Source: Porphyra umbilicalis
Taxonomy: Eukaryota > Rhodophyta > Bangiophyceae > Bangiales > Bangiaceae
Length of the DNA: 64,000 nt
Reading direction: 5' to 3'
NCBI GenBank assembly: GCA_002049455.2
Contig: KV918781.1
Location: 62,001 to 126,000, forward strand
Shown here one piece after another: positions 1 to 64,000 of this stretch; within the stretch, counting starts at the first letter, position 1; every line of letters begins with the position of its first letter. The notes under the pieces were generated by a model. The model searched no databases and was not told the origin of the DNA. It saw only the letters and a program-made list of their open reading frames with translations. Both the position numbers and the translations under genes were made by a program.

Positions 1-2386
1 CGCCCCTACTCAAACAATGCGGCGAGGCCTCAAAATGTGCCCGAGCACGATGACACGGGGAGACCCTGTGTCGTCAGCCACCGTTCCGCCGGTACCGGGC
101 ACGGCGCTAGCCGGCCGTTTGGTGCGCACCCCCTATTCAGCACCGGACCGCGTCACGGCTTTCGCCTGGTCACCTGGGTAGCAAAACTCCGAAGAAGGTG
201 GCGCCATATGGCGCCGACGACGGAGGACCCCAGCACGGGCTGCTCGACACGCCGCCGCGAACACGAGTCATACCCCCGGAGCTTGGACCTGCACTTGCAC
301 CCACGAACATGTCTGATATCAAATCAGCGCGCAACCCAAGGCTCCACAGATCCCATCTGGCTAGCTGCCGTTCTGCCTCAAGAAGATCGCCACCAGAGGC
401 TCGAAGCCGCACGACGCCGCTACTAGCGGCCAGCCGGCTGCACGAATCGACCACAAACATCACTGCTATGGCTGCTGCCATAGCGATGTAAGGTGCTGGC
501 AGCTGGCAGAGCCGGCGCTGACACAATGAAATACTGCGAGCTTGTGATGGCACAAGGTGGGTTCCCTTCACCACGGTCGTTGTGGAAGCCCTCTGGCCAC
601 CTTTGGAGATGAGGTGGGGGGGTGTGGCCGTCCTGTCGCGTTCGACGCTACCGCGGTTGGCCGGAGTTAACTGCGCGCGTCCCGCACCGCCAGCGCCTCG
701 GTCAAAAGGGTCTTCATCAACAGCTGGACCAACTTTGTACACAACGAGCGGGCGGCGGCGGTGGTGCTTTCGATGAGAGCGGGTGCCGATACGTGCAGCA
801 ACAGGCTGGGCAGCAACAAATTCCATACTCATGTTTACGCCCGTCAACAGGCCCTTCGCATTCATACAAGAGCGTACGCCGCCAGTCGACATCACGCCCA
901 GCTGCCGCCGAAGAGGGAACGCCTCGCACATTGCCGCTCACTCAGTAGAAAAGAATCAAGTAGCGTGGGCATAACAACGACCGCTGTTTCTCCTGGGGAA
1001 GAAGCGGCCCCTCCCAGCGTGGCGGGCGGAAGAGTGGGTCCAGGTCGGGCCCCGCGCTGGGTGAGGTTCTGCAGGCACATGGCCTCTTGCGTGGGCGCAG
1101 ACCGGCCGCACTTTCACGCTTGGTCGCATGTTTGGCAGCTTACCGCGCCGAAGGCCCGGAAGACGTTGTCGGATACAGAGGGAAGGATGTGCGCGCAGCC
1201 GAGGTGGCTACCTTGTGGCTACCGGACACAGAGGAAAGGATTTGCGCGAAGCCGAGGTCGCTACCTTGAGGCTACCTCGGCTGCGCGCACTTTCTTCCCT
1301 CTGTATCCGACAACATCGTCATGGCCTTCGACTCCATCGTGCCCAGGGTGCTCGCCGACTACAAAGCTTACAGCGGCCCGGGATACGGCTTACGTGAACG
1401 CCAAGGTGGCGGCTTGCGTCCCCAAGCAAAAGGTTGGTGGGAAAGCAGAGGAGGTCACGTACTCGCTTAGCGGTGGCAGGGAGGGAGGGGGAGCACGTGG
1501 ACGACTGGCAATGGTGGGGCGGTGGTGCTTCCTACTACTGTCCGTCTCGCACATGAATGAGCGACATATAGGTAGTTGCTGGCAAATTGTGGCTCTTGAT
1601 ACGCAGACAGGTCGTCACAGGGACAACATATGAGATATAACTCCTTCGACGCACGCAGGTCATCGCAATATCATAACATACTGTACAAGGCCTCACGACG
1701 CGTTTGCTCATGTCAACAGTTCTCTTTTAACGATAGTACATTGTACCTTCTTCCTTGTATTGGCTACAGGGCGTATGGACAATTGCGAGTCCGTATGGAG
1801 CAATGTCACCTCATGTGTGTCATGCGAAGGTCGAACGGGAAGACATCCGACCGAGTCGTTGCTCGCTTGACCAAGGCCTGCGACTATGCAGTGAGTTTCG
1901 ACTCTTATACGGAACTCTGATCCCCCGTCAACATGGTCTAGAAGACGCAATTACTTTTCGGAGCCCAAAAGCCATACGCGTATCATCTTTATCATCGAAA
2001 GCACTTCGTCAACTTCTGGAGGATGTCGGGGGCGCCATTGGAATGTGGGCGTAGCCGTCTATTTCGACATTTAATTGACTTGATTTGACTTTGGGAGTAT
2101 TTGAACGACAGAAGTCTTCCTTATTACAGTGCGTCCACCTAAACCGTAACGTTCCTTGTCCGAAATATCTCTTTCAGCCGGACTGTGGACCTATTGTGCC
2201 GGCTTTCATCCGCCGAATTCTGGCCAAAAGAAAATTGCCAGGTGCGCACGCAAGCCCATGAGGGCGCCAGTTGTGCTGAGCTACATTGTCGATCCACTCC
2301 AGTGCTACGTATGGACACGGCTTTCCGACACAGGTTAGCATAGAACAATAATATTGAAGGAGAGAGATCCGCAGATGAGATTGTGT
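1..2386. other. No recognised gene
   Basis: Short overlapping ORFs occur on both strands, but none shows a recognisable domain and several begin at non-ATG codons. The only clear structure is the hairpin at 1166-1314, listed separately. From about 1630 the composition becomes AT-richer, as in the MITE-like repeats further on. Confidence 0.5.
1166..1314. repeat. Inverted repeat with an extra direct copy in the loop
   Basis: Arms of about 40 bp, from roughly 1166-1207 and 1270-1314, are reverse complements with only a few mismatches. The loop carries a second, direct copy of the same motif (around 1228-1266, reading acagaggaaaggatttgcgc), so the motif occurs three times, twice forward and once inverted. 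No ORF or known element explains it. Confidence 0.75.
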
Positions 2387-2787
2387 ATTGCTGATTCCCG
2401 AATGTTGTCCTGGTGGACAGAGACTGACTGGCGGACAGACTCTCTCCAACAATCAGATGCGCCCCTGGTACTGACTTGGTGCTCTCGGTTGCTGACATGA
2501 GCCAATATAGCCTGGAAATCAACATCAGCTCCATTTCTTGTTTGCACTTCCGGCCGGGAGAGAGTAGAAAATCTGAAGGTCTCGCGGGCGCAGTTTGCTC
2601 CGTTCAAAAGAAAGCGAAGCAAGCGCCATTAAACAGTGCGATCTGCTGGATGCAAGGTCCTGGCTTCAAATGCGGGCTTTCTATTGACTTGAAGTACTTC
2701 TTACAGTTGTTCTAGACCACTAAAGTGCTTTCATTCACTGTCCGTCTCTGTCTCTGTCCCCCAGGACAAATTTTGGGGATCGGCAAT
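2387..2787. mobile_element. Family B MITE-like element, copy 1
   Basis: A 401-bp element with imperfect terminal inverted repeats of about 48 bp. The left end starts ATTGCTGATTCCCGAATG and the right end is the complement of ATTGCCGATCCCCAAAAT; both continue into a GGACAGAGAC motif. No coding sequence is visible. Copy 2 (49379-50497) and partial copy 3 (56486-56737) align along the interior, which supports the boundaries. No clear target-site duplication is seen. Confidence 0.75.
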
Positions 2788-3355
2788 GTGATACTTGCTG
2801 TCATGTTCTTGGCGCTGTTTTCAACGTTTATTAAGTGCATTGAGTCGTTCGCATGTTTCCGGCAACGAGCTTATTCTGGGAAGCTCGGATGGACTGCCTC
2901 GAGATGCTGGCCTAGGAAGAAGCGGCTTGAGAGTTTACCATCCAGGTATTTCAATATCGCATCCTGAGTGATGAGCAGAAGTACAGCCACTGTGTACTGG
3001 TTGACCACAGCCTTCTGCAGCTCGTCACCGACAGCCACGTGAGATATTCGTCCTGTGACTGGTCAACGTTGAGTGCAGCATGGCAAAAAGTGTGCTGTGT
3101 ATGCGGCGGTGACATGCGCTTTTATGGCGGCCGGTCCCATACCTACGACCGCGACCGGCTACGACTTGATGTGAGGATGTTGCACTTTTTCAGGAGAACC
3201 TAACATTCGTCGCACCCCGGTAAAAGAAGACGTCAAAGTAGCAAACGCCGCATATAATACTTTCATGCACGGACCACTGGCATGTGTTCGGCGAGAACGA
3301 ACTTCCTTCACTCGAAGCATGGTTCACCTCAGTCAGCATCACGGTCCGCAAAGAT
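2788..3355. other. No gene seen
   Basis: Spacer between the family B element and the tRNA gene. No long ORF or repeat is recognised here. Confidence 0.5.
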
Positions 3356-3427
3356 GGGGCGTGCCGCGAATTGAACGCGGGACATCTCGCACCCTAAGCG
3401 AGAATCATACCACTAGACCACACGCCC
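3356..3427 (-). tRNA. tRNA-Pro(AGG)
   Basis: A 72-nt minus-strand cloverleaf decodes proline CCN codons in cytosolic translation. The acceptor stem GGGCGTG (3427-3421) pairs with CACGCCC (3363-3357), and the C at 3356 is the discriminator base. The A box reads TGGTCTAGTGG. The anticodon arm is TCTCGC-TTAGGGT-GCGAGA, giving anticodon AGG. The T arm is CCGCG-TTCAATT-CGCGG, containing the B box. There is no intron. The body matches plant-type tRNA-Pro. CCA is not encoded, as expected for a eukaryotic nuclear gene. Confidence 0.95.
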
Positions 3428-4094
3428 GACTAAGCTGACTTTCGCAGGTAGGACGCAAGCAACACATCGCGCCGCATCCTACCAGCCTGGTTGCGTACCA
3501 GCTCCCGCTCAAGGCATGTGCTCACGTGATGTTCTGTCTTTTCATTTCATCGAGGCCTGGATTCGCGACATCAGCAGCAAGTGATGCGGACGAACGTGTG
3601 AGATCGATCATGCAACGCAGTCTCGCCAATCTCTCACGGTCGATCGCTGAATGGCATGGTGCTCCTGGAAGCGTGAGCCACTACGGAGTGTTGTAAATAT
3701 GAGTGCAGCGCTGGAGCTCCACCGGGCGGGCCGTCGCCATTTTGTCAATGCGGCGTGAGATATTTACCCACGGTCGAGGACGTGACGTATACGAACAGGG
3801 AGACGAACGACGGACTCGCCTTCGACAAGATGCACGGCCCGCCTTGAGAAAAACAGTCGCAGCCCGCTGCAGCTTCAGCCGCGCCCGCTTTTGTGCTTGC
3901 TGCCTAGATGTCGCACTCCGACCGGCCTGCACTGCCACCGCCGTCTTCGCCAGCCCCTCCGCGCGCGCCCCCTTGTGAAGCATGTGGGCGGCAACGGCGC
4001 AAATGTGCCGCAACCGTGGCAAAGGGAGGCGCGCTAAGCGGCCATGTAAGCAGGCGGATAGTACGGACGCTTCGGACAGGGTCGAACCGCCCCC

Positions 4095-4560
4095 AGAAGA
4101 CGAGGATTTGGCGCCCGCCGACGGCGTCCCGTCCGCCGGCACGCCCCGCCACCCGGTCCCAAAAGCGGTGAGTGGAAACGTGGGGCCGGCAGTCCCGTTT
4201 CGCCGGGGAGAGAGCAGAAGACGGCTTGCAGGCGCCGCCCCGCCCGCCCGCGCCGCCCCGCCCGCCGGCACGTTCCGCCGCCCGGCCCCAAAGCAGTGAG
4301 TGCCGACCTGGGTCTGGCTGTCTGGTTTTCTGGAGGAGCCAGAACTCGGCCAGCTGGCGCCACCCCGCCTGCTGGCGCCACCCCGTCCGCCGGCGCCGCC
4401 CCGCTTGCCCGCGTGATCCGCCATCCGGCCCCAAAAGCGGTGAAGGAAGAAGTGGTGCCGGCAGCGCCGTTTTGTGGGGAGGCAAGGAGAAGACGGCTTG
4501 TTGGCGCCACCCCGCCTTCCGGCGCTGCCCTGCCCCCCGGCTCTATGCTCAATTCCAGCC
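4095..4560. repeat. Degenerate GC-rich tandem repeat, about 130-145 bp period
   Basis: The motif CCGG(C/T)CCCAAA(A)GC(A/G)GTGA recurs near 4151, 4281 and 4426. It is separated by blocks rich in the triplets of GCCGCCCCGCCC and by 'gagaagacggcttg' segments. The spacing is irregular. The long ORFs on both strands across 3681-4832 are a by-product of the stop-poor repeat and are not annotated as genes. Confidence 0.6.
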
Positions 4561-4832
4561 CCCCCCCCCCCCGTAGGATGGAGGGCGCGGGGCCCCCTAC
4601 TTGCGGTCTCTGGCAGGCGGCGGCGCACAAACCCCCCCCTAAGGGCGTCACTGAGATGTCACTGCAGCAGGCGCGGAGTGTTGACAAGTGTGGGGCGCCA
4701 CTGGCTTCGAAGGCCAAGACTGAACCCCGCCCTATTTTAGTGCTCGCAGTGTCCCACTCTTGGTGCACGCCCGAGAGATTCGGGGGCTGGTTGCTTGCAC
4801 TCGTAGATGAGACCAATGAAAACAGGGGATGA

Positions 4833-6026
4833 TATTCAGCCAGTTAGCCGCGTAGCACGCACTGAGAGCGACAGTATGCCCTCTCCGGGAGCAGCGTCCG
4901 GCACTCCTGCCCCAGGATCACTTGAGTGAGCACGCTACCTAGACAGCACCGGGTCCGCTTCAGACTCGCGCAAATGAGCACTGCAAGGAAAGGACGGGGT
5001 GGGCGTGCGCAAAGAACCGTGAATACAGAGAGAAAAATCAAAATACGAAAAGTATGCACAGATGGCGTACTTGCCATCAGTGCTCTGTCAGATATCCACA
5101 ATGACGATCAGGGTACCGATCACGAGTGCTTACTGCTGTCTTCCCACTCCACTCCATGACGATGCCGCACGCGCCACGGGTCGCGTGTCAGCGCGCTCTG
5201 CCTGCACCGCTGGAGCCGTGGGCTGCCGATGGCCCGCAGTGAATGTGTAGTTAGCGCTGTTTTTTGGACTCCACTCGCCATCCAGCCTGTCACTCCACTC
5301 GCCATCCAGCCCTCCATTATCACGGCCCCACATTCCTCCTTCACTGTACACTCCACGTGGACATCTGGTGCGTGTCTGACCATGCACCACCGAGCGTAAT
5401 CCTCCGGTTTGTGTATATCTTGTGGCGTGCGTGCTGCTTCACGATAATTGACTCTGAAATTGAAGTGAACTGATGGCTGGTGATCTATATCCTGGCCCGA
5501 TTCTTGCTCGGAATGTCATTTCTGTTCGCTGCACTCACCAGATGAGTCGTTCCTTGAATTTGTTTCCGACACTTTCTGCGCTTTCTGCGTCACATCGTTT
5601 TCTCCACGGCTACCAGACACTTCCTTTTCGATCAACGCGTGCAGGGGTGTTGATATCAGGTCGTCTTTCCACCGAGAACCGTCATGGCCGGTGGAAATGG
5701 TACTCTTGCAGGTAACACCTGTGCTCCGCAGTTTCGTCTCTAGTACGGGTTGTTCATGTGGCCCTCTGAATTGAACTTGCTCCTCAGAGGTCCCGCCCAT
5801 GTCCGCACATTCCCGCGACTGACCTGTGTGTTAATGGACTGCACATGTCTACGTCGTGTACGCAAATACGTTCGTGGACTGACCATCTGGTGCAGACGGT
5901 ACGCCTGCACGAGGATGGCGGCCACCAAGAGCCCCCCAAACCAAAGAGGAGCGGTCGAAACGAGATGGAGAAGTACGGAACACACGGCAGCTCGTTCATC
6001 TCAACTCTCAACAGTCGCATGCGTCT
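4833..6026. other. No recognised gene
   Basis: Mixed composition with short ORFs only. Two 20-bp direct copies of a 'cactccactcgccatccagcc' type motif lie near 5265-5305. No domain or mobile element is recognised. Confidence 0.45.
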
Positions 6027-6134
6027 TTGACCTCCGCGGGGAGGGTTCAGCTGCTTGGGTACATCCTTCAAACCGAGAGAGCACATGCCACTGCCAAAGC
6101 CACTCATGAGGAGCTAGCAAGGCAAAGGGCGCCC

Positions 6135-6743
6135 ATGAAGGACGAGCTCCGACAAAGTTGGCAGCTGCGGCAGACGCAGAAGAACGTCCACATGGAGAAC
6201 GCTGTGGGGCCTCTACTTCCTGGCGAAGGCGCCACTGGTAGTGGAATCGCGTCGTCCTCTGCGGCCAACGTCGTGGCCCATGCTGCCAACGGCGGGCCGC
6301 CTGGTGCAAGTGTGCCGTCTTCTGCGGACAATGCCGTGGCACCTGATGGCGTCATTGAGCGCCCTCGTGAGCGCCTCTCCGCAAAGACATGCAGACACGT
6401 GAGGCTACAATGCTCATCACGGGTCGGACTACCAGCACCCGCCGACGACCCGATGGACGGCATCTTTTCCATTGTAACACCGGAAGCTGGGTGTGCTGTC
6501 CTCTCTCCCGCCGCAACCGTGGCTGTTGTCGCGTACAAGTCTCTTTTGACACGGCTGAAGATGGTGGGGGAGGTGATCCGATTGCAATGCGTGCATAAAA
6601 GTTGCTTAGCTAACGTCATCGAGGCCGTTTTGCCGCACACCACCGCCGCGGGCCCCACTGATGACGATGGTGAACAACTGTCGCCCCTCCTACCTGCCGG
6701 TCAAACCACGAAGGCTCTGCAACGAACGATATCGCGTGGATAA
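6135..6743 (+). CDS. Hypothetical ORF, low confidence
   Basis: An open frame running to a TAA at 6741-6743. The longest version starts at TTG 6027; the first in-frame ATG near 6135 is used here. I do not recognise the protein. It is Ala/Pro/Ser-rich in the middle, with a C-terminal stretch containing VAYKSLLTRLKMVGEVIRL and two cysteines. A minus-strand ORF overlaps it almost completely, so strand choice rests only on the more protein-like composition. Confidence 0.25.
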   Translation: MKDELRQSWQLRQTQKNVHMENAVGPLLPGEGATGSGIASSSAANVVAHAANGGPPGASVPSSADNAVAPDGVIERPRERLSAKTCRHVRLQCSSRVGLPAPADDPMDGIFSIVTPEAGCAVLSPAATVAVVAYKSLLTRLKMVGEVIRLQCVHKSCLANVIEAVLPHTTAAGPTDDDGEQLSPLLPAGQTTKALQRTISRG

Positions 6744-7139
6744 CTTTCGGCTGCTGCTGGTGCGGACTTCGTACCGGCATCTGTTGCGTGGGCCCCACCG
6801 TCTTCAATGCCGGAAATGATGGTAGCTCTCGCGCCCATGGCACACGGGTTGACCATGAAGGAAGCGAATCGATAAAGCCTGTCGGATAGAATACAGTCCT
6901 AGTGAACATGTCCGATTTTCACAGTCCAGACGGGGCCTGACTGGCTGGACCTTGCACAAATTTCATCGATACCGGGGGGCCTAGGCGGGGTTGCTACTCC
7001 ACCAATGGGAGCGCCGAGCTGCACTACAGTACCGCACCCATCTTGCACATGTCCGTTTTCGGGCCGGGCGTCTCTTGATGGAGTTGTCAGACTTCATATC
7101 TTCCAGTGACAGCAAACACCCATATATTGACTATCCTAC

Positions 7140-8430
7140 CTATTGAGCACTCATCCTCTGGACCAGAGTCGTGCCGCCCCCCTTCAGTGCTTCACCACGC
7201 CATCCACACACCACTACCTCCCCCTCTTCTTCTTCTGCTTGCACCCATCACAGCCGCCTGCTACCACCGCCGTCGCTTTCCCTCGTTGCACCTGCTACCC
7301 GGCCGCCGCTGCTGCCAACCCTCCTCCCCCCCGGCAGCTGGCTGGCACCGCCTCTCCCCTACCCTCCTTCGACCAGAAAGCATCGGGAGTGGCCGGAGTG
7401 CACAGGTCACCAAAACGGCAGTGGCGGCGGTGGGGAGGAGGGTGCGGGGGGGGGGCGCCGGCCATGGGGCGACGGGCACTAAAACTTGGCCGCTGCCCAC
7501 AACGAGCAGGAATAACGATATAAACACAGACGGTGCCGTGGAGCGTGTAAACGAGGGAAAAGAGGAAGATACAGGGAAAGGTGCGGAAAGTGGGGCCAAA
7601 ATCGGGGGAAGAAAAGCAAAGACGGCGAAGTCGTCGGCGGAGTGGGTGGGCGGGGGCGGGAGGAGTGGGGTTGGGGGACCGGTGGGAGCTTACAAGGAGA
7701 GAGGGGAGGACCCGCGAGGGTGGCAGTAGCGACAGAGTGCAATGCACAGAGACGGGCGTACAGGGACGGGGCGGACCGGTGGCGATGGGGTCTTCAGGAC
7801 GAAAGGCCCAGGGTGGTGCGCTCGGCCAAGAAGGGTTGCGGTGTCGAGGAGTCCTCGAGTCCCCAGGAGCGCTTGGGCGGGCAACAGAGATGAATCAGAC
7901 CCCCCCCCAATCTGATACATGATTGGTCCAATGTCTAACAGATCCATGCCCTGATTGGATCTACTAAAGTTGACTGATTTTATGAGCTCCGAAAGCGCGC
8001 CATTTTTTTGTCAGCAGCCACAGCTGTTACCCTGCTGGACCAATCAGACCAATGACGCTCTTGTGTCATTGAATGCCCCCTCCTGACCAGTGGCGATGCC
8101 AACGAACCCCCCCCCTCTTTGTGGCCTATTCATCGCTTCACCTTGCATCAGGCATGATGCCCACCCAGTCCCGCACACTGTCGCCCTCCGACTCCCACGC
8201 CGACCGGCTCCACCTCCCATGTGTTCTTTTCAAGAACTCCCATTTTTCTTGTCGCTCCTTACTTCTTCTCCCCCTCCCCTTGCTGTCGCCGTTCTTTTTT
8301 CTCCCATCTCCCCCCCCCCCCTTGTCCGCCTCTACGCTTGCCGCACCGCACCAATCCTCTGCTTCTCTGATTTCCTCCACGCCCCCCTCTCACCCGGCGG
8401 AGGACGCAAGCCTGCCGGACAGTAGCTACA
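7140..8430. other. Polypyrimidine and polypurine tracts, no recognised gene
   Basis: Strongly pyrimidine-biased runs at about 7165-7345 and 8215-8400 flank a purine-biased block at about 7400-7900 on the plus strand. This strand asymmetry produces Pro/Ser-rich or Gly/Arg-rich ORFs in several frames, none with a domain. A similar pyrimidine tract lies at 30020-30370. Confidence 0.4.
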
Positions 8431-9398
8431 GGACGACGCAGGACGATGGGGACGTCCAGATACATGTACCGTGCATGCTAATATGGTGTGGGCATGACGA
8501 AAGGTATTCCTGAAGGTGCGGTATTCCCAAACATGCATAGCTGAGATTTATGTGTCAAGATCAAGTACACTGAGAAGTTTCGCAGTTCTGTTGACACTAG
8601 GCCGTAGGGGTGAAGAGAAAAGGTCACAAGGTGGGGTCCAACCCCTCTCTTATGGACCGAAAACCATGGCGATCGCCGTGGCTCGAAGTCCATCCGACAT
8701 GCTTCGTCGACACACTTCGTTGGTCGGGTTGACGGCGGTGCGCAAATTTGACGCCGAAGCGTCATCGGTAGAGGCGCTGCAGGGCTCGCCTGGAGCAGTT
8801 GACAATTCAGACGCGCTGTCGCCTCCAGCGCTACCCGTCGGGAAGCCGTCGCCACCGACGCCGCTTGAGCCGGCTTCCGCACAGCGTTCATCCATTCCGA
8901 ACGCTCTGCTGCCCTTAATTTGTTTCCTGGGTTCTTCGATGGATGACTGGGACGGTCGAGACGCTTGTACGTCAGTCCAGTGGCGTTCTGAAGCGTCGCC
9001 GCTCCCGGAAAACCCAACTCTGTGTGTTGCCGCTCAATTCGAGGCAGTGCGCGGTGTCCTCTCTCTTCTGCATCTTTTCTGACCCCTTCCTGTACCGTTG
9101 GCTGGACAACGACGCCATCAATACCTTTGGTGTGTGCGTCGAGCGTCGACTGTCGCCTGGACCAGCTAGCTGGTCCACGTCGTTTACCTAGGTGTGGTAC
9201 AGTGTCCTCGGGCTGGCCAGACGGACAAGTAGGCCTACGACGTTGGGAGACAACGTTGCGGCGACCATGACTTCTCGCATCGACTCTCATAACTAGGACC
9301 TCTTCGCCCTCCCGCAACATCACGCGCGGTCCGGCACTAAAGCTGAACATTCGACGCTGTGTTCAGTCGACGTGGAGGCCACGCCTTCGACGACGTCA

Positions 9399-10181
9399 AT
9401 GGCGGACAGCCTGCGGCCATCGGCTGCGAGCCCAATCGACCTGGCAGCACACGCAGTGGAGGAGCGGCGGCTGATAGGCCTTATTTGGTGGTGGATGTCG
9501 CTTCCGGCGTCTGCGGTGGGCGTCTCTCATGTGGCGGACGAGTGCACGAATAGGGCTTCCCCACCAACCTTGCAGCAGCAGGAACAACCGGATTGTGGCA
9601 ACTGTGGCGCCTATTGGGGCGCGTACCACTTGAAGGGAGGCCACGTCCGCTTTGCGCCGGCGCTCGACACGTTGGTACACCGGGTGCTCATGAAGCGGGC
9701 GCTGCTTTCAATGGAAATGGCGGAAGCTACTCACATCGACAATTCGTGCTGTGCGTTGATCGATGACAGCCCCCTGTCGCCCCTGAATCATGCTGAGGAT
9801 GTGAAGCGTCTCTCGACCAAGGGAAAACACGTCAACGACGATGGCAGCCACGCCGGAGAGCCTCATACGATCGTCCTCGCCCATCTCAAGATCGACAACA
9901 CTCGTGCAGATGTCGAGGTAGTGCCCGCCCAGCCACCACTGCTGGCGCCTCCGCTGACGCCGTCACTGGCACAGCATTTGGTGCCCTCAACGCCAGGTGG
10001 CGGTGACTCCGAAGGGCTCCAACACGCCGTCCCGACAGCGGCGACGACGTCAACGCTGACAATGTTGTCGACGACGATGTTGTCAGTGGCGACGCTGACA
10101 GTGGTGTCGACGACGCCTAGAGCGGTGCCGATGTCGACTACGACGATGACTCCGGCAGTGATGGCAAACACACTTCTGTAG
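9399..10181 (+). CDS. Hypothetical ORF with a CxxC motif, low confidence
   Basis: The ORF opens at GTG 9372 and has its first ATG at 9399. I do not recognise it. A DCGNCGAYWGAYHLKGGH segment near residue 80 resembles a small metal-binding knuckle. The middle (MKRALLSMEMAEATHIDN) is protein-like. The C-terminal quarter is a low-complexity Thr/Val/Ser stretch encoded by repeated acgacg/ctgaca triplets. A minus-strand ORF overlaps the end. It could be a decayed transposon gene. Confidence 0.3.
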   Translation: MADSLRPSAASPIDLAAHAVEERRLIGLIWWWMSLPASAVGVSHVADECTNRASPPTLQQQEQPDCGNCGAYWGAYHLKGGHVRFAPALDTLVHRVLMKRALLSMEMAEATHIDNSCCALIDDSPLSPLNHAEDVKRLSTKGKHVNDDGSHAGEPHTIVLAHLKIDNTRADVEVVPAQPPLLAPPLTPSLAQHLVPSTPGGGDSEGLQHAVPTAATTSTLTMLSTTMLSVATLTVVSTTPRAVPMSTTTMTPAVMANTLL

Positions 10182-10393
10182 GACTGATGGAGAAGAACGA
10201 GATCAGTCCCGCCCAAGTAGGGGTCGCGCATCTTGACAATATCGCTTCGTTGGCTGGTACCCCCCGCCCGGACGAAGGATGCGCGCACATCTGGAGGCGC
10301 GTACAAACAAAACTGGCTGCGGTCGACGACCCGGGTGTGCCACCGGCTTGGGGTATCGAGGATTCTGAGGACCTGCATCTTGAGCCGCGGCAA

Positions 10394-11020
10394 TCATTGC
10401 ACGAGAATCTTGTGGAGTGCATCATCTATGACTGGGACCCAAGTTCCTCCATATTTCACGAGAAGGAAAACAACGGCCGCTTGCGGTTTGGAAAGGTGCG
10501 GGTGTATTCTCACCAATAGAATGCTCGTCAGCTCTAAAACACGGAAGCAACACGAGCGCCCCGCCCGCTTCCTCAACCCGTTATTGAAGGCTCCCGCCCT
10601 TCTGTCCGACACGTTGATGTACACGAACCGCGGCATCGACTCATCGTTGTGCTTACGCAACGCCGTGCGCAGGTTGTCCCAGTCCTTCAAGGTGTGCTCC
10701 GGCATGACCATGCAAGCGGTCCCCTCGTGTAAGTGCTTGAATTGGACCCCAACCATCACCAACCTGCCGATCAGCGCCTCGTCATTCGCGTCTTCGGTCA
10801 CGCGGTAGAAGAAGAGAGCGTCAAGGGCGGTGGTGTTGGGGGCGAGGCGATGCATATAGTTAAGAAGGTAGTCTGCATGCTGGCCGGCCTTGGCCAAAAG
10901 CAAATGTAGATCGCTGCTGATACAGCTTTTGCAAGGGTGGGAGGCGGCGACGCGCACATTGCGCAACAGCCTCCTGCCGCCAGCATACGACGAGTGCTGG
11001 CAGTGTAGAAGGGCCTTCAT
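10394..11020 (-). CDS. Hypothetical protein, about 208 aa
   Basis: The ORF is open from GTG 11026 with the first ATG at 11018-11020. The product has a mixed, globular-looking composition, unlike the Ala/Pro-rich shadow ORFs nearby. It contains HPCKSCISSDLHLLLAKAGQ near residue 30, then YLLNYMHRLAPNTTALDALFF and a charged MPEHTLKDWDNLRTALRKHN segment. I do not recognise the family. It lies just upstream, in opposite orientation, of the B' repeat at 11148, so it may be a remnant of a mobile element. Confidence 0.4.
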   Translation of the reverse strand: MKALLHCQHSSYAGGRRLLRNVRVAASHPCKSCISSDLHLLLAKAGQHADYLLNYMHRLAPNTTALDALFFYRVTEDANDEALIGRLVMVGVQFKHLHEGTACMVMPEHTLKDWDNLRTALRKHNDESMPRFVYINVSDRRAGAFNNGLRKRAGRSCCFRVLELTSILLVRIHPHLSKPQAAVVFLLVKYGGTWVPVIDDALHKILVQ

Positions 11021-11147
11021 CGTCACGTTGTTGTTGGCGGTGGCTTGCTCCTAGCGATAGCTGGACAGTAGAAGCTCGAGGCCACACCCGACCTGCTCCC
11101 ACCGTTGGTCCTGCATGCTCTGGGTCTGCTACATCACCTCCTTCAAT

Positions 11148-11530
11148 GAAGACATGCGATTGGTCGATCAGTGGGACAGCAGTGCATATTGGGCCCGATC
11201 TTTACAGAATCTGCCCGTGCGGCCCCCGATCGCACATTCGACGCCCTCGTTTCTATGCAGTTTTCTGCGTATCTCCCACAAAATCTCGATATCGCAACGC
11301 TTGCGGGCCCGTTGCCCATCTGATACGGACTGGAACGGAAGAAAATCTCAAGAAAAAGAAGAATATTGAATCTGCACGGAACTGGCCGTTGGAGAGCCAA
11401 TAGAACGTCTCAGATTCGTGCTTAGCAGCTGTTTGCAAGTTCTTTTGACCAATGGCTGACCATTTCTACAAGAACCGTACGTCCAGGAACCGTTCCTGAA
11501 CGATGAGGACAGAATTGGGGGATCAGCAGT
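11148..11530 (-). mobile_element. Family B' MITE-like element, copy 1
   Basis: This segment is the reverse-complement counterpart of 30708-31073. The shared features are a terminus ending GGGGGATCAGCAGT (complement of ATTGCTGATCCCCC), the internal 'ttgagat(a)ttcttcc' and 'gccaat' blocks, and a 'gggccgtacgggcac'-like segment. The terminus resembles family B, but the interior differs. It has no coding capacity. Confidence 0.6.
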
Positions 11531-13100
11531 ACGATGATCGGCGCCCGCTCGACTCACTCTGCTGGCATGTCTGGGAATGTTGGGAGCACCCACGACCAGT
11601 GTGGGGCGGTCTCGCGCGCACCTTGCCGCAGCTTGTTCATCTCCCGCAAGATGTCCTCCAACGGAGATAATCGCTCCTCTCCACCGTCAGGTGGCAGGTG
11701 TGCCCTGCTACCATCTGGCTGCAAAAATAAGCCGGCGTCATTTGCCGCACAGCAACTTTCTGGCAGCAACGCCGCGCCGTCGCCAGCGTGCTCCACTCCC
11801 CCTACTAGCGCCAGAGTCCGACTCTTGGCCCCGCCGCTGCCAGCACTTGTTGCAGAGCTGGTTGACGGCGACGCTCTGGAAGCCATCGGGCCTGCGGCAG
11901 CTGGAGGCGCTAGCGGCGGTGTGCGAGCAGCTCGGTGCTTCACAGATCGCGTCCTACCGCCGCCTGGCAGCCTCCGCGCCTCACCGCCGTCTGTCTGCAA
12001 CGACGCGCCGTCGACAGCATGCTCCGCGACCTCTACCAGCGCCCTCGTCGGCTTTTGCGTCTTGTAACTGCCATGATTTGTTGCCGAGCCCGCTGGAAGC
12101 GACGCGCTATAGGCCGCAGGGCCAGCCACTGCAGAAATACCAGGCGGTGGCGTGAGAGCACCCCTTCTCCTTACGCGACGCAGTCGAAGATGGCCTTCAT
12201 CAGATGAGCGCGTCGTTATCTGACTTGCTGCTGCTGCAGCTGTTGCAATTTTCTCGCTAACATGACGTAAAAGAGAGCGGGACCTCCGGGTCCTGTCCAC
12301 GTTGACTCGCTCCGTGGCCGCGCCAGCGGCGGCAGGTATGGTGGCAGGTACCCGCCAGGGCTTGGCTTGGCGGGAGGGAAGGCGGGGGTGGGGGGTCTTC
12401 AAAGCGCCGCCACCGGCACCGGCAGCGGCGGCGGCGGTAGCCTTGTTAAGCACGCAGACCCGGCGGCCGATCCGACCACCACCCACTCTGCGGCGGGCGC
12501 CAATGCCGTTGCAAAGCGGCGAGTGCTCAAGTTGCGGAGGTAGCAATGGCATTCAAGACGACGCAATGGCGTCTTTGGACGACCGCCGTCGTCAAAGGGT
12601 AATGCCCCTGTGGGGCTTGGCCACGCGCAGGGCGCTCTCAGTCGCCACGGCGCCCCACCGCGTGCGCCAGCAGAGATGCTGCCGCCGGCGTTTCTGCTCC
12701 TGCCAATGGCAAGGAGAGCGGCAAAGCAAGGGGGTGGAGAGGAGGTCACTCCGGTGCGGAGAACAACAACCACGAGCAGGCAGGCGGGGAGCGCGTGGGA
12801 AGGGAGCGGGAAAGCGGAAAGCGGGCGGCCAAGCGGCGGGCGGGCAGACAGCGTGCGCGCAGAGAGCGGGCGCACAAACAGCGGTCGGGAAAACAGCGGG
12901 CGGGAAAACACTGCACGGAGCCAACGAGTAGGGAAAGGGCGTGCTTGGAGCGGGCGGGCAAGCAGAGAGGGCGGGCAGGGCGAGAACGGGATGGAAGCGG
13001 TTTGACTGCACCCAACCAGCTGGGAGCGGGCTGCGACCGACACAGCACGTGCCGACGCCTAAAACAGTCGCCAAAAGCACGTCTGTTTTTTCCTCATCTA
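11531..13100. other. GC-rich low-complexity region, no recognised gene
   Basis: Long Ala/Pro/Arg-rich ORFs overlap on both strands (for example 11554-12552 minus and 12302-12931 plus), and none has a domain. From 12770 to 12990 the DNA is a degenerate repeat of units like 'gcgggaaaac/agcgggcg', which keeps several frames open. I treat all of these ORFs as unsupported. Confidence 0.45.
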
Positions 13101-15240
13101 AAACGCTTGGGGACCCGTTTTCTGTTTGACGAAACAACATTCCTGTGCAAGAAATAGAGCGATGTCCATCGTCGCGAAAATGTACCACTCTACTGGGGGT
13201 GTGCTCGGCCTGCTGCGCGTGCTGCGAGCGTGCTGCGGGCCGAAATTTGTACTCCTGATCTGAAATTGTTGCTGGCCCAGACGGCCCTGTGCTGGCCACG
13301 AGGGAACGTGGGCTACAAGCGGGGCCCTTATCAATCTACGACGCCGCGGAGGGAAACTGCATGATGTAGCCTCCCAAGAAGCAGGCTACAAGTCGGTCGG
13401 CTTGAGGGATAATGGCTGCACTTCGGACGATTCAATGCGTCCAACAGCGGACTGGTCACAGATCAACTGCGTTCGCTGATCGCTGGATTCTGGGGGGCTC
13501 GACTATCTAAAACGTAAGTGGCCCTTATTGATCCTCGATGGTGTGACCGGTTGGTCACACCTCGCAACGAGGACACAGATCCTGTGGCCCGCAACCGCTA
13601 AGCCGCGCCCATGTCACGCACCGCCAAGCACTGAAACGTAGTCGGCCCCGCGCAGGCACCGTGATCCTCACTTTGGGTCACTGTGAGGGCCCTTACCGGT
13701 CAGGAGTCACCTGAGTATGGCTCATCTCGGTCAGCCTGTGGCAGGCTGAGATCTATTGACGCGCAATGACTGGTACAGTGTGTATCCGTGTATGTGATGG
13801 GTGCGTCCGAAAAGTAGCCTACGGAGCGGACCGATTTGGTGGGGCCCATGTGAGTTCGTCGGGCCAGAAGTCGCTCGGAAAATTCTGATACTTCTGTGCA
13901 TAAATATATTGCCTTCGATTGGGCCGGCCGACGTTGCGCCCAGCAACCTTGCACAGGACCCCGACCTGGACCGCACAAGGCTTGCCTCGGCGGCGGCCGT
14001 GGCAGCATCAACCGGCGTGGCAATTGCGATAGGGTACTGTAGCTAGAGGGGCGTCTGGAGAGGGGTGGGCAGAGGGGCGTGCACGGGTACAGAGAGGGCG
14101 ACAGACAGATACGCGCAAACAACCCAAATGACAGGGTTTATTACCACGCAACCAGGTCCTGCACGGCAAAAGTAGGGCTCGAGATCCCCACCAGACCACC
14201 ACCACCGACGGCGGCGATCGAGAAACCGCGAGCGCGGGAGTGGGAGCTTGGACGGTGGGTGTGGCGACGACGGTCGCGGGGCCCGTCGCGGTGGACAGCC
14301 TTGCATCATAAAAGGCAGATCCTCGAAGTGTCGCATTCAACTCCCTAACTCCCGTGTGAAATACCCTTCTGTAACATTGTTGGAGCTTGCGGCCTTCTCT
14401 GTGGAGCGTTCTCGTGCTTGGCCCGGCTTGATTATGTGATGGGGGGTCATATAATCAAGCCAGATATAAACGGATACAGACTGTACTGCGAGGGCGCCTC
14501 GTCGGCGGCGAGGAAGGCTTCCTAGGTATTGTCCAGTCTGTGTGGTGGAGACGAACGCCAGGGCTGCACCTCTGACAACCGCCATCCTCTGGCTCGTGCC
14601 ACGGGAGCCGAACAACCTCTGAACAGAAACCGCTTGGCCGAGCGTACCACAGGTGAGGAGCCGGCAGCACGTCTAGCAGGGGGCCTTTGTGGCCGGGCAA
14701 ATCTTAAACGAGGGCCTTGCTTGGACGAGGATCCCTTCCACCACCTCGTATTGGTCTATCGTCCGTTTGTGTAGCGCAGGTGCTCGTCTCGTGACCAGTA
14801 CCACCTTGCCTCATCACGCGCCCCTCAGGGACCTCCACCCGCTCCGGTCCACCCCCCCGCCCACCGTCTGTCCCGTTCCCAACGGCTGGGTCCTCCTGAC
14901 CCTTCCCACACGGCCCTTTCTTACTCAGAGTGGGTGCCTGGCAGCAGCACATCCTGTGGGCCGAGGGCACCCAAGTCTGGCGATCGAAGATCGGCCCGCA
15001 CTGCCTCTACGGTGGCCGGATCAGCCCGCCCTCCCGGCACGAAGTGCACCTGGAGCATCACTTTCAACTTTACACACGCGTATGTTGTCGTGTTATGTAT
15101 ACCATAGCGCCCGTTTGATCTCTTGCCGTGCATGCGGTGACACCCTGGAGTGCGGTTGGAGGGTGTGTGCCGTTTTTACACGTAAGACGTATTTCTGCGC
15201 CCTCGTCTGGAAAAACTGCTCGCTTTTTCTCTGTGGTGCT
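13101..15240. other. No recognised gene
   Basis: Only short overlapping ORFs without domains are seen. A TATA-like 'cataaatatattg' occurs near 13898, but no convincing gene follows it. Confidence 0.4.
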
Positions 15241-15260
15241 GTCCCGTGCTTCTCCCTTCT

Positions 15261-15360
15261 GCCCCTTACTGCCCCGTATTGCCCAGTACTGCCCCGTACT
15301 GCCCAGTGCTGCCCCGTACTGCCCCGTGCTGCCCCGTACTGCCCCGTACTGCCCATATTT
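15261..15360. repeat. 10-bp tandem repeat, 10 units
   Basis: Consecutive decamers of consensus GCCCCGTACT run in perfect register, with variants such as GCCCAGTACT, GCCCCGTGCT and GCCCCTTACT. Because 10 is not a multiple of 3, all frames read the same cycling peptide, which explains the overlapping cysteine/proline ORFs on both strands. Confidence 0.95.
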
Positions 15361-15669
15361 CCCCTTGTCTGTCCCGTGCTGTGGGTATCCATGTAGGTGA
15401 TGTGAATGGTGGCAAAGGCGGTGACGGCGCGACTTGCGCACGGACTTGGACGAGTGGTGGAGGGTGCGTGGTGGTCAAAGCGGGGGGAGATGGCGCCAGT
15501 GCGGAGAGTGCCGACGGCGGGGCTGTTTCGGCTTTATCCATCGGGAGCGCGCGATGCCTGATCGGCGTCTGTCTGCCGCGACTACCGCCGCGTTGCGCAG
15601 GTCGGGCACAGGAGTGGGGGGGCGTACAGACCTGCTTCTTTTCGCTGTGGGGGCCGAGTCTAACTTGGG

Positions 15670-15946
15670 GTGATGTGTTCGCTGTTTACTCTTGCTTGTG
15701 CTGTCGTCTGTCTGTTTGTTTTCTTTCTTGCGCTTCTCGTGCTTACGGTGGTCGTCGTGTATACTTCTTCAGGTGCCCGACTTGGGTGGGAGGGGCGAGG
15801 CGGGGTGGGCGAGACGGGCGGGAGGGGCAGGGCGGGGTCGGCGGGACGGGCGGAAGGGGCGGGGCGGGGTGGGCGAGCAGTCAGATGGGACTATCAGGCC
15901 CATACGGCCGCTTCCCATCAGGTGTCTCTCCCCCGGGAGGCGTGAG
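15670..15946. repeat. G-rich minisatellite, about 33-bp unit
   Basis: About 2.6 copies of a G-rich unit (aggggcggggcggggtsggcg, then a gacgggcgg block) span about 15786-15880. Runs of four or more G's at short spacing could form G-quadruplexes. The flanking bases contain no recognisable gene. Confidence 0.7.
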
Positions 15947-16432
15947 AGCGCAATATAAACCGTACGCTTCACTACCACGTTCTCTATCCGTGCGGAATAA
16001 CGTGGCGCCACTGCTGCCTCATACGACAGAGCTCCCGCGTGCGATGCGTAATCGTTTTGCCGCGCTGCCACGAATCGCCGAAAGAAGGCACCGCGTAACT
16101 CCTGGATAAACCCCAGACGAATTCCTGCAGTGTGCCTTCGGGGGCCTGCGGCTGCATCTGGGCGCCTCCAGAATGCCTACTGGGGCGCGCGCACGGTGCG
16201 CGCACGGCTCCCAGACACGACTTTGAGCAGTGTCAGATCGTACTGGGGATCTAAAATGCGAATATGGGACCTTACCCATTTGGAAGAACACTGTGGAGCA
16301 CAGGGGTCCAGTACGCGACAAATCTCGGCAAGTATCGTACTGAGGGCCCATTTGGGACCGTTTCAGATCGACCTGCAATACTGCTGGCCAACTCCCCAGG
16401 CACGTTCTCAGTACGTGGTATATTTTCGAGAC

Positions 16433-18103
16433 GATCCTACAGCCGTTCTCCCGAAAGTTTCGCACTGCAACTGTTGCAAAAGAGGTCCAAATCGGCCTCT
16501 ACGACCAGAGATGGGAGGTGATTTTTATTTGATTTAAATCATGCTGATGTTAATGATTTAAATCATTTACTCGGAGGGTCTCATGATTTAAATCACATGG
16601 GCATTGTCCTGCTTACACTGATGCGACCTGACACTGCGGGTGTGCACCGACGAGCGAGAGTCATGGTCATCGTTGAACTCTCACCGACCGCCGGCGTGAC
16701 GGTGACAGAGCGGGGTGGGGTGCGCAACGCCGCGACGGCGGGGATGGGAGGTATGAGCGCCGCGCACGCCGCGTCAACGACGGCGACCGTGCGGAGCGTA
16801 GCGAGCGCCGCCGTGACCAGGTTGGGATCCGCGGCGGGGGTCCCGACGGGCGGCAGGAGAGCGACGAGTGGGACGGGAAGGGAAAGGAGGGGGAGGCGGG
16901 GGGGAGGGTTCCCGCCCTCACGCCCGCCGCCGCCGCCACCGACGGCGATGGGCGGAGGGCCCGCGGAGGCGACGTACGCCAAGCAGCGGGCGTAAGAAAA
17001 CACGCCCGCCACGTCCGTCTACGCGTTGTCGACGGTGAGGACGGACCACACCATCGCGGTGGTGGCGAGCGCGGAGGGGCGAGCGCCCGCCGCGGCGCCG
17101 CCCGCCGCCGCCGCGGCCACGGCGGCCGCCGCCGGCGTACCCCGGACCATGTCCAACCCGGACCGCCCTCCGCCGTCGGCGGGGAGTGGCGCGTCGACGG
17201 CGGCCTTGGTGGCTTCACTGCCACGGGTGGCGAAGCGAAGGGCGGCCGCCACCGCTGCCGGCGCAGCGAGCACCAGCCGCGACGGCGGCGGCTACGGCGG
17301 CGGGCGCGACGCCGCGCCGTCGGCAAGCGGCGGCAGCAGCAGGGCGACGAGCACGGCGGTGAGTGCCAGCACCCCCCCCGGGAGACCGCCCGCACCCACG
17401 GGTTGGCGGCGGCATGCGCGCCAATGGCAGACGCGACAGCGATGAGGGTAGCGAGGTGGTCGCCGGCGTCGACCACCGCCGTCGACGCGCCGCCCGCCAC
17501 GGCGGCCGCGAGAGCGCAGAGCAGCGCGGCCATGGTGCCGCCGTCGACGGCGGCAGGCTCGGAAACTCCCGCGCGCTCCCTCGTCATCGTGGTGCCGAGG
17601 GCGACCCACACCGCCGTCACGGGCGGTCCCGACAGGTTCGCCGCGGCGGCGGCGGCGGCGGCGGTGGCGGCGGTCACCTCCACCGCGGCGGTGATCGCCG
17701 GGTAGGGCGGCGGTGGACCCCCCCCCGGCACCCCGTCGCCATCTCCATCCCTTGCCGCTCGCTTCCCCACCCGCCTTGTCGACGGCCGCCCAGTCGGTGA
17801 CGCCCACCACACGCGACACGAAGGAAAACACCAGCGTTAGTGGTCCTCATCAGGCCTTCTCACGCGGTACATGTACTTATATTCATGCATAACGAGCCTA
17901 AATGATTTAAATCATGCCCGGTGATTTAAATCAATAAAAATCACGTCATACGAATAAAAATCAAGGGTTGATTTAAATCACCTTTACCCGGCGTCACAAA
18001 TGATTTAAATCACACCTCTGTCTACGACCCCACAGAGGCCGATTCGGAATTCTTTTGCAACAGTTGGAGTGCGGGATTTTTGGGAGAACGGCTGTACACG
18101 ATC
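16433..18103. mobile_element. TIR element carrying TGATTTAAATCA palindromes
   Basis: About 110 bp at each end are inverted copies. The left arm has ACAGCCGTTCTCCC, then CAACTGTTGCAAAAGA, then AATCGGCCTCT; the right arm shows the complements in reverse order (18094 back to 18030). Inside these arms the 12-bp palindrome TGATTTAAATCA occurs three times on the left (16530, 16554, 16584) and four times on the right (17903, 17922, 17969, 18001). It lies within AT-rich blocks that abruptly flank a cargo of about 1.3 kb with very high GC. Family unknown; such subterminal repeats are typical of transposase-binding sites. Confidence 0.75.
16593..17831 (-). pseudogene. Broken Ala-rich, hydrophobic protein (TIR element cargo)
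   Basis: Minus-strand protein-like sequence is spread over three frames. It includes AITAAVEVTAATAAA and VAVASAIGAHAAANPW-type helices (about 17440-17700), LALTAVLVALLLPPLADGA (about 17300-17380), ALATTAMVWSVLTVDNA ending at 17019, and a Pro/Gly-rich tail to 16593. Several hydrophobic segments suggest a former membrane protein. No family is recognised. The very high GC contrasts with the AT-rich ends of the element, so it may be captured host sequence. It could also be non-coding GC-rich DNA, since the plus strand is equally open. Confidence 0.3.
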
Positions 18104-19051
18104 AAGCCATTCTACACGCCTGCACTAGCCGCGATCTACAGATCGTCATCGAGACCGTCTCACGACTGCAAGCATTACGGTCAGAGCCTGGCATCGACTG
18201 CCCCGAATGGGACTTCCTCCCGTTCTGCCTTTCCTGGAAGAACGGCAGTCGCTCCTTTTCGGGCGGCCTCCGAACGGGACTCCCATTTGGCCTCCCGTTT
18301 TTGATACAGCTTTTGTGACAATTGGGGTGCTCCCACGGGTGCGTGCTGGCCGGGTCGATAGAGCCGACGTGCGCTGTCCTTGAAGGGGCCGGCATTTGGA
18401 CTGGTCCGAGATTCTAGTGACCGAGATGACTGACACCTTCGACGGCTGCCCCTGACAATGCCGTGTCCATCAGACTGCGTCGGGTATAGAAGTCTGGCAA
18501 ATTGCTGAATCGATGGAAGCGCGGTCTGACCTCAAAAACACCCATCGTGGACATATCAAAACGAACGGATTTCTCCTAATTCCAGGCACGTGCGTGCAGT
18601 ACCCTGGCCTTCAGGGCGGTGGCGCGCTCGGCGACGCATTGACACCGGGCACGCCGGCCGGCTCTGTGGCCGCGAGCGCGCACGGGGGCACGTACAGCCA
18701 CGTTGCCGTGGTGGGGGGGGCGTCGGGCGGGGAAAGAGGTGCCACCTCCGCCACCGCAGCGGCCGCGGCCCGCCGGCGTCGCGAGGCGCCCACGGGCGAG
18801 GCCGTCACTCCGCCGCGAAGCGCACCTGCGCACGGCGGGCAGGGCGGCCGACACGGCGCACGGGCGGGCGGATGGGACTGATCGCCGCGCGACGAGGCGC
18901 CTGAAGCCGCGCCGCTAGATGGCGTCAGCGACCGCCGACGCGCCGCTGCAACAGAAGACGGCGCGCAGGCACGATCACCCGCGGGTCATCGTGGGCGCGT
19001 CGAACCCCGGAAGTCGCTGCGCGCGGTCGCCGCGCACAACTCGGGGCGGTA

Positions 19052-19936
19052 TTGTGCTTCTCACAAAAACTGGATCCGCAACATCCGCTTCAGCATCATT
19101 AACCGCCTCCTGAGCCAATGAAACAGTGATTTTGCAACGGAAGCTGTTGCACCGAGGTCCATGAAACAGTGATTTCCCTGGCCTTTAGGACAGGGTGCTC
19201 TCAAAGTGTAGTGATGCACACATATACTTAGATCAAGGAACTTGCTCTCCGTTTCAGAGGTGGCAGTCTGCATTCGTGTCCTCAGGGATCTGAGGGTGTG
19301 TCAGTGTGGAAAAGGTCGCGATGACGCTAAAAGCGAATAGAGTTACATGGCTGAGAAGGACTGTCCTGCAACCGAGGTCACAGGGCCCGGACGGCCACTG
19401 CCCCCCTGCCCCCCTCCTCGCCCCGAGTTGCACCCAGAAACCGCGCGCAGCGACATCCGGGGTTCGACGCGCCCACGATGACCCGCGGGCGATCGTGCCT
19501 CCGCGCCGGCTTCTGTTGCGGCGGCTCGTCGGCGGTTTCTGACGCCATCGAGCGGCGTGCTTCGAGGCGCCCCGTCGCGCGCGGTCGGTCCCACCCGCCC
19601 GCCTGTGCGCCGTGCCGACCACCCCGTCTGCCGTGCGCAGATGTGCTGTGCGGCGGAGTGACGACCCCTCCCGTGGGTGTCGCGCTACGCCGGCGGGCCG
19701 CCGCCGCTGCGATGGCGGCGGCGGCACCCCTCTCCCTGCCTCACACGCCCACCGCCACTGCAACGTGGCTGTACGCGCCCCCGTGCGCGCTCGCGGCTAT
19801 GGAGCTGGCCGGCGTGTCCGGTGTCGATGCGTCGCCGAGCGCGCCACCGCCATGAAGGCCAGGGTACGGCACGCACGTGCCTGGAATTTGCAACGGAAGC
19901 TGTTGCACCGAGGTCCAGTTTTTGTGAGAAGTACAA
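19052..19936. mobile_element. Element H, TA-target MITE inserted in family A
   Basis: The termini TTGTGCTTCTCACAAAAACT and the complement of TTGTACTTCTCACAAAAACT are inverted repeats, flanked by TA at 19050-19051 and 19937-19938. The uninterrupted family A sequence at 46676 reads ...GGCGGTAGAGG..., so the insertion duplicated exactly TA. Without the nested A copy the element is about 172 bp. The ends and the TA duplication fit Tc1/mariner-type mobilisation. Confidence 0.85.
19174..19886 (-). mobile_element. Family A element, copy 2, nested in element H
   Basis: A full-length reverse-orientation copy of 713 bp reads TTCCCTGGCC at 19174 through GGCACG...CCTGGAA at 19886 on the plus strand. The flanks, cagtgat and tttgcaac, join to give cagtgattttgcaac. 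That exact string survives just upstream (19126-19140) in the direct repeat of element H, which proves a precise insertion without an evident target duplication. Confidence 0.9.
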
Positions 19937-20320
19937 TAGAGGGGGCACGGGGGCAGGTGCCGTCCGGGCCCAGTGACCCCTGTGGCAGGACAGTCCTTCT
20001 CAGCCACGTAACTCTATTCGCTTTTAGCGCCATCTCGACCCTTTCAACACTGACACGCCCTCAGATCCCTGAGGACGCGAATGCAGACTGCCACCTCTGA
20101 AACGGAGAGCAAGTCCCTTGATCTAAGTATATGTGTGCATCACTACACTTTGAGAGCACCCTGTCCTAGAGGCCAGGGAACTCTCGTGTGGTCAAGTGAA
20201 GTTCGTGTCCCCAGGATTGGGGCCCAATGCTCGTGCTTGGGGGTTTCTTAAATACTAAACTGAGGCAAGACTTGTACATGCAGAGGACCTAATACTGACG
20301 GTCACGCGATCATTATCGCA

Positions 20321-21626
20321 GTGCTGTGGTGCTTAAAGGGGGGTCGCACGCAACCGGCGGATTCATCGATTTTTGACCGCAAGATGTTGCGGACCCCCCC
20401 AGCACGACACCAGACTCGACGGTTGTCGACCTATTTAACCTCAAATGGCTGCGTTATATGTTTCCTGAAACCCGTCAGAACTGTCCTTACACCTTCCGAA
20501 GCGTCTGAATGCGACTCGATTAGCTTCGGGCATGGCGAGCGCGGAATCACTCCACTGTGCGCTTCACGAGGCAAGCGCAAAAGTCTGTAGCGCCTCGCTG
20601 CGCAGAGACATGCGGCAGCTGTCCACAATTGATTGCCCGGGGCTGTGCAAGCTGGCTGGGTAAGGTAATCTCCCCTTGTATCATCACAGTAAGCCTAGAA
20701 GAAGATGGCGGTGACCTTTGACGCCGAGGAGACACAAGCTGACTGCCCACCACGCCCCGCCATGCCCGTCCACTCTCTGGTACACTCCCTGGTGCCCTAC
20801 GATGCCCCGTTCCGCGACGCCACATCGAGGACCACAGCACCAGAACCGTAACTACTGGTCTACATCAGAGCCTTCCCCCACTACGCCCCGCCACGCCCCT
20901 GCAGGCTGTGGTGCGCCACTCACTTTGCCACGCAAAGGCCCCAACATGCGACGGGCACGTCGTCGCCCACGGCGGAGGTGCCGCTGCTCACTGCGACGTC
21001 CTTCCCATGCTCGCCCTGGTACGGGAGCCAACCTTCACGCCTGTCCACGCCGTTATTGGCACCCACGCCGTCATCCGCCACAACGTCGGCGCCATCAGCG
21101 CGCTCACATCTGCGCCTGGTACAGCCATCAGCGCCCACACAACTGGTGACGTGGGCGTCGTCGTCGGCTCCCAAACCGTCAACCGCCACGACGTCGGCGC
21201 CAGCAGCGCCCAGCTCTCCACACCCGGTACAGGCATCGCTGGCCACTTCACTCTCCGAGGCTGTTGGCAATAGTTGTCAATGACGGACGCGCTCGTGCTG
21301 CCTCTTGGCAGACCCAGCGAAAACGGTCGGATGTCAAAACTCGTCACCGCAGATTTGTCTTAGTTGGAGCTCTTCATTGGCGGATAGAGCCTGTGTCGGT
21401 ACTCTTTCATTGGCTGACTGCTGCTATCAGCATCGGCTCGATTGGGAGATATCATTTGCTTTCACTTCGTGGCTCCATCCACTTTGGTCGAACACGGCCG
21501 CATTGCTGCTTCAACCGCATATTTCTGCGAAACGGACTTGCTTGCGGATGCTCCCGCAGTCGCTGCGGACCTGAGAATTGAGCAAAATCGGGCTTGCGTG
21601 TGACCCCCCTTTAACAACCAGAGCGC
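20321..21626. mobile_element. Family C element, copy 1 (about 1.3 kb)
   Basis: The ends are GTGCTGTGGTGCTTAAAGGG at left and the complement of GCGCTCTGGTTGTTAAAGGG at right, giving TIRs of about 22 bp with a shared TTAAAGGGGGGT core. The interior is homologous to copy 2 at 28040-29001, except for about 350 bp (roughly 20945-21285) present only here. No conserved long ORF spans both copies, so the family appears non-autonomous. Confidence 0.8.
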
Positions 21627-21729
21627 AGTCACGCGGTCAGGAAGTGCTCAGCGAGCCTGCGCAGAGTCTTTCACAACCTATCCACGGCTCGTCACAGTGC
21701 TCTGGATATAGCCCTCGATCCGCAACCCC

Positions 21730-21808
21730 GCGTACGTGCGTACGTGCGTATGTGCGTATGTGCGTATGTGCGTATGTGCGTACGTGCGTACGTGCGTATG
21801 TGCGTACG
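21730..21808. repeat. 8-bp tandem repeat GTGCGTAY
   Basis: Nearly ten uninterrupted units of GTGCGTAC/GTGCGTAT occur. It alternates purine and pyrimidine, so it could adopt Z-DNA. It generates the repeated His/Tyr/Thr/Arg or Val/Arg/Met/Cys peptides read in the surrounding frames. Confidence 0.95.
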
Positions 21809-21969
21809 CGCTCGGCCGGAGGCGCCGCCGCCGCCAGTGATAGGGCGGCTCGCGGCGCTGCGGAGGGCGCGCACTGGGGGTTCTCGCACCTTTTCCTCCA
21901 TTCAGCTTCGTCCACGGTCATTGTCCGATCCCGTCTGGCGACGCATAGCGTCGCCGCGGAGGCGTCCGA

Positions 21970-22075
21970 CGCACACGGCGCCACACAGAGCCACACGGCG
22001 CCACACAGCGCCACATTGCGCCACACAGCGCCACACAGCGCCACAGAGCCACACGGCGCCGTCTGGCGCCGCCAC
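21970..22075. repeat. 10-bp tandem repeat GCGCCACACA
   Basis: About ten imperfect decamers (gcgccacaca, gagccacacg, gcgccacatt) run directly up to the eIF3m remnant. No gene is encoded in them. Confidence 0.85.
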
Positions 22076-22114
22076 AGCGGCGGGGTTGGTTGGCCGCAGG
22101 TGACGCGCGCGTGA

Positions 22115-22537
22115 ACGTTTGTCAATGGGGTGCTCCCCGACTGGACGGCATTTGTCGGGGGCGCGGGTGTGGCCGCCTCCCTCGCCGACGCGGGCATGGA
22201 CGTGGACGCGGCCGTGCATAAGATGCGGCGGCTGTCCGTGACGAGCCTCGGCCTCAACTCGCAGCAGCTGACGTACGATGCGATTGCGGCGGCGCTCGAC
22301 GTGCCTGCGGGGGAGGTGGAGGAGTGGTTCATCCGCGCTATTGGCCTCGACTTGATCGACGCCAAGACGAACCAGCTGGAACGCACCGTTGCCGTCCACC
22401 GGTCGACGCAGCGGTCGTTTCGCAAGGAGGAGTGGCGCCCGCTGTCGGAGCGGATCAATATGTAGAAGGAGAATGTGGCCGAGCTGAAGGTCACGCTCGC
22501 AGAGGCGAGAAACAGTAGGAGGTCACCGTTTGTCTAA
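22115..22537 (+). pseudogene. eIF3 subunit m, C-terminal fragment
   Basis: The frame matches the end of translation initiation factor eIF3m, a PCI-domain subunit of the eIF3 complex. Recognisable blocks in order are TFVNGVLPDW, AAVHKMRRLSV, LTYDAIAAALDV...VEEWFIRAI, QLERTVAVHRSTQRSF and EEWRPLSERINM (compare the HSTHRTF...WQQLYDTLNAW region of animal eIF3m). At 22463-22465 a TAG replaces the conserved tryptophan after INM, and KENVAELKVTLAEARN follows in frame to TAA at 22535. Upstream the frame closes at TGA 22112 with no acceptor AG and no further eIF3m sequence. It is most simply a 5'-truncated gene copy with a nonsense mutation, sitting in repeats. Confidence 0.8.
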
Positions 22538-23028
22538 GCGCGGGTGGCGGGGGTGGGGTGATTGACCTGAGGGGGGGGGCGGTCGGGTGGGTGTCGGACA
22601 GCGCTAGGGGGGGTACGGGCGTGAGCGCATGGGCGTTGAGTGGTGGGTGGGAGCGGATGGGGACGACGGGGTGACCGGCTGGGTGGTGCGTTGAGACAAA
22701 GAGGACGGATAAGAAAAGAAGAATGGGACATTCGCTAAATTCAAGGTCGACCACCGCGTCGCCGTGCGTTTGGCCTGTCGTCGGTTTGCATCTCTTGGTC
22801 ACCACCGGCACAGGGGTCGGGACCTGGATCCACGTAGAACCCTTGTCGTTCACCCTTGTCCCCGGCGAAGCGCCGAAGCGCCGCGGCTGCTGCGTACTGT
22901 ACGCCGAGGGATGCTGTGTGGCAGAAACGTGGCGTCCCAGAAATGAAAGCGCGTACGCGAAAACACCCTGGCCTGGAGTTGTGCTGTGATCGAAGACAAT
23001 CTATACGAGTAAGTTCTGGAGCATTATT
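22538..23028. other. No gene seen
   Basis: A purine-biased stretch (22538-22720) is followed by mixed sequence without a recognisable ORF. Confidence 0.4.
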
Positions 23029-23268
23029 TATGGCGCGTCGCCAAAGAATGATCGGATCTGAGAAACGCTCACAGCAAGTCACAGCAGTTCACAGCAGCTC
23101 ACAGCACAGAATTTAAAATTGCTGTGATCGTCCTTGCCTCCCACAGAGCCATCCAGGAGCCTTCAGCATGCAATTTTGTTTCAAAGCACAGTCACAGCAC
23201 GGTCACAGCATGCTGCAACTTGCTGTGGAACTTGCTCGGATCCGATCATTCTTTGGCGACGCGCCATA
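23029..23268. mobile_element. 240-bp MITE with 30-bp perfect TIRs
   Basis: The sequences at 23029-23058 and 23239-23268 are exact reverse complements, beginning TATGGCGCGTCGCC and ending TGATCGGATC. The outermost TA could be the target duplication. The interior is itself built of inverted CACAGCA/TGCTGTG motifs (about 23075-23235), so the whole element can fold. It has no coding capacity. Confidence 0.9.
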
Positions 23269-24425
23269 GACTTGAAGCATGCCGCGTCGCGCTTCACTTG
23301 GCACGTGGTTATATTTTTCATGCACTGCATTGGTTTTTATTTTTATGTCATTGCGGGCGTCCACGGGCAGGCGCGCGCGCCAGAGCCGTCCGCCCCGGAG
23401 CGCGCCGGCCCCCCACCCAGGCGACGCCGTGCTTGCGACAGTCCCAAGCCACGCACGGCTCGCCGACAGCCTCACCCCCCCCAGACCACCGGCCTCACAC
23501 CCACGTCCGCCTCCGCCGCCGCTACCGCGCAGTCCACCCGCCCCCTGGGGCAAACGCCACGCCACTCCCGCCCCCTCGTCCATGATGGCTAGGCTTGTTG
23601 CCAGTAGCAAGCCTATCGCAGCAGGGGGCGCGGGCGCAGGGTTCGCCGCCGCCGCCGTAGGGGCTGCCACCGGCTAGCCAGCGGCGTCTTCACCCCTCCC
23701 CCCCTCCAGCCCCACGGCCCCTCAACCCCTCCACAGCCCCCCGAACGTACCCCCCTGTCCGTTCTCCTCCCCCCACGACGTACCGCGCGGTCAGTTGTGC
23801 GACATCCCGCACGGCCGGATCCGCCACCGCGACACCACCACCCCCTCGCACGGGCCACACGCACGACGCCGCCCTCTCCTCGTCACAGGTCCGCGCACAG
23901 AACCACGCGGGCAGCTGCGTCACGCCACTCGCGACTGCCCGCTTCAGTCACTGCGCGCCACGGTCACACCACATTCCACGACTATCGGCCGTCCCCGATC
24001 TTGGCCCTCTCCTGCGCGTTCAAAATTTTGAAGAACAAAAACACCGTCCAGAGCATCTCAGGGGCATGTTTCACCAATTACGTATTCAATTCCTCACCCG
24101 ACGCGGTCATATGCAGCACGCATCCTCGTTTCCAGCTCGTCTGAAGCACAGACCCCCCGTTTCAAGCCATCTGAACGAGAAAAAAACCCTCTTTCTACAT
24201 GGTTGGACCTCACAAACGCCCAACGTACGGCCATCGTGCAAAAATACATGTACGGATAGTGTGCAAGTTGACGCTTCTGACCATGTCGGACTCAACGTAC
24301 GGCGACGTCCGCCCGAGCCGTACGAGGTCTCACCGCGTGCACCCCGCTTTTTCGCAAGTACTCCCGCAACGTGCACTAGCTCGGAAAAAAATTAGAATGG
24401 GGGCCCCTATGCGCATGTTGGATAG
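23269..24425. other. No recognised gene
   Basis: A C-rich block (23380-24000) keeps Pro/Arg/Thr-rich ORFs open on both strands. None has a domain. The remainder is AT-richer and non-coding in appearance. Confidence 0.4.
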
Positions 24426-25774
24426 TATGGTGCGTGTCCCAAAAATGAGACATGGCGGTTTTTTCTTTTTTTCTCGGCCCACTGGCCTTCTGCAACGGTC
24501 CGATAATGTAATGTGACCCACTCGGTCCCACTGTGCTTCCAGAACAGCCCCTGACAGTGTTATCAGAGGCGGCACATCCTGACGTGTCATGGGGGAAAGT
24601 GTCATTCATTGCAACTTCGACAGGTGACGATCACGCGGCCCAATCAAATGCACAGATACTAGAGCAGGCATGTGCTGACAACTTGTGCACGAAGAAAAGG
24701 GAACCACCTTACCAATAAAAACGTGAAAAAGACCCCCATGTAGCCCCCCTGTGAGGAAAACACGATTTGGGACACCCCTCATCGAAGCTCCAGTTAGCAC
24801 ATGAGCTTTGGCGTTGCAAACCTTTAACCCCAAGAACCTGAAAAAGACTGGCTCCAAGATCGGGGCTATCTGAGAGGTCCACAGAACAGGGCCCACAGGC
24901 GGGTATTAAGGAGTTGTCAGCCAAGCACGCGTCGGGAGAGGCTCTTTCCATGGAGGCCAGCCGAGAATTTTCTCGTACCCCACGCCGCCTGCCCCCGTGC
25001 AGTGATGTGTCAGTCCTTCAGATTCCAGGCACGTGCGTGCAATACCCTGGCCTTCAGGGCGGTGGCGCGCTCGGCGACGCATTGACACTGGGCACGCCGG
25101 CCGGCTCCATAGCCGCGAGCGGGAACGGGGGCACGTACAGCCACGTTGCCGTGGCAGGGATAATGTGGGGCGGGGAAAGGGGTTCCGCCGCCGCCACCGC
25201 AGAGGGCGGCGGCCCGCCGGCGTCGCGCGACGCCCAAGGGAGGGGCCCTCACTCCGCCGCACAGCGTACCTGCGCACGGCGAGCGGGGCGGCCGACACGG
25301 CGCACGAGCGGGCGGGTGGGACCGACTGCCGCGCGACGGGGCGCCTTTAACCGTGCCGCTAGACGGCGTCAGAAACTGCCGACGAGCCGCCGCAACAGAA
25401 GCCGGCGCGCAGGCACGATCACCCGCGGGTCATCGCAGGCGCGTCGAACCCTGGAAGTCGCTGCGCGCGGTCGCCCCGCGCAACTCGGAGCGGTGGGGGG
25501 GGGCAGGGGGACAGGCGCCGTCCGAGCCCTATGACCCCTGTGGCCGGACAGTCCTTCTCAGCCACGTAATTCCATTCGCTTTTAGCGTCATCGCGACCCT
25601 TCCAACACTGACACGCCCTCAGATCCCTGAGGACACGAATGCAGACTGCCACCTCTGAAACCGAGAGCAAGTCCCTTGATGTAAGTATATGTGTGCATCA
25701 CTACATTTTGAGAGCACCCTGTCCTAAAGGCCAGGGAAAAACGCGCATGTCTCATTTTAGGGACACGCACCATA
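24426..25774. mobile_element. Family D element, copy 1, split by family A copy 3
   Basis: The termini are TATGGTGCGTGTCCCAAAAA at left and its near-exact complement at right (ending 25774). The interior matches D copy 2 (29103-29734) in opposite orientation, so the un-split element is about 632 bp. The family A copy at 25023-25738 lies inside. The TA ends are consistent with a TA-target family. No conserved ORF. A family A tail (CCCTGTCCTAAAGGCCAGGGG) abuts the right end, so D itself may have landed in an older A copy. Confidence 0.85.
25023..25738 (+). mobile_element. Family A element, copy 3, inside D copy 1
   Basis: A full-length copy of 716 bp. The flanks are ...CCTTCAGA and AAACGCGC.... 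The empty site in D copy 2 (29133-29150, complement) reads CCTTCAGAAAACGCGC, equal to the two flanks joined. No duplicated bases are needed. Confidence 0.9.
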
Positions 25775-26058
25775 CCCTGTCCTAAAGGCCAGGGGAATAA
25801 AGTTTTCCTACGATTCTGCTATTTTGGATCACATTTCTCCGTATAAATCGCTGATGACAGCCGGACACTGCAGGTCGCGTCACGCCTGAGGCCGCCGTGC
25901 GTGGCTCTCCCACTGGCGGATTTGGCACAGTGGCTGATGTTGTCGACTGTGGCGCGCCGCCACCCCCTCCCGCCCGCCCTGCTCGGCCGCCTGCCCCCCC
26001 CGCTCCTTCCCGCCTCTTTTTCCGCCGCCCGTGCCGCTACCGGCGCCTCATCGGCGCC

Positions 26059-27152
26059 ATGACGTCGGCAGCCGTCATTGGTCTGTCCCCCCACTACGCG
26101 ACGGTCATCCTCACCGCGGTCGGCAACTGGCTCGTGCTAATGTGGATGGCGCTCAAGGTCGGGTCGGCGCGCAAGGAGCACGGCATCAAGTATCCGCTGT
26201 TGTATGAGAACGTCGTCACCAGCAAGTTTGACCTGTATGTTGTCGGGGGGGTGCTTGGTAGTGACTGGCTCTTGTCTGTCTTTGCGTCACCGTCGTGCCG
26301 TCTTGTCTGCAGCTGCTGCGGACGTGTTGCGGGCCGGTTCGTGGACCATTTTACTGACACGCAGCCGCACGTTCCCAGGGCGCTTGTTTTTCTGTCTGGG
26401 TTGGTGTCTCGTTACCCCTTTTGCTCTCCTCAACAGTGTGCAAAGAGCACACCAAAACTCGCTCGAGTGGAATACCTCCTTCCTGTACGTCTGGGTGTTG
26501 CTCGTCCGCTGCGGTTGTGCACTTGGTGTAAGGGTCACTGGGGGTGACTCTTTGACGCTTGCTCTGCGTGCCGGGCTCTGAACCGCTCGACTCACCGCAT
26601 GTGTTCTCCTGTCGTCTCCCCCCCCCCCTCCATGGTCTGCCATGGCGACCGCACGCCTGTCGCGCTGCACCTTGTCTCCCTTTACTTTCGCCATTCCGCT
26701 TAGCTGCAGGTTGTTTCTCTTTATCGGCGGTTTGAGCCTGCCCCTCTCCTGCGCCGCCGCCGGCACCGTCTACAACGCCGGCCGCTACTTTTACGCCAAG
26801 GGCTACTATGGGGGTAACCCGCACAAGGGCCTGTGGGGATGTAGGTTGGAGTTGCTGCTGTGCGGTGTCTGTTTGTACTCGGTGGCACATGGACGTGGAC
26901 GTGTGGCGGGGTTTTGGTCCTTTTTGTTTCCGTGCTTGCGCCCGTTCTTTGGGCACTGGTTCTGCAGTGGTCCCCGTATACGCTGCGACACTAACGCGTC
27001 CAGAGCGTGCGTTCTCTTTTGGCTGAATCTTTGTGTCTTTTGTGTGGCTCATTTCCGCCCTGCGTTGTTTTCTCGGCGCAGTGTACGGACTGTTTTACCT
27101 CATTGGGGCGACGGTCTTTACCGCCTACAAGACGTTCACGACAGGAGTGTAA
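26059..27152 (+). CDS. MGST3: Microsomal glutathione S-transferase 3 (MAPEG), 4 exons
   Basis: The exons are 26059-26234, 26437-26484, 26710-26840 and 27082-27152. The introns of 202, 225 and 241 bp are GTATGT...CAACAG, GTACGT...CTGCAG and GTAGGT...GCGCAG. The joined product is 141 aa, close to the 150 or so usual for MGST3. Family marks are KYPLLYE after the first helix, FDLVQRAHQNSLEW (the MGST3 FNxxQRAHQN motif), and NAGRYFYAKGYYGGNP, which binds glutathione in relatives. Four hydrophobic segments fit an integral ER or microsomal membrane enzyme conjugating glutathione or reducing lipid peroxides. ATG 26059 is the first in-frame ATG. A TATA-like tataaat lies near 25842. This is the only clearly intact spliced host gene in the window. 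Confidence 0.93.
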
Positions 27153-28039
27153 GGTCAAAGGTGGGAGCAGCAGACGACGCATCTGGTGCCGCTGCACACG
27201 GTCGTGCGGTGCGCGCCGTGATGCCGAGCGTGCCGTTTGCTGTGTGCGATACGGTTTGGGGTCGCGGGCATTTTTATCGCAGTTGTCTGGTCAGGGTTTA
27301 TTGCCTAGCCTTACCATTTTTTTGAGCGGTGCGTCGAGTGCTTTGCGTCTTGTCTGGCCTCGCCGACGCGGTGGCGCTCTTCCGCACCCGCGGCCCCTCG
27401 CACGTTTGACCCCCTGCACATGCTGATACCGCGCCTCGGGCAGCGACTCTACCAGCCCACCGTTTATGCCTTTGCAACTTCGCAGGCGGCACCCGCGCCC
27501 CGCTGCCCTCCCCGAGCGCAGCGTCGCTGGGGAGTACAGTACTGTGCCGCCTCATGGCGGCAGCGACGGACACAGGGCACGACCCAACGACGCGCGATGC
27601 ACGCCGGCGGCCATCCAACGCGGATCAAATCGACATCCAAATTATGGTGCTTCGCTGAGAAATGGAACATGAACGTTTGCCAGTGCAAACGCACGAGCGG
27701 TGGTGGGAGTGGAGGCCACGACGGCGGCGCCCGCGGAGGAGAAGCCAACGGCGTCCGCGGCCGGCCTGCAGTTGCGCAACGGCGGCGGCGGCGGTGGCTT
27801 GCGGCACGGTCGGCGTCCAAGCGGTGCTCGCAGGGCAAGCCAGCCCTTCCGGGCGGACCAGTCGCCCCTCGCGGGCGCCTGCTTGGGCCGCACCCCAACC
27901 AGGCAGCAGATTTTCGCCGCACTGTTCCGCGGACTGCTCAGTGCAGGTGTGCTGACACGCCTACAGGCTCTCTCAGGCACCAGCACGCGCCCGCCCCCAT
28001 TCCCCACAGTCCTCAGACGCAAACCATGCAGTGGCGCCT
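27153..28039. other. No recognised gene
   Basis: GC-rich ORFs overlap on both strands (for example 27420-28055 plus and 27464-27922 minus). None has a domain. An undetected downstream exon or 3' UTR of MGST3 could lie in the first 200 bp. Confidence 0.4.
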
Positions 28040-29001
28040 GCGCTATGGTGCTTAAAGGGGGGTCGCACGCAACCAGCGGATTCGTCGTTTTTTGACCGCA
28101 AGATGTTGCGGACCCCGTCAGCACGACACCATACCCGACGGTTGTCGACATGTTTAACCTCAAATGGCTGCGTTATATGTTTCCTGGAACCCGTCAGAAC
28201 TGTCCTTACACCTCCCGAAGCTTCTGAATTCGACTCGATTAGCTGCGGGCATGGCGAACGCGGAATCACTCCACTGTGCGCTTCACGAGGCAAGCGCAAT
28301 AGTCTGTAGCACCTCCCTGCGCAGAGACATGCGGCAGCTGTCCACAATTGATCGCCCGGGGCTGTGCAAGCTCGCTGGGTAAGGCAATCTCCCCCACTGT
28401 CATCACAGTAAGCCGAGAAGAAGATGGCGGTGACCTTTGACTCTGAGGAGACACAAGATGACTGCCCACCACGCCCCGCCATGCCCGTCCACTCCCTGGT
28501 ACACTCCCTGATGCCATACGATGCCCCGTCCTGGACGCCACATCAAGGACCACAGCACCAGAACCGTAACTACTGGTCTACATCAGAGCCTTCCCCCACT
28601 ACGCCCCGCCACGCCCCTGCAAGCTGTGGTGCGCCACTCACTTTGCCCCGCCAAGGCCCCAACATCCATACCCCTGCATTCCATGCAGAACTACATACAG
28701 AATAATGGTTGCTGTGCTGCCTCTTGGCAGACCCGGCGAAAGCGGTCGGATGTCAAATCTCGTCACCGCAGACTTGTCTGAATTGGAGCTCTTCATTGGT
28801 GGGTAGACCCTGTGTCGGTACTCTTTCATTGGCAGACTACTACTATCAGCATCAGCTTGATTGGGAGATATCAATTGCTTTCATGTCGTGGCTCCATCCA
28901 CTTTGGTCGAACACGGCCGCATTGCTGCTTCAACCGCATATTCCTGCGAAACGGACTTGCTCGCGGATGCTCCCGCAGTCCCCCTTTAACCACCAAAGCG
29001 C
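28040..29001. mobile_element. Family C element, copy 2
   Basis: The left end GCGCTATGGTGCTTAAAGGG and the right end complement GCGCTTTGGTGGTTAAAGGG form TIRs of about 22 bp. It is collinear with copy 1 at 20321-21626 but shorter, because the block of roughly 350 bp around 20945-21285 is absent. The adjoining 'agaatgtatgtagttctgcatgg'-type inverted piece near 28670-28700 marks the difference. Confidence 0.8.
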
Positions 29002-29102
29002 TGTTGTGGCTGTGATCGTGACTGTTGAATTTCCGCAGAGGCATCGTTCTGACGTTCGACTAGAGCCCATTTTGATCTTCGATTTGTTAGCGAAGCTTCT
29101 AG

Positions 29103-29734
29103 TATGGTGCGTGTCCCAAAAATGAGACATGCGCGTTTTCTGAAGGACTGACACATCACTGCACGGAGGCAGGCGGCGCGGGGTACGAGAAAATTCTCGA
29201 CTGGCCTCCATGGAAAGAGCCTCTCCCGACGCGTGCTTGGCTGACAACTCCTTAATACCCGCCTGTGGGCCCTGTTCTGTGGACCTCTCAGATAGCCCCG
29301 ATCTTGGAGCCAGTCTTTTTCAGGTTCTTGGGGTTACAGGTTTGCAACGCCAAAGCTCATGTGCTAACTGGAGCTTCGAAGAGGGGTGTCCCAAATCGTG
29401 TTTTCTTCACAGGGGGCTACATGGGGGTCTTTTTCACGTTTTTATTGGTAAGGTGGTTCCCTTTTCTTCGTGCACAAGTTGTCAGCACATGCCTGCTCTA
29501 GTATCTGTGCATTTGATTGGGCCGCGTGATCGTCACCTGTCGAAGTTGCAATGAATGACACTTTCCTCCATGACACGTCAGGATGTGCCGCCTCTGATAA
29601 CACTGTCAGGGGCTGTTCTGGAAGCACAGTGGGACCGAGTGGGTCACATTACATTATCGGACCGTTGCAGAAGGCCAGTGGGCCGAGAAAAAAAGAAAAA
29701 ACCGCCATGTCTCATTTTTGGGACACGCACCATA
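29103..29734. mobile_element. Family D element, copy 2, uninterrupted
   Basis: A 632-bp copy in opposite orientation to D copy 1. TATGGTGCGTGTCCCAAAAA occurs at the left and its exact complement at the right (29715-29734). It supplies the empty target sequence for family A copies 3, 4 and probably 5. Short ORFs are shared with copy 1 but show no domain. Confidence 0.88.
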
Positions 29735-30707
29735 GGGATCCATTCGTGTTCTCAACGCTCAGGAAGCCACGTTGCATAGAATGGATGGCCCTAGTCGATT
29801 TGATGGTCACCGTCTAGGCCCTTTGATTGGATGGTCCCATCTGCACGCCCAATCAAGAATATCCACATTTCAGCATTCGATGGCTCACGATCGCTCTGGT
29901 CCAGATGGATTACACACGCAAGCGATTACATATGCCTCCAAAAGCGTTTACAGATGCCGTCGGGGAACCCCCACTGTACAGTATACACTCCACACCAAGG
30001 CCCAGAAATGGGCAGCAGCGCGCCTGCACTGCCTGTCCGCTCTCTTCCGTCGTTTCGCCATCTTGTCATCTGGCCCCTCCGTCGGGCCTTTCACACCACC
30101 ACTCCATCGTCGTCACCGCACCGCCATGCCCCCTCTTCGACGCGCGCGCCGCATCCGCTCCTTCTTCGGGCCCGCGCTCCACATCCGCCCCTTTTTTTGC
30201 CCCCCCCCCTCCCCCTTTCTTTGCGCCCGCGCGCCGCATCTGCCCCATTCTTTGCCCCCCTCCCTCCTTCCATCCACACGCCATGCAAGTCGCGCTGTAC
30301 TGACGTTCGTTTTTTTCCTCCATGCGTTTCACGTCCTTCCCCGTTCCCCCCCCCGGTCCCTGCCGGAGTGTTTACTCATCTCTTGTTCATTTCTTGAGGC
30401 ATCTGGCGGCCTCCGCTGTCGACCTCCCCCTGCGTGTGGCGGCGCGCCGGGTGCTGTGCTTGTTTGCTTTGCTGACCATTGCTTTATACTGAGAACCGTC
30501 CGACAAAAATGAAGATGTCAAATGGGGACCGACCATGGGGACGCTCCAACTGGAGAAGAGAAAAAGACACAGCGACAACTGGGTAAGAAAAAAATGACCC
30601 AACGCCATGGTGGTCACAAGAGCAAAGGGACAGGACGACTAGCCGCCATTACAGTGACGAAGCTCGGAATTCTATGACAGCATCGAAAATACATTCTCCC
30701 TCAATGT
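29735..30707. other. Polypyrimidine-rich spacer, no recognised gene
   Basis: The plus strand is very C/T-rich from about 30020 to 30370. The overlapping Pro/Ser/His-rich ORFs follow from this composition and have no domain. Confidence 0.4.
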
Positions 30708-31073
30708 ATTGCTGATCCCCCAATTTTGTCCTCATCTGCCAAGACCGGGACTTCTTTGTAAAACAGGCCAACCATTGGTCTAGAACAGCATCAAACATCT
30801 GCTGAGTGCGTATGTTCGACGCGCCATTGGCTCTCCAACCACCAGGTTCGTGCAGAATCGAGATTCTCCGTTTTCTTGAGATATTCTTCCGATCTCAGTC
30901 GTCTCATGTGGTAAAGCAGCCCAGAGCAGTGAGTTATCGAGACTTTCTTCAGGATTCTCACATAAGCTCAGAAAAACGACTGCCGGTTGTGCGTTTGCGG
31001 GCCGTACGGGCACATTCTGTAAAGATGGGACCCGACATGCACTGCTGTTGTTCCTCTCGGCCAATCACAAACG
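30708..31073 (+). mobile_element. Family B' MITE-like element, copy 2
   Basis: It begins ATTGCTGATCCCCCAATT and extends to about 31073. Internal blocks match 11148-11530 in opposite orientation. Its right border is uncertain, because only two copies are present in the window. Confidence 0.6.
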
Positions 31074-31231
31074 TCCCTGCATTCCAGCTTGTGGGGGGTG
31101 GCGCTCCGGCCGTGGTGCGGGCACTGTCCAGCACACTCCCACCTCGGCCGGGACCAGTGCGTCGCCTGACAGGCGGTGAGTGTTTTCAGTATGTCCGACA
31201 CGAAGCAGCAGAGCACGAGAGACCGAGAAAA

Positions 31232-31333
31232 TGATCGCAGACTGTCACCTCTGAGACGGAGAGCAAGTCCCACGATCTAAGTATATGTGTGCATCACTAC
31301 ACTTTGAGAGTACCCTGTCCTAAAGGCCAGGAA
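31232..31333 (+). mobile_element. Family A tail fragment
   Basis: The last 100 bp or so of family A (actgtcacctctgagacgg ... gtcctaaaggccagg) are present without the GC-rich body. A shorter tail lies at 49098-49133. Confidence 0.8.
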
Positions 31334-31399
31334 ATATAAGATACGGAAGCCTGTTGCCCCGGCCTCGCACAGTCCTCCAGTGTCACGTACTGCGTCTCC

Positions 31400-31955
31400 G
31401 ACGCGAGCAGCAGCTCGGTCGCATCCGACCGCGTCGCCTCGGCGGCGACTCGCGACACGAGCATATTGTGCCGCACGTGCTGGCCGAGGGAGGGCACCTC
31501 CGTCGGCGCCAGGGTGCAGACGGCGATGGCAGCACCCCGACGCGAGCAGCAGCTCGGTCGCATCCGACCGCGTCGCCTCGGCGGCGGCTCGCGACACGAG
31601 CATATTGTGCCGCTCGTGCTGGCCGAGGGAGGGCACCTCCGTCGGCGCCAGGATGCAGACGGCGATGGCAGCACCCCGACGCGAGCAGCAGCTCGGTCGC
31701 ATCCGACCGCGTCGCCTCGGCGGCGGCTCGCGACACGAGCATATTGTGCCGCTCGTGCTGGCCAAGGGAGGGCACCTCCGTCGGCGCCAGGATGCAGACG
31801 GCGATGGCAGCACCCCGACGCGAGCAGCAGCTCGGTCGCATCCGACCGCGTCGCCTCGGCGGCGGCTCGCGACACGAGCATATTGTGCCGCTCGTGCTGG
31901 CCGAGGGAGGGCACCTCTGTCGGCGCCAGGGTGCAGACGGCGATGGCAGCACCGG
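31400..31955. repeat. 139-bp tandem repeat, 4 copies
   Basis: Units start at 31400, 31539, 31678 and 31817 with exactly 139-bp spacing and only a few substitutions (for example ggccgag/ggccaag). Because 139 = 3x46+1, each unit shifts the frame by one, yet no frame has a stop, so long ORFs run through on both strands. On the minus strand one frame of the unit reads LAPTEVPSLGQHERHNMLVS. That is the most protein-like frame and continues the broken ORF to its right. Confidence 0.95.
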
Positions 31956-32824
31956 CGGCTCGGCAGTCGCGTCCCGCCCCGTCGATCCACTCGACATGAC
32001 GCTCGCCGCCATCACCTCCCGCATCCCTTGGGCGAAACCCATGCGCCACTGGGTGCGGCAGAAAGCGTTACGGGCAGTCGTGCAGAGGTGGTTGATGATG
32101 TGCTCACGTTGACCCAGCTCCATGGTGGTCTTGTCGGCAACTTCACGAATCCTCCAAAGTTCGGTATCCAGCTTGCGGATGCGAGCCTTTACGCGGCTGA
32201 TGGCGTTTCGAAGCCGGAAGGTGTCCCTGGCTCCCGCCGCCAACGCGCTGGTCCATTTTTGGAGCGACGAGGTGTCCCGCCGCAACCTCTGGGTCAACTG
32301 CATTTGCATGTCGGCGACAGAGGTGACGCGCCTACGGATCAGCCTGACGTCGGGCGCGTGAGCGCGCAACGACACAACAGCCTCCGAGATGCCGCTGTAG
32401 GTCGCCACCCCCTTGACGCCAAGCGCAGCCGCCACCTCAAGGGCGTCCAGGTCTTCAGTAGCGGTCGCAACAAAGACGCCTGAGCCCCCCCGCCCGTCAA
32501 GCAGCAGCTGACGACGAAGTTGGCCGCCCAAAGCAGCTCCCTGGCGGTGTTGTCGTCGATGGTGCGGCGGACTGGTTGTTGAAAACAAAGCGCGGGAAGG
32601 GAAAACCGATCCAGAGAACCCGAAGAAGGGTTGCCGGTCAGTAGGAGGTGCCGAGCCGCCTGACAAAGGCTAAACCCCGCACTCCATACGAGCCCCACTC
32701 GTCGCCGTGCCCCGTCCACTCGTCCGGCGCACAACGAGCACACACCAGAAAGACAAAGCCGAGCAAACAAAACGCCTGGCGACGTACTCGGTGCAGCGAT
32801 CAAAAATGACAAACAGTGCGACAT
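31956..32824 (-). pseudogene. Unidentified coiled-coil ORF with a frame break
   Basis: Minus-strand protein-like sequence begins upstream with RTIDDNTARELLWAANFVVS (about 32560-32500). It changes frame at the C7 run near 32482-32488 and continues VATATEDLDALEVAAALGVK, then a charged helical stretch RVKARIRKLDTELWRIREVA likely to form a coiled coil, to GFAQGMREVMAASVMSSG at about 31990. It then enters the 139-bp array. I do not recognise the family. The break could be an assembly indel, a real mutation or an unseen intron. Confidence 0.45.
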
Positions 32825-33177
32825 ATAGGACTGGACGGTAGCGGTGCGAGCGGCGGTGGAGTCCTAAAGACCGGGCAGGGCTAGCAGCCTGCCGCCACTG
32901 TTTGTGAGGGTGCTGGGCGGGTCCCCCTCAGACACGCCCGTGTTCCCCTCCTCCTGCGGGGCCGTCTCCCCTGCCTCATCCGTCACCTCTGTCGCCTTGC
33001 TCCTGGGGGCGTTGAACGCTTTCCTGCGAGGGGCAGGCAGTACTGTCGCCTTGCGCTGACGGGCCTTGAAAGGTCTTTTTGACGGAGCAGGCAGGACGAA
33101 TGGCACGGTGACGCAAGCCTCGATCATCGCCCAGGAGTGGTTGCGACACTGGTAGACGACGCGGGTTTTGAACGTCT

Positions 33178-34029
33178 TTGAAAACATGCCTCCCGGGCAG
33201 GGCACCGGCGGCTAGCCTTGAAAGCGGCGGACGCGTGCGAGAAAAGACCGGTTCTCCTGGTCGGTCCATTCACCTCTCCACCACGGGTCGCGCGCGTCCT
33301 TCAAACGATGCTGAAACGTCGCCTGGCGGCTCTGCTGCACACCGATGGCCAGCGCCGCTCTCTGACGCGTATCGCCTGCTGCTCCGCCGCAGAGGTGGGC
33401 AGCGCAGCTACCGGCTGCTAGGAGACATCCCTAATCGCATCCAGGCGCCGGTCCTCCAATGCGTCGGCAAAGTATCCAAGTGCCTGATGGACGTTTTGCT
33501 GGCGCTACTCACCCCGGCCTTCATGGACATTGCGCGCACCAAGATTTACAAGCTGTTCGGCCGCTACAACTTGGGGGCTATGTACCTGCACGAGTTTGAA
33601 CGGTTGTGCGCCATGGTGGTGGTGGTGCCGCGCACCCTCAGGGACGACTGCGACGTCAGCAGCGGTGTCGTCGTCATGCTCCAGCTCATCCAGGTCCTCA
33701 CCGTGTCCTGGCGCCGTGCCATCGGCGTCCATCCCGCTGACGGGCGGGAACGTGCCGCGGCTGTCTTGCAGCTGTCTTTCTCCCTCTTGGAGCCGATGTA
33801 CGCCGCACTCAAGCCATTAGACCCCGAGTCCAAGAAAGCGGGGGTGCTCAACCTCTATGTGTATGCATCCCTGTCGCATGTGCGTCAGTCCGTCGGTCAG
33901 GCGTTGTCCACGCTTGCGATGGTCTGTCACGACAACATTGAGGGAGCGATTGCGGAGATGAACCGCAACGTCTTGAGCAGGCGGCTGACACGGCGTCAGA
34001 CACGGCGGCGGCAGCGCTGCTCGAGTTAG
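33178..34029 (+). CDS. Unidentified ORF, possibly transposon-derived
   Basis: The frame is open from TTG 33178 to TAG 34029; the true start or splice border is not clear. From about residue 80 the sequence is protein-like: RLLGDIPNRIQAPVLQCVGK, KIYKLFGRYNLGAMYLHEFE, a hydrophobic VVVMLQLIQVLTV, and near the end NLYVYASLSHVRQSVG and CHDNIEGAIAEMNR. The last block recalls the C-terminal part of large transposon proteins, but I cannot name a family. A downstream exon may start after the AG at 34250. Confidence 0.45.
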   Translation: MKTCLPGRAPAASLESGGRVREKTGSPGRSIHLSTTGRARPSNDAETSPGGSAAHRWPAPLSDAYRLLLRRRGGQRSYRLLGDIPNRIQAPVLQCVGKVSKCLMDVLLALLTPAFMDIARTKIYKLFGRYNLGAMYLHEFERLCAMVVVVPRTLRDDCDVSSGVVVMLQLIQVLTVSWRRAIGVHPADGRERAAAVLQLSFSLLEPMYAALKPLDPESKKAGVLNLYVYASLSHVRQSVGQALSTLAMVCHDNIEGAIAEMNRNVLSRRLTRRQTRRRQRCSS

Positions 34030-34322
34030 TCGGGGTTGTGCCCCTGCTCCTGTCCCTTGATGCCGAACCGGACCCGTTGAAGAAGGACAACACTCACAAT
34101 TTGTAGCTGAGCATGGAACAGACGCTGCAGCAAGAGCGTGAGACCGCACACTGTGCGGCCTCACACTGTGCGGCACAGCGCCCTATCTGTATGTGTGTGT
34201 GCGGTCTGATGTCTGCTGTCAGCGGCGTCGCTTCCAAGGCAATGAAATAGCTCGCCGCCGGGACATCCGAATCAGACGAGGACGATGACGATACAGCGGA
34301 TGAGGTTGCGCCGGGCGGGGCA

Positions 34323-34426
34323 ATGGTGGCACCTGCGGCGGCAGCACCACGCGCGGGGGGGCGCACCGGGGCGGCAGGGTCGACGTCGACGGGGTTGTCT
34401 TCGTCGGCGGCCGCGGTGGCGGCGGC

Positions 34427-34474
<48 letters not shown>

Positions 34475-35015
34475 AAGGAAGGCGACGACCGCCCTAGCTG
34501 CAGTCGTCCAGCGGGACGGGGAGTTTGAGGATGTGGGCGAGGATGAGCTCCTGCCGGTGGACTGGATGCCGGGTGAGGATGAGCCCGTGAAGGGGGGCCG
34601 TCGCTATCGGCTTGATGGGGTGCTTCTCGACAGTGACGACGACCCAGATGGTGAAGAGAACGCGACTATGGCCGGTGGGGACTTCCACGTGATGGGCGCT
34701 GACGAGGCTGGCTGCGGGGTCTCGTTGCTGAAGGCTGCGGTTGAAGACACTGCCATCGCGTCGGTGCTGCCGTCTGCGGATATCGTGGACGCTGTCCTGG
34801 GGGGGACCATCCCGTACGCGGCTGACGCATTGGGACGAGAGCATCTGTGTGACAAGCTGTCGGAGGACCTCATGATGCTGCAGTTGTTAATTGAGCGAGT
34901 GCGCGGGCCCGACTTTGTCGCGTGGGCCTGGAGGGATGGGGCTCTTTTGCGTGGCATTGCACGGGCCGCCGAGCGCCCCCGTCCCCATCTGCTTTGCAAG
35001 CTTATTGCTTGTTGA
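34323..35015 (+). CDS. Acidic protein with a polyalanine tract
   Basis: ATG 34323 opens 230 residues. The frame is also open upstream to 34251, where ESDEDDDDTADEV-like acidic codons follow a plausible acceptor AG. That suggests this is the 3' exon of a gene beginning in the previous ORF. A GCG/GGC trinucleotide run (about 34405-34473) encodes some 20 alanines. Downstream lie acidic GEFEDVGEDELLPVDWMPGE and a helical C-terminus (LSEDLMMLQLLIERVRG). Family unknown. Confidence 0.4.
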
Positions 35016-35489
35016 GGAGGCGGTGACGTCGCAATCGCTCGACTATTCTGCCGCGGCGAGCGGCAGCGCCAAGGCCGGCGGCGACGGCGGGGGCGGTGCC
35101 GGTGGCGGTGGCCAGGGGGGTGGGGGGGGAGTGCAAACGATGCCATGGTCGTAGAGGAAGACTGGCTTCCATCCCCCACATGCCGATGTGGAGTGCGCTG
35201 CGGCCGCGTTCCACCACGTCGTGTACAGCGCACTTCCGGTGCGTTGAGCCCGACGGCCGCGGCGGGGCATTCTTCATCGCGTTGAGACGCTTCAAACGCT
35301 GTAAAGCAATACACCCCCGTCCGCCCGGAAAGTTAATCCACATGAGCTTGAAGAAAAAATCGGACCTGATGACCACGCACAGGCCGATTTCAGATTCCAA
35401 TGTGGGTCCCCATTGCCAGCAATGACATTTACGTCCCACCCCCAGTGAAGAGCCACTGCGCTGGGGAAAGGGCAGGGTCAGCCCGAGGC

Positions 35490-35870
35490 CTCTGTGCGGC
35501 GCGGCCATGAGCATCGCCAGCACCTCGCGCAGCCGCAACACGTGCGCGTCGTGGCCCGCCACCGTCGCCCGCGGGAGCGGGGCGGGGAATTCGGGCTCGG
35601 GTACAGCGTCGCCCGTCTAGCCCCGCCGGCGGCGCTTTGGGGCTCCGCCCGACACTAGCCGGTCGGAGCGGGCGCGCTTGGCGCCCACGGGGCGCACCAG
35701 CGAGCCGCCTGCCTCGACAGGCAGGGGGGGGGGGTGGGCGCACGCGATTGGCGGCGCTCGCGGCGCTCGCAGGCGCCGCCGCCGCACGCGGGTGGGGCGG
35801 CAGCATGTGGCGGCGCACCACAACGAGCGACGCCACGGCGTCCTGCACGGCGGCATGCGCCGCGTCCCGC
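35490..35870 (-). pseudogene. Truncated duplicate of the ATAD2-like gene 5' part
   Basis: About 380 bp align base for base with 38510-38830. Shared features include the GHDAHVLRLREVLA-coding segment, the KRRRRG basic motif and the polyglycine/proline block. The copy stops before the Walker A motif and carries an in-frame stop on the minus strand (complement of the 'ctag' near 35619). Both copies have the same orientation, about 3 kb apart. Confidence 0.8.
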
Positions 35871-36760
35871 GCGCAGCGCCCACCACGAGACGTGCCGCGC
35901 GGCGACATGGTGCTGCAGACGGGGGGTCGACGGGCCAGCGCGGTCAAACGACAGGGCGGCCCCGTGCGCACCCGCGCAGCCGAGCGAGCCGCGCGCGCAT
36001 GCACGAGGGCGCCTCGGTGTGGTGGCGACGCCGTCGGCAGCGATCGTAGTCGCATCGACCAGTTCGTTTTTATACCCGCTGACAACCGGAAGGGCACCTT
36101 TCATTATTTAATCACGGATGTTTGTATAAATATTCCAGCCTGCGGATCTGGAATGACGTGGCACATGATTTTCTTATCTGAGAACTGATTGTGTGAAGAA
36201 CTCGTACAGACATTTGCTTGGGTGCTGTTTCCAACAGGACAACAGGAGCGCCCCGGCGGGAACGGAAAATACCCCCGACCACGCAAGGCTGTCCCGATGC
36301 GAGCCGTGATTTTCTTTTCCGGTGGGGATGAAATTAAGCCTTTATCAGTGCAGCCGACGCGATAGAGCGGCGACGCCTGTGCACACCCCCTGGCGCGGGC
36401 CCGGACGCGTGCAGCCAAGCGGGACAGACCACGCGACCGTTGGCAGCGGCGCTGTGTCGCCACACCGGGCGAGGCGTTGCCGGATTGTCGACATCTCGTT
36501 TGACAGTTCTTGCAAAAGAGGAATTACAAACACCCAAGACGTGGAAATCTCCCTTCACAGACGGTATACAGTGGTGTAAACATACGCGGGGATCCGTACA
36601 GTACCGGTATACTGTCACGTGACGACCTCGGCCAATCGCATCCACGTTACGTCGGCATACCGTGCCACGCGCACGGACCACCCACTCGCAGGAGCAATGG
36701 ACGGTCGACGCACGCCGCTCGGCTGCGGCGGTTTGTGGCTGCCACACCCCCCCCCCCACC
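35871..36760. other. No recognised gene
   Basis: GC-rich overlapping ORFs without domains lie near the duplicate. An AT-richer stretch at 36090-36340 has no ORF of note. Confidence 0.4.
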
Positions 36761-39101
36761 CTACATGTCGCAGCGGCGAACGGGATGGGTGCTGCGCTTG
36801 CCCCGCTCCGCTCGGGGTGTCGGCGCGGTCGACGCCTCGCCCGACGGTTGGACAGGCGTCTTGTCAGTCGCGGCTCGTGTGCCACGCGGCGCGCCAGACG
36901 CGTCACTGTCTATGGCGAGACCACGGGCGCCGCGGTCGCCTGCGAGGGGGCGGTCAGCGTTCGTGTCGCGGCTACTGGCGCGGTGCCCCACAGGTGCGGC
37001 AGCAGCCACACCGTCCGGTGCGTGCGAGGCCGACCGAGCGGCACGTGCGCCACCGAGGGACGTGCGGCCGCCGCTCTCAGACAGCTGGTCGATGGCCGCC
37101 AGCACCGTCACCACCCACGCGTCAATCCGGTGCGCCACAGGCGCTGCCTCGTGTACGCTCGCGAGGGCGTCGAGGAGCTGCTGAAAAATGCGCTCCATCT
37201 CGTCCACGGGTGCGTGCGTGAGATGCACGCCGTCCAACGCCACGTCCAACTTGGTGACGCGGGCACGGGCGACGCCCGTCTTGTGCTTGCGCACGACCGC
37301 CTTGAGCGCGTCGACGACCGGGCACCAGTACTGCCGCCGCCGCTGCTCCGACGCCCGGTCCATGTGCACGACCGTCGACCACGTCGGCGCCCACGCGTTC
37401 GTCACGTCCTCGGTCGCGTTGGCAATGCCGAGCACCAACACGGGCGTGGCACAGCACCGCAGCCCCACCAGCGACTGCCCCATGCCCGCATGCCCCGAAA
37501 TCAAAAGGCGGTGCGGGAGGAAAGGCCACGCGGCGAGCATGGTGGCGGCAGACGCACTGGACGTCGGCCCGCCCACGGCCTGGGCGGCCCACTCGGCGCC
37601 GGGGGTGGTCAGCTTGTCCCGTGGAAAGCGCGTGTCGAGGACCCCCACCACCCGCGACACGGTCGGTTCGAAAAGCGCGCTCAGGCGCAACGGCAGCGGC
37701 CGGTGCAGCGCCGGGGATACCCCCGCCCGGGCGGTGTGCGCTCGGAAGGCCAGCGCCACGTCCCAGTCCGCGTGCGTCACGTCTGGGAGCGGCGGCGGCG
37801 GCGCCCCCCCCCCCCCCCCCCTTCCCCTCCGCACCACCCCCGACTGTCGCCGGGTCTGTGGCGACGGTCGCCACCGCCTCGAGCCACTGCGGGTCGGTCC
37901 GGCGCCACGCGCAGCACACGGCTTCGGTGGCGAGGCCCCGGATTTCCGCTCCCGACCAGCCGTCTGTGCGTCGGACGACGAACGAGACCGCCGTCTTGTC
38001 TGCCAACGTGCCTGCGTGCGACTCCATCAGCCGCCGGCGGTCGGACGCGTCGGGCAGCTGAAAGTCGAGCTCGAAGTCAAACCGGCCCGGACGCCGAAAC
38101 GCCGAGTCCAATAGGTCCACCCGGTTGGTAGCGGCGCGGACCAACACGCGACCGCGCGAGCAAAAGCCGTCGAGCAAGGCGAGAAGGGTGTTAAAGACCC
38201 GCGAGTGGTCGCGGTTGTCGTCGCGCGTCGCCGCGAGGGCGTCAAATTGGTCGAAAAACAAGATGGACGGGGCCGCCGCGGTCGCAGCGTCAAACAGGCG
38301 GCGCAGGCGGCGCAGGCGGCGCTCGCCCTCGCCGACGTACTTGGAGAGGATTTCGCCGCCGCGGATGAGGTACAGAGGCATGGAGGCGCCACCATTGGCA
38401 GCCCGCGAGTGCGAGGCGAGCACCCGGACGCTCAGCGTCTTGCCCGTCCCGGGCGGACCGGTCAGCAGCACACCCGGGGGAAAGGGCAGGGGCCGCCCGA
38501 CACCTCCTCCGCACGGCGTGGCGGTGAGCAGCGCCAGCACCTCGCGCAGCCGCGACACGTGCGCGTCGTGGCCCGCCACCGTTGCCCACGGGAGCGGGGC
38601 GGGGGGCTCGGGCTCGGGAATAATACCCTTCTCGCCCCGCCGGCGGCGCTTGGTCGCCCCGCCCGACACTGACCGGACGGTGCGGGCGCGCTTGGCCCCG
38701 ACGGGGCGCACCGGCGAGCCACCTGCGGCGACGGGCGGGGGGGGGGGCACGCGGTTGGCGGCGCTCGCAGCACTCGCCGGCGGCAGGGTGTGGCGGCGCC
38801 CGTCCAAGAGCGACGCCACGCCGTGCAGCCGCGCGGTGGCAGACTCCTCGTCTGTCTCTCGGGCGACGGGGCCGCTTGGGCCACGACGTGTGCGGGTGTG
38901 TGGCCGCAGGGGACGTGCGGCTGCCCAGTGACGACGGGACGCAGCTGCCGCCCACGAACGCGCACGGGACGGGCCCGGACACGGTCGACAGTCTACCGCG
39001 TCACAAGAAGGCGCCTGCCGGTGCGGTTTACCACTACGATACCACCACCACACAGCCACGTGCGTGTAGAGTGGGGATGTGTGTGGGATATACGCCTGCA
39101 T
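36761..39101 (-). CDS. ATAD2/Yta7-like AAA ATPase, frame broken at a C17 tract
   Basis: Residues count from ATG 39101; the true start is uncertain. Near residue 155 a basic KRRRRGEKG resembles a nuclear signal. Next come WATVAGHDAHVSRLREVLAL, Walker A GPPGTGKT (about 215), RGGEILSKYVGEGERRLRRL, SILFFDQFDALA (Walker B, about 284), sensor ATNRVDLLD and RRPGRFD. The ILSKYVGE and FFD..D.LA signatures point to ATAD2/Yta7, nuclear chromatin AAA proteins. At 37804-37820 a run of 17 C's breaks the frame. The second frame continues to 36761 with a degenerate AAA2 (HRLLISGHAGMGQS, as the GEPGFGQG site of ATAD2). The usual Walker B Glu is Gln (codon CAA). No bromodomain is seen. It may be a real gene with an assembly indel, or a decaying one. 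Confidence 0.75.
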
Positions 39102-40090
39102 GTGTGCACCTCGGAGAGGAGGTGCGAGCTTAAGCTCGGCCGACCTGGATCAAGGGTTGGGCGCGCGGTTTGAACACACACGCGTCTGTCAACGTGCTTG
39201 GGGCGTGCCAGGGCCCCGCTCAGCAGCGCGCGTCGGCGCCACAGGCGTCGGTCAAATGTGGACATGCTGTCTATCGCAGCCGCTCGCCCGGCGTGCGTGG
39301 CGCCCCGTTTGCATACACGCTCGTGTGTGTGTCAGTCTTTCGACGCTCTCTACGCTTGCGCGGCGCGCCGTATGAACCGTCTGGCATTGCCGACCTGTCT
39401 GAGGCCTGTATCGTCCCACAGCGCCATGCCGTGAGACCTGTCTGTCATGTTGCTCGACCCGCCGGCAATCGTACCGGCGCCTGTAAAAACGACGCCGGCC
39501 GGTTCACATGGGCGGCCCCGGTACGCTCAACGGAGCGCGTCATTGCGACGCCCCCCGCCGCCGCGCGTGACGGCGGCGCGGGGCGTCTCGTGCGCGCCGC
39601 CCCTCTCTTGATGAGCGCGGCTGCAGCCGCACGCCCCCTGCTGCCCCCCTGCTCCACCCCGGCCGGCAGACGGTGTCACCCGCCGTTGTGCCCCCCACCT
39701 GTACGGTGCGCGGTACGTTGGGGTATTGCCCACCTGGGTGACAGTGCCCGTACGCCTCTGGGGCACGCGACACACCCTGGTGTGTGGGGGTTTGTTCGAC
39801 AGGGCCCCACTCCCCGCGTCTCTAATGCGGCGGGTGTCGGCGGGCACGCCCGTGCTCGCCGGAACGACGCCATGCGGGTGGACGCACCCCCGTCCGTCGC
39901 AAGCAGCGAACATTCGCGTCGCGCGGCTGATACCGGCGCCGGTGCGTGCGGCACCGTCGCGCTGGGGGGCATTGGGGCGACACCCGGCGGCGACGCAGAC
40001 GACTTGTCGTCTACAGACGAGGAGGAGGCGCCCGGCACATTGACGGCGCTGTGAGCGCGTCGCGGCCGCACCACGGCGCGGCGGTCGGCC
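39102..40090. other. No recognised gene
   Basis: GC-rich ORFs are open on both strands and none has a domain. It separates the minus-strand ATPase from the plus-strand Fanzor region, so promoters for both may lie here, but none can be pointed to. Confidence 0.4.
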
Positions 40091-41140
40091 ATGATGGCGG
40101 GCGGTGGTGCTGGCAGCGGCAATGGCGCACGGGCGGGTGTGGCAGACGGCAACGGGCCCGCGAGTGGGGGCACCGCTGGCGGCGGCGCACGGGCCGTGGC
40201 CGCGACCACCAGAGTCGGTGCCGCGGGCGGTCCCGGCGACGACGCTCGTGCCTCGGCGAATGGCGGCGACCACGGCGGTCTGCTCCCACGGGTGGGGGGG
40301 GGTGCCCCCGACACCCGCCCACAAGCAATGGGGGGTGTCCCCGCGCGCCTTGCACGGTCGGCGAGTGTCCCAAGCGGCCCCCGTGTGCCCGGCGGGGTGC
40401 CCCCCCCGTCAGCAGCAGTGACCGACCCCGCCCCACAGACAGCTGGTGGGAGCGGCGGTGGGGACGGCGGGGGCGGGGACGGCCCCGTCGACGGAACCGT
40501 CGACAAGGACCTCGACCGTGACGACGCCGTCACGCGTCTGGGTGCGACCGGCGGGGACGCGGCCATCAAGGCTGGCGGCCACGTAGACGCCGCGCGACAA
40601 TGTGCCGCATCTGCCGTGCGGTCCGCGACGGTCGAAGTCGCCGCCGCCGCCTTCGCGTGCGAGGCGGCCGGCAACGTGGGGCCGGTAGGCCCCTTGCGAG
40701 ACGCGAGCACCCGGCTGGCCAAGCTGCTCGCAGCAAACCCCGTGCACGCGCGGGGCACTACGTCGTACGCGTCGGCAGCGCTGGGCGACGCCGAGTCGGC
40801 CTCGACCGCAGTGCTGCGAGCCGTCGACGCGGTGACCGTGCCGTCGCACCGACCACCCGCTGCTGTCCCTGGGGACGGCGGCGCGGCAGACGCTGCCGCC
40901 GGCGCTGCGACAGGTGCCAACAATGCCGCGGTGGTCGCCTGTCGGCGCCTGCGCGCGCGCGCCCGGCACGCCGCAAGCAGCGTCCTGTCCGCGGCCAAGG
41001 GCTTGATACCCATGGCAACTTCGACGCGGGGGACCAGCCGGGCGACGACGCGGGTGCCGGCGCTGGGGGCGCGCCGGCGAGCGGCGGCGGCGGCACGCGT
41101 GGCCGCCTGCGCCGATGCGGCGGCTGCGGGACAACTGTGA
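40091..41140 (+). CDS. Ala/Gly-rich ORF upstream of Fanzor
   Basis: ATG 40091 opens 349 codons to TGA 41140. The first half is Gly/Ala/Pro low complexity. The second half is an Ala-rich helical sequence with scattered cysteines (VDAARQCAASAVRSATVEVA, ARHAASSVLSAAKGLIP). A 533-codon ORF covers the opposite strand. The plus frame is preferred because it shares composition with the Ala-rich helices of the Fanzor ORF downstream. No family is recognised, and it could be non-coding. Confidence 0.3.
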   Translation: MMAGGGAGSGNGARAGVADGNGPASGGTAGGGARAVAATTRVGAAGGPGDDARASANGGDHGGLLPRVGGGAPDTRPQAMGGVPARLARSASVPSGPRVPGGVPPPSAAVTDPAPQTAGGSGGGDGGGGDGPVDGTVDKDLDRDDAVTRLGATGGDAAIKAGGHVDAARQCAASAVRSATVEVAAAAFACEAAGNVGPVGPLRDASTRLAKLLAANPVHARGTTSYASAALGDAESASTAVLRAVDAVTVPSHRPPAAVPGDGGAADAAAGAATGANNAAVVACRRLRARARHAASSVLSAAKGLIPMATSTRGTSRATTRVPALGARRRAAAAARVAACADAAAAGQL

Positions 41141-41269
41141 CGGTCCGTCACCTCGCCCCCACACTCGGGGAACCAGATTCCCCGGAAATATGCCCCACGA
41201 ACGCATATTTCAAATTGTTCCGTTGGCGACCCACTTGTGATCACCTCGTGGCCCACCAACCACAACCGC

Positions 41270-41292
41270 AATCCCAATACTTCCTTGGGATT
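41270..41292 (+). other. 8-bp perfect hairpin upstream of Fanzor
   Basis: AATCCCAA (41270-41277) pairs with TTGGGATT (41285-41292) around the 7-nt loop TACTTCC. It sits in a 300-bp AT-richer segment between the Ala-rich ORF and the Fanzor frame. It might belong to the left end of a mobile unit, which is speculative. Confidence 0.5.
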
Positions 41293-41504
41293 CGTAACCC
41301 CCCGAGCGGGCCCCTGCTTAAGGGCCTAATTGTGTGTAAACCCAACTTGGATTATCGACTTATGTTACTTTACGCCCTTGACCCCGGGGCGCCGCGAGGG
41401 TGTCACGTAGCACCCTTCCCCCGCCTCTACTCAAGGCGGTATTCGAAGTTTCGGCCGTCCTCCGGGTTATGGGCCCAGTGGGCGCTGAGGGGAGGGTTCT
41501 CCGT

Positions 41505-41625
41505 GGGTCCTTTGAGGGTGTCTGAGGAGGGTTTTCTGAGGGTCCTTTGAGGGTGTTTGAGGAGGTTTTTCCGAGGGTCCTTTGAGGGTGTCTGAGGAGG
41601 GTTTTCCGAGGGTCCGAGGGGAACG
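41505..41625. repeat. 35-bp tandem repeat, about 3.3 units
   Basis: Units beginning GGGTCCTTTGAGGGTGT(C/T)T follow one another at 35-bp spacing, ending with a partial GGGTCCGAGGG. The repeat lies just before the open frame of the Fanzor N-terminal segment. Confidence 0.9.
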
Positions 41626-41646
41626 GATGGGATAAGAGGGTGAGGC

Positions 41647-43449
41647 GTGAGTGTCGCCTCGAGGCCTTCGACGCGGGCAAGTAAACTTCCGGTCACACAA
41701 CTCGTGTTTGTCGCTCGGGGCGCCTTTCCCAGGTCGACGCCGTGCGTGTCTGCTCTTCGTGGTTTCCTTTCGGGGTGGGTATTCCCCGACAGGACTACCC
41801 GGCGACACGGTTTGGCTCGCCCTCCCCCCAACTGCGTGGCGTGGGCTGAGCGTGTTGTTTCAACAACGGGGCACAATGTGCGGACGTGTCCAGCCGACGC
41901 AGCCGCCAAGGTTGCGCACACGGCGCGCGTGGCGGCGGCCCGGGCGACCAAGGGCGCCGCGGCCGGCAGCGACCGTAACAGGTGCGGTGCCTGCCACGCG
42001 CGGGGCCACACGCGCGCAAGCGCAGCGTGTCCGCTGCGTGCCGTCACCCACGGCTGGTCGGGCCACAATGAGGACCGTGGCCGCGACTTGGCGTGCGCCG
42101 ACCAGTACCGCATGACGGGGGAGGTGACGACGACGGTGGCCGTGTCGGTCGACCGGTTTTTTGGCGTCTGGCGGCGGAGCCTCCTGCGGCCGCCCACAGA
42201 CTGTGCGCCGCCAGCGGGACGCCGGCCGACCACCTCGGCTCATCGCAAGACCGAGGCGTCTGTCGAGGCCGTCACCAATGCGGCGGCGGGCGCGGCTGCG
42301 CTGACAGAGTTGGAAACGGCGCAGGCGCAGCAGTTGCGCCTCGTCTTCATTGTCATGGACGGCACGATGCGGTACCTGCTCGAGCGCGTCGACGGTGGTG
42401 GCGGCGGGCTGGGTGCGGGTGGTGGTGGCGGCGGCCGACGCACGCTCGACGAGTTTATGGCGGCCGTGCCGGCGTTGCTGACGGGCAGCTACGGGCTTGC
42501 CTGGAAGGAGGTCGCTTCGACAGTCTCTTGCTGCGGTGTCCACGCGTTTGGCGGCGCCCCCCGGCGGGCGTGTGCGTCGTGCTCGGGGCGGCGCGCAAAC
42601 GTCAAGCAACGTGGAGATGACAAGGCAGCAACCGGTGACGGCGATTACACCGCCTCTGTGGCCGCGTCGGTGGCAGTGGCGGCGGCCGTCACCGAGCCAG
42701 AGCAGCTGCCGTGCAGCACGCTGCTGCCGAGTCCGGCCGACACGGGCGGCTGGGCGACCGTCACAACGTCCGTTGAAAACCTCTATGTGACGTACGTCAC
42801 GTCGGCGGTCAAGGCTATTGCAAAGTGGATCGTCCTCGCGGTCTACCCGCAGACCCCGGGCGTGTCAGACGGGCACCCCCACGCGGCACTGGTCGACGCG
42901 CTTGTGTGCGGCCTGCACGCTGCCGACGGCAGCCGCCCGCCGATGGTAGGGTGGCCGGCGGGCACGCCTGCAGCGGAAGGGCAAGACATGGCGGCCGCCG
43001 CGACGCTGGCCTACGACAGCGTCCTCGTGTACACGGATTGCGGCGGTCGGCGGCGCTCGCTGCTGCACCTAAACACGTTGGCCCTGCGACAGCGGCCACT
43101 GCACGTCTACCCGTTGCTGCACTATGCCCAGGCCCTGTGCGTCGGCGCCGGCATCAAGGCGGCCGACACGTCACCCCGCCGAGTCGCTCCGTGCACCACG
43201 TACGCGCGCGTCAGCGGCATGCTTCTCCGTCGGCGTCTGCCGGTTCACGGGGGGTCCATCCCACCACAGACGGCCGACGGTTCGGTCGTGAAGGCGTTGC
43301 TCCGCCGCGCGGGCATCATCGGCGCCTCGACGCTCGTTGGCCCCTCCATCGTGTCGGACGGCCGCCGGCGCGCACTTTACGATACGACACCCCGCCACTG
43401 CCGCGCCGACGGCGGCCGCTCGGCGGGCGCGCCGCAGGGCGGCCAGTGA
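41647..43449 (+). CDS. Fanzor N-terminal segment
   Basis: A 600-codon open frame opens at GTG 41647; the true start is not resolved. It holds a zinc-knuckle-like CGACHARGHTRASAAC near residue 120. Further on come VENLYVTYVTSAVKAIAKWI, HVYPLLHYAQALCVGAGIKA and TADGSVVKALL, which resemble the 'slxPl' and 'TDGvsv' blocks that precede RuvC-I in long Fanzor proteins. It lies directly upstream of, and in the same orientation as, the RuvC segments. On its own the assignment is weaker than for those segments. It ends at TGA 43447, ahead of a G11 run. Confidence 0.55.
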   Translation: MSVASRPSTRASKLPVTQLVFVARGAFPRSTPCVSALRGFLSGWVFPDRTTRRHGLARPPPNCVAWAERVVSTTGHNVRTCPADAAAKVAHTARVAAARATKGAAAGSDRNRCGACHARGHTRASAACPLRAVTHGWSGHNEDRGRDLACADQYRMTGEVTTTVAVSVDRFFGVWRRSLLRPPTDCAPPAGRRPTTSAHRKTEASVEAVTNAAAGAAALTELETAQAQQLRLVFIVMDGTMRYLLERVDGGGGGLGAGGGGGGRRTLDEFMAAVPALLTGSYGLAWKEVASTVSCCGVHAFGGAPRRACASCSGRRANVKQRGDDKAATGDGDYTASVAASVAVAAAVTEPEQLPCSTLLPSPADTGGWATVTTSVENLYVTYVTSAVKAIAKWIVLAVYPQTPGVSDGHPHAALVDALVCGLHAADGSRPPMVGWPAGTPAAEGQDMAAAATLAYDSVLVYTDCGGRRRSLLHLNTLALRQRPLHVYPLLHYAQALCVGAGIKAADTSPRRVAPCTTYARVSGMLLRRRLPVHGGSIPPQTADGSVVKALLRRAGIIGASTLVGPSIVSDGRRRALYDTTPRHCRADGGRSAGAPQGGQ

Positions 43450-43747
43450 CGGTCGCGGGGGGGGGGGTCCGACCAAGACGGCGAGCGTGCGTACGCAGCT
43501 CGACCGAATGGCGTTTGCGCCCGATATTGTCAAGGCGCTCGTCTTTGTCGGGTGGGACCCGGGGGTCGCGTTCATCGTCGCTGCCTACTGCCCCGGCGCA
43601 ATGCCGTTTGAGCTCTCAACGGCACCGCACCTGCACGCGTACCGGGCGTATCGGGCGCTGCGGCTTGCAGCCGACGTGCTCGCGCGGGCGGCCATGGCCG
43701 CGACCGCAGCTGCAGAAGTCACGTGCGGCGCAGCGGTCGATTACTGA
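43450..43747 (+). CDS. Fanzor RuvC-I segment
   Basis: In the next frame the sequence QLDRMAFAPDIVKALVFVGW is followed by DPGVAFIVAAYCPG. Hydrophobic residues leading into DPG are the signature of the first RuvC catalytic aspartate in TnpB and Fanzor nucleases; here Asp is GAC 43556-43558. The frame closes at TGA 43745-43747. It is joined to neighbours only by a change of frame. Confidence 0.7.
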
Positions 43748-44210
43748 CGACCGTCGACACGCTGCGTGCAACAGTAGCCCAGATTGTTCGTGCGGCCAAG
43801 GTCACCGCGGCGGACCTACCCATCGGCGGCGGTGACGCGGTGTGCGGGATGACCAAAAAGCGCGGCCGTGGCGCGCTCGGCGCGTCGACCGGGGCGGAGG
43901 GGTCTCCCCCAAAGCAGAGGCGTGGAGCTTTGGTGGGCCCGGCCACACCGGCGGCGCAGGCGTCTTTGCCGCCTTTGGAGCACGCACCGACGGAGCCGGC
44001 CGCTGCGCTGGACCCCGCCCCCCCCCTGACCCGCCGAAGCCGCCGCGGTACACGCAGCCGGCATACGGCGACGCGTGGCTGACGCCCGTGCAGCGGCAAG
44101 AGGTCGCCCGCAAGCGGGGGACGAGCGGCCCCGACGGTCGGCGGCCACTTCTGACGCGCCTGCGCGCGCTCGCACACGCCGCGGTCAACGACGGCGGCGT
44201 CCAACCGTGA
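43723..44210 (+). CDS. Fanzor linker segments between RuvC-I and RuvC-II
   Basis: Protein-like sequence continues as GRLLTTVDTLRATVAQIVRA in one frame (from about 43730). It then moves to the frame of the downstream segment near the C9 run at 44018-44026, reading PPRYTQPAYGDAWLTPVQRQ and LLTRLRALAHAAVNDGG. This frame stops at TGA 44208, and a second TGA follows at 44235, three bases before the ATG of the next segment. Either small introns or real damage separates them. GT and AG dinucleotides exist, but I cannot choose a splice pair. Confidence 0.5.
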
Positions 44211-44237
44211 CGCCTCCCCAACCACGTGTGTGTGTGA

Positions 44238-45944
44238 ATGGGCGAGGCGGCCCTGTTCAAGGCGTCGACCGACGCGGCCGCCGACGCAGGCGCCAAGGCC
44301 GAGGCGGCGGCCAACGCAGAGGCGGCGTGGTACGCCCTGTCGGTCGGGGATCACCGACACGCTTCGCGCGTGTGTCACAGCGCGGCGCGCACCGCGAAAC
44401 AGGCGGCGGCGGCAGCGCGCAACGCAAAGCGCGCGGCGGCTGCGGCCGCCGCCGCTGCGCCGACAGAGCCCCCGCAGCATGGTGCGCCTGGCACGCCGCT
44501 TCCGTCGGCAGACCGCCTACGGGTGCTGTGTGCCACCCTTCGGCGTGCGGCCACGACCACGAGACCGCGCGCGCGCGCTCCGCCGGCGGGGGCGACGCTG
44601 GTCGTCTCCAAGGGGGCGTACCGCGAGGCGACGGGCGCCGGTATGACCAGGCGCGCCGAGGCGGCAGCGGCGGCGGCGTGGGCGGCGACCATTCCCGACG
44701 TGTCGCACGAGTCAATGACGGCTGGGTGCTCCTTCAAAGTCGCTTCGTGGGGCGCGTGGCTGGTTGCGGCCACTGCGCGCATCGGCCGCGCCTACACAGA
44801 CGCCTATCAGGCGGCGTACGGGGCGGCCGCGACGTACGGTCAACGCAAGGCGCGGCTACGCGCCGTCATCCAGCGCAACCGGTACGCGGCGGTTATGGCG
44901 CGCCGCTGGACGGGTGGGCTCCTGCGGCGCACGGTGGACGGTACCAAGGCGGTGTTGGCGATTGGGCGGTGTCTGCCGCGCGCCGGCAGCGTCGACCTCG
45001 TGCGGCGCATGGCCAAACACGTGCACCTCGTGTACGTTGACGAGCACATTACGAGCCAGACGTGTGCAGAGTGCGGCCACGGCTTGTGCAACACGTACGT
45101 GTCGGCCGACTCGCCGGTGGACCTGAAGCCCCTCAAAGCGGCAAGCACTTACGCGCATCGCGCGTCGGCGTCGGCGGCCAAGCGCGCCTCGCCCCTTCGC
45201 GGCGGCCGGCGCGCGCGACGGGGTGTGGCGACCGGTAGTCGGTCGGGCCCACGCGACGGTGCGGCTGTCCAGCGCGCCAAGGAGCACGCAGAGGCGGTGC
45301 GGACAAAGGTGCTGCAGGCGATTGCGGCTCACGGCAGGTGGGCGTTTGGGACCGACCCGCTCGCGCTGTGGGGGGTCAAGCTGTGCACCAACGTCGCGTG
45401 TCCCGCGACGTACGTCGGGCGAGACACCAACGCGGCGCGCAACATGTCCAAGATTGCCATCAAGAGCATGCAGGGTCAGAGCATCTACCCCCACATCAGG
45501 GGGTACACCGTGTCGCGCGCGCCACCCCAGGAAGACCTGGTCCAGGCGACATGGCACGCGGCTGCGATCGAGGCGGGTACCTACGAGGCCGGCTACGGGT
45601 GGACGCGCTGTTCACCCACGTCGTGGGAGCGTTGGCGCCGACCTGTCGTCACCGACCCGGCGGTCGTGGAGGCTGGGACGACGCCGGCGGTCGCGGAGGC
45701 CGAGACGGCCCCCACGGCCGTGCCAGTGGCGGCGCCAACGGTGCGGGTAGAGGCGCTGGGTGTGGTCGCAGACGGGGCGCACGACGCAGCTGCTGCGTCG
45801 ACAAGCGGTGACCTGGCGACAAGTAACGTCGGCCAGATGGCTGCTGCCAGCCCCGCGCCAGCCGTGGGGCACAGCCACTCGTCTTCGAGCCGCCTCGAGC
45901 GGGTAATCGTAGACTGTTCACCAGGCTCATCTCGTGGGGTGTGA
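44238..45944 (+). CDS. Fanzor nuclease, C-terminal RuvC-II/zinc finger/RuvC-III
   Basis: A 568-aa frame from ATG 44238. Fanzors are eukaryotic RNA-guided DNA endonucleases related to TnpB. An Ala-rich helical part is followed by WLVAATARIGRAYTDAYQAA and QRKARLRAVIQRN. Then comes VLAIGRCLPRAGSVDLVRRM and VYVDEHITSQTCAECGHG, where Glu269 (GAG 45042) sits in the rearranged Fanzor position just before the first zinc pair CAEC. The second pair is CTNVAC, directly followed by GRDTNAARNMSKI with Asp396 (GAC 45423) of RuvC-III. The tail after residue 440 is Ala/Thr-rich and probably disordered. All motifs of the catalytic half are intact. Confidence 0.85.
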   Translation: MGEAALFKASTDAAADAGAKAEAAANAEAAWYALSVGDHRHASRVCHSAARTAKQAAAAARNAKRAAAAAAAAAPTEPPQHGAPGTPLPSADRLRVLCATLRRAATTTRPRARAPPAGATLVVSKGAYREATGAGMTRRAEAAAAAAWAATIPDVSHESMTAGCSFKVASWGAWLVAATARIGRAYTDAYQAAYGAAATYGQRKARLRAVIQRNRYAAVMARRWTGGLLRRTVDGTKAVLAIGRCLPRAGSVDLVRRMAKHVHLVYVDEHITSQTCAECGHGLCNTYVSADSPVDLKPLKAASTYAHRASASAAKRASPLRGGRRARRGVATGSRSGPRDGAAVQRAKEHAEAVRTKVLQAIAAHGRWAFGTDPLALWGVKLCTNVACPATYVGRDTNAARNMSKIAIKSMQGQSIYPHIRGYTVSRAPPQEDLVQATWHAAAIEAGTYEAGYGWTRCSPTSWERWRRPVVTDPAVVEAGTTPAVAEAETAPTAVPVAAPTVRVEALGVVADGAHDAAAASTSGDLATSNVGQMAAASPAPAVGHSHSSSSRLERVIVDCSPGSSRGV

Positions 45945-46000
45945 ATAGGGAGCTTCGCTCCTCACCTCTTCCAGAGGTGACTACTGGTATGATACCGTGA
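45945..46000 (+). ncRNA. Hairpin cluster after Fanzor, candidate guide-RNA scaffold
   Basis: Four bases after the Fanzor stop three stem-loops follow in a row. These are GGAGC-TTC-GCTCC (45949-45961), TCACCTCT-TCC-AGAGGTGA (45962-45980, an 8-bp perfect stem), and GGTA-TGA-TACC (45985-45995). Fanzor and TnpB guide RNAs are made from the 3' end of the gene and the adjoining transposon end, so position and structure fit. No homologous sequence was compared, and the hairpins could instead be recombination or termination signals. Confidence 0.5.
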
Positions 46001-46010
46001 TTTCCCGCGA

Positions 46011-46175
46011 TATTGCTGTCTTCCCACTTTTGGCCGATGTGGTCGAAGTCAAAACAGGGCCTCGGTCAACTGCCCATTGGCCGAACGACTTTGTCCGGCT
46101 GAGTGGATGGCTGAGAAACTGTTTCGCACAGTTGATCACCCCTCTTGATCGGCCAAAATTGTGAAGACAGCAATA
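46011..46175. mobile_element. 165-bp MITE with TA ends
   Basis: TATTGCTGTCTTC...TTTTGGCCGAT at 46011-46038 is inverted at 46148-46175 with two mismatches and a one-base change. The outer TA may be the target duplication. It has no coding capacity and lies between the Fanzor hairpins and D copy 3. Confidence 0.8.
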
Positions 46176-46188
46176 AGATCGTCGGCCA

Positions 46189-47317
46189 TATGGTGCCTGT
46201 CCCAAAATTCCCGGCACGTACGTGCAATACCCTGACCTTCAGGGCGGTGGCGCGCTCGGCGACGCATTGACACCGGGCACGCCGGCCGGCTCTATGGCCG
46301 CGAGCGCGCACGGGGGCACGTACAGTCACGTTGCCGTGGTGGGGGGGGCGTCGGGCGGGGAAAGAGGTGCCGCCTCCGCCACGGCATCGGCGGCGGCCCG
46401 CCGGCGTCGCGTGGAGCCCACGGGCGAGGCCGTCACTCCGCCGCACAGCGCACCTGCGCACGGCGGCCAGGGTGGCCGACACGGCGCACGGGCGGGCGGG
46501 TGGGACTGATCGCCGCGCGACGCGGCGCCTGTAACCGAACCGCTAGATGGCGTCAGAAACCGCCGACGCGCCGCCGCAACAGAAAACGGCGCGCAGGCAC
46601 GATCACCCGCGGGTCATCGTGGGCGCGTCAGGCCCCGGAAGTCGCTGCGCGCGGTCACCGCGCTTAACTCGGGGCGGTAGAGGGGGCACGGGGGCAGGCG
46701 CCGTCCGGGCCCAGTGACCCCTGTGGCAGGACAGTCCTTTTCAGCCACGTAACTCCATTCGCTTTTAGCGTCATCGCGACCCTTCCAACACTGACACGCC
46801 CTCAGATTCCTGAGGACACGAATGCAGACTGCCACCTCTAAAACGGAGAGCAAGTCCCTTGATCTGAGTATATGTGTGCATCACTACACTTTGAGAGCAC
46901 TCTGTCCTAAAGGCCAGGGAAATGAGACATGGCGGTTGTTTCTGTTTTTCTCTGCCCACTGGCCTTCTGCAACGGTCCGCTGATGTAATGTGACCCACTC
47001 GGTCCCACTGTGCTTCCGGCAAGACCCCTGACAGTGCTAGCAGAGGCGGCACCTCCTGACGTGTCATGGGGAACAGTGTCTTTCGTTGCAGCTTCGACAG
47101 GTGACGGTCACGCGCCCCAATCAAATGCACGGATACTAGAGCAGGCATGTGCTGACAATTTGTGCACCAAAAAATGGGCACCACCTTACCAATAAAACGT
47201 AAAAAAGACCCGCATGTAGTCCCCTGTGAGGAGAACACGATTTGGGACCCCCCTCATCGAAGCTCCAGTTAGCACATGAGCTTTGGCGTTGCAAACCTTT
47301 AACCCCAAGAACCTGAA
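46189..47317. mobile_element. Family D element, copy 3, split by family A copies 4 and 5
   Basis: TATGGTGCCTGTCCCAAAA (46189-46207) is the D terminus. Family A copy 4 follows, and D resumes ATGAGACATGGCGG at 46922. It is collinear with D copy 1 until ACCTGAA at 47317, where family A copy 5 starts. The distal D terminus is missing, so this stack is truncated on the right. Confidence 0.85.
46208..46921 (+). mobile_element. Family A element, copy 4, inside a D terminus
   Basis: A full-length copy of 714 bp (TTCCCGGCACGTACG ... GGCCAGGGAA). Joining the flanks TGTCCCAAAA and ATGAGACATGG restores the intact D terminus TGTCCCAAAAATGAGACATGG seen at 24438 and 29113, with no extra base. Confidence 0.9.
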
Positions 47318-47878
47318 TTCCAGGCACGTGCGTGCAATACCCTGGCCTTCAGGGCGGTGGCGCGCTCGGCGACGCATCGACACCGGACACGCCGGCCGGT
47401 TTCATAGCCTCGAGCGCGCACGGGGGCACGTACAGTCACGTTGCCGTAGCGGGGGGCGCGTGGGGCGGGGAGAGGGGTGCCGCCGCCGCCACCGCAGCGG
47501 CGGCGGCCCGCCGGCGTCGCGCGACACCCACGGGAGGGGCCGTCGCTCCACCGCGCAGCGCACCTGCGCACGGCCGACACGGCGCACGGGCGGGCGGATG
47601 GGATCGACCACCGCGCGACGGTGCGCCTCTAACCGCACCGGTAGATGGCGTCAACAACCTCCGACGCGCCGCCGCCACAGAAGCCGGCGCGCAGGCACGA
47701 TCACCCGCGGGTCATCGTGGGCGCTTCAATTCCCGGACGTCGGTCGCCGCGCGCAACCCGGGGCGGTGGGGGGGGGCAGTGGGGCAGGCGCCCTGTGACC
47801 CCTGTGGCAGGACAGTCCTTCTGAGCCACAATACTCTATTCGCTTTTAGCGTCATCGCGACCCTTCCAACGCTGACAC
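47318..47878 (+). mobile_element. Family A element, copy 5, right-truncated
   Basis: It starts TTCCAGGCACGTGCG after ACCTGAA of D copy 3 and follows the family until GCTGACACGC at about 47878. There it diverges into unrelated sequence, losing the AT-richer tail. Confidence 0.85.
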
Positions 47879-49097
47879 GCTTTCAGGGTCATTTCAAGCA
47901 ACTCAATCCTTCGTAACATCGAGTTCGCGACGTCACGTGTGACGGCTCTGTCCAATCAAACGCGTGCATCCCGCGTCGCAAACTCGGCGATGTTACGTTG
48001 TGGCTCGGGGAGGAATCGGGTCGAGCCACCACATCGTCACCTCGTCACACAATGTGACGGACTTGCACACTTGCTACTTAGGGCCTTGAGCGGCGGCGAC
48101 AATGTTGCTTCCCAAGCTAGCAACATTATCACCACAACCAGTGCAACATTGTCGCCGCCTCGCGGCACCTCGGCCTCCGGGCCGACGCGACGCGCTACCC
48201 CGCTGTTTACGGGTTGACATGCAGCCCCCCCTCGTGCTACCTGAGCAGCTTTCTATGCGTGGCTGTTCGCGCCCTTGTTCTCGTTCGTCGCTAGGCGATG
48301 GCGCTCCTCTTTACTGCGCAACTGCCGGGCATCCGAGCAGCCGAGACATGTCTTCTCCTGCCCGCGCCCGCGCTACCTGAAGACGGAAGTGCCGCGCGCA
48401 GGCGCAACGATTGTTCCCACCTCCCTGTCTGTGGTTCAGGTTGCTGCTGGAAGGGGGTATATTGGCGTGCCGGTGCGCAAGTGGGGGGGGGGGGGAGGGG
48501 TTGGCGTGTGGCGCTCTGAAGCAGTCGGGGGGGGAAGAGCGGCAGTCAAAGCGACAGGAAAGCGTGCGTGGTGGGCTGATTTGCCCTGCTGCAGCTCTTT
48601 TTGAACGGTCGCGCCCAGCGGGTGCTGGCAGAGAAGCAGCGACACTGCCCACTGCCACTCACCTCCGGAGCGGCAGCCGCCCACACCACACTTCTCTAGT
48701 GCCCCGCCATTTACGAACCTCCTCTACGGGACAACGGCACCCTCCCACATGGCCTCATGTCGTTCATGCGCATCGCTCGGGCAGAGCAGTCGCCGTAGCT
48801 GATGCGCACAGCGCATGAAGACGCCAGGTGAGTCGCTGAGGGGAAGCGGTATGAGCCGAGCACCCCGCTGGTGCAGGTGTAGACGGCGGCCGCGGAATGG
48901 CTGACAGCCAGCTGATCGTGCGCATCGTGCCAACACGACATGGCTGGATGGGTGGGTGCAGCAGGGGCGGATAAAAGCGTGAGTGGGTGCGCGAGGAGGC
49001 TTTGGGGACGAGTGTAGGTGGGTTTCAAGAGCGATGGTCGAGGCGCTCTTCGCCAAACGAACCCCGCTGGTGCAGGTGTAGACGGCGGCCGCGGAAT
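47879..49097. other. No recognised gene; two small repeat structures
   Basis: A 17-bp inverted repeat (48092-48108 and 48143-48159, GGCGGCGACAATGTTGC and complement) encloses a 34-nt loop. A 37-bp direct repeat starting CCCCGCTGGTGCAGGTGTAG occurs at 48863 and 49062. A G-rich tract lies at 48480-48540. ORFs here have no domain. Confidence 0.55.
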
Positions 49098-49133
49098 GCA
49101 CTTTGAGAGCACCCTGTCCTAAAGGCCAGGGAA
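49098..49133 (+). mobile_element. Family A tail fragment
   Basis: The 36 bp cactttgagagcaccctgtc...ccagggaa equal the very end of family A. It directly follows the second copy of the 37-bp direct repeat. Confidence 0.75.
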
Positions 49134-49378
49134 AAGACTTTTCCCGTGGTTACCACTTAGTGGTGTGCGTTTCCAGGTCGTCAAGGCAGCTAAATCTGAA
49201 ATGAAATGTAACATGCAAAATGCAAGCGCCTTGTTACAGTCTTTCTCCAATGCTGTCCACCCTCTATGGCGATCGTATGACCAGAAAGTAGCCCGCACTT
49301 TTCGTGCAGAAAACGAGGATCGGGAGCCACGATCGCCGTTGATTGTACCGTAGAGGCCGGTCGACCGCGTTCGTTGCG

Positions 49379-50497
49379 ATTGCTGATCCCCGAATTTTGT
49401 CCTGGTGGACAGAGACTGACTTGCGGACCGACTCTCTCCACCAATCAGATGCGCCCCTGGGACTGACTTCGTGCTCCTGATTGCTTATTACAGGCACGTG
49501 CGTGCAATACCCTGGCCTTCAGGGCGGTGGCGCGCTCGGCGACGCATCGACACAGGGCACGCCGGCCGGCTCCATAGCCGCGAGTGCGCACGGGGGCACG
49601 TACAGCGCCATGCTACCGTGGCGGGGAGAATGTGCGGCGGGGAAAGGGGTGCCGCCGCCGCCACCGCAGCGCCGGCGGCCCGCCGGCGTCGCGCGACACC
49701 TACAGGAGGGGCTGTCACTCCGCCGCGCAGCGCACCAGTGCACGGCGGGCAGGGCGGCCGACACGGCGCACGGGCGGGCGGGTGGGACTGATTGCCGCGC
49801 GATGGGGCGCCTCCAACCGCGCCGCTAGGTGGCGTCAGCAACCGCCGACGCGCCGCCGCAACAGAAGACGGCGCGCAGGCACGATCACCCGCGGGTCATC
49901 GTGGGTGCTTCGAACCCCGGAAGTCGCTGCGCGCGGTCGCCGCGCGCAACTCGGGGCGGTGGGGGGGGGCAGAGGGGCAGACGCCGTCCGGCCCCTGTGA
50001 CCCTTGTGGCAGGAGAGTCCTTCACAGCCACGTAACTCTATTCGCTTTTTAGCGTCATCGCGACCCTTCCAACGCTGACACGCTCTCAGATCCCTGAGGA
50101 CACGAATGCAGACTGCCACCTCTGAAACGGAGATCAAGTTCCGATATCTAAGTATATGTGTGCATCACTACACTTTGAGAGCACCCTGTCCTAAAGGCCA
50201 GGGAACATGTGCCCATACAGCCTGGAAACCAACATCAGCTCCTCTTTTTTTCTGCACTTCTGGCAAGGAGACAGTAAAAAATCTCCGGATCTCGCGTGGG
50301 CAGCTTGCTCCGTACCAAGAAAATCGGATCAAGCGGCAACAAACAGTGAGTTCCGCTGGATGCAAGGTCCTGGTACCGAATGCGGGCTTTTTATTGGCTT
50401 CGATTCCTTCTTACTGTCGTTTTAAACCAATAGAGTGCTCTTATTGACAGTCAGTCTCTGTCTCTGTCCCCCATGACAAAATTCGGGGATCAGCAGT
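49379..50497. mobile_element. Family B element, copy 2, split by family A copy 6
   Basis: The left terminus ATTGCTGATCCCCGAATTTT and the right terminus complement (ggggatcagcagt at 50485-50497) bracket sequence collinear with B copy 1. Removing A copy 6 leaves about 401 bp, the same length as copy 1. Confidence 0.85.
49488..50205 (+). mobile_element. Family A element, copy 6, inside B copy 2
   Basis: A full-length copy of 718 bp with a variant first base block (TTACAGG). The flanks GATTGCTTA and CATGTGCCCAT joined align without gap to GGTTGCTGACATGAGCCAAT in B copy 1. Confidence 0.9.
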
Positions 50498-50543
50498 ATC
50501 CCCCCCTGGACAAGAACGGAAGCGACAAGAATGGAGAAAGACT

Positions 50544-51336
50544 GTACAATCGCTACTCAAAATTATTTGTCCACCCTGGAAAGGCGATTGCGGTCGTCAA
50601 TGGGATTGGAAAATCGGCCTCTCTTGCCCTGATCTGCCGCATTCTGGGGACTTGAGCGTGGAGCGTTCACCCGGTGACCTACGAAGAAACGCCCCCAGCT
50701 TGTCACCAGCGGATACAAACTCACCAGAACCATGATGGCGGGACGTCGAGGGACCCCCATCACCTCTCTGCAGGTAGGCGCAATCAAGGAGATGGTCGCC
50801 AACCAACAGTTCAACGGCGACATGGCAATCTCCATCAGCCACAATCAAAGAATGGATGCTTACGTCGCTACCGCCACTCGGGGGTATGGCGGGCTGGCCG
50901 ACGATGTAACCAGGGGCAGGACAAAGGTGGTGAGTGAATGCGAGCTGCCCGGGCTTCGTCTGCTGGAGCAGGACGCCCCCTTCGCCAGTCTGGCAGAAAA
51001 AGATGAATAGCACCATGCCGAGAGCACCAACACTGCTGGAGGGCCCTCTTCCCCCCACCTGTCTTTCCAATCGATGCAGAAGGCCGTCAAGGGCCTGGGA
51101 TTGTCATCTCGTTCTCCTGCCAAGAAATTTTCTCCTCGTCTGCCAACAAGGACACACGCCTCGTGGACGAGGAACCGCAGGTCGGGGACCTAACACTGGG
51201 TGTTCGTCTTCTTCTCTGACAAAGGCTCCTTTGTAGTGCGGCAGCAGCAAGCGTGGTTTGTGTGAGGCCGGTCTCGGCAACCGTGCGCATTGGCCACGGA
51301 TAGGGGTGGACAAATAATTTTGAGTAGCGATTGTAC
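50544..51336. mobile_element. Tc1/mariner-like 0.8-kb element with 33-bp perfect TIRs
   Basis: The sequences 50544-50576 and 51304-51336 are exact inverted copies, beginning GTACAATCGCTACTCAAAAT and continuing TATTTGTCCACCC. The TA within the first bases of each end suits a TA target duplication. The interior contains a 92-codon ORF (50732-51010), too short for a full transposase, so the element is non-autonomous or deleted. Confidence 0.88.
50732..51010 (+). CDS. Short ORF inside the Tc1-like element
   Basis: ATG 50732, 92 codons. It reads GRRGTPITSLQVGAIKEMVA and NGDMAISISHNQRM, then an acidic end LLEQDAPFASLAEKDE. The first part has the look of a helix-turn-helix (compare the 'Ls..v...I..L...g.s...ia' of Tc1-like DNA-binding domains), but the match is loose. 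It may be the remains of a transposase N-terminus. A minus-strand ORF overlaps it. Confidence 0.35.
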   Translation: MMAGRRGTPITSLQVGAIKEMVANQQFNGDMAISISHNQRMDAYVATATRGYGGLADDVTRGRTKVVSECELPGLRLLEQDAPFASLAEKDE

Positions 51337-51924
51337 ACCACCCCCGATCCGTGCGGCTCCTCCATTGGCCTGGCTCTGTGGCTGTCGAAGTCTGCTGCGG
51401 CATCTGGCACCATCCTAATGATCAGGGCCCGGTTGCATGTGCTGCCCTGCGCAGCCATATCTTCCACCGCCTGTCGCGGTCATCTAGTGCGCCTGCCTGA
51501 GCGCCCCCCCCTGAACGCCCTGCCGGCGGCGGTGTCTCGCTCGCCTGCCCCCACACTTTACGTACAGACCCCGCCAGCCCCCCCCCCGCCTGCAGGCCCC
51601 GCCACGGCCGGTGCTCGTCCGACTCAATCCCGCCCCAACGCCCGTACAGCGCACCCCGCCCCGACAACGCCTGCGACGGGCGGCCGCCCCAGCCGCCCCA
51701 CCAGTCACCCCCGGCGACTGACTGCTGCGGCACCGCCCACCCGCCACCGCCGGTGACCGCTAGCCCCCAACGATCTCACCACCGCACTCGGCGGCAGCGG
51801 CAGCGGCGGCGGCGGCGTCGGGCGGTAGGGGGAGTGCTGGCAGGGGCAAGGCGGCGCCCCCGTCGCCCACGTCCGCCTTGGTTGCGGTCCCCGCTTGGAA
51901 CACGGCGGCCGTGGCGGTAGTGTC
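51337..51924. other. No recognised gene
   Basis: GC-rich sequence with Pro/Ala-rich ORFs on the plus strand and their shadows. Nothing is recognised. Confidence 0.4.
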
Positions 51925-52926
51925 CTACATGTCGTCGTCGGAGGCGCCGAGGGCAAAGACGTCCAACGGCGCGCCGCCCCCGGCGGCCGCCCCTCGGTCG
52001 GGCGGGGCGGCGGCGGCGTGCCGGGCGTCGACGGCCACAGCCGCGGCGGCGGCCACAGCCGCGGCGGCGGCCTCCGCCGCCTCGGCGCCAAGCCAACTGC
52101 CGCACGCGACGCACATGTCGTGCTCGCCGTCTGCGGCGCCGCCGCTGTCTGGCGGGCGGGCGTTGGTGAAGGCTGCCAGCACCTCCCTCGTGCCCGGGGT
52201 CAACAAATCAGCTAACGGGGACAGGCCGCCGGGCGAGTCGCTCATGGACACGAGCGGAGAGAGGTGCGCCGCGGCGCTCGGCGCCGCCCCGCCGCGGCGC
52301 GGGGCGTCGGGGCCCCCGGCGGTGGTGGTGGCGGCGGTGGTGGTGGTGGCGGCGGGGGTGGCGTCAGCAGCAGCCGCCATGCCGGCTCCGCGAGTGCTGT
52401 CCACCAGTGGTGGCAGGGGCGCCGCCGCGACGGGCACGACAAAGTCCAAGGCGAGCACCGCTTGCGTCAACGCCTCGGTGTAGGCGGTCCTCTTTGCCCG
52501 GTTGGCATACCCCGTCCGCTGATTGCTGACCGCCCGCGTGCGGGCTCGCGCCTCGCGTCTCTTTTCGTGTTCTCTGGGGAGCCCCGCCGCCTCGTCTTCT
52601 TTCTGCTTGGCTTCATCCTCAGCCGTCTTATTCTTTGGTTGGGAGCGCCACGATACCGTCTCCGTGTCGTACGCGGCGACCCCAGCGGCTTCCGCATGGT
52701 CCACGAGGGCGGAGCCGGGGAAGCGCGTCTGCAGGGCTGCGGCTGCGGTAGGAGTTGCGGCGGCACCGGCATCGTCATTGCCTTTGCCGACCCCGACACT
52801 GTCACGGTCACCACGGATCTCATCAGCAACAGCCGCCAACACAGTGTCATCCCACCCACCGTCTGACGCGAAGTGCGGGAGCGTGCCGCCGCCGTGCCTG
52901 CTGCCGCCGCCGACGCCGCCGCCAAT

Positions 52927-52973
<47 letters not shown>

Positions 52974-53286
52974 CGCCGCCGCCGCCGCCTGCGCTGTTAT
53001 TGGCCGCGGCACCCCACCCGCCGACCGCGTCGGCAAAGTATCCCCGGGAATCGGCCGGAGCGGGGCCGCCGGCCGGCGAGCCAGACACGACGGCCGCACC
53101 TGTCCGGTCGTCTGAGCCCCCCGCGGCGTCGGCAGTGGCCGGGAGCTCGGCGTGCGGGTCCAGGGCGTCTGTGTCGTCCGGTGCGTCGACGCGGGCGTCG
53201 TCGGCAGCTCCGGAGGGATCCGACACGGCGCGGCCGTGGCCGACCGCCTTGCCTGGCCGCCGTTGTGGGCGGGACGAGCGGCCCAT
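51925..53286 (-). CDS. Gly/Ala-rich hypothetical protein
   Basis: The frame is open from TTG 53379; the first ATG (53284-53286) gives MGRSSRPQRRPGKAVGHGRA. About 450 residues follow. They include an acidic/Asp-rich N-terminal third, a polyglycine run encoded by a GCC microsatellite (52927-52993), a central charged segment (LPREHEKRREARARTRAVSN and YANRAKRTAYTEALTQAVLA), and a C-terminal CVACGSWLG. The basic centre could bind nucleic acid. No family is recognised. The opposite strand also carries a 273-codon ORF, but the charged helical centre makes the minus strand more credible. Confidence 0.45.
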
Positions 53287-55117
53287 GGTGACGCCGGCCG
53301 CGGCGGCCACCCACCGCTGTCGCCACCGGCGTCCGTCTAGGTAGTCAGGGGGTGATGAGGCACGGATCTCTGCGGCCAAACTGGACGCTCTTGTGGTGTG
53401 TCAAAGGCTGTTGGTCGGTTCGGGGCGGGGGGAGTAGGGGGGAGGGAGAAAAAAAGCAGTCGTGGCGTCCACGAGCTGGAGAGGGGGTGGGCAGGCGTGT
53501 CGGCCACGAGGCCGGGACGGACGTTCGTGCAACCCACGAGTGGCTGTGCGTCGCCAGCCGTCTCGGCTGGTCGAAAATATCGAAACCGGGTGCGTTTCGC
53601 GTCTCTCTGGCACCTCCGGCCGCCACCCGTGTTGGCTGTCCTCGCAGGCGTGGCAATGCAGGGGCGGCGGAAGATAGCTCTTGCAAGCGACACAGCACAG
53701 GAAGCTATATCCTGAGCGATCGATTCTCAGATTTTCGCGCAACTATGTCTTGAGCCCGGCTGAATACATTTCGTGGCCAGATCAGCACCATATTGTCTGT
53801 TCCCAATGTCACGCAGACATAGCTCGGTCAAGGTAATAATGTCTTTCAAGCTGGCACAGCAGGCGCCAGTGAGAGACACAGGATCATCCACAGCTGATGC
53901 TGTTCGTGGAGGAGGTGTGCTACTTTACTGCGTGATGGGGGCTATGTCACCGGTTGTTGATTTCGAGCTATCCCTGGACCCCTCTCAGAACCTGGGTGAC
54001 GCGGTGTCCCTGTCAGTCGCTGTCAATTCACAGTGCGGGGAGGCGCATCCGTGCAGCCGACGGCGTTGCTCGCCATCGGGAAGAGCGGCTTGCGGCAAAG
54101 ACCTCCGCCTCTGTCAAAGGCGGGGTCAGGCATCATGCCGTGATGGCTGCGCGCACTGGCCTTCGCTGTGCTGTGCGTGCGTGACTTGCTGGTGACGCCA
54201 GTGGCGTGGCTCTGCGTGAGGTGCTTGTAGACCGCGCGAAGTGGCGGTGCGTGTGAAGGCTTGGCTTTTTGGCGAGTAGCTTGTAGTGTATAGTGAGGTG
54301 CGGTGGTGACTCGCTTCTTTTGTACTGCGAGTTTAGCCGACGCTGCAGCTAGTCTTTGTCTTCATCCCTTTTATCTAACTCTTCTCCGCTGTGTTTGTCC
54401 CTGGCCTGGTATGTGTTTTGCATGATCAGTCTACTGTATCACTCTGTGATGGCTCAGTTCCTGGAGCCGACGTCCTATGACGTGGTGAGCATCTGGTGAA
54501 GCAGGGACTGGGTGACGGGAGCGGGGGAGATGGCAAGGGCGGAGGTAGTAAGAGCTCGAAGGGGGTGGTGGCGCTGGGAGAGAGGTGGCATTGGAAGGGG
54601 AAGGTGGCGAGGGGCGAGGGAGTTGGCGAGGGTGGCGAGGGGAAGTGGTAGTATCATGAACACGACGCGCTTTCAAGCGTATGCTGTCACATGTATCTCT
54701 TCGATCAGACATTCCAAACACTGTCATGAGTTTCCGACACCTGTATTCGTCTACGATGCTTCCCGTACAGTATGTGATATCAAGATCTCTTTGTCTGATA
54801 ATAATAGTTTCTGTTATATATTTGAAAAGTGGGTCAAAGACATCCCAGTTCGTCTTGGCCACATACGAGAAGTGCCTTTTGAGCCCCCATTTTCCGGTCC
54901 TGTGGATCCGGACGCACCTGAATCAGCGGGCCAGAGACGATGCCATCATGGCATCGCCACGATGATCGTGGCACCCAGCTTGGTGCCAGCCGCGGTGGAT
55001 GGGGCGTTCCCGTCCATTGCTGGCGTGTCGCAGTGGACGGCCGCACATACGCTGCGAGGACACTCTTGAGACCCGCTCTCGTACATGGTTAGAGCTCCAC
55101 AATCAACAGCCCGTCGC
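53287..55117. other. No recognised gene
   Basis: Only short ORFs are seen. A G/A-rich run with repeated 'ggcgagggtggcgaggg' units occurs at 54530-54650. No domain or element border is recognised. Confidence 0.45.
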
Positions 55118-56302
55118 AACAGCCAAACGTGGCACCGATTGGCCAACGGGGGCATTGGTGGAGAAAGCGAGGTCCAAAACTAAACATTAGTGTGTGACGG
55201 TGGTGAGACGGCCCAAAAATAGCACTCCTCACATTTTCTATTCTCTTAATGCATCTCGTGGTGGCCTCGCGGGATCGCCCTTCTTTTGGATGTTAAACGG
55301 CAGCGCCACTCCAAACAGGCCTGTTTCGAGACGCCCCGAGTCGTTTGGCAAACCCCTGGTTCCCTGTTCGGACCACGAAAGCCAATGGAAAGCGTGACCC
55401 GTGGCATGCAGACAGTCTCGAGACGATCTGGCAGTCATGGAGATTCTCTGTAGTGCATCTGTGGGGATACTGGCGTGCCACAAAAGAGGCCCACCGCCAG
55501 AGAAGTCCAGGCGAGCCCAAGTTTGAGACGTGATCTGCTTAATTTTGGCTCTTCCTTTGGAGAGCCAGTGACAGCGCCACACGTTGCGCACACGTGGCCG
55601 TTGGGTTGGACGGTTGGCTCCATTGGTGGAGATGCTCTGAGGTGCCAAGTGCTCGAGACTTAATGGGAGGGAGTGCTGCCACATGTGCACGACGGTGCAA
55701 GGCTCTCGAAAGGTTAGAGAACTCGAGTGCGCCGGTCCCCTCCTCAGACACATTCAAGGCCGGTGGCCTCAAAACCCTGAGAGCATCTCCACCAATGGAG
55801 CCAACCGTCCAACCCGACGGCCACGTGTGCACAACGTGTGGTGCTGTCACTGGCTCTCCAAACGCAGAGCTAAAACTAAGCAGATCACGTCTCAAGCTTG
55901 GGCTCGTCTCGACGTCTCTGGCGGTGGACCTCTTTTGTGGCACGCCAGTATTCCCACAGATGCACTACAGAGAATCTCCATGACTGCCAGATCGTCTCGC
56001 AACTGTCTGCAAACCACGGGTCACGCTTTCCATTGGCTTTTGTGGTTCGAACAGGGAACCAGGGGTTGGCCAAACGACTCGGGGCGTCTCCAAACAGGCC
56101 TGTTTGGAGTGGCGCTGCCGTTCAAGCTCCAAAAGAAGGGCGATCCCGCGAGGCCACCACGAGATGCACTAAGGGATTAGAAAATGTGAACCGGTCTATT
56201 TTTGGGCCGTCACAGCCCCGTCACACCCTAGTTTTGGAGAGGATCCCAGCCACCAGTGCTCCAACCGGCCAAACGGCCAAACGGTGCCACGTTTTGCTGT
56301 TT
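55118..56302. repeat. 1.2-kb near-palindrome with arms of about 520 bp
   Basis: The left arm 55118-55640 and right arm 55778-56302 are inverted copies, with scattered substitutions and small gaps, around a spacer of about 137 bp. For example ATTGGTGGAGATGCTCT at 55621 mirrors AGAGCATCTCCACCAAT at 55780, and ctcgtggtggcctcgcggga at 55255 mirrors its complement ending at 56163. The same short ORFs recur in both arms on opposite strands. No transposase. It looks like a foldback-type element, or a head-to-head duplication of a 0.5-kb unit. Confidence 0.9.
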
Positions 56303-56485
56303 GGACGGTTGGAGCCATTGGTGGAGACGCTCTGAGGTGCGTTTGGTTGGTGGGATCGACCTCGCCAAAACCCTGAGGTCGTGCAGTGTTTTTCCAGGCT
56401 CCGCTCTCAGCTTGGTAAACTAGTAGGCACCCCGTTTTGCAAACAGGGCGACAAAGCAAAGCTACCAAACTAGCCATCGCCTTCT

Positions 56486-56737
56486 ATTGCTGATCTCCGA
56501 ATTATATCCTGGGGGATAGAGACAGAGACTGACTGTGAATAACAGCACCCTATTGGTCTCAAACGACAGTAAGAAGGTATCGAAGCCAATAGAATGCCCG
56601 CATTCGGTGCCAGGACCTTGCATCCTGTAGAACTCACTGTTGTTGCCGCTTAATCCGATTTTGTTGGCACGGAGCAGGCTGCCCACGCGAGATGCTACGA
56701 TTTTCTGCAGTCTGCTTGCCAGAAGTGCAAAAAAAAG
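56486..56737. mobile_element. Family B element, copy 3, cut by family A copy 7
   Basis: It begins ATTGCTGATCTCCGAATTAT. It is the reverse complement of the right part of B copy 2 (50250-50497), up to the 'gccagaagtgcaaaaaaaaga' that meets the family A copy. The rest of B would lie beyond the later insertions, outside the window. Confidence 0.8.
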
Positions 56738-57215
56738 ATCCAGGCACGTGCGTGCAATACCCTGGCTTTCAGGGCGGTGGCGCGCTCGGCGACGCATCGA
56801 CACCGGGCACGCCGGCCGGCTCCATAGCCGTGAGCGCGCACGGGGGAATGTACAGCCACGCTGCCGTGGCGGGGAGAATTTGGGGCGGGGAAAGAGGTGC
56901 CGCCGCCGCCACCGCAGCGCCGGCGGCCCGCCGGCGTCGCGCGACGCCCACAGGAGGGGCCGTCACTCCGCTGCGCAGCGCACCTGCGCACGGCCGGCAG
57001 GGCGGCCGACACGGCGCTCGGGCGGGCGGGTGGGACTGATCGCCGCGCGATGGGGCGCCTCCAACCGCGCCGCTAGGTGGCGTCAGCAACCGCCGACGCG
57101 CCCCCGCAACAAAAGACGGCGCGCAGGCACGATCACCCGCGGGTCATCGTGGACGCGTCGAACCCCGGAAGTCGCTGCGCGCGGTCGCCGCGCGCAACTC
57201 GGGGCGGTGGGGGGG
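56738..57215 (+). mobile_element. Family A element, copy 7, interrupted
   Basis: It starts atCCAGGCACGTGCG in B copy 3 and follows the family to the poly-G tract at 57208-57215. There the transposon of 57216-60536 begins. The missing 3' third has not reappeared by the end of the window. Confidence 0.85.
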
Positions 57216-60200
57216 CACGCCCAGTTAAGACCGGACATGTGGATTTTCAGGAATTTTCCAAGATCAGCCGAGCAGCGAGAGGATCCCATTGGGGAGCCAC
57301 TCACTGTCAAACATCGATACGGCATCACATTGGTCAGTTACTTAACTCCTTCCAACTACATGCCCCGGAAGTCATCTTTCGACCTTTCGAGGGGGGTGCA
57401 AAGCTTCACTTCCACCATCGTCTGCTCAGAGGGCTGGTCAAGCGGCCCGACGGTCCACGTGGCCGTTGTCCTTTTCACGAATGGCTTGGAAGACGAGGTG
57501 GACTGAAGCGTATTTGTCTCATCGTTGCAACACCAGTCACTCCCAGTGGAGCCGCTCTCGTCGGCGCGCCAGACCACGCAACGGGCACCCTTCGAAAAAA
57601 AAAACCACGCGCGGGGGAGCGGTCCGTATGCACAGCTCAAGGGTGGGAAAAATATAGAAAAATCTAGGCTATCACAAGGGCCGCCACTGGGTCGATGTCC
57701 CCACCCTGACCCACCAGCTCGCTATCCGAGTACTCATCATCTGAGTCGTGCCGCTCCTCGTCCCGCGCGGTGAACGCATCTACACGGCGTTTGGCCTTAC
57801 CCGCCCGCTTCTGTGCCCATCGGCGCATCTCGTCGTCCGCTCGAGTGTCACCGCCGACTGTGTGCCGCTGGGCGTCCTTATTCCCGCGCAAGCGCCCGTC
57901 GTCCGGGCGGTTCGCCAGGCGCGCCCCCGCCTTGGCTGGCTTTCGCCGCTGCCCGTTTTCCAGGGCTGAGGTAGCCCCCGGCTGGCGCTGCAGCGCCGCC
58001 TGCTCCACCAGGCGCTTACACGCCCCTAGGAAGGAGTCGGCCGAGCATCGTGCCTGCGCGAAATTGAAGAAGCCGTGCCACGCTTCCAGCGCTTGTTCCC
58101 CGTAGGCGCCCAGGGAGCCAAACCGCCACAGAAAGGCTGGCGCGTGGTGAGCGATGGCATGCAACTTCGGCGTTACAATTAGCCAGGGGAAGGCCGACCG
58201 CAGAGGGGGCACCAACCCTCGAGCCAGTCGCGTAAACTACTCGATCTCCACCAATGGCACGTCAGACGCGGTGTTCAGCGTCCCCACAATTGCCGCCCAA
58301 TCGGTCCACCCAGCGCGCAGGGAGGCCAGCTTGTCCACCGCCAGGTAGGGGGCCAGGGCGTCACAAATCAGGGGGTACTTGGCAGAGGTGCAGTGGCACT
58401 CGCGCCCCTCCAGGGCGCCGCTATGGTAGGGTACAGGGCTGACACGGATATCCTCCAAAAGGGTCCGCCCGAGCGATTCTGCAGCTTCGATACACGCGGC
58501 TGCCCCCTTGGCCTCGTAGACAGCCTCTAATCCCAAGTCGATGAGTGTCAGCGTGCCCCCTAGTGTTGCGTGCAAGGGGATGACCGCAATCTCCGCAGGG
58601 TATACTGCCATAAGTGGGCACTTCACGATGAAGAGATGCTGCCACGGTGACAACGGCAGCGGAAGTCCGTCGTTGTCGCACGTGTGGAAGGCCTCCATCG
58701 CCTCCTGTAGTTGTCGTCGGGTCCGCAGGTCCGCGGGAGGAGCGTCAGGCCGTTGGAGTGTACCATACTTGGCGATTAACTCCGCGTTTAGGGGGCCTGG
58801 TCGGCTCACAGCGGGGCAAAACACACACGGGAACCGCGCCGTGGCCCCTGCATGGCCAACAAAAGCTGATAAAAACGCAAGGTCGCCCGTCCAAATGAGC
58901 CACACAGCCCGGAGAGTACCGCCCACCGCCACGCCTCGCGTGAGCGTCCGTTGAAGTTCCACAACCCACGGTCCAATCATCTGATGGAGCCCAGCGTTGT
59001 CATCTCGAATGCAAGGCATTGTTGACATCAGTATGCTGTTGGAACTGCTCTGGGGTCGTGCTTGATTAGCCAACGTCGCCACGAGCTTGGCAGTGGGAGT
59101 GCCGCGCCCCCCCTTGTCTAACCCGACACACAGATGTAAATCTGCTGTCGAATCAGAGTGCAGGGTGTAGGGTTGACCAGGCGAGGTTGGCACGAAAACC
59201 TCGGTGTGCGGAACCTTAGCCCCTGTGCCGTCCCGCACAAATCGGTCCACCCACTGGTCAGACGTCCACAGCTCTTCCGCAAGGCCCTCGAGAGCGCTGT
59301 GGAAGTCGACTAAGTGGGCTCCTCGCTCGTCCGTCCGCACTTGTCGCCCCGGCTCCTTCGATACCGCCGTAGCCGCCGCCCGCATGGTCTCGCGACTAGC
59401 AAGGCAGCTGTCCCGTCCTCCAAAACCCTCCCGCAGTTGGCTCCATTGCATGCCGCTAATGTTTCTCCGCGCCGCAAGTAGTGCTTGTAGACGCGGTGGG
59501 AGGGGGCTTGACCCCTGACCGGGAACAACTGAAAGCTCCTTGCTCTGCCGAGCGTGTCGCAAAAGCCTGATTAGGGCCGGTTGGTAGGTGGAGGCCCGGC
59601 CAGACGTAATCTGGGCTTGCAGCTTGGACAGAGTCGCAGCCTGCCGTCGCAGGTGGCGATCCCCCACAAGCCCGCCCCGACCCTGTGACACCCACACGTA
59701 AGTGCGGTTGACACCGTTCTTGAACGCGACCGATATCTCTGGGGGCCTTGTTGTAGCAAGGTGTAGATTAATCAGCTTATCCAGGGACCCCAGCTCAGGC
59801 GCTGTCAGCGAGTCATACCTGGCCAGTAGTGCGGCGAGGTAGGGCTCAGCGGATTCCCACGATTGGTCCTGCGGGGCGCCAGGGGATGTCCCACAAGACA
59901 AAGCCACCCGGAGAGGTTGGCGGTCGTGAAATTGAGTCACCGCATGTGTCCGTGCGTTGCCCTCCCGGCCGTTCTTGGCAGTCGCATAATCAACGGGCAG
60001 TAAGGCACCGCGGTTATTGGCGAGTTCCGGGGCGGCCGGCAGGGCCGGGAGGGCAGGGGTAGCAGGGGGGAGCACCGGAATATACTGCGCCGCGGATGAC
60101 ACCACCGCCAATGTAGTTAACGCAGCACTGCGGGGTGTTTCGGATGCCTGCCCCGCGAGGCGTGCACGCTTTGCATCACGCTCAGCGCCCGTCTTACAGC

Positions 60201-60536
60201 CTGAGCACACATTGGTGCGCTCCGTTGGCGCGGAGGCACGCTCTTGATCCGCCGTGGTGGGGGTCCAGAGATGGGGTATTGCGCCCGGACCGGGGGTGCA
60301 CTTAGCGGGGGATGAGCTGGAAGCGGGGTGCCGCCGGCTGGTGCATGGACCCCACTGCCTTCTTGTCCTTGCACGCGGCAGACTGCGGGAGGCGTCGCAA
60401 GAGGTGCACACTCCCATCACCACACCACAGGACAGTACTCGCGTGCGACGGGTGTTGCGGCTCCGCCCTAGTGCCGCCGCCTCGGAGTGAAAGTCCAACT
60501 CGGCGGGTGCATGGGTGGCGGTCTTAACTGGGCGTG
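57216..60536 (-). mobile_element. 3.3-kb DNA transposon with 18-bp perfect TIRs
   Basis: CACGCCCAGTTAAGACCG at 57216-57233 is repeated exactly in inverted orientation at 60519-60536. The bases outside are runs of G on both sides (GGGGG and GGGG), compatible with a short G-tract target duplication. The only gene is the minus-strand transposase-like ORF. The element sits between family A copy 7 and the copia LTR, so its borders are well constrained. Confidence 0.88.
57664..60417 (-). pseudogene. Transposase-like protein with one in-frame TAG
   Basis: From ATG 60415-60417, the first ATG inside the TIRs, the frame runs about 917 codons to 57664, broken only by TAG at 58237-58239. After VPLVEIE and the stop, FTRLARGLVPPL and then TPKLHAIAHHAPAFLW continue in the same frame. 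The N-terminus has two cysteine pairs (CTSC, CSGC). The core has DSTADLHLCVGLDKGG, WLIWTGDLAFLSAFVGHAG and a CVFC pair. The end has KLHAIAHH...GAYGEQALEAWHGFF. The order GDL..FL, CxxC, KLH..H, EQ..E..H recalls large DDE-type transposon proteins of animals and algae, with Asp of GDL and Glu of EQ/EAWH as possible catalytic residues. I cannot name the superfamily. The C-terminus is acidic. Confidence 0.65.
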
Positions 60537-60540
60537 GGGG

Positions 60541-60961
60541 TGTTGAGCTCTGCTCGGGAATTCCATTGGAGCTATACTTACACGGGGGCTCTTGGTGACT
60601 CAAGCTCGTGTACTTGTTGGCATTCCATTGTGTATGACTTGTACTTGTTTGTACTTGATTTGTGTATCTCTTGGTGAGCTCCCCCCTTCTCGTGGTGAGC
60701 TCGGGGGGGATTGTGCGTGGCGTGGTGACTGGATTGTGCGGCGGTGGGCGGCTTACCACCGGGGAGGCGCATGCTCCGCTTTGGGAGGTGCGCCGCAGGC
60801 CCTGCACACGCGGAGAGTGGAAGTGCCTGGGGGAGCACTGAGAGAGGGTCGTCTCTGGGACTGGCAGAGGGGTCGCCTGGGGTATATCAGGCGGTCCTAG
60901 TGGGCCCAAAGCCGCCATCCAAGTAAACCAACGAATCCACCTATCTACCTCCCGCTTCACA
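60541..60961 (+). repeat. 5' LTR of the Ty1/copia element
   Basis: The 421-bp segment starts TGTTGAGCTC and ends TTCACA, with the TG...CA ends expected of LTRs, and is followed immediately by the primer-binding site. It is preceded by GGGGG, a possible 5-bp target duplication. The 3' LTR lies outside the window, so the left border rests on the TG and on adjacency to the transposon end. Confidence 0.75.
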
Positions 60962-60976
60962 GGTTATGGGCCCAGC
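60962..60976 (+). promoter_or_regulatory. Primer-binding site for initiator tRNA-Met half-molecule
   Basis: GGTTATGGGCCCAGC is the exact complement of the anticodon stem-loop region (GCTGGGCCCATAACC) of eukaryotic initiator tRNA-Met. Priming from an internally cleaved initiator tRNA is the strategy known from Drosophila copia. It starts directly after the LTR-ending CA. Confidence 0.9.
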
Positions 60977-61118
60977 TGTCGCTGGTGGTCATCGTCGTCT
61001 TCCCTGCGGTCGCTGGTCGGACGACGTTGCTCGGGTTGCGGTGTGTTCCGGCGTCGCGCGGGCCGATACCGCCGTCGACGTCGTCAGTGCGGTGCTTGGT
61101 TGCGCCGCTGTCGTCAAC

Positions 61119-64000
61119 ATGTCGGACTACGGCCGCCTTAGCGGCCCACGGTTCGCGCAGCTGGACGACGATTACAAGGTGTGGACGGCGTACCAGCGTG
61201 CGCAGCTCAAGAAAGAGAAGCTGTGGACGGCCGTCGTGACGGACCGCCCTGCTTCTGGTTCGGACGACAAGAAGTCCGACCCGGTGGTCGAAGCGTGGGA
61301 CGCCATGAACGAGGCGGCGCTGGCGACCATCCAGATGTCGGTCAAGCCCGTGCATCTCAACACGGTCACGTCGGTTGACACGGCCAAGGAGACGTGGGAC
61401 GCGCTCAAGGTCATGTTCGAGGCACGTGACAATGCGCAGCTGCTGCGGCTCATGGACGAGCTCAGCAGCCTGCAGAAGGGCGACGACGAAAACATCATCA
61501 AGTTTGCGTCGCGCGCCAAGATGATCCGGGACAGGCTTGCCATGCTCGGAAACCCGGTGGACGACAACACGCTCGCACTGCGTGTCTTGTCGGGGCTTCC
61601 GTCAGAGTACGGGATGCTCAGGACGGTCTTGGAGAACAAGGACACCAAGCTCGTCATGTCGGACGTGACGGCTAAGCTGCTGCAAGTGGAGCAGCGGAGC
61701 ATCACCGTCGCCGCGTCGAAGCCTTCTGGCAGTGTCAAGTCACAAGCCTTTGCTGCAGCGGCGCACAAAAAGTCGTTTGACAAGAAGTCGATCGTGTGCT
61801 TCTACTGCAACAAGAAAGGGCACATGCAGCGCGACTGCTACAAGAAGAAGGCGGATGAGGCCAAGGGCAACGGCAAGCCCGGCGGTGGTGGTCGTGAAGG
61901 CGGCCAAGGCGGCGGGCCCCACGCGGGTGCCGCTCTGGCCTACACTGCTTTCACCGGCAATGCCGGGAGCAGCAAGGCTCACGGGAGCACACGCGGGTTG
62001 TCAACCTGGGTGCTCGACTCTGGCGCAACCAACCACATGGCCGCCGGGGATAAGGGCTTCACCGTCCGGACGGCGGGAAGCGGGGCCGAGGTCACTCTGG
62101 CCAACGGCGATAAGGTGCCCATCAAGGGGCACGGCCACGTCTCCATGGACGTTGGCAAAGGAAACACCAAGACGCGCATGGTGCTCGGGGAGGCTATGCT
62201 CGTTCCGGACCTGACTAGCAACCTGCTGTCGGTTCGAGCAGTCGACCGCAATCGAGGTGCGGTGGTGTTGGTCGACAACGCCTGCTACATTCTTAGCGAC
62301 GGGGATGCTGTACGCTTGAGCGGGGTGCTCGACAAGGCGTCGGTGGTCGGCAAGGTGAACGACCTGGAGCAGTATGTGCTCAAGGTGACGACGGTCCAGG
62401 CGTCGGCTAACGCGGCATCCACGCGCATAGCCGGGGAGGCGGAGCTGTGGCACCGTCGGTTCAACCACTTAGGGTTAGAGAACCTCAAGCGGGCGGCCAC
62501 AATGGTCGACGGCATGCCGTCGTCCGTGGCAGACGCCAAGCGCGTCATTGGCACTGTGTGTGTGCCGTGTGTGGACGGCAAGATGGTTCAGGCGCCGAGC
62601 CCCCGCTCATCTACAGCGACGACCAAGTGCGAGCTGGTGCACACCGACATTGGTGGCCCACTCACGGAGTCGCTGGGTGGTTCCATCTACTTTATGACGG
62701 CGCTGGCGGACTCCACGGGGTTCATCACGGCAACGCCTATCAAGACGAAAGGGATGGCACCGCAGGTTCTCAAGACGCGTATCAAGCAGCTTGAGACGCT
62801 AACGGGAGTCAAGGTCAAGCGCGTCCGTCATGACGGTGCCAAGGAGTACGTCATCAACGACCTCAAGGCATGGTACGAGGACAAGGGCATCACGTCGGAG
62901 ATGACAGCGCCGTACAAGTCACAGCAGAACGGCAAAGCGGAGCGGGTTAACCGCACGCTGATGGAGCGCTTGCGTGCTGCTCTGCTCGATGCCGGAGCGG
63001 AGGAAGGCCTGTGGGCCGAGGCGTTGGCCTCTGTCGTCCATGTGCTCAACCGGTCCCCCAGGACGGGGCTGGACGTAACACCGCTGGAGGCCCTAACGGG
63101 TCGACGCCCCAACGTCGCGGGATTCCGCGTTTGGGGGAGTCAGGCGTGGCCGCTCAAGCCCAAGAAGCAGCAACGCAAGCTGGAGCCAAGGACCGACGTC
63201 GGCCGCTTTGTCGGCTACACGGTCGGTGGCAAGGCCTACCGCATCCTCGAGGACGAGACGAACCAAGTCTTTGAGCGTCGAGACGTGCTGATGGAGGAGA
63301 ACCCGGCTAAGGTCGAGGCGTCGGCAGTCGGGTCAAGCGCTGGTCCCCGGCTGACTGCGGACTATGACGGCGACAAGGAGGACGCCACGGAAGGGGCAAT
63401 GGACATGCTCGACGCTGAACGCGGGCGAGAGGTCGAGTATGCCCCCGACGACACCTCCGACAGCGATGACGAAGGCAGTGCTCCCTCCCTTTCTGAAGAT
63501 AGCGAGGAGGAAGACGAGGACGGCCCCGACGGCTCGATACCGGCGGTCGGTCAAGGACCTGCTACCTCTGACAGCGCCGCACCTGGGCCTCGTCGCTCGA
63601 AACGAAAGCCAGCTCCCAAGGTAACATGGTGGGAGAAGGAACCCAAGGCGTACCTGGCAAGCGGTACCAGGTCCTCGGCTGAAGCGGGTTGCGACCTGCA
63701 CAAGCCCCCTGTGAACGAGAAGGAGGCGCGTGCTCGTCCTGATTGGCCGCGGTGGAAGCAGGCCATCAAGGAAGAAGTGGCAGCACACAAGAAGCTTGGC
63801 ACCTGGTCCAAGATCAAGGTTAACAACAAGAAGCAAAAGGCCATCAAGACGCGATTCGTGTTCGACATCAAGCACGACGCGGAAGGCAAGATGACGCGCT
63901 ACAAGGCCCGACTCGTGGCCCAAGGCTTCAACCAAGTGCCGGGGCGGGACTTTGACGAGACGTGGGCGCCGGTGCCCAACGCGGCTACCACACGGGCCCT
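61119..64000 (+). CDS. Ty1/copia Gag-Pol polyprotein, 3' end beyond the window
   Basis: ATG 61119 opens 960 uninterrupted codons that leave the window still open. In order: a UBN2-type Gag with ETWDALKVMFE and SGLPSEYGML; a zinc knuckle CFYCNKKGHMQRDC from residue 227; protease WVLDSGATNHM (Asp300); the pre-integrase zinc site LWHRRFNHLG with CVPC; integrase HTDIGG (Asp510), RHDGAKEY (Asp572) and YKSQQNGKAERVNRT (Glu608), spacing D-61-D-35-E; an acidic linker near 760-800; and the start of reverse transcriptase with TRYKARLVAQGFNQVPGRDF and DETWAPV. RNase H would follow downstream. Gag and Pol share one frame, as in plant copia elements. No stop or frameshift is seen, so the element may be recent and functional. 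Confidence 0.96.
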   Translation, partial: MSDYGRLSGPRFAQLDDDYKVWTAYQRAQLKKEKLWTAVVTDRPASGSDDKKSDPVVEAWDAMNEAALATIQMSVKPVHLNTVTSVDTAKETWDALKVMFEARDNAQLLRLMDELSSLQKGDDENIIKFASRAKMIRDRLAMLGNPVDDNTLALRVLSGLPSEYGMLRTVLENKDTKLVMSDVTAKLLQVEQRSITVAASKPSGSVKSQAFAAAAHKKSFDKKSIVCFYCNKKGHMQRDCYKKKADEAKGNGKPGGGGREGGQGGGPHAGAALAYTAFTGNAGSSKAHGSTRGLSTWVLDSGATNHMAAGDKGFTVRTAGSGAEVTLANGDKVPIKGHGHVSMDVGKGNTKTRMVLGEAMLVPDLTSNLLSVRAVDRNRGAVVLVDNACYILSDGDAVRLSGVLDKASVVGKVNDLEQYVLKVTTVQASANAASTRIAGEAELWHRRFNHLGLENLKRAATMVDGMPSSVADAKRVIGTVCVPCVDGKMVQAPSPRSSTATTKCELVHTDIGGPLTESLGGSIYFMTALADSTGFITATPIKTKGMAPQVLKTRIKQLETLTGVKVKRVRHDGAKEYVINDLKAWYEDKGITSEMTAPYKSQQNGKAERVNRTLMERLRAALLDAGAEEGLWAEALASVVHVLNRSPRTGLDVTPLEALTGRRPNVAGFRVWGSQAWPLKPKKQQRKLEPRTDVGRFVGYTVGGKAYRILEDETNQVFERRDVLMEENPAKVEASAVGSSAGPRLTADYDGDKEDATEGAMDMLDAERGREVEYAPDDTSDSDDEGSAPSLSEDSEEEDEDGPDGSIPAVGQGPATSDSAAPGPRRSKRKPAPKVTWWEKEPKAYLASGTRSSAEAGCDLHKPPVNEKEARARPDWPRWKQAIKEEVAAHKKLGTWSKIKVNNKKQKAIKTRFVFDIKHDAEGKMTRYKARLVAQGFNQVPGRDFDETWAPVPNAATTRA

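Follow-up and report, generated by a model that had tools for sequence, protein, structure and literature searches.

Fanzor proteins are eukaryotic relatives of CRISPR nucleases, and the question raised by this locus is whether it encodes a working member of this group and which kind of genetic unit carries the gene. The window, i.e., the whole analysed stretch of 64,000 nucleotides, had been assigned to an algal-type genome in a preliminary description, which is borne out by the 10 rows that matched PF00504, a light-harvesting family. It probably holds the dead remnant of a very large and highly diverged Fanzor1-like gene located in a one-ended mobile element, for which a model can be proposed with the 3' tail acting as omega RNA and TTAT as target motif.

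Fanzor motifs and profile comparisons

The motifs named in the preliminary description are real and were found where they had been placed, in order on the plus strand and in frames 2, 3, 3, and 3. The RuvC-I motif WDPG (43553..43564, frame 2) features the catalytic Asp at 43556, which is kept in 19 of 20 readable copies and replaced by Phe in one. The frame 3 segment VDEHITSQTCAEC (45036-45074) contains the alternative catalytic Glu (45042..45044) six residues ahead of the first zinc-finger Cys, in the arrangement ExxxxxxCxxC, and this Glu is present in 21 of 21 copies. It is followed by the zinc ribbon (45063..45401), which runs from CAEC to CTNVAC (45384-45401) with its halves 103 residues apart in open copies, and by the RuvC-III motif GRDTNAARN (45417-45443), whose catalytic Asp (45423..45425) is likewise kept in all 21 copies. 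No further Glu occurs in the 110 residues preceding the alternative one in L026, L011, and L012, i.e., the canonical Glu is absent. DPG together with the alternative Glu is the molecular fingerprint of Fanzor in the available part of Yoon et al. (2023; PMC10711439), where the canonical Glu lies about 50 residues before the finger, and the claimed Fanzor identity is supported. Upstream of DPG, the plus-strand triplet SDG (43354..43362) stands where the WED domain of Fanzor1 has its TDG motif (PMC10711439). This is a conservative variant: 17 of the 18 readable copies have S at this place and the remaining one has T. The frame of the window diverges from the other copies right after it. The general Fanzor motif, given in the accessible text of PMC3627910 as D-X(125,275)-[TS][TS]-X-X-[C4 finger]-X(5,50)-RD, is represented by all its elements in order, but with a first spacing of 497-500 residues, outside the published range, and the finger halves 103 apart. 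V-x-E-x2-TS-x2-C-x2-C and RD-x-N are invariant in 25 aligned proteins (8 of the family of the window, 17 Fanzor1). The expected large size and Ala-rich composition of the protein are apparent as well, and the supposed N-terminal zinc knuckle proved to be two CCHC knuckles, the second of which (CGACHARGHTRASAACP, 41983..42033, plus strand, frame 1) matches zf-CCHC_6 with an E-value of 0.0029, under the gathering score.

Profile comparisons gave weak similarity to Fanzor1. The C-terminal frame matched PF07282 with an E-value of 2.7e-5 and 24.7 bits, slightly below the gathering score of 26.3. An HMM of 23 Fanzor1 proteins scored 8.3, 7.7, and 6.6 bits on frames of the family, the highest value being reached by the L026 open frame, where the match divides into colinear segments of 4.6 and 1.4 bits; among 301 shuffled or reversed controls, 27 matched, with a top score of 0.6 bits. 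Alignment to Fanzor1 with hhalign yielded a weak match (probability 12%, E 0.0024). L061, the source protein of the HMM, matches the solved Fanzor1 of Parasitella, Spizellomyces, and Guillardia; a direct sequence search of the PDB matched no Fanzor chain. NF040570 (guided_TnpB) scored 11-13 bits for two open copies vs. a cut-off of 100 and gave no score for the window frame, and PHROGs and NCBIfam returned only weak matches to transposase, unknown or TnpB entries. Two AlphaFold predictions had mean pLDDT values of 30.1 and 34.6, too low to show the RuvC/WED/REC fold with kinked REC2 helices expected of Fanzor1.

Decay of the window copy and selection on its relatives

The element copy of the window extends over 38821..45988 on the plus strand, lacks its left part and adjoins another repeat at 38820, L011 and L020 being alignable to it only from 38819-38821 onward. 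Its 3' end at 45988 (up to 45994 by chance matches) is shared by 18 of 20 fetched copies and lies at 45964 in L014 and L028. These limits replace those given previously, as the earlier start at 41647 falls within an insertion and the frame assumed there begins with 219 bp of LTR-like sequence from it. The insertion itself is solo-LTR-like (41136..41862, 727 bp, TGTGA...TTTCA with TG..CA ends), interrupts the first CCHC knuckle and is flanked by a 5-bp target duplication, ACAAC, on the left (41131..41135) and on the right (41863..41867). It is missing from all 16 fetched copies that cover its site. Ahead of it lies the Gly/Ala/Pro-rich N-terminal part of the frame (39440..41135, plus strand, frame 2, with a stop that ends at 40054); its counterpart is the beginning of the 1921-aa frame in L011. 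The C-terminal open frame (44238..45944, plus strand, 568 aa) comprises an Ala-rich stretch, the RuvC-II strand, the zinc ribbon, RuvC-III, and the tail. Compared to an open copy, 3 in-frame stops, 5 frameshifting indels, and this one nested insertion were counted. Thus, the window copy is dead, and a working nuclease at this locus, which had been named a candidate, is not supported. Introns, to be looked for at 43400-44300 according to the preliminary description, were rejected as an explanation of the changing frames because the open copies L011, L026, and L012 run on in one frame throughout; the frame changes result from indels.

Stop-free, intronless frames of 1921 and 1660 aa were found in L011 and L026, and the CCHC knuckles, SDG, DPG, the alternative Glu, and RD are all present in two copies whose open frames have about 1,640 and 1,820 aa. 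When 77 out of 120 candidates had been scored, the 568-aa frame produced 85 match rows in the 83.8-Mb genome of the window. The whole query is covered by 36 of these rows, namely the window itself, 34 matches with identities of 77-92%, and one with 39%. The dN/dS ratio between two subfamilies was about 0.35 (0.35 and 0.33 over 3720 sites for two pairs), third codon positions being those that change most. These values point to purifying selection on the Fanzor frame; over the last 141 codons, dN/dS was 0.69-1.45. Protein searches for distant relatives returned 12 and 3 matches, all of them close family members from metagenomes, with only about 8,000 candidates scored in each search, among which Ala-rich words may leave little room for more distant proteins.

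A one-ended element and its possible mobility

The carrier of the gene, a multicopy one-ended element, had not been foreseen in the preliminary description. Copies are anchored at the 3' end, often truncated at the 5' end (down to 35 bp) and variable in their 5' boundaries; the last 35 bp occur at 63 places genome-wide, 43 of them identical. Target duplications of 13, 11, 10, 13, 17, and 7 bp flank 6 of 10 uninterrupted short copies, none being found for the other 4, while 90 swapped controls gave at most 6 bp, so that the 7 bp of L041 are barely above the controls. The tetranucleotide directly ahead of the duplication is TTAT in five cases and TGAT in one (L036), and 134 bp of additional sequence follow one 5' duplication. 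No duplication was seen in 19 longer copies, for many of which the fetched sequence stops short of the 5' end. A2-type copies have at least 15 kb in common, reaching the 3' end. The element ends without poly-A or simple-repeat tail, and neither reverse transcriptase nor Rep/helicase or transposase was detected in the parts searched; no reverse transcriptase family was detected in the 1921- and 1660-aa frames or in the tested upstream frames of A1 and A2 copies, the 5' ends of which lie beyond.

Several candidate boundaries were dismissed. Position 39440 is not an element end, and neither is position 7856 of L014, beyond which seven loci are alike and C88, C25, and C272 extend up to 4 kb more. 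A full-length two-ended element was rejected, its candidate 5' boundaries not being true ends. The -121 junction, considered as a partner element with a common tail, is an inserted LINE-like element. The frames of the latter may encode reverse transcriptase, a reading which relies on motifs seen by eye, as Pfam and PDB searches gave no reverse transcriptase match.

The 3' tail (45868..45988, plus strand) overlaps the stop codon and is a candidate for an omega-RNA scaffold or for a recognition site at the terminus. Its hairpins (45949-45961 and 45962-45980) sit within a 4-bp closing helix (45909-45912/45981-45984), with a folding z-score of -2.19. Covariation analysis of the tail found no compensatory changes, paired sites being about as variable as unpaired ones. 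Flanks diverge between copies from the first bases past the end, and for the window copy the plus-strand right flank 45989..46008 is the putative guide sequence. In the proposed model, the tail would be transcribed as omega RNA and the DNA flanking the element on the right would act as guide for an RNA-guided activity. TTAT would then be the target-adjacent motif because the empty site consists of TTAT followed by the right flank. By cleaving empty sites, Fanzor might help the element to be retained or copied, with the inserting enzyme probably supplied in trans; for the insertion itself, Helitrons offer a precedent and target-primed reverse transcription is the main rival.

Chance resemblance within GC-rich, Ala-rich open frames hardly deserves consideration: long spurious frames on both strands of the window and a Pfam match under the gathering score would fit it, but dN/dS, codon-position bias, the HMM controls, and the motifs invariant across 25 proteins do not. 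It is also improbable that the protein is no longer a nuclease and uses the Fanzor core as a scaffold, its C-terminal motifs being kept for DNA or RNA binding in transposition. The large core insertions, the weak profile similarity, and the low-pLDDT predictions could be read that way, whereas the catalytic Asp, Glu, and Asp persist in 19/20, 21/21, and 21/21 readable copies.

As to how the Fanzor element moves, the explanation put forward for CRe-1/2/3, a non-autonomous Helitron2 that transposes from one end by the rolling-circle mode, has close to an even chance of being correct. The 3'-terminal hairpins, the large upstream sequence travelling along, the genome's 28 rows matching Helitron_like_N, and a pattern of truncation, duplication, and tetranucleotide shared with CRe (PMC3627910) all agree with it. 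However, the sequence reached, which ends short of the true 5' ends, showed neither a 5' end of Helitron type nor an asymmetric inverted repeat or common terminus, and the 28 rows all fall outside C88, C272, C25, C31, C232, and C345, the contigs with long A2-type copies. Possible, at a lower probability, is a non-autonomous retroposon, in which target-primed reverse transcription by a LINE enzyme in trans would leave the 3' end fixed, truncate copies at the 5' end, and produce the duplications. It would account for the 3' anchoring with truncation down to 35 bp, for 7-17-bp duplications of varying length with a fixed motif at the 5' boundary, for the intronless 5.7-kb frame, and for the 134 bp behind one 5' duplication. 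Against it stand the missing poly-A or simple-repeat tail, the lack of any reverse transcriptase family in the tested frames, the stretch of at least 15 kb that A2-type copies share as far as the 3' end, which would be a long reverse transcript, and the introns of CRe elements of the same pattern (PMC3627910). Moreover, with 150 of 847 candidates scored, no RVT_1 match fell inside a Fanzor frame or up to 10 kb upstream, the nearest being C50:141710, about 5 kb downstream of a frame, and, on the upstream side of another match, C15:157088 at a distance of 14 kb from a frame. Rather speculative, finally, is a new type of one-ended mobility in which Fanzor itself picks the target: an RNA-guided staggered break at TTAT plus guide would allow the element to be copied in by a borrowed reverse transcriptase or replicase, with the CCHC knuckles holding the element RNA.

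Comparison with known Fanzor systems

The closest parallel is offered by CRe-1, CRe-2, and CRe-3 of Chlamydomonas reinhardtii, non-autonomous one-ended Helitron2 elements with Fanzor1 (Bao and Jurka, 2013; PMC3627910). Set side by side with the published description, as far as available, both feature a Fanzor gene, intact 3' ends with frequent 5' truncation, duplications (about 7-19 bp in CRe, 7-17 bp here) right after a fixed tetranucleotide, and extra sequence behind some 5' duplications. They differ in the tetranucleotide (TTTT in CRe, TTAT here), in gene structure (five to ten exons vs. one intronless frame), and in the Helitron ends, which were shown for CRe and not found here in the sequence reached. 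The pattern of truncation and duplication was already described, and the present elements are a further case with a very divergent Fanzor family and a different tetranucleotide. In the accessible text, Bao and Jurka (2013; PMC3627910) left open whether Fanzor causes the duplications around truncated CRe elements. This further case makes the question testable, with TTAT as the predicted target-adjacent motif and empty sites as the predicted substrates of cleavage. Fanzor is mentioned for DNA transposons only in the available part of PMC6338049.

The solved Fanzor1 proteins of Spizellomyces, Parasitella, and Guillardia share, via L061 and homologues, DPG, a Glu which precedes CxxC by six residues, and RD-x-N, and their TDG position is occupied by SDG here. 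They are far smaller, e.g., 638 aa in SpuFz1 according to the accessible text of PMC10432273 vs. about 1,640-1,820 aa. Likewise, DPG and Glu are 165 residues apart in L061 vs. 492-495 in the family of the window, and the finger halves 29 vs. 103; the N-terminal CCHC knuckles belong to the latter family. It shows the extent to which insertions and N-terminal domains can stretch a Fanzor core while the catalytic residues stay intact. TnpB (guided_TnpB, NF040570) and Cas12f (9nzo) have TS-x2-C-x2-C in common with this family, as well as RD-x-N, which belongs to RuvC-III in the TnpB and Cas12f families. Unlike TnpB, the family of the window has no Glu at the canonical place, and it features VDE where Cas12f (9nzo) has VDP.

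A degraded copy of a multicopy element

The Fanzor locus of the window (38821-45988, forward strand) is in itself an ordinary relic of a multicopy element. With its C-terminal frame (568 aa) as query, 85 match rows were obtained genome-wide (77 of 120 candidates scored), of which 36, including the window copy, covered the full query, with one row at 39% identity; 12 metagenome proteins matched the same frame at 69-93% identity. In BLAST comparisons with the window, homology ended at 45988 within a few bases in 18 of 20 fetched copies, and at 45964 for L014 and L028; a frame with the RuvC-III motif was present in 19 of 20 copies scanned. The copies L011 and L026 are stop-free over 1921 and 1660 aa (1,824 and 1,636 aa when counted from their first ATG), and the frame of L012 comprises 1458 aa. 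L026 carries one frame-shifting insertion relative to L011, although its own frame is uninterrupted; the window copy differs from the open L011 frame by three stops and five frameshifting indels.

The motifs DPG, VDEH-TS-C-C, CTNVAC and GRDTNAARN of the preliminary description were all recovered at the same bases, in order and on one strand, distributed across frames 2 and 3, and the zinc-ribbon family PF07282 matched slightly under its gathering score. The start proposed for the locus (41647) does not hold, as it falls within an insertion (41136-41862) that none of the 16 fetched copies spanning this point possesses; bounded by TG..CA and a 5-bp duplication (ACAAC), this insertion is most simply a solo LTR. 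The assembly (83.8 Mb, 665 contigs), in which the window is C21:62001-126000, holds 10 match rows of the chlorophyll-binding family PF00504, so that an algal-type host, as previously suggested, is likely.

Several other repeats occur in the window. The region 35000-38820 is a multicopy repeat, for the most part with 90-96% identity elsewhere, which features an AAA ATPase frame (37122-39146, reverse strand); many of its copies stop at 38820, where the Fanzor copy starts. Parts of 46207-50205 are occupied by three mutually related copies of a dispersed repeat (46207-46921, 47317-47886 and 49487-50205), and such repeats also adjoin the Fanzor copies L009, L021 and L025. At 55419-55999, two 224-nt arms with 94% complementarity form an inverted repeat around a 133-nt spacer, and four 139-bp units, 98% matching, stand in tandem at 31398-31953.

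Conserved residues and placement of the family

Among 21 aligned copies, the window row being taken without its nested insertion, the Asp of DPG was kept in 19 of 20 readable copies, the alternative Glu and the Asp of RD in all 21, and the zinc-ribbon Cys, in turn, in 20, 21, 20 and 21. The first knuckle (C, C, H, C) was kept in 17/17 at each position and the second in 16/17, 17/17, 16/16 and 17/17, with Gly replacing its first Cys in L011. The Fanzor fingerprint is described as DPG together with a Glu six residues before the finger, and TDG as the Fanzor1 WED motif (Yoon et al., 2023, PMC10711439), in place of which the window family has SDG. Compared with the Fanzor1 protein L061, the gap from DPG to Glu amounts to 492-495 instead of 165 residues and the finger-internal gap to 103 instead of 29; the second finger half reads CxxxxC, and published Fanzor motif spacings were not found in this family. 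A Fanzor1 HMM, built from L061 (IMG/VR; PDB relatives PsFz1, SpuFz1 and GtFz1) and 22 of at least 120 homologues, gave 8.3 bits for L026, 7.7 for L012 and 6.6 for L011, the match falling into two colinear segments, and 27 of 301 controls gave a match, the best at 0.6 bits. By hhalign, the RD segment alone matched Fanzor1 (E 0.0024, probability 12%). V, E, TS, the four Cys, RD and N were invariant in a joint alignment of eight family members and 17 Fanzor1 proteins. Two AlphaFold predictions gave no reliable structure. On sequence grounds, the family is provisionally filed as Fanzor, closest to Fanzor1.

Subfamilies, selection and upstream regions

The Fanzor frame is genuine. Subfamilies A and B differ most at third codon positions, with dN/dS of 0.35 (L011-L026) and 0.33 (L011-L025) over codons 345-1600 (3720 sites), and of 0.48 for L011-L022 (1302 sites). 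Beyond codon 1600 (about 44979) divergence drops sharply and A-B similarity equals that within subfamilies up to 45988; thus, A and B have probably exchanged the final kilobase of the element. As dN/dS reaches 0.69-1.45 in the last 141 codons, the protein tail is not clearly constrained.

Upstream, A1 copies (L011, L020) follow the window as far as 38819-38821 and continue with their own sequence, whereas A2 copies (L012, L015, L017, L018, L019 and others) already diverge from it at 39440 and B copies (L023-L028) at 40508. In the sequence fetched, no true 5' end was reached for A1, A2 or B copies. Satellites excluded, the A2 copies on contigs C272 and C25 have at least 15 kb in common; this stretch extends to the 3' end and takes in LRR and Ulp1-like protease frames, and the 3' flanks behind it are unlike each other from the very start. 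Since several loci have upstream frames in common, with shared sequence reaching the 3' end of the Fanzor, these frames and the Fanzor perhaps form one giant mobile unit. The frames upstream of A2-type copies (L059 813-1817; L060 706-1794, 2060-4525 and 3787-6390; all reverse strand), accompanied by satellites, encode an LRR protein, a C48 protease of Ulp1-like type (21.9 bits against a cut-off of 20.7) and two large proteins that matched no assigned family. The A1 copy on C8 has an upstream LRR frame distinct from that of A2. No RVT_1 match lay within Fanzor frames among 150 scored, and none of the 28 Helitron_like_N rows fell on contigs of long A2 copies.

The 3' end and one-ended mobility

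The last 35 bp of the element recur at 63 genomic places with at most three mismatches (43 identical, 17 with one, two with two, one with three), and a control pattern at none. Foreign sequence reaches exactly 121 bp from the end in six of 16 fetched short copies (L032, L037, L042, L044, L045, L046). Six of the remaining ten feature direct duplications, of 13 bp (L031, L036), 11 bp (L033), 10 bp (L035, with 134 bp between duplication and element part), 17 bp (L038) and 7 bp (L041); matches in 90 swapped flank pairs never exceeded 6 bp. The flanks of L039 share a 7-bp exact match, and L034, L040 and L043 showed no duplication exceeding control level. TTAT immediately precedes five duplications and TGAT that of L036; of 1882 positions in the short-copy flanks, six carry TTAT, and five of these are the ones before duplications. 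Duplications were found in none of 19 longer copies, the 5' ends of many lying outside the fetched sequence.

The stop codon lies within the 121-bp tail (45868-45988), whose predicted fold consists of two hairpins enclosed by a closing helix (z -2.19); the tail showed no covariation. Fanzor RNA is described as ending with a guide (PMC10432273), and we infer that the RNA of this element may likewise end in one taken from flanking DNA. The empty site would then be TTAT followed by the guide sequence, which would put TTAT in the place expected of a target-adjacent motif, and the Fanzor would cut empty alleles. For SpuFz1, minimal activity was reported with a guide of 10 nt, levelling off near 13 nt (Saito et al., 2023, PMC10432273). 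By analogy, a left duplication of 7-17 nt would itself lie close to the self-targeting threshold.

A LINE-like element, about 8.2 kb long, is inserted in opposite orientation within the tail of several Fanzor copies (seen at L028, L042, L047, L062; target window 45868-45964). It is flanked by what seems to be a target duplication of 97 bp, most clearly on C38, and recurs every ~8.2 kb on C288, C55, C144, C354, C504 and C283. Its frames contain fingers of C2H2-like type, and RT motifs can be made out in them by eye; compared with Pfam and PDB, they gave no RT match. It looks like a site-specific retrotransposon aimed at the Fanzor element.

The window locus gives a view of a Fanzor family that is out of the ordinary, and adds one more case of Fanzor mobility by one end. 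The elements CRe-1/2/3 of Chlamydomonas have truncated 5' and intact 3' ends (Bao and Jurka, 2013, PMC3627910), and no further Fanzor case of this kind appeared in the literature searched, mostly open-access and largely at title level. Their duplications, 7-19 bp long, follow TTTT, some with extra sequence after (PMC3627910). As far as described there, the mobility pattern is the same as in the window family, with TTTT in Chlamydomonas and TTAT here.
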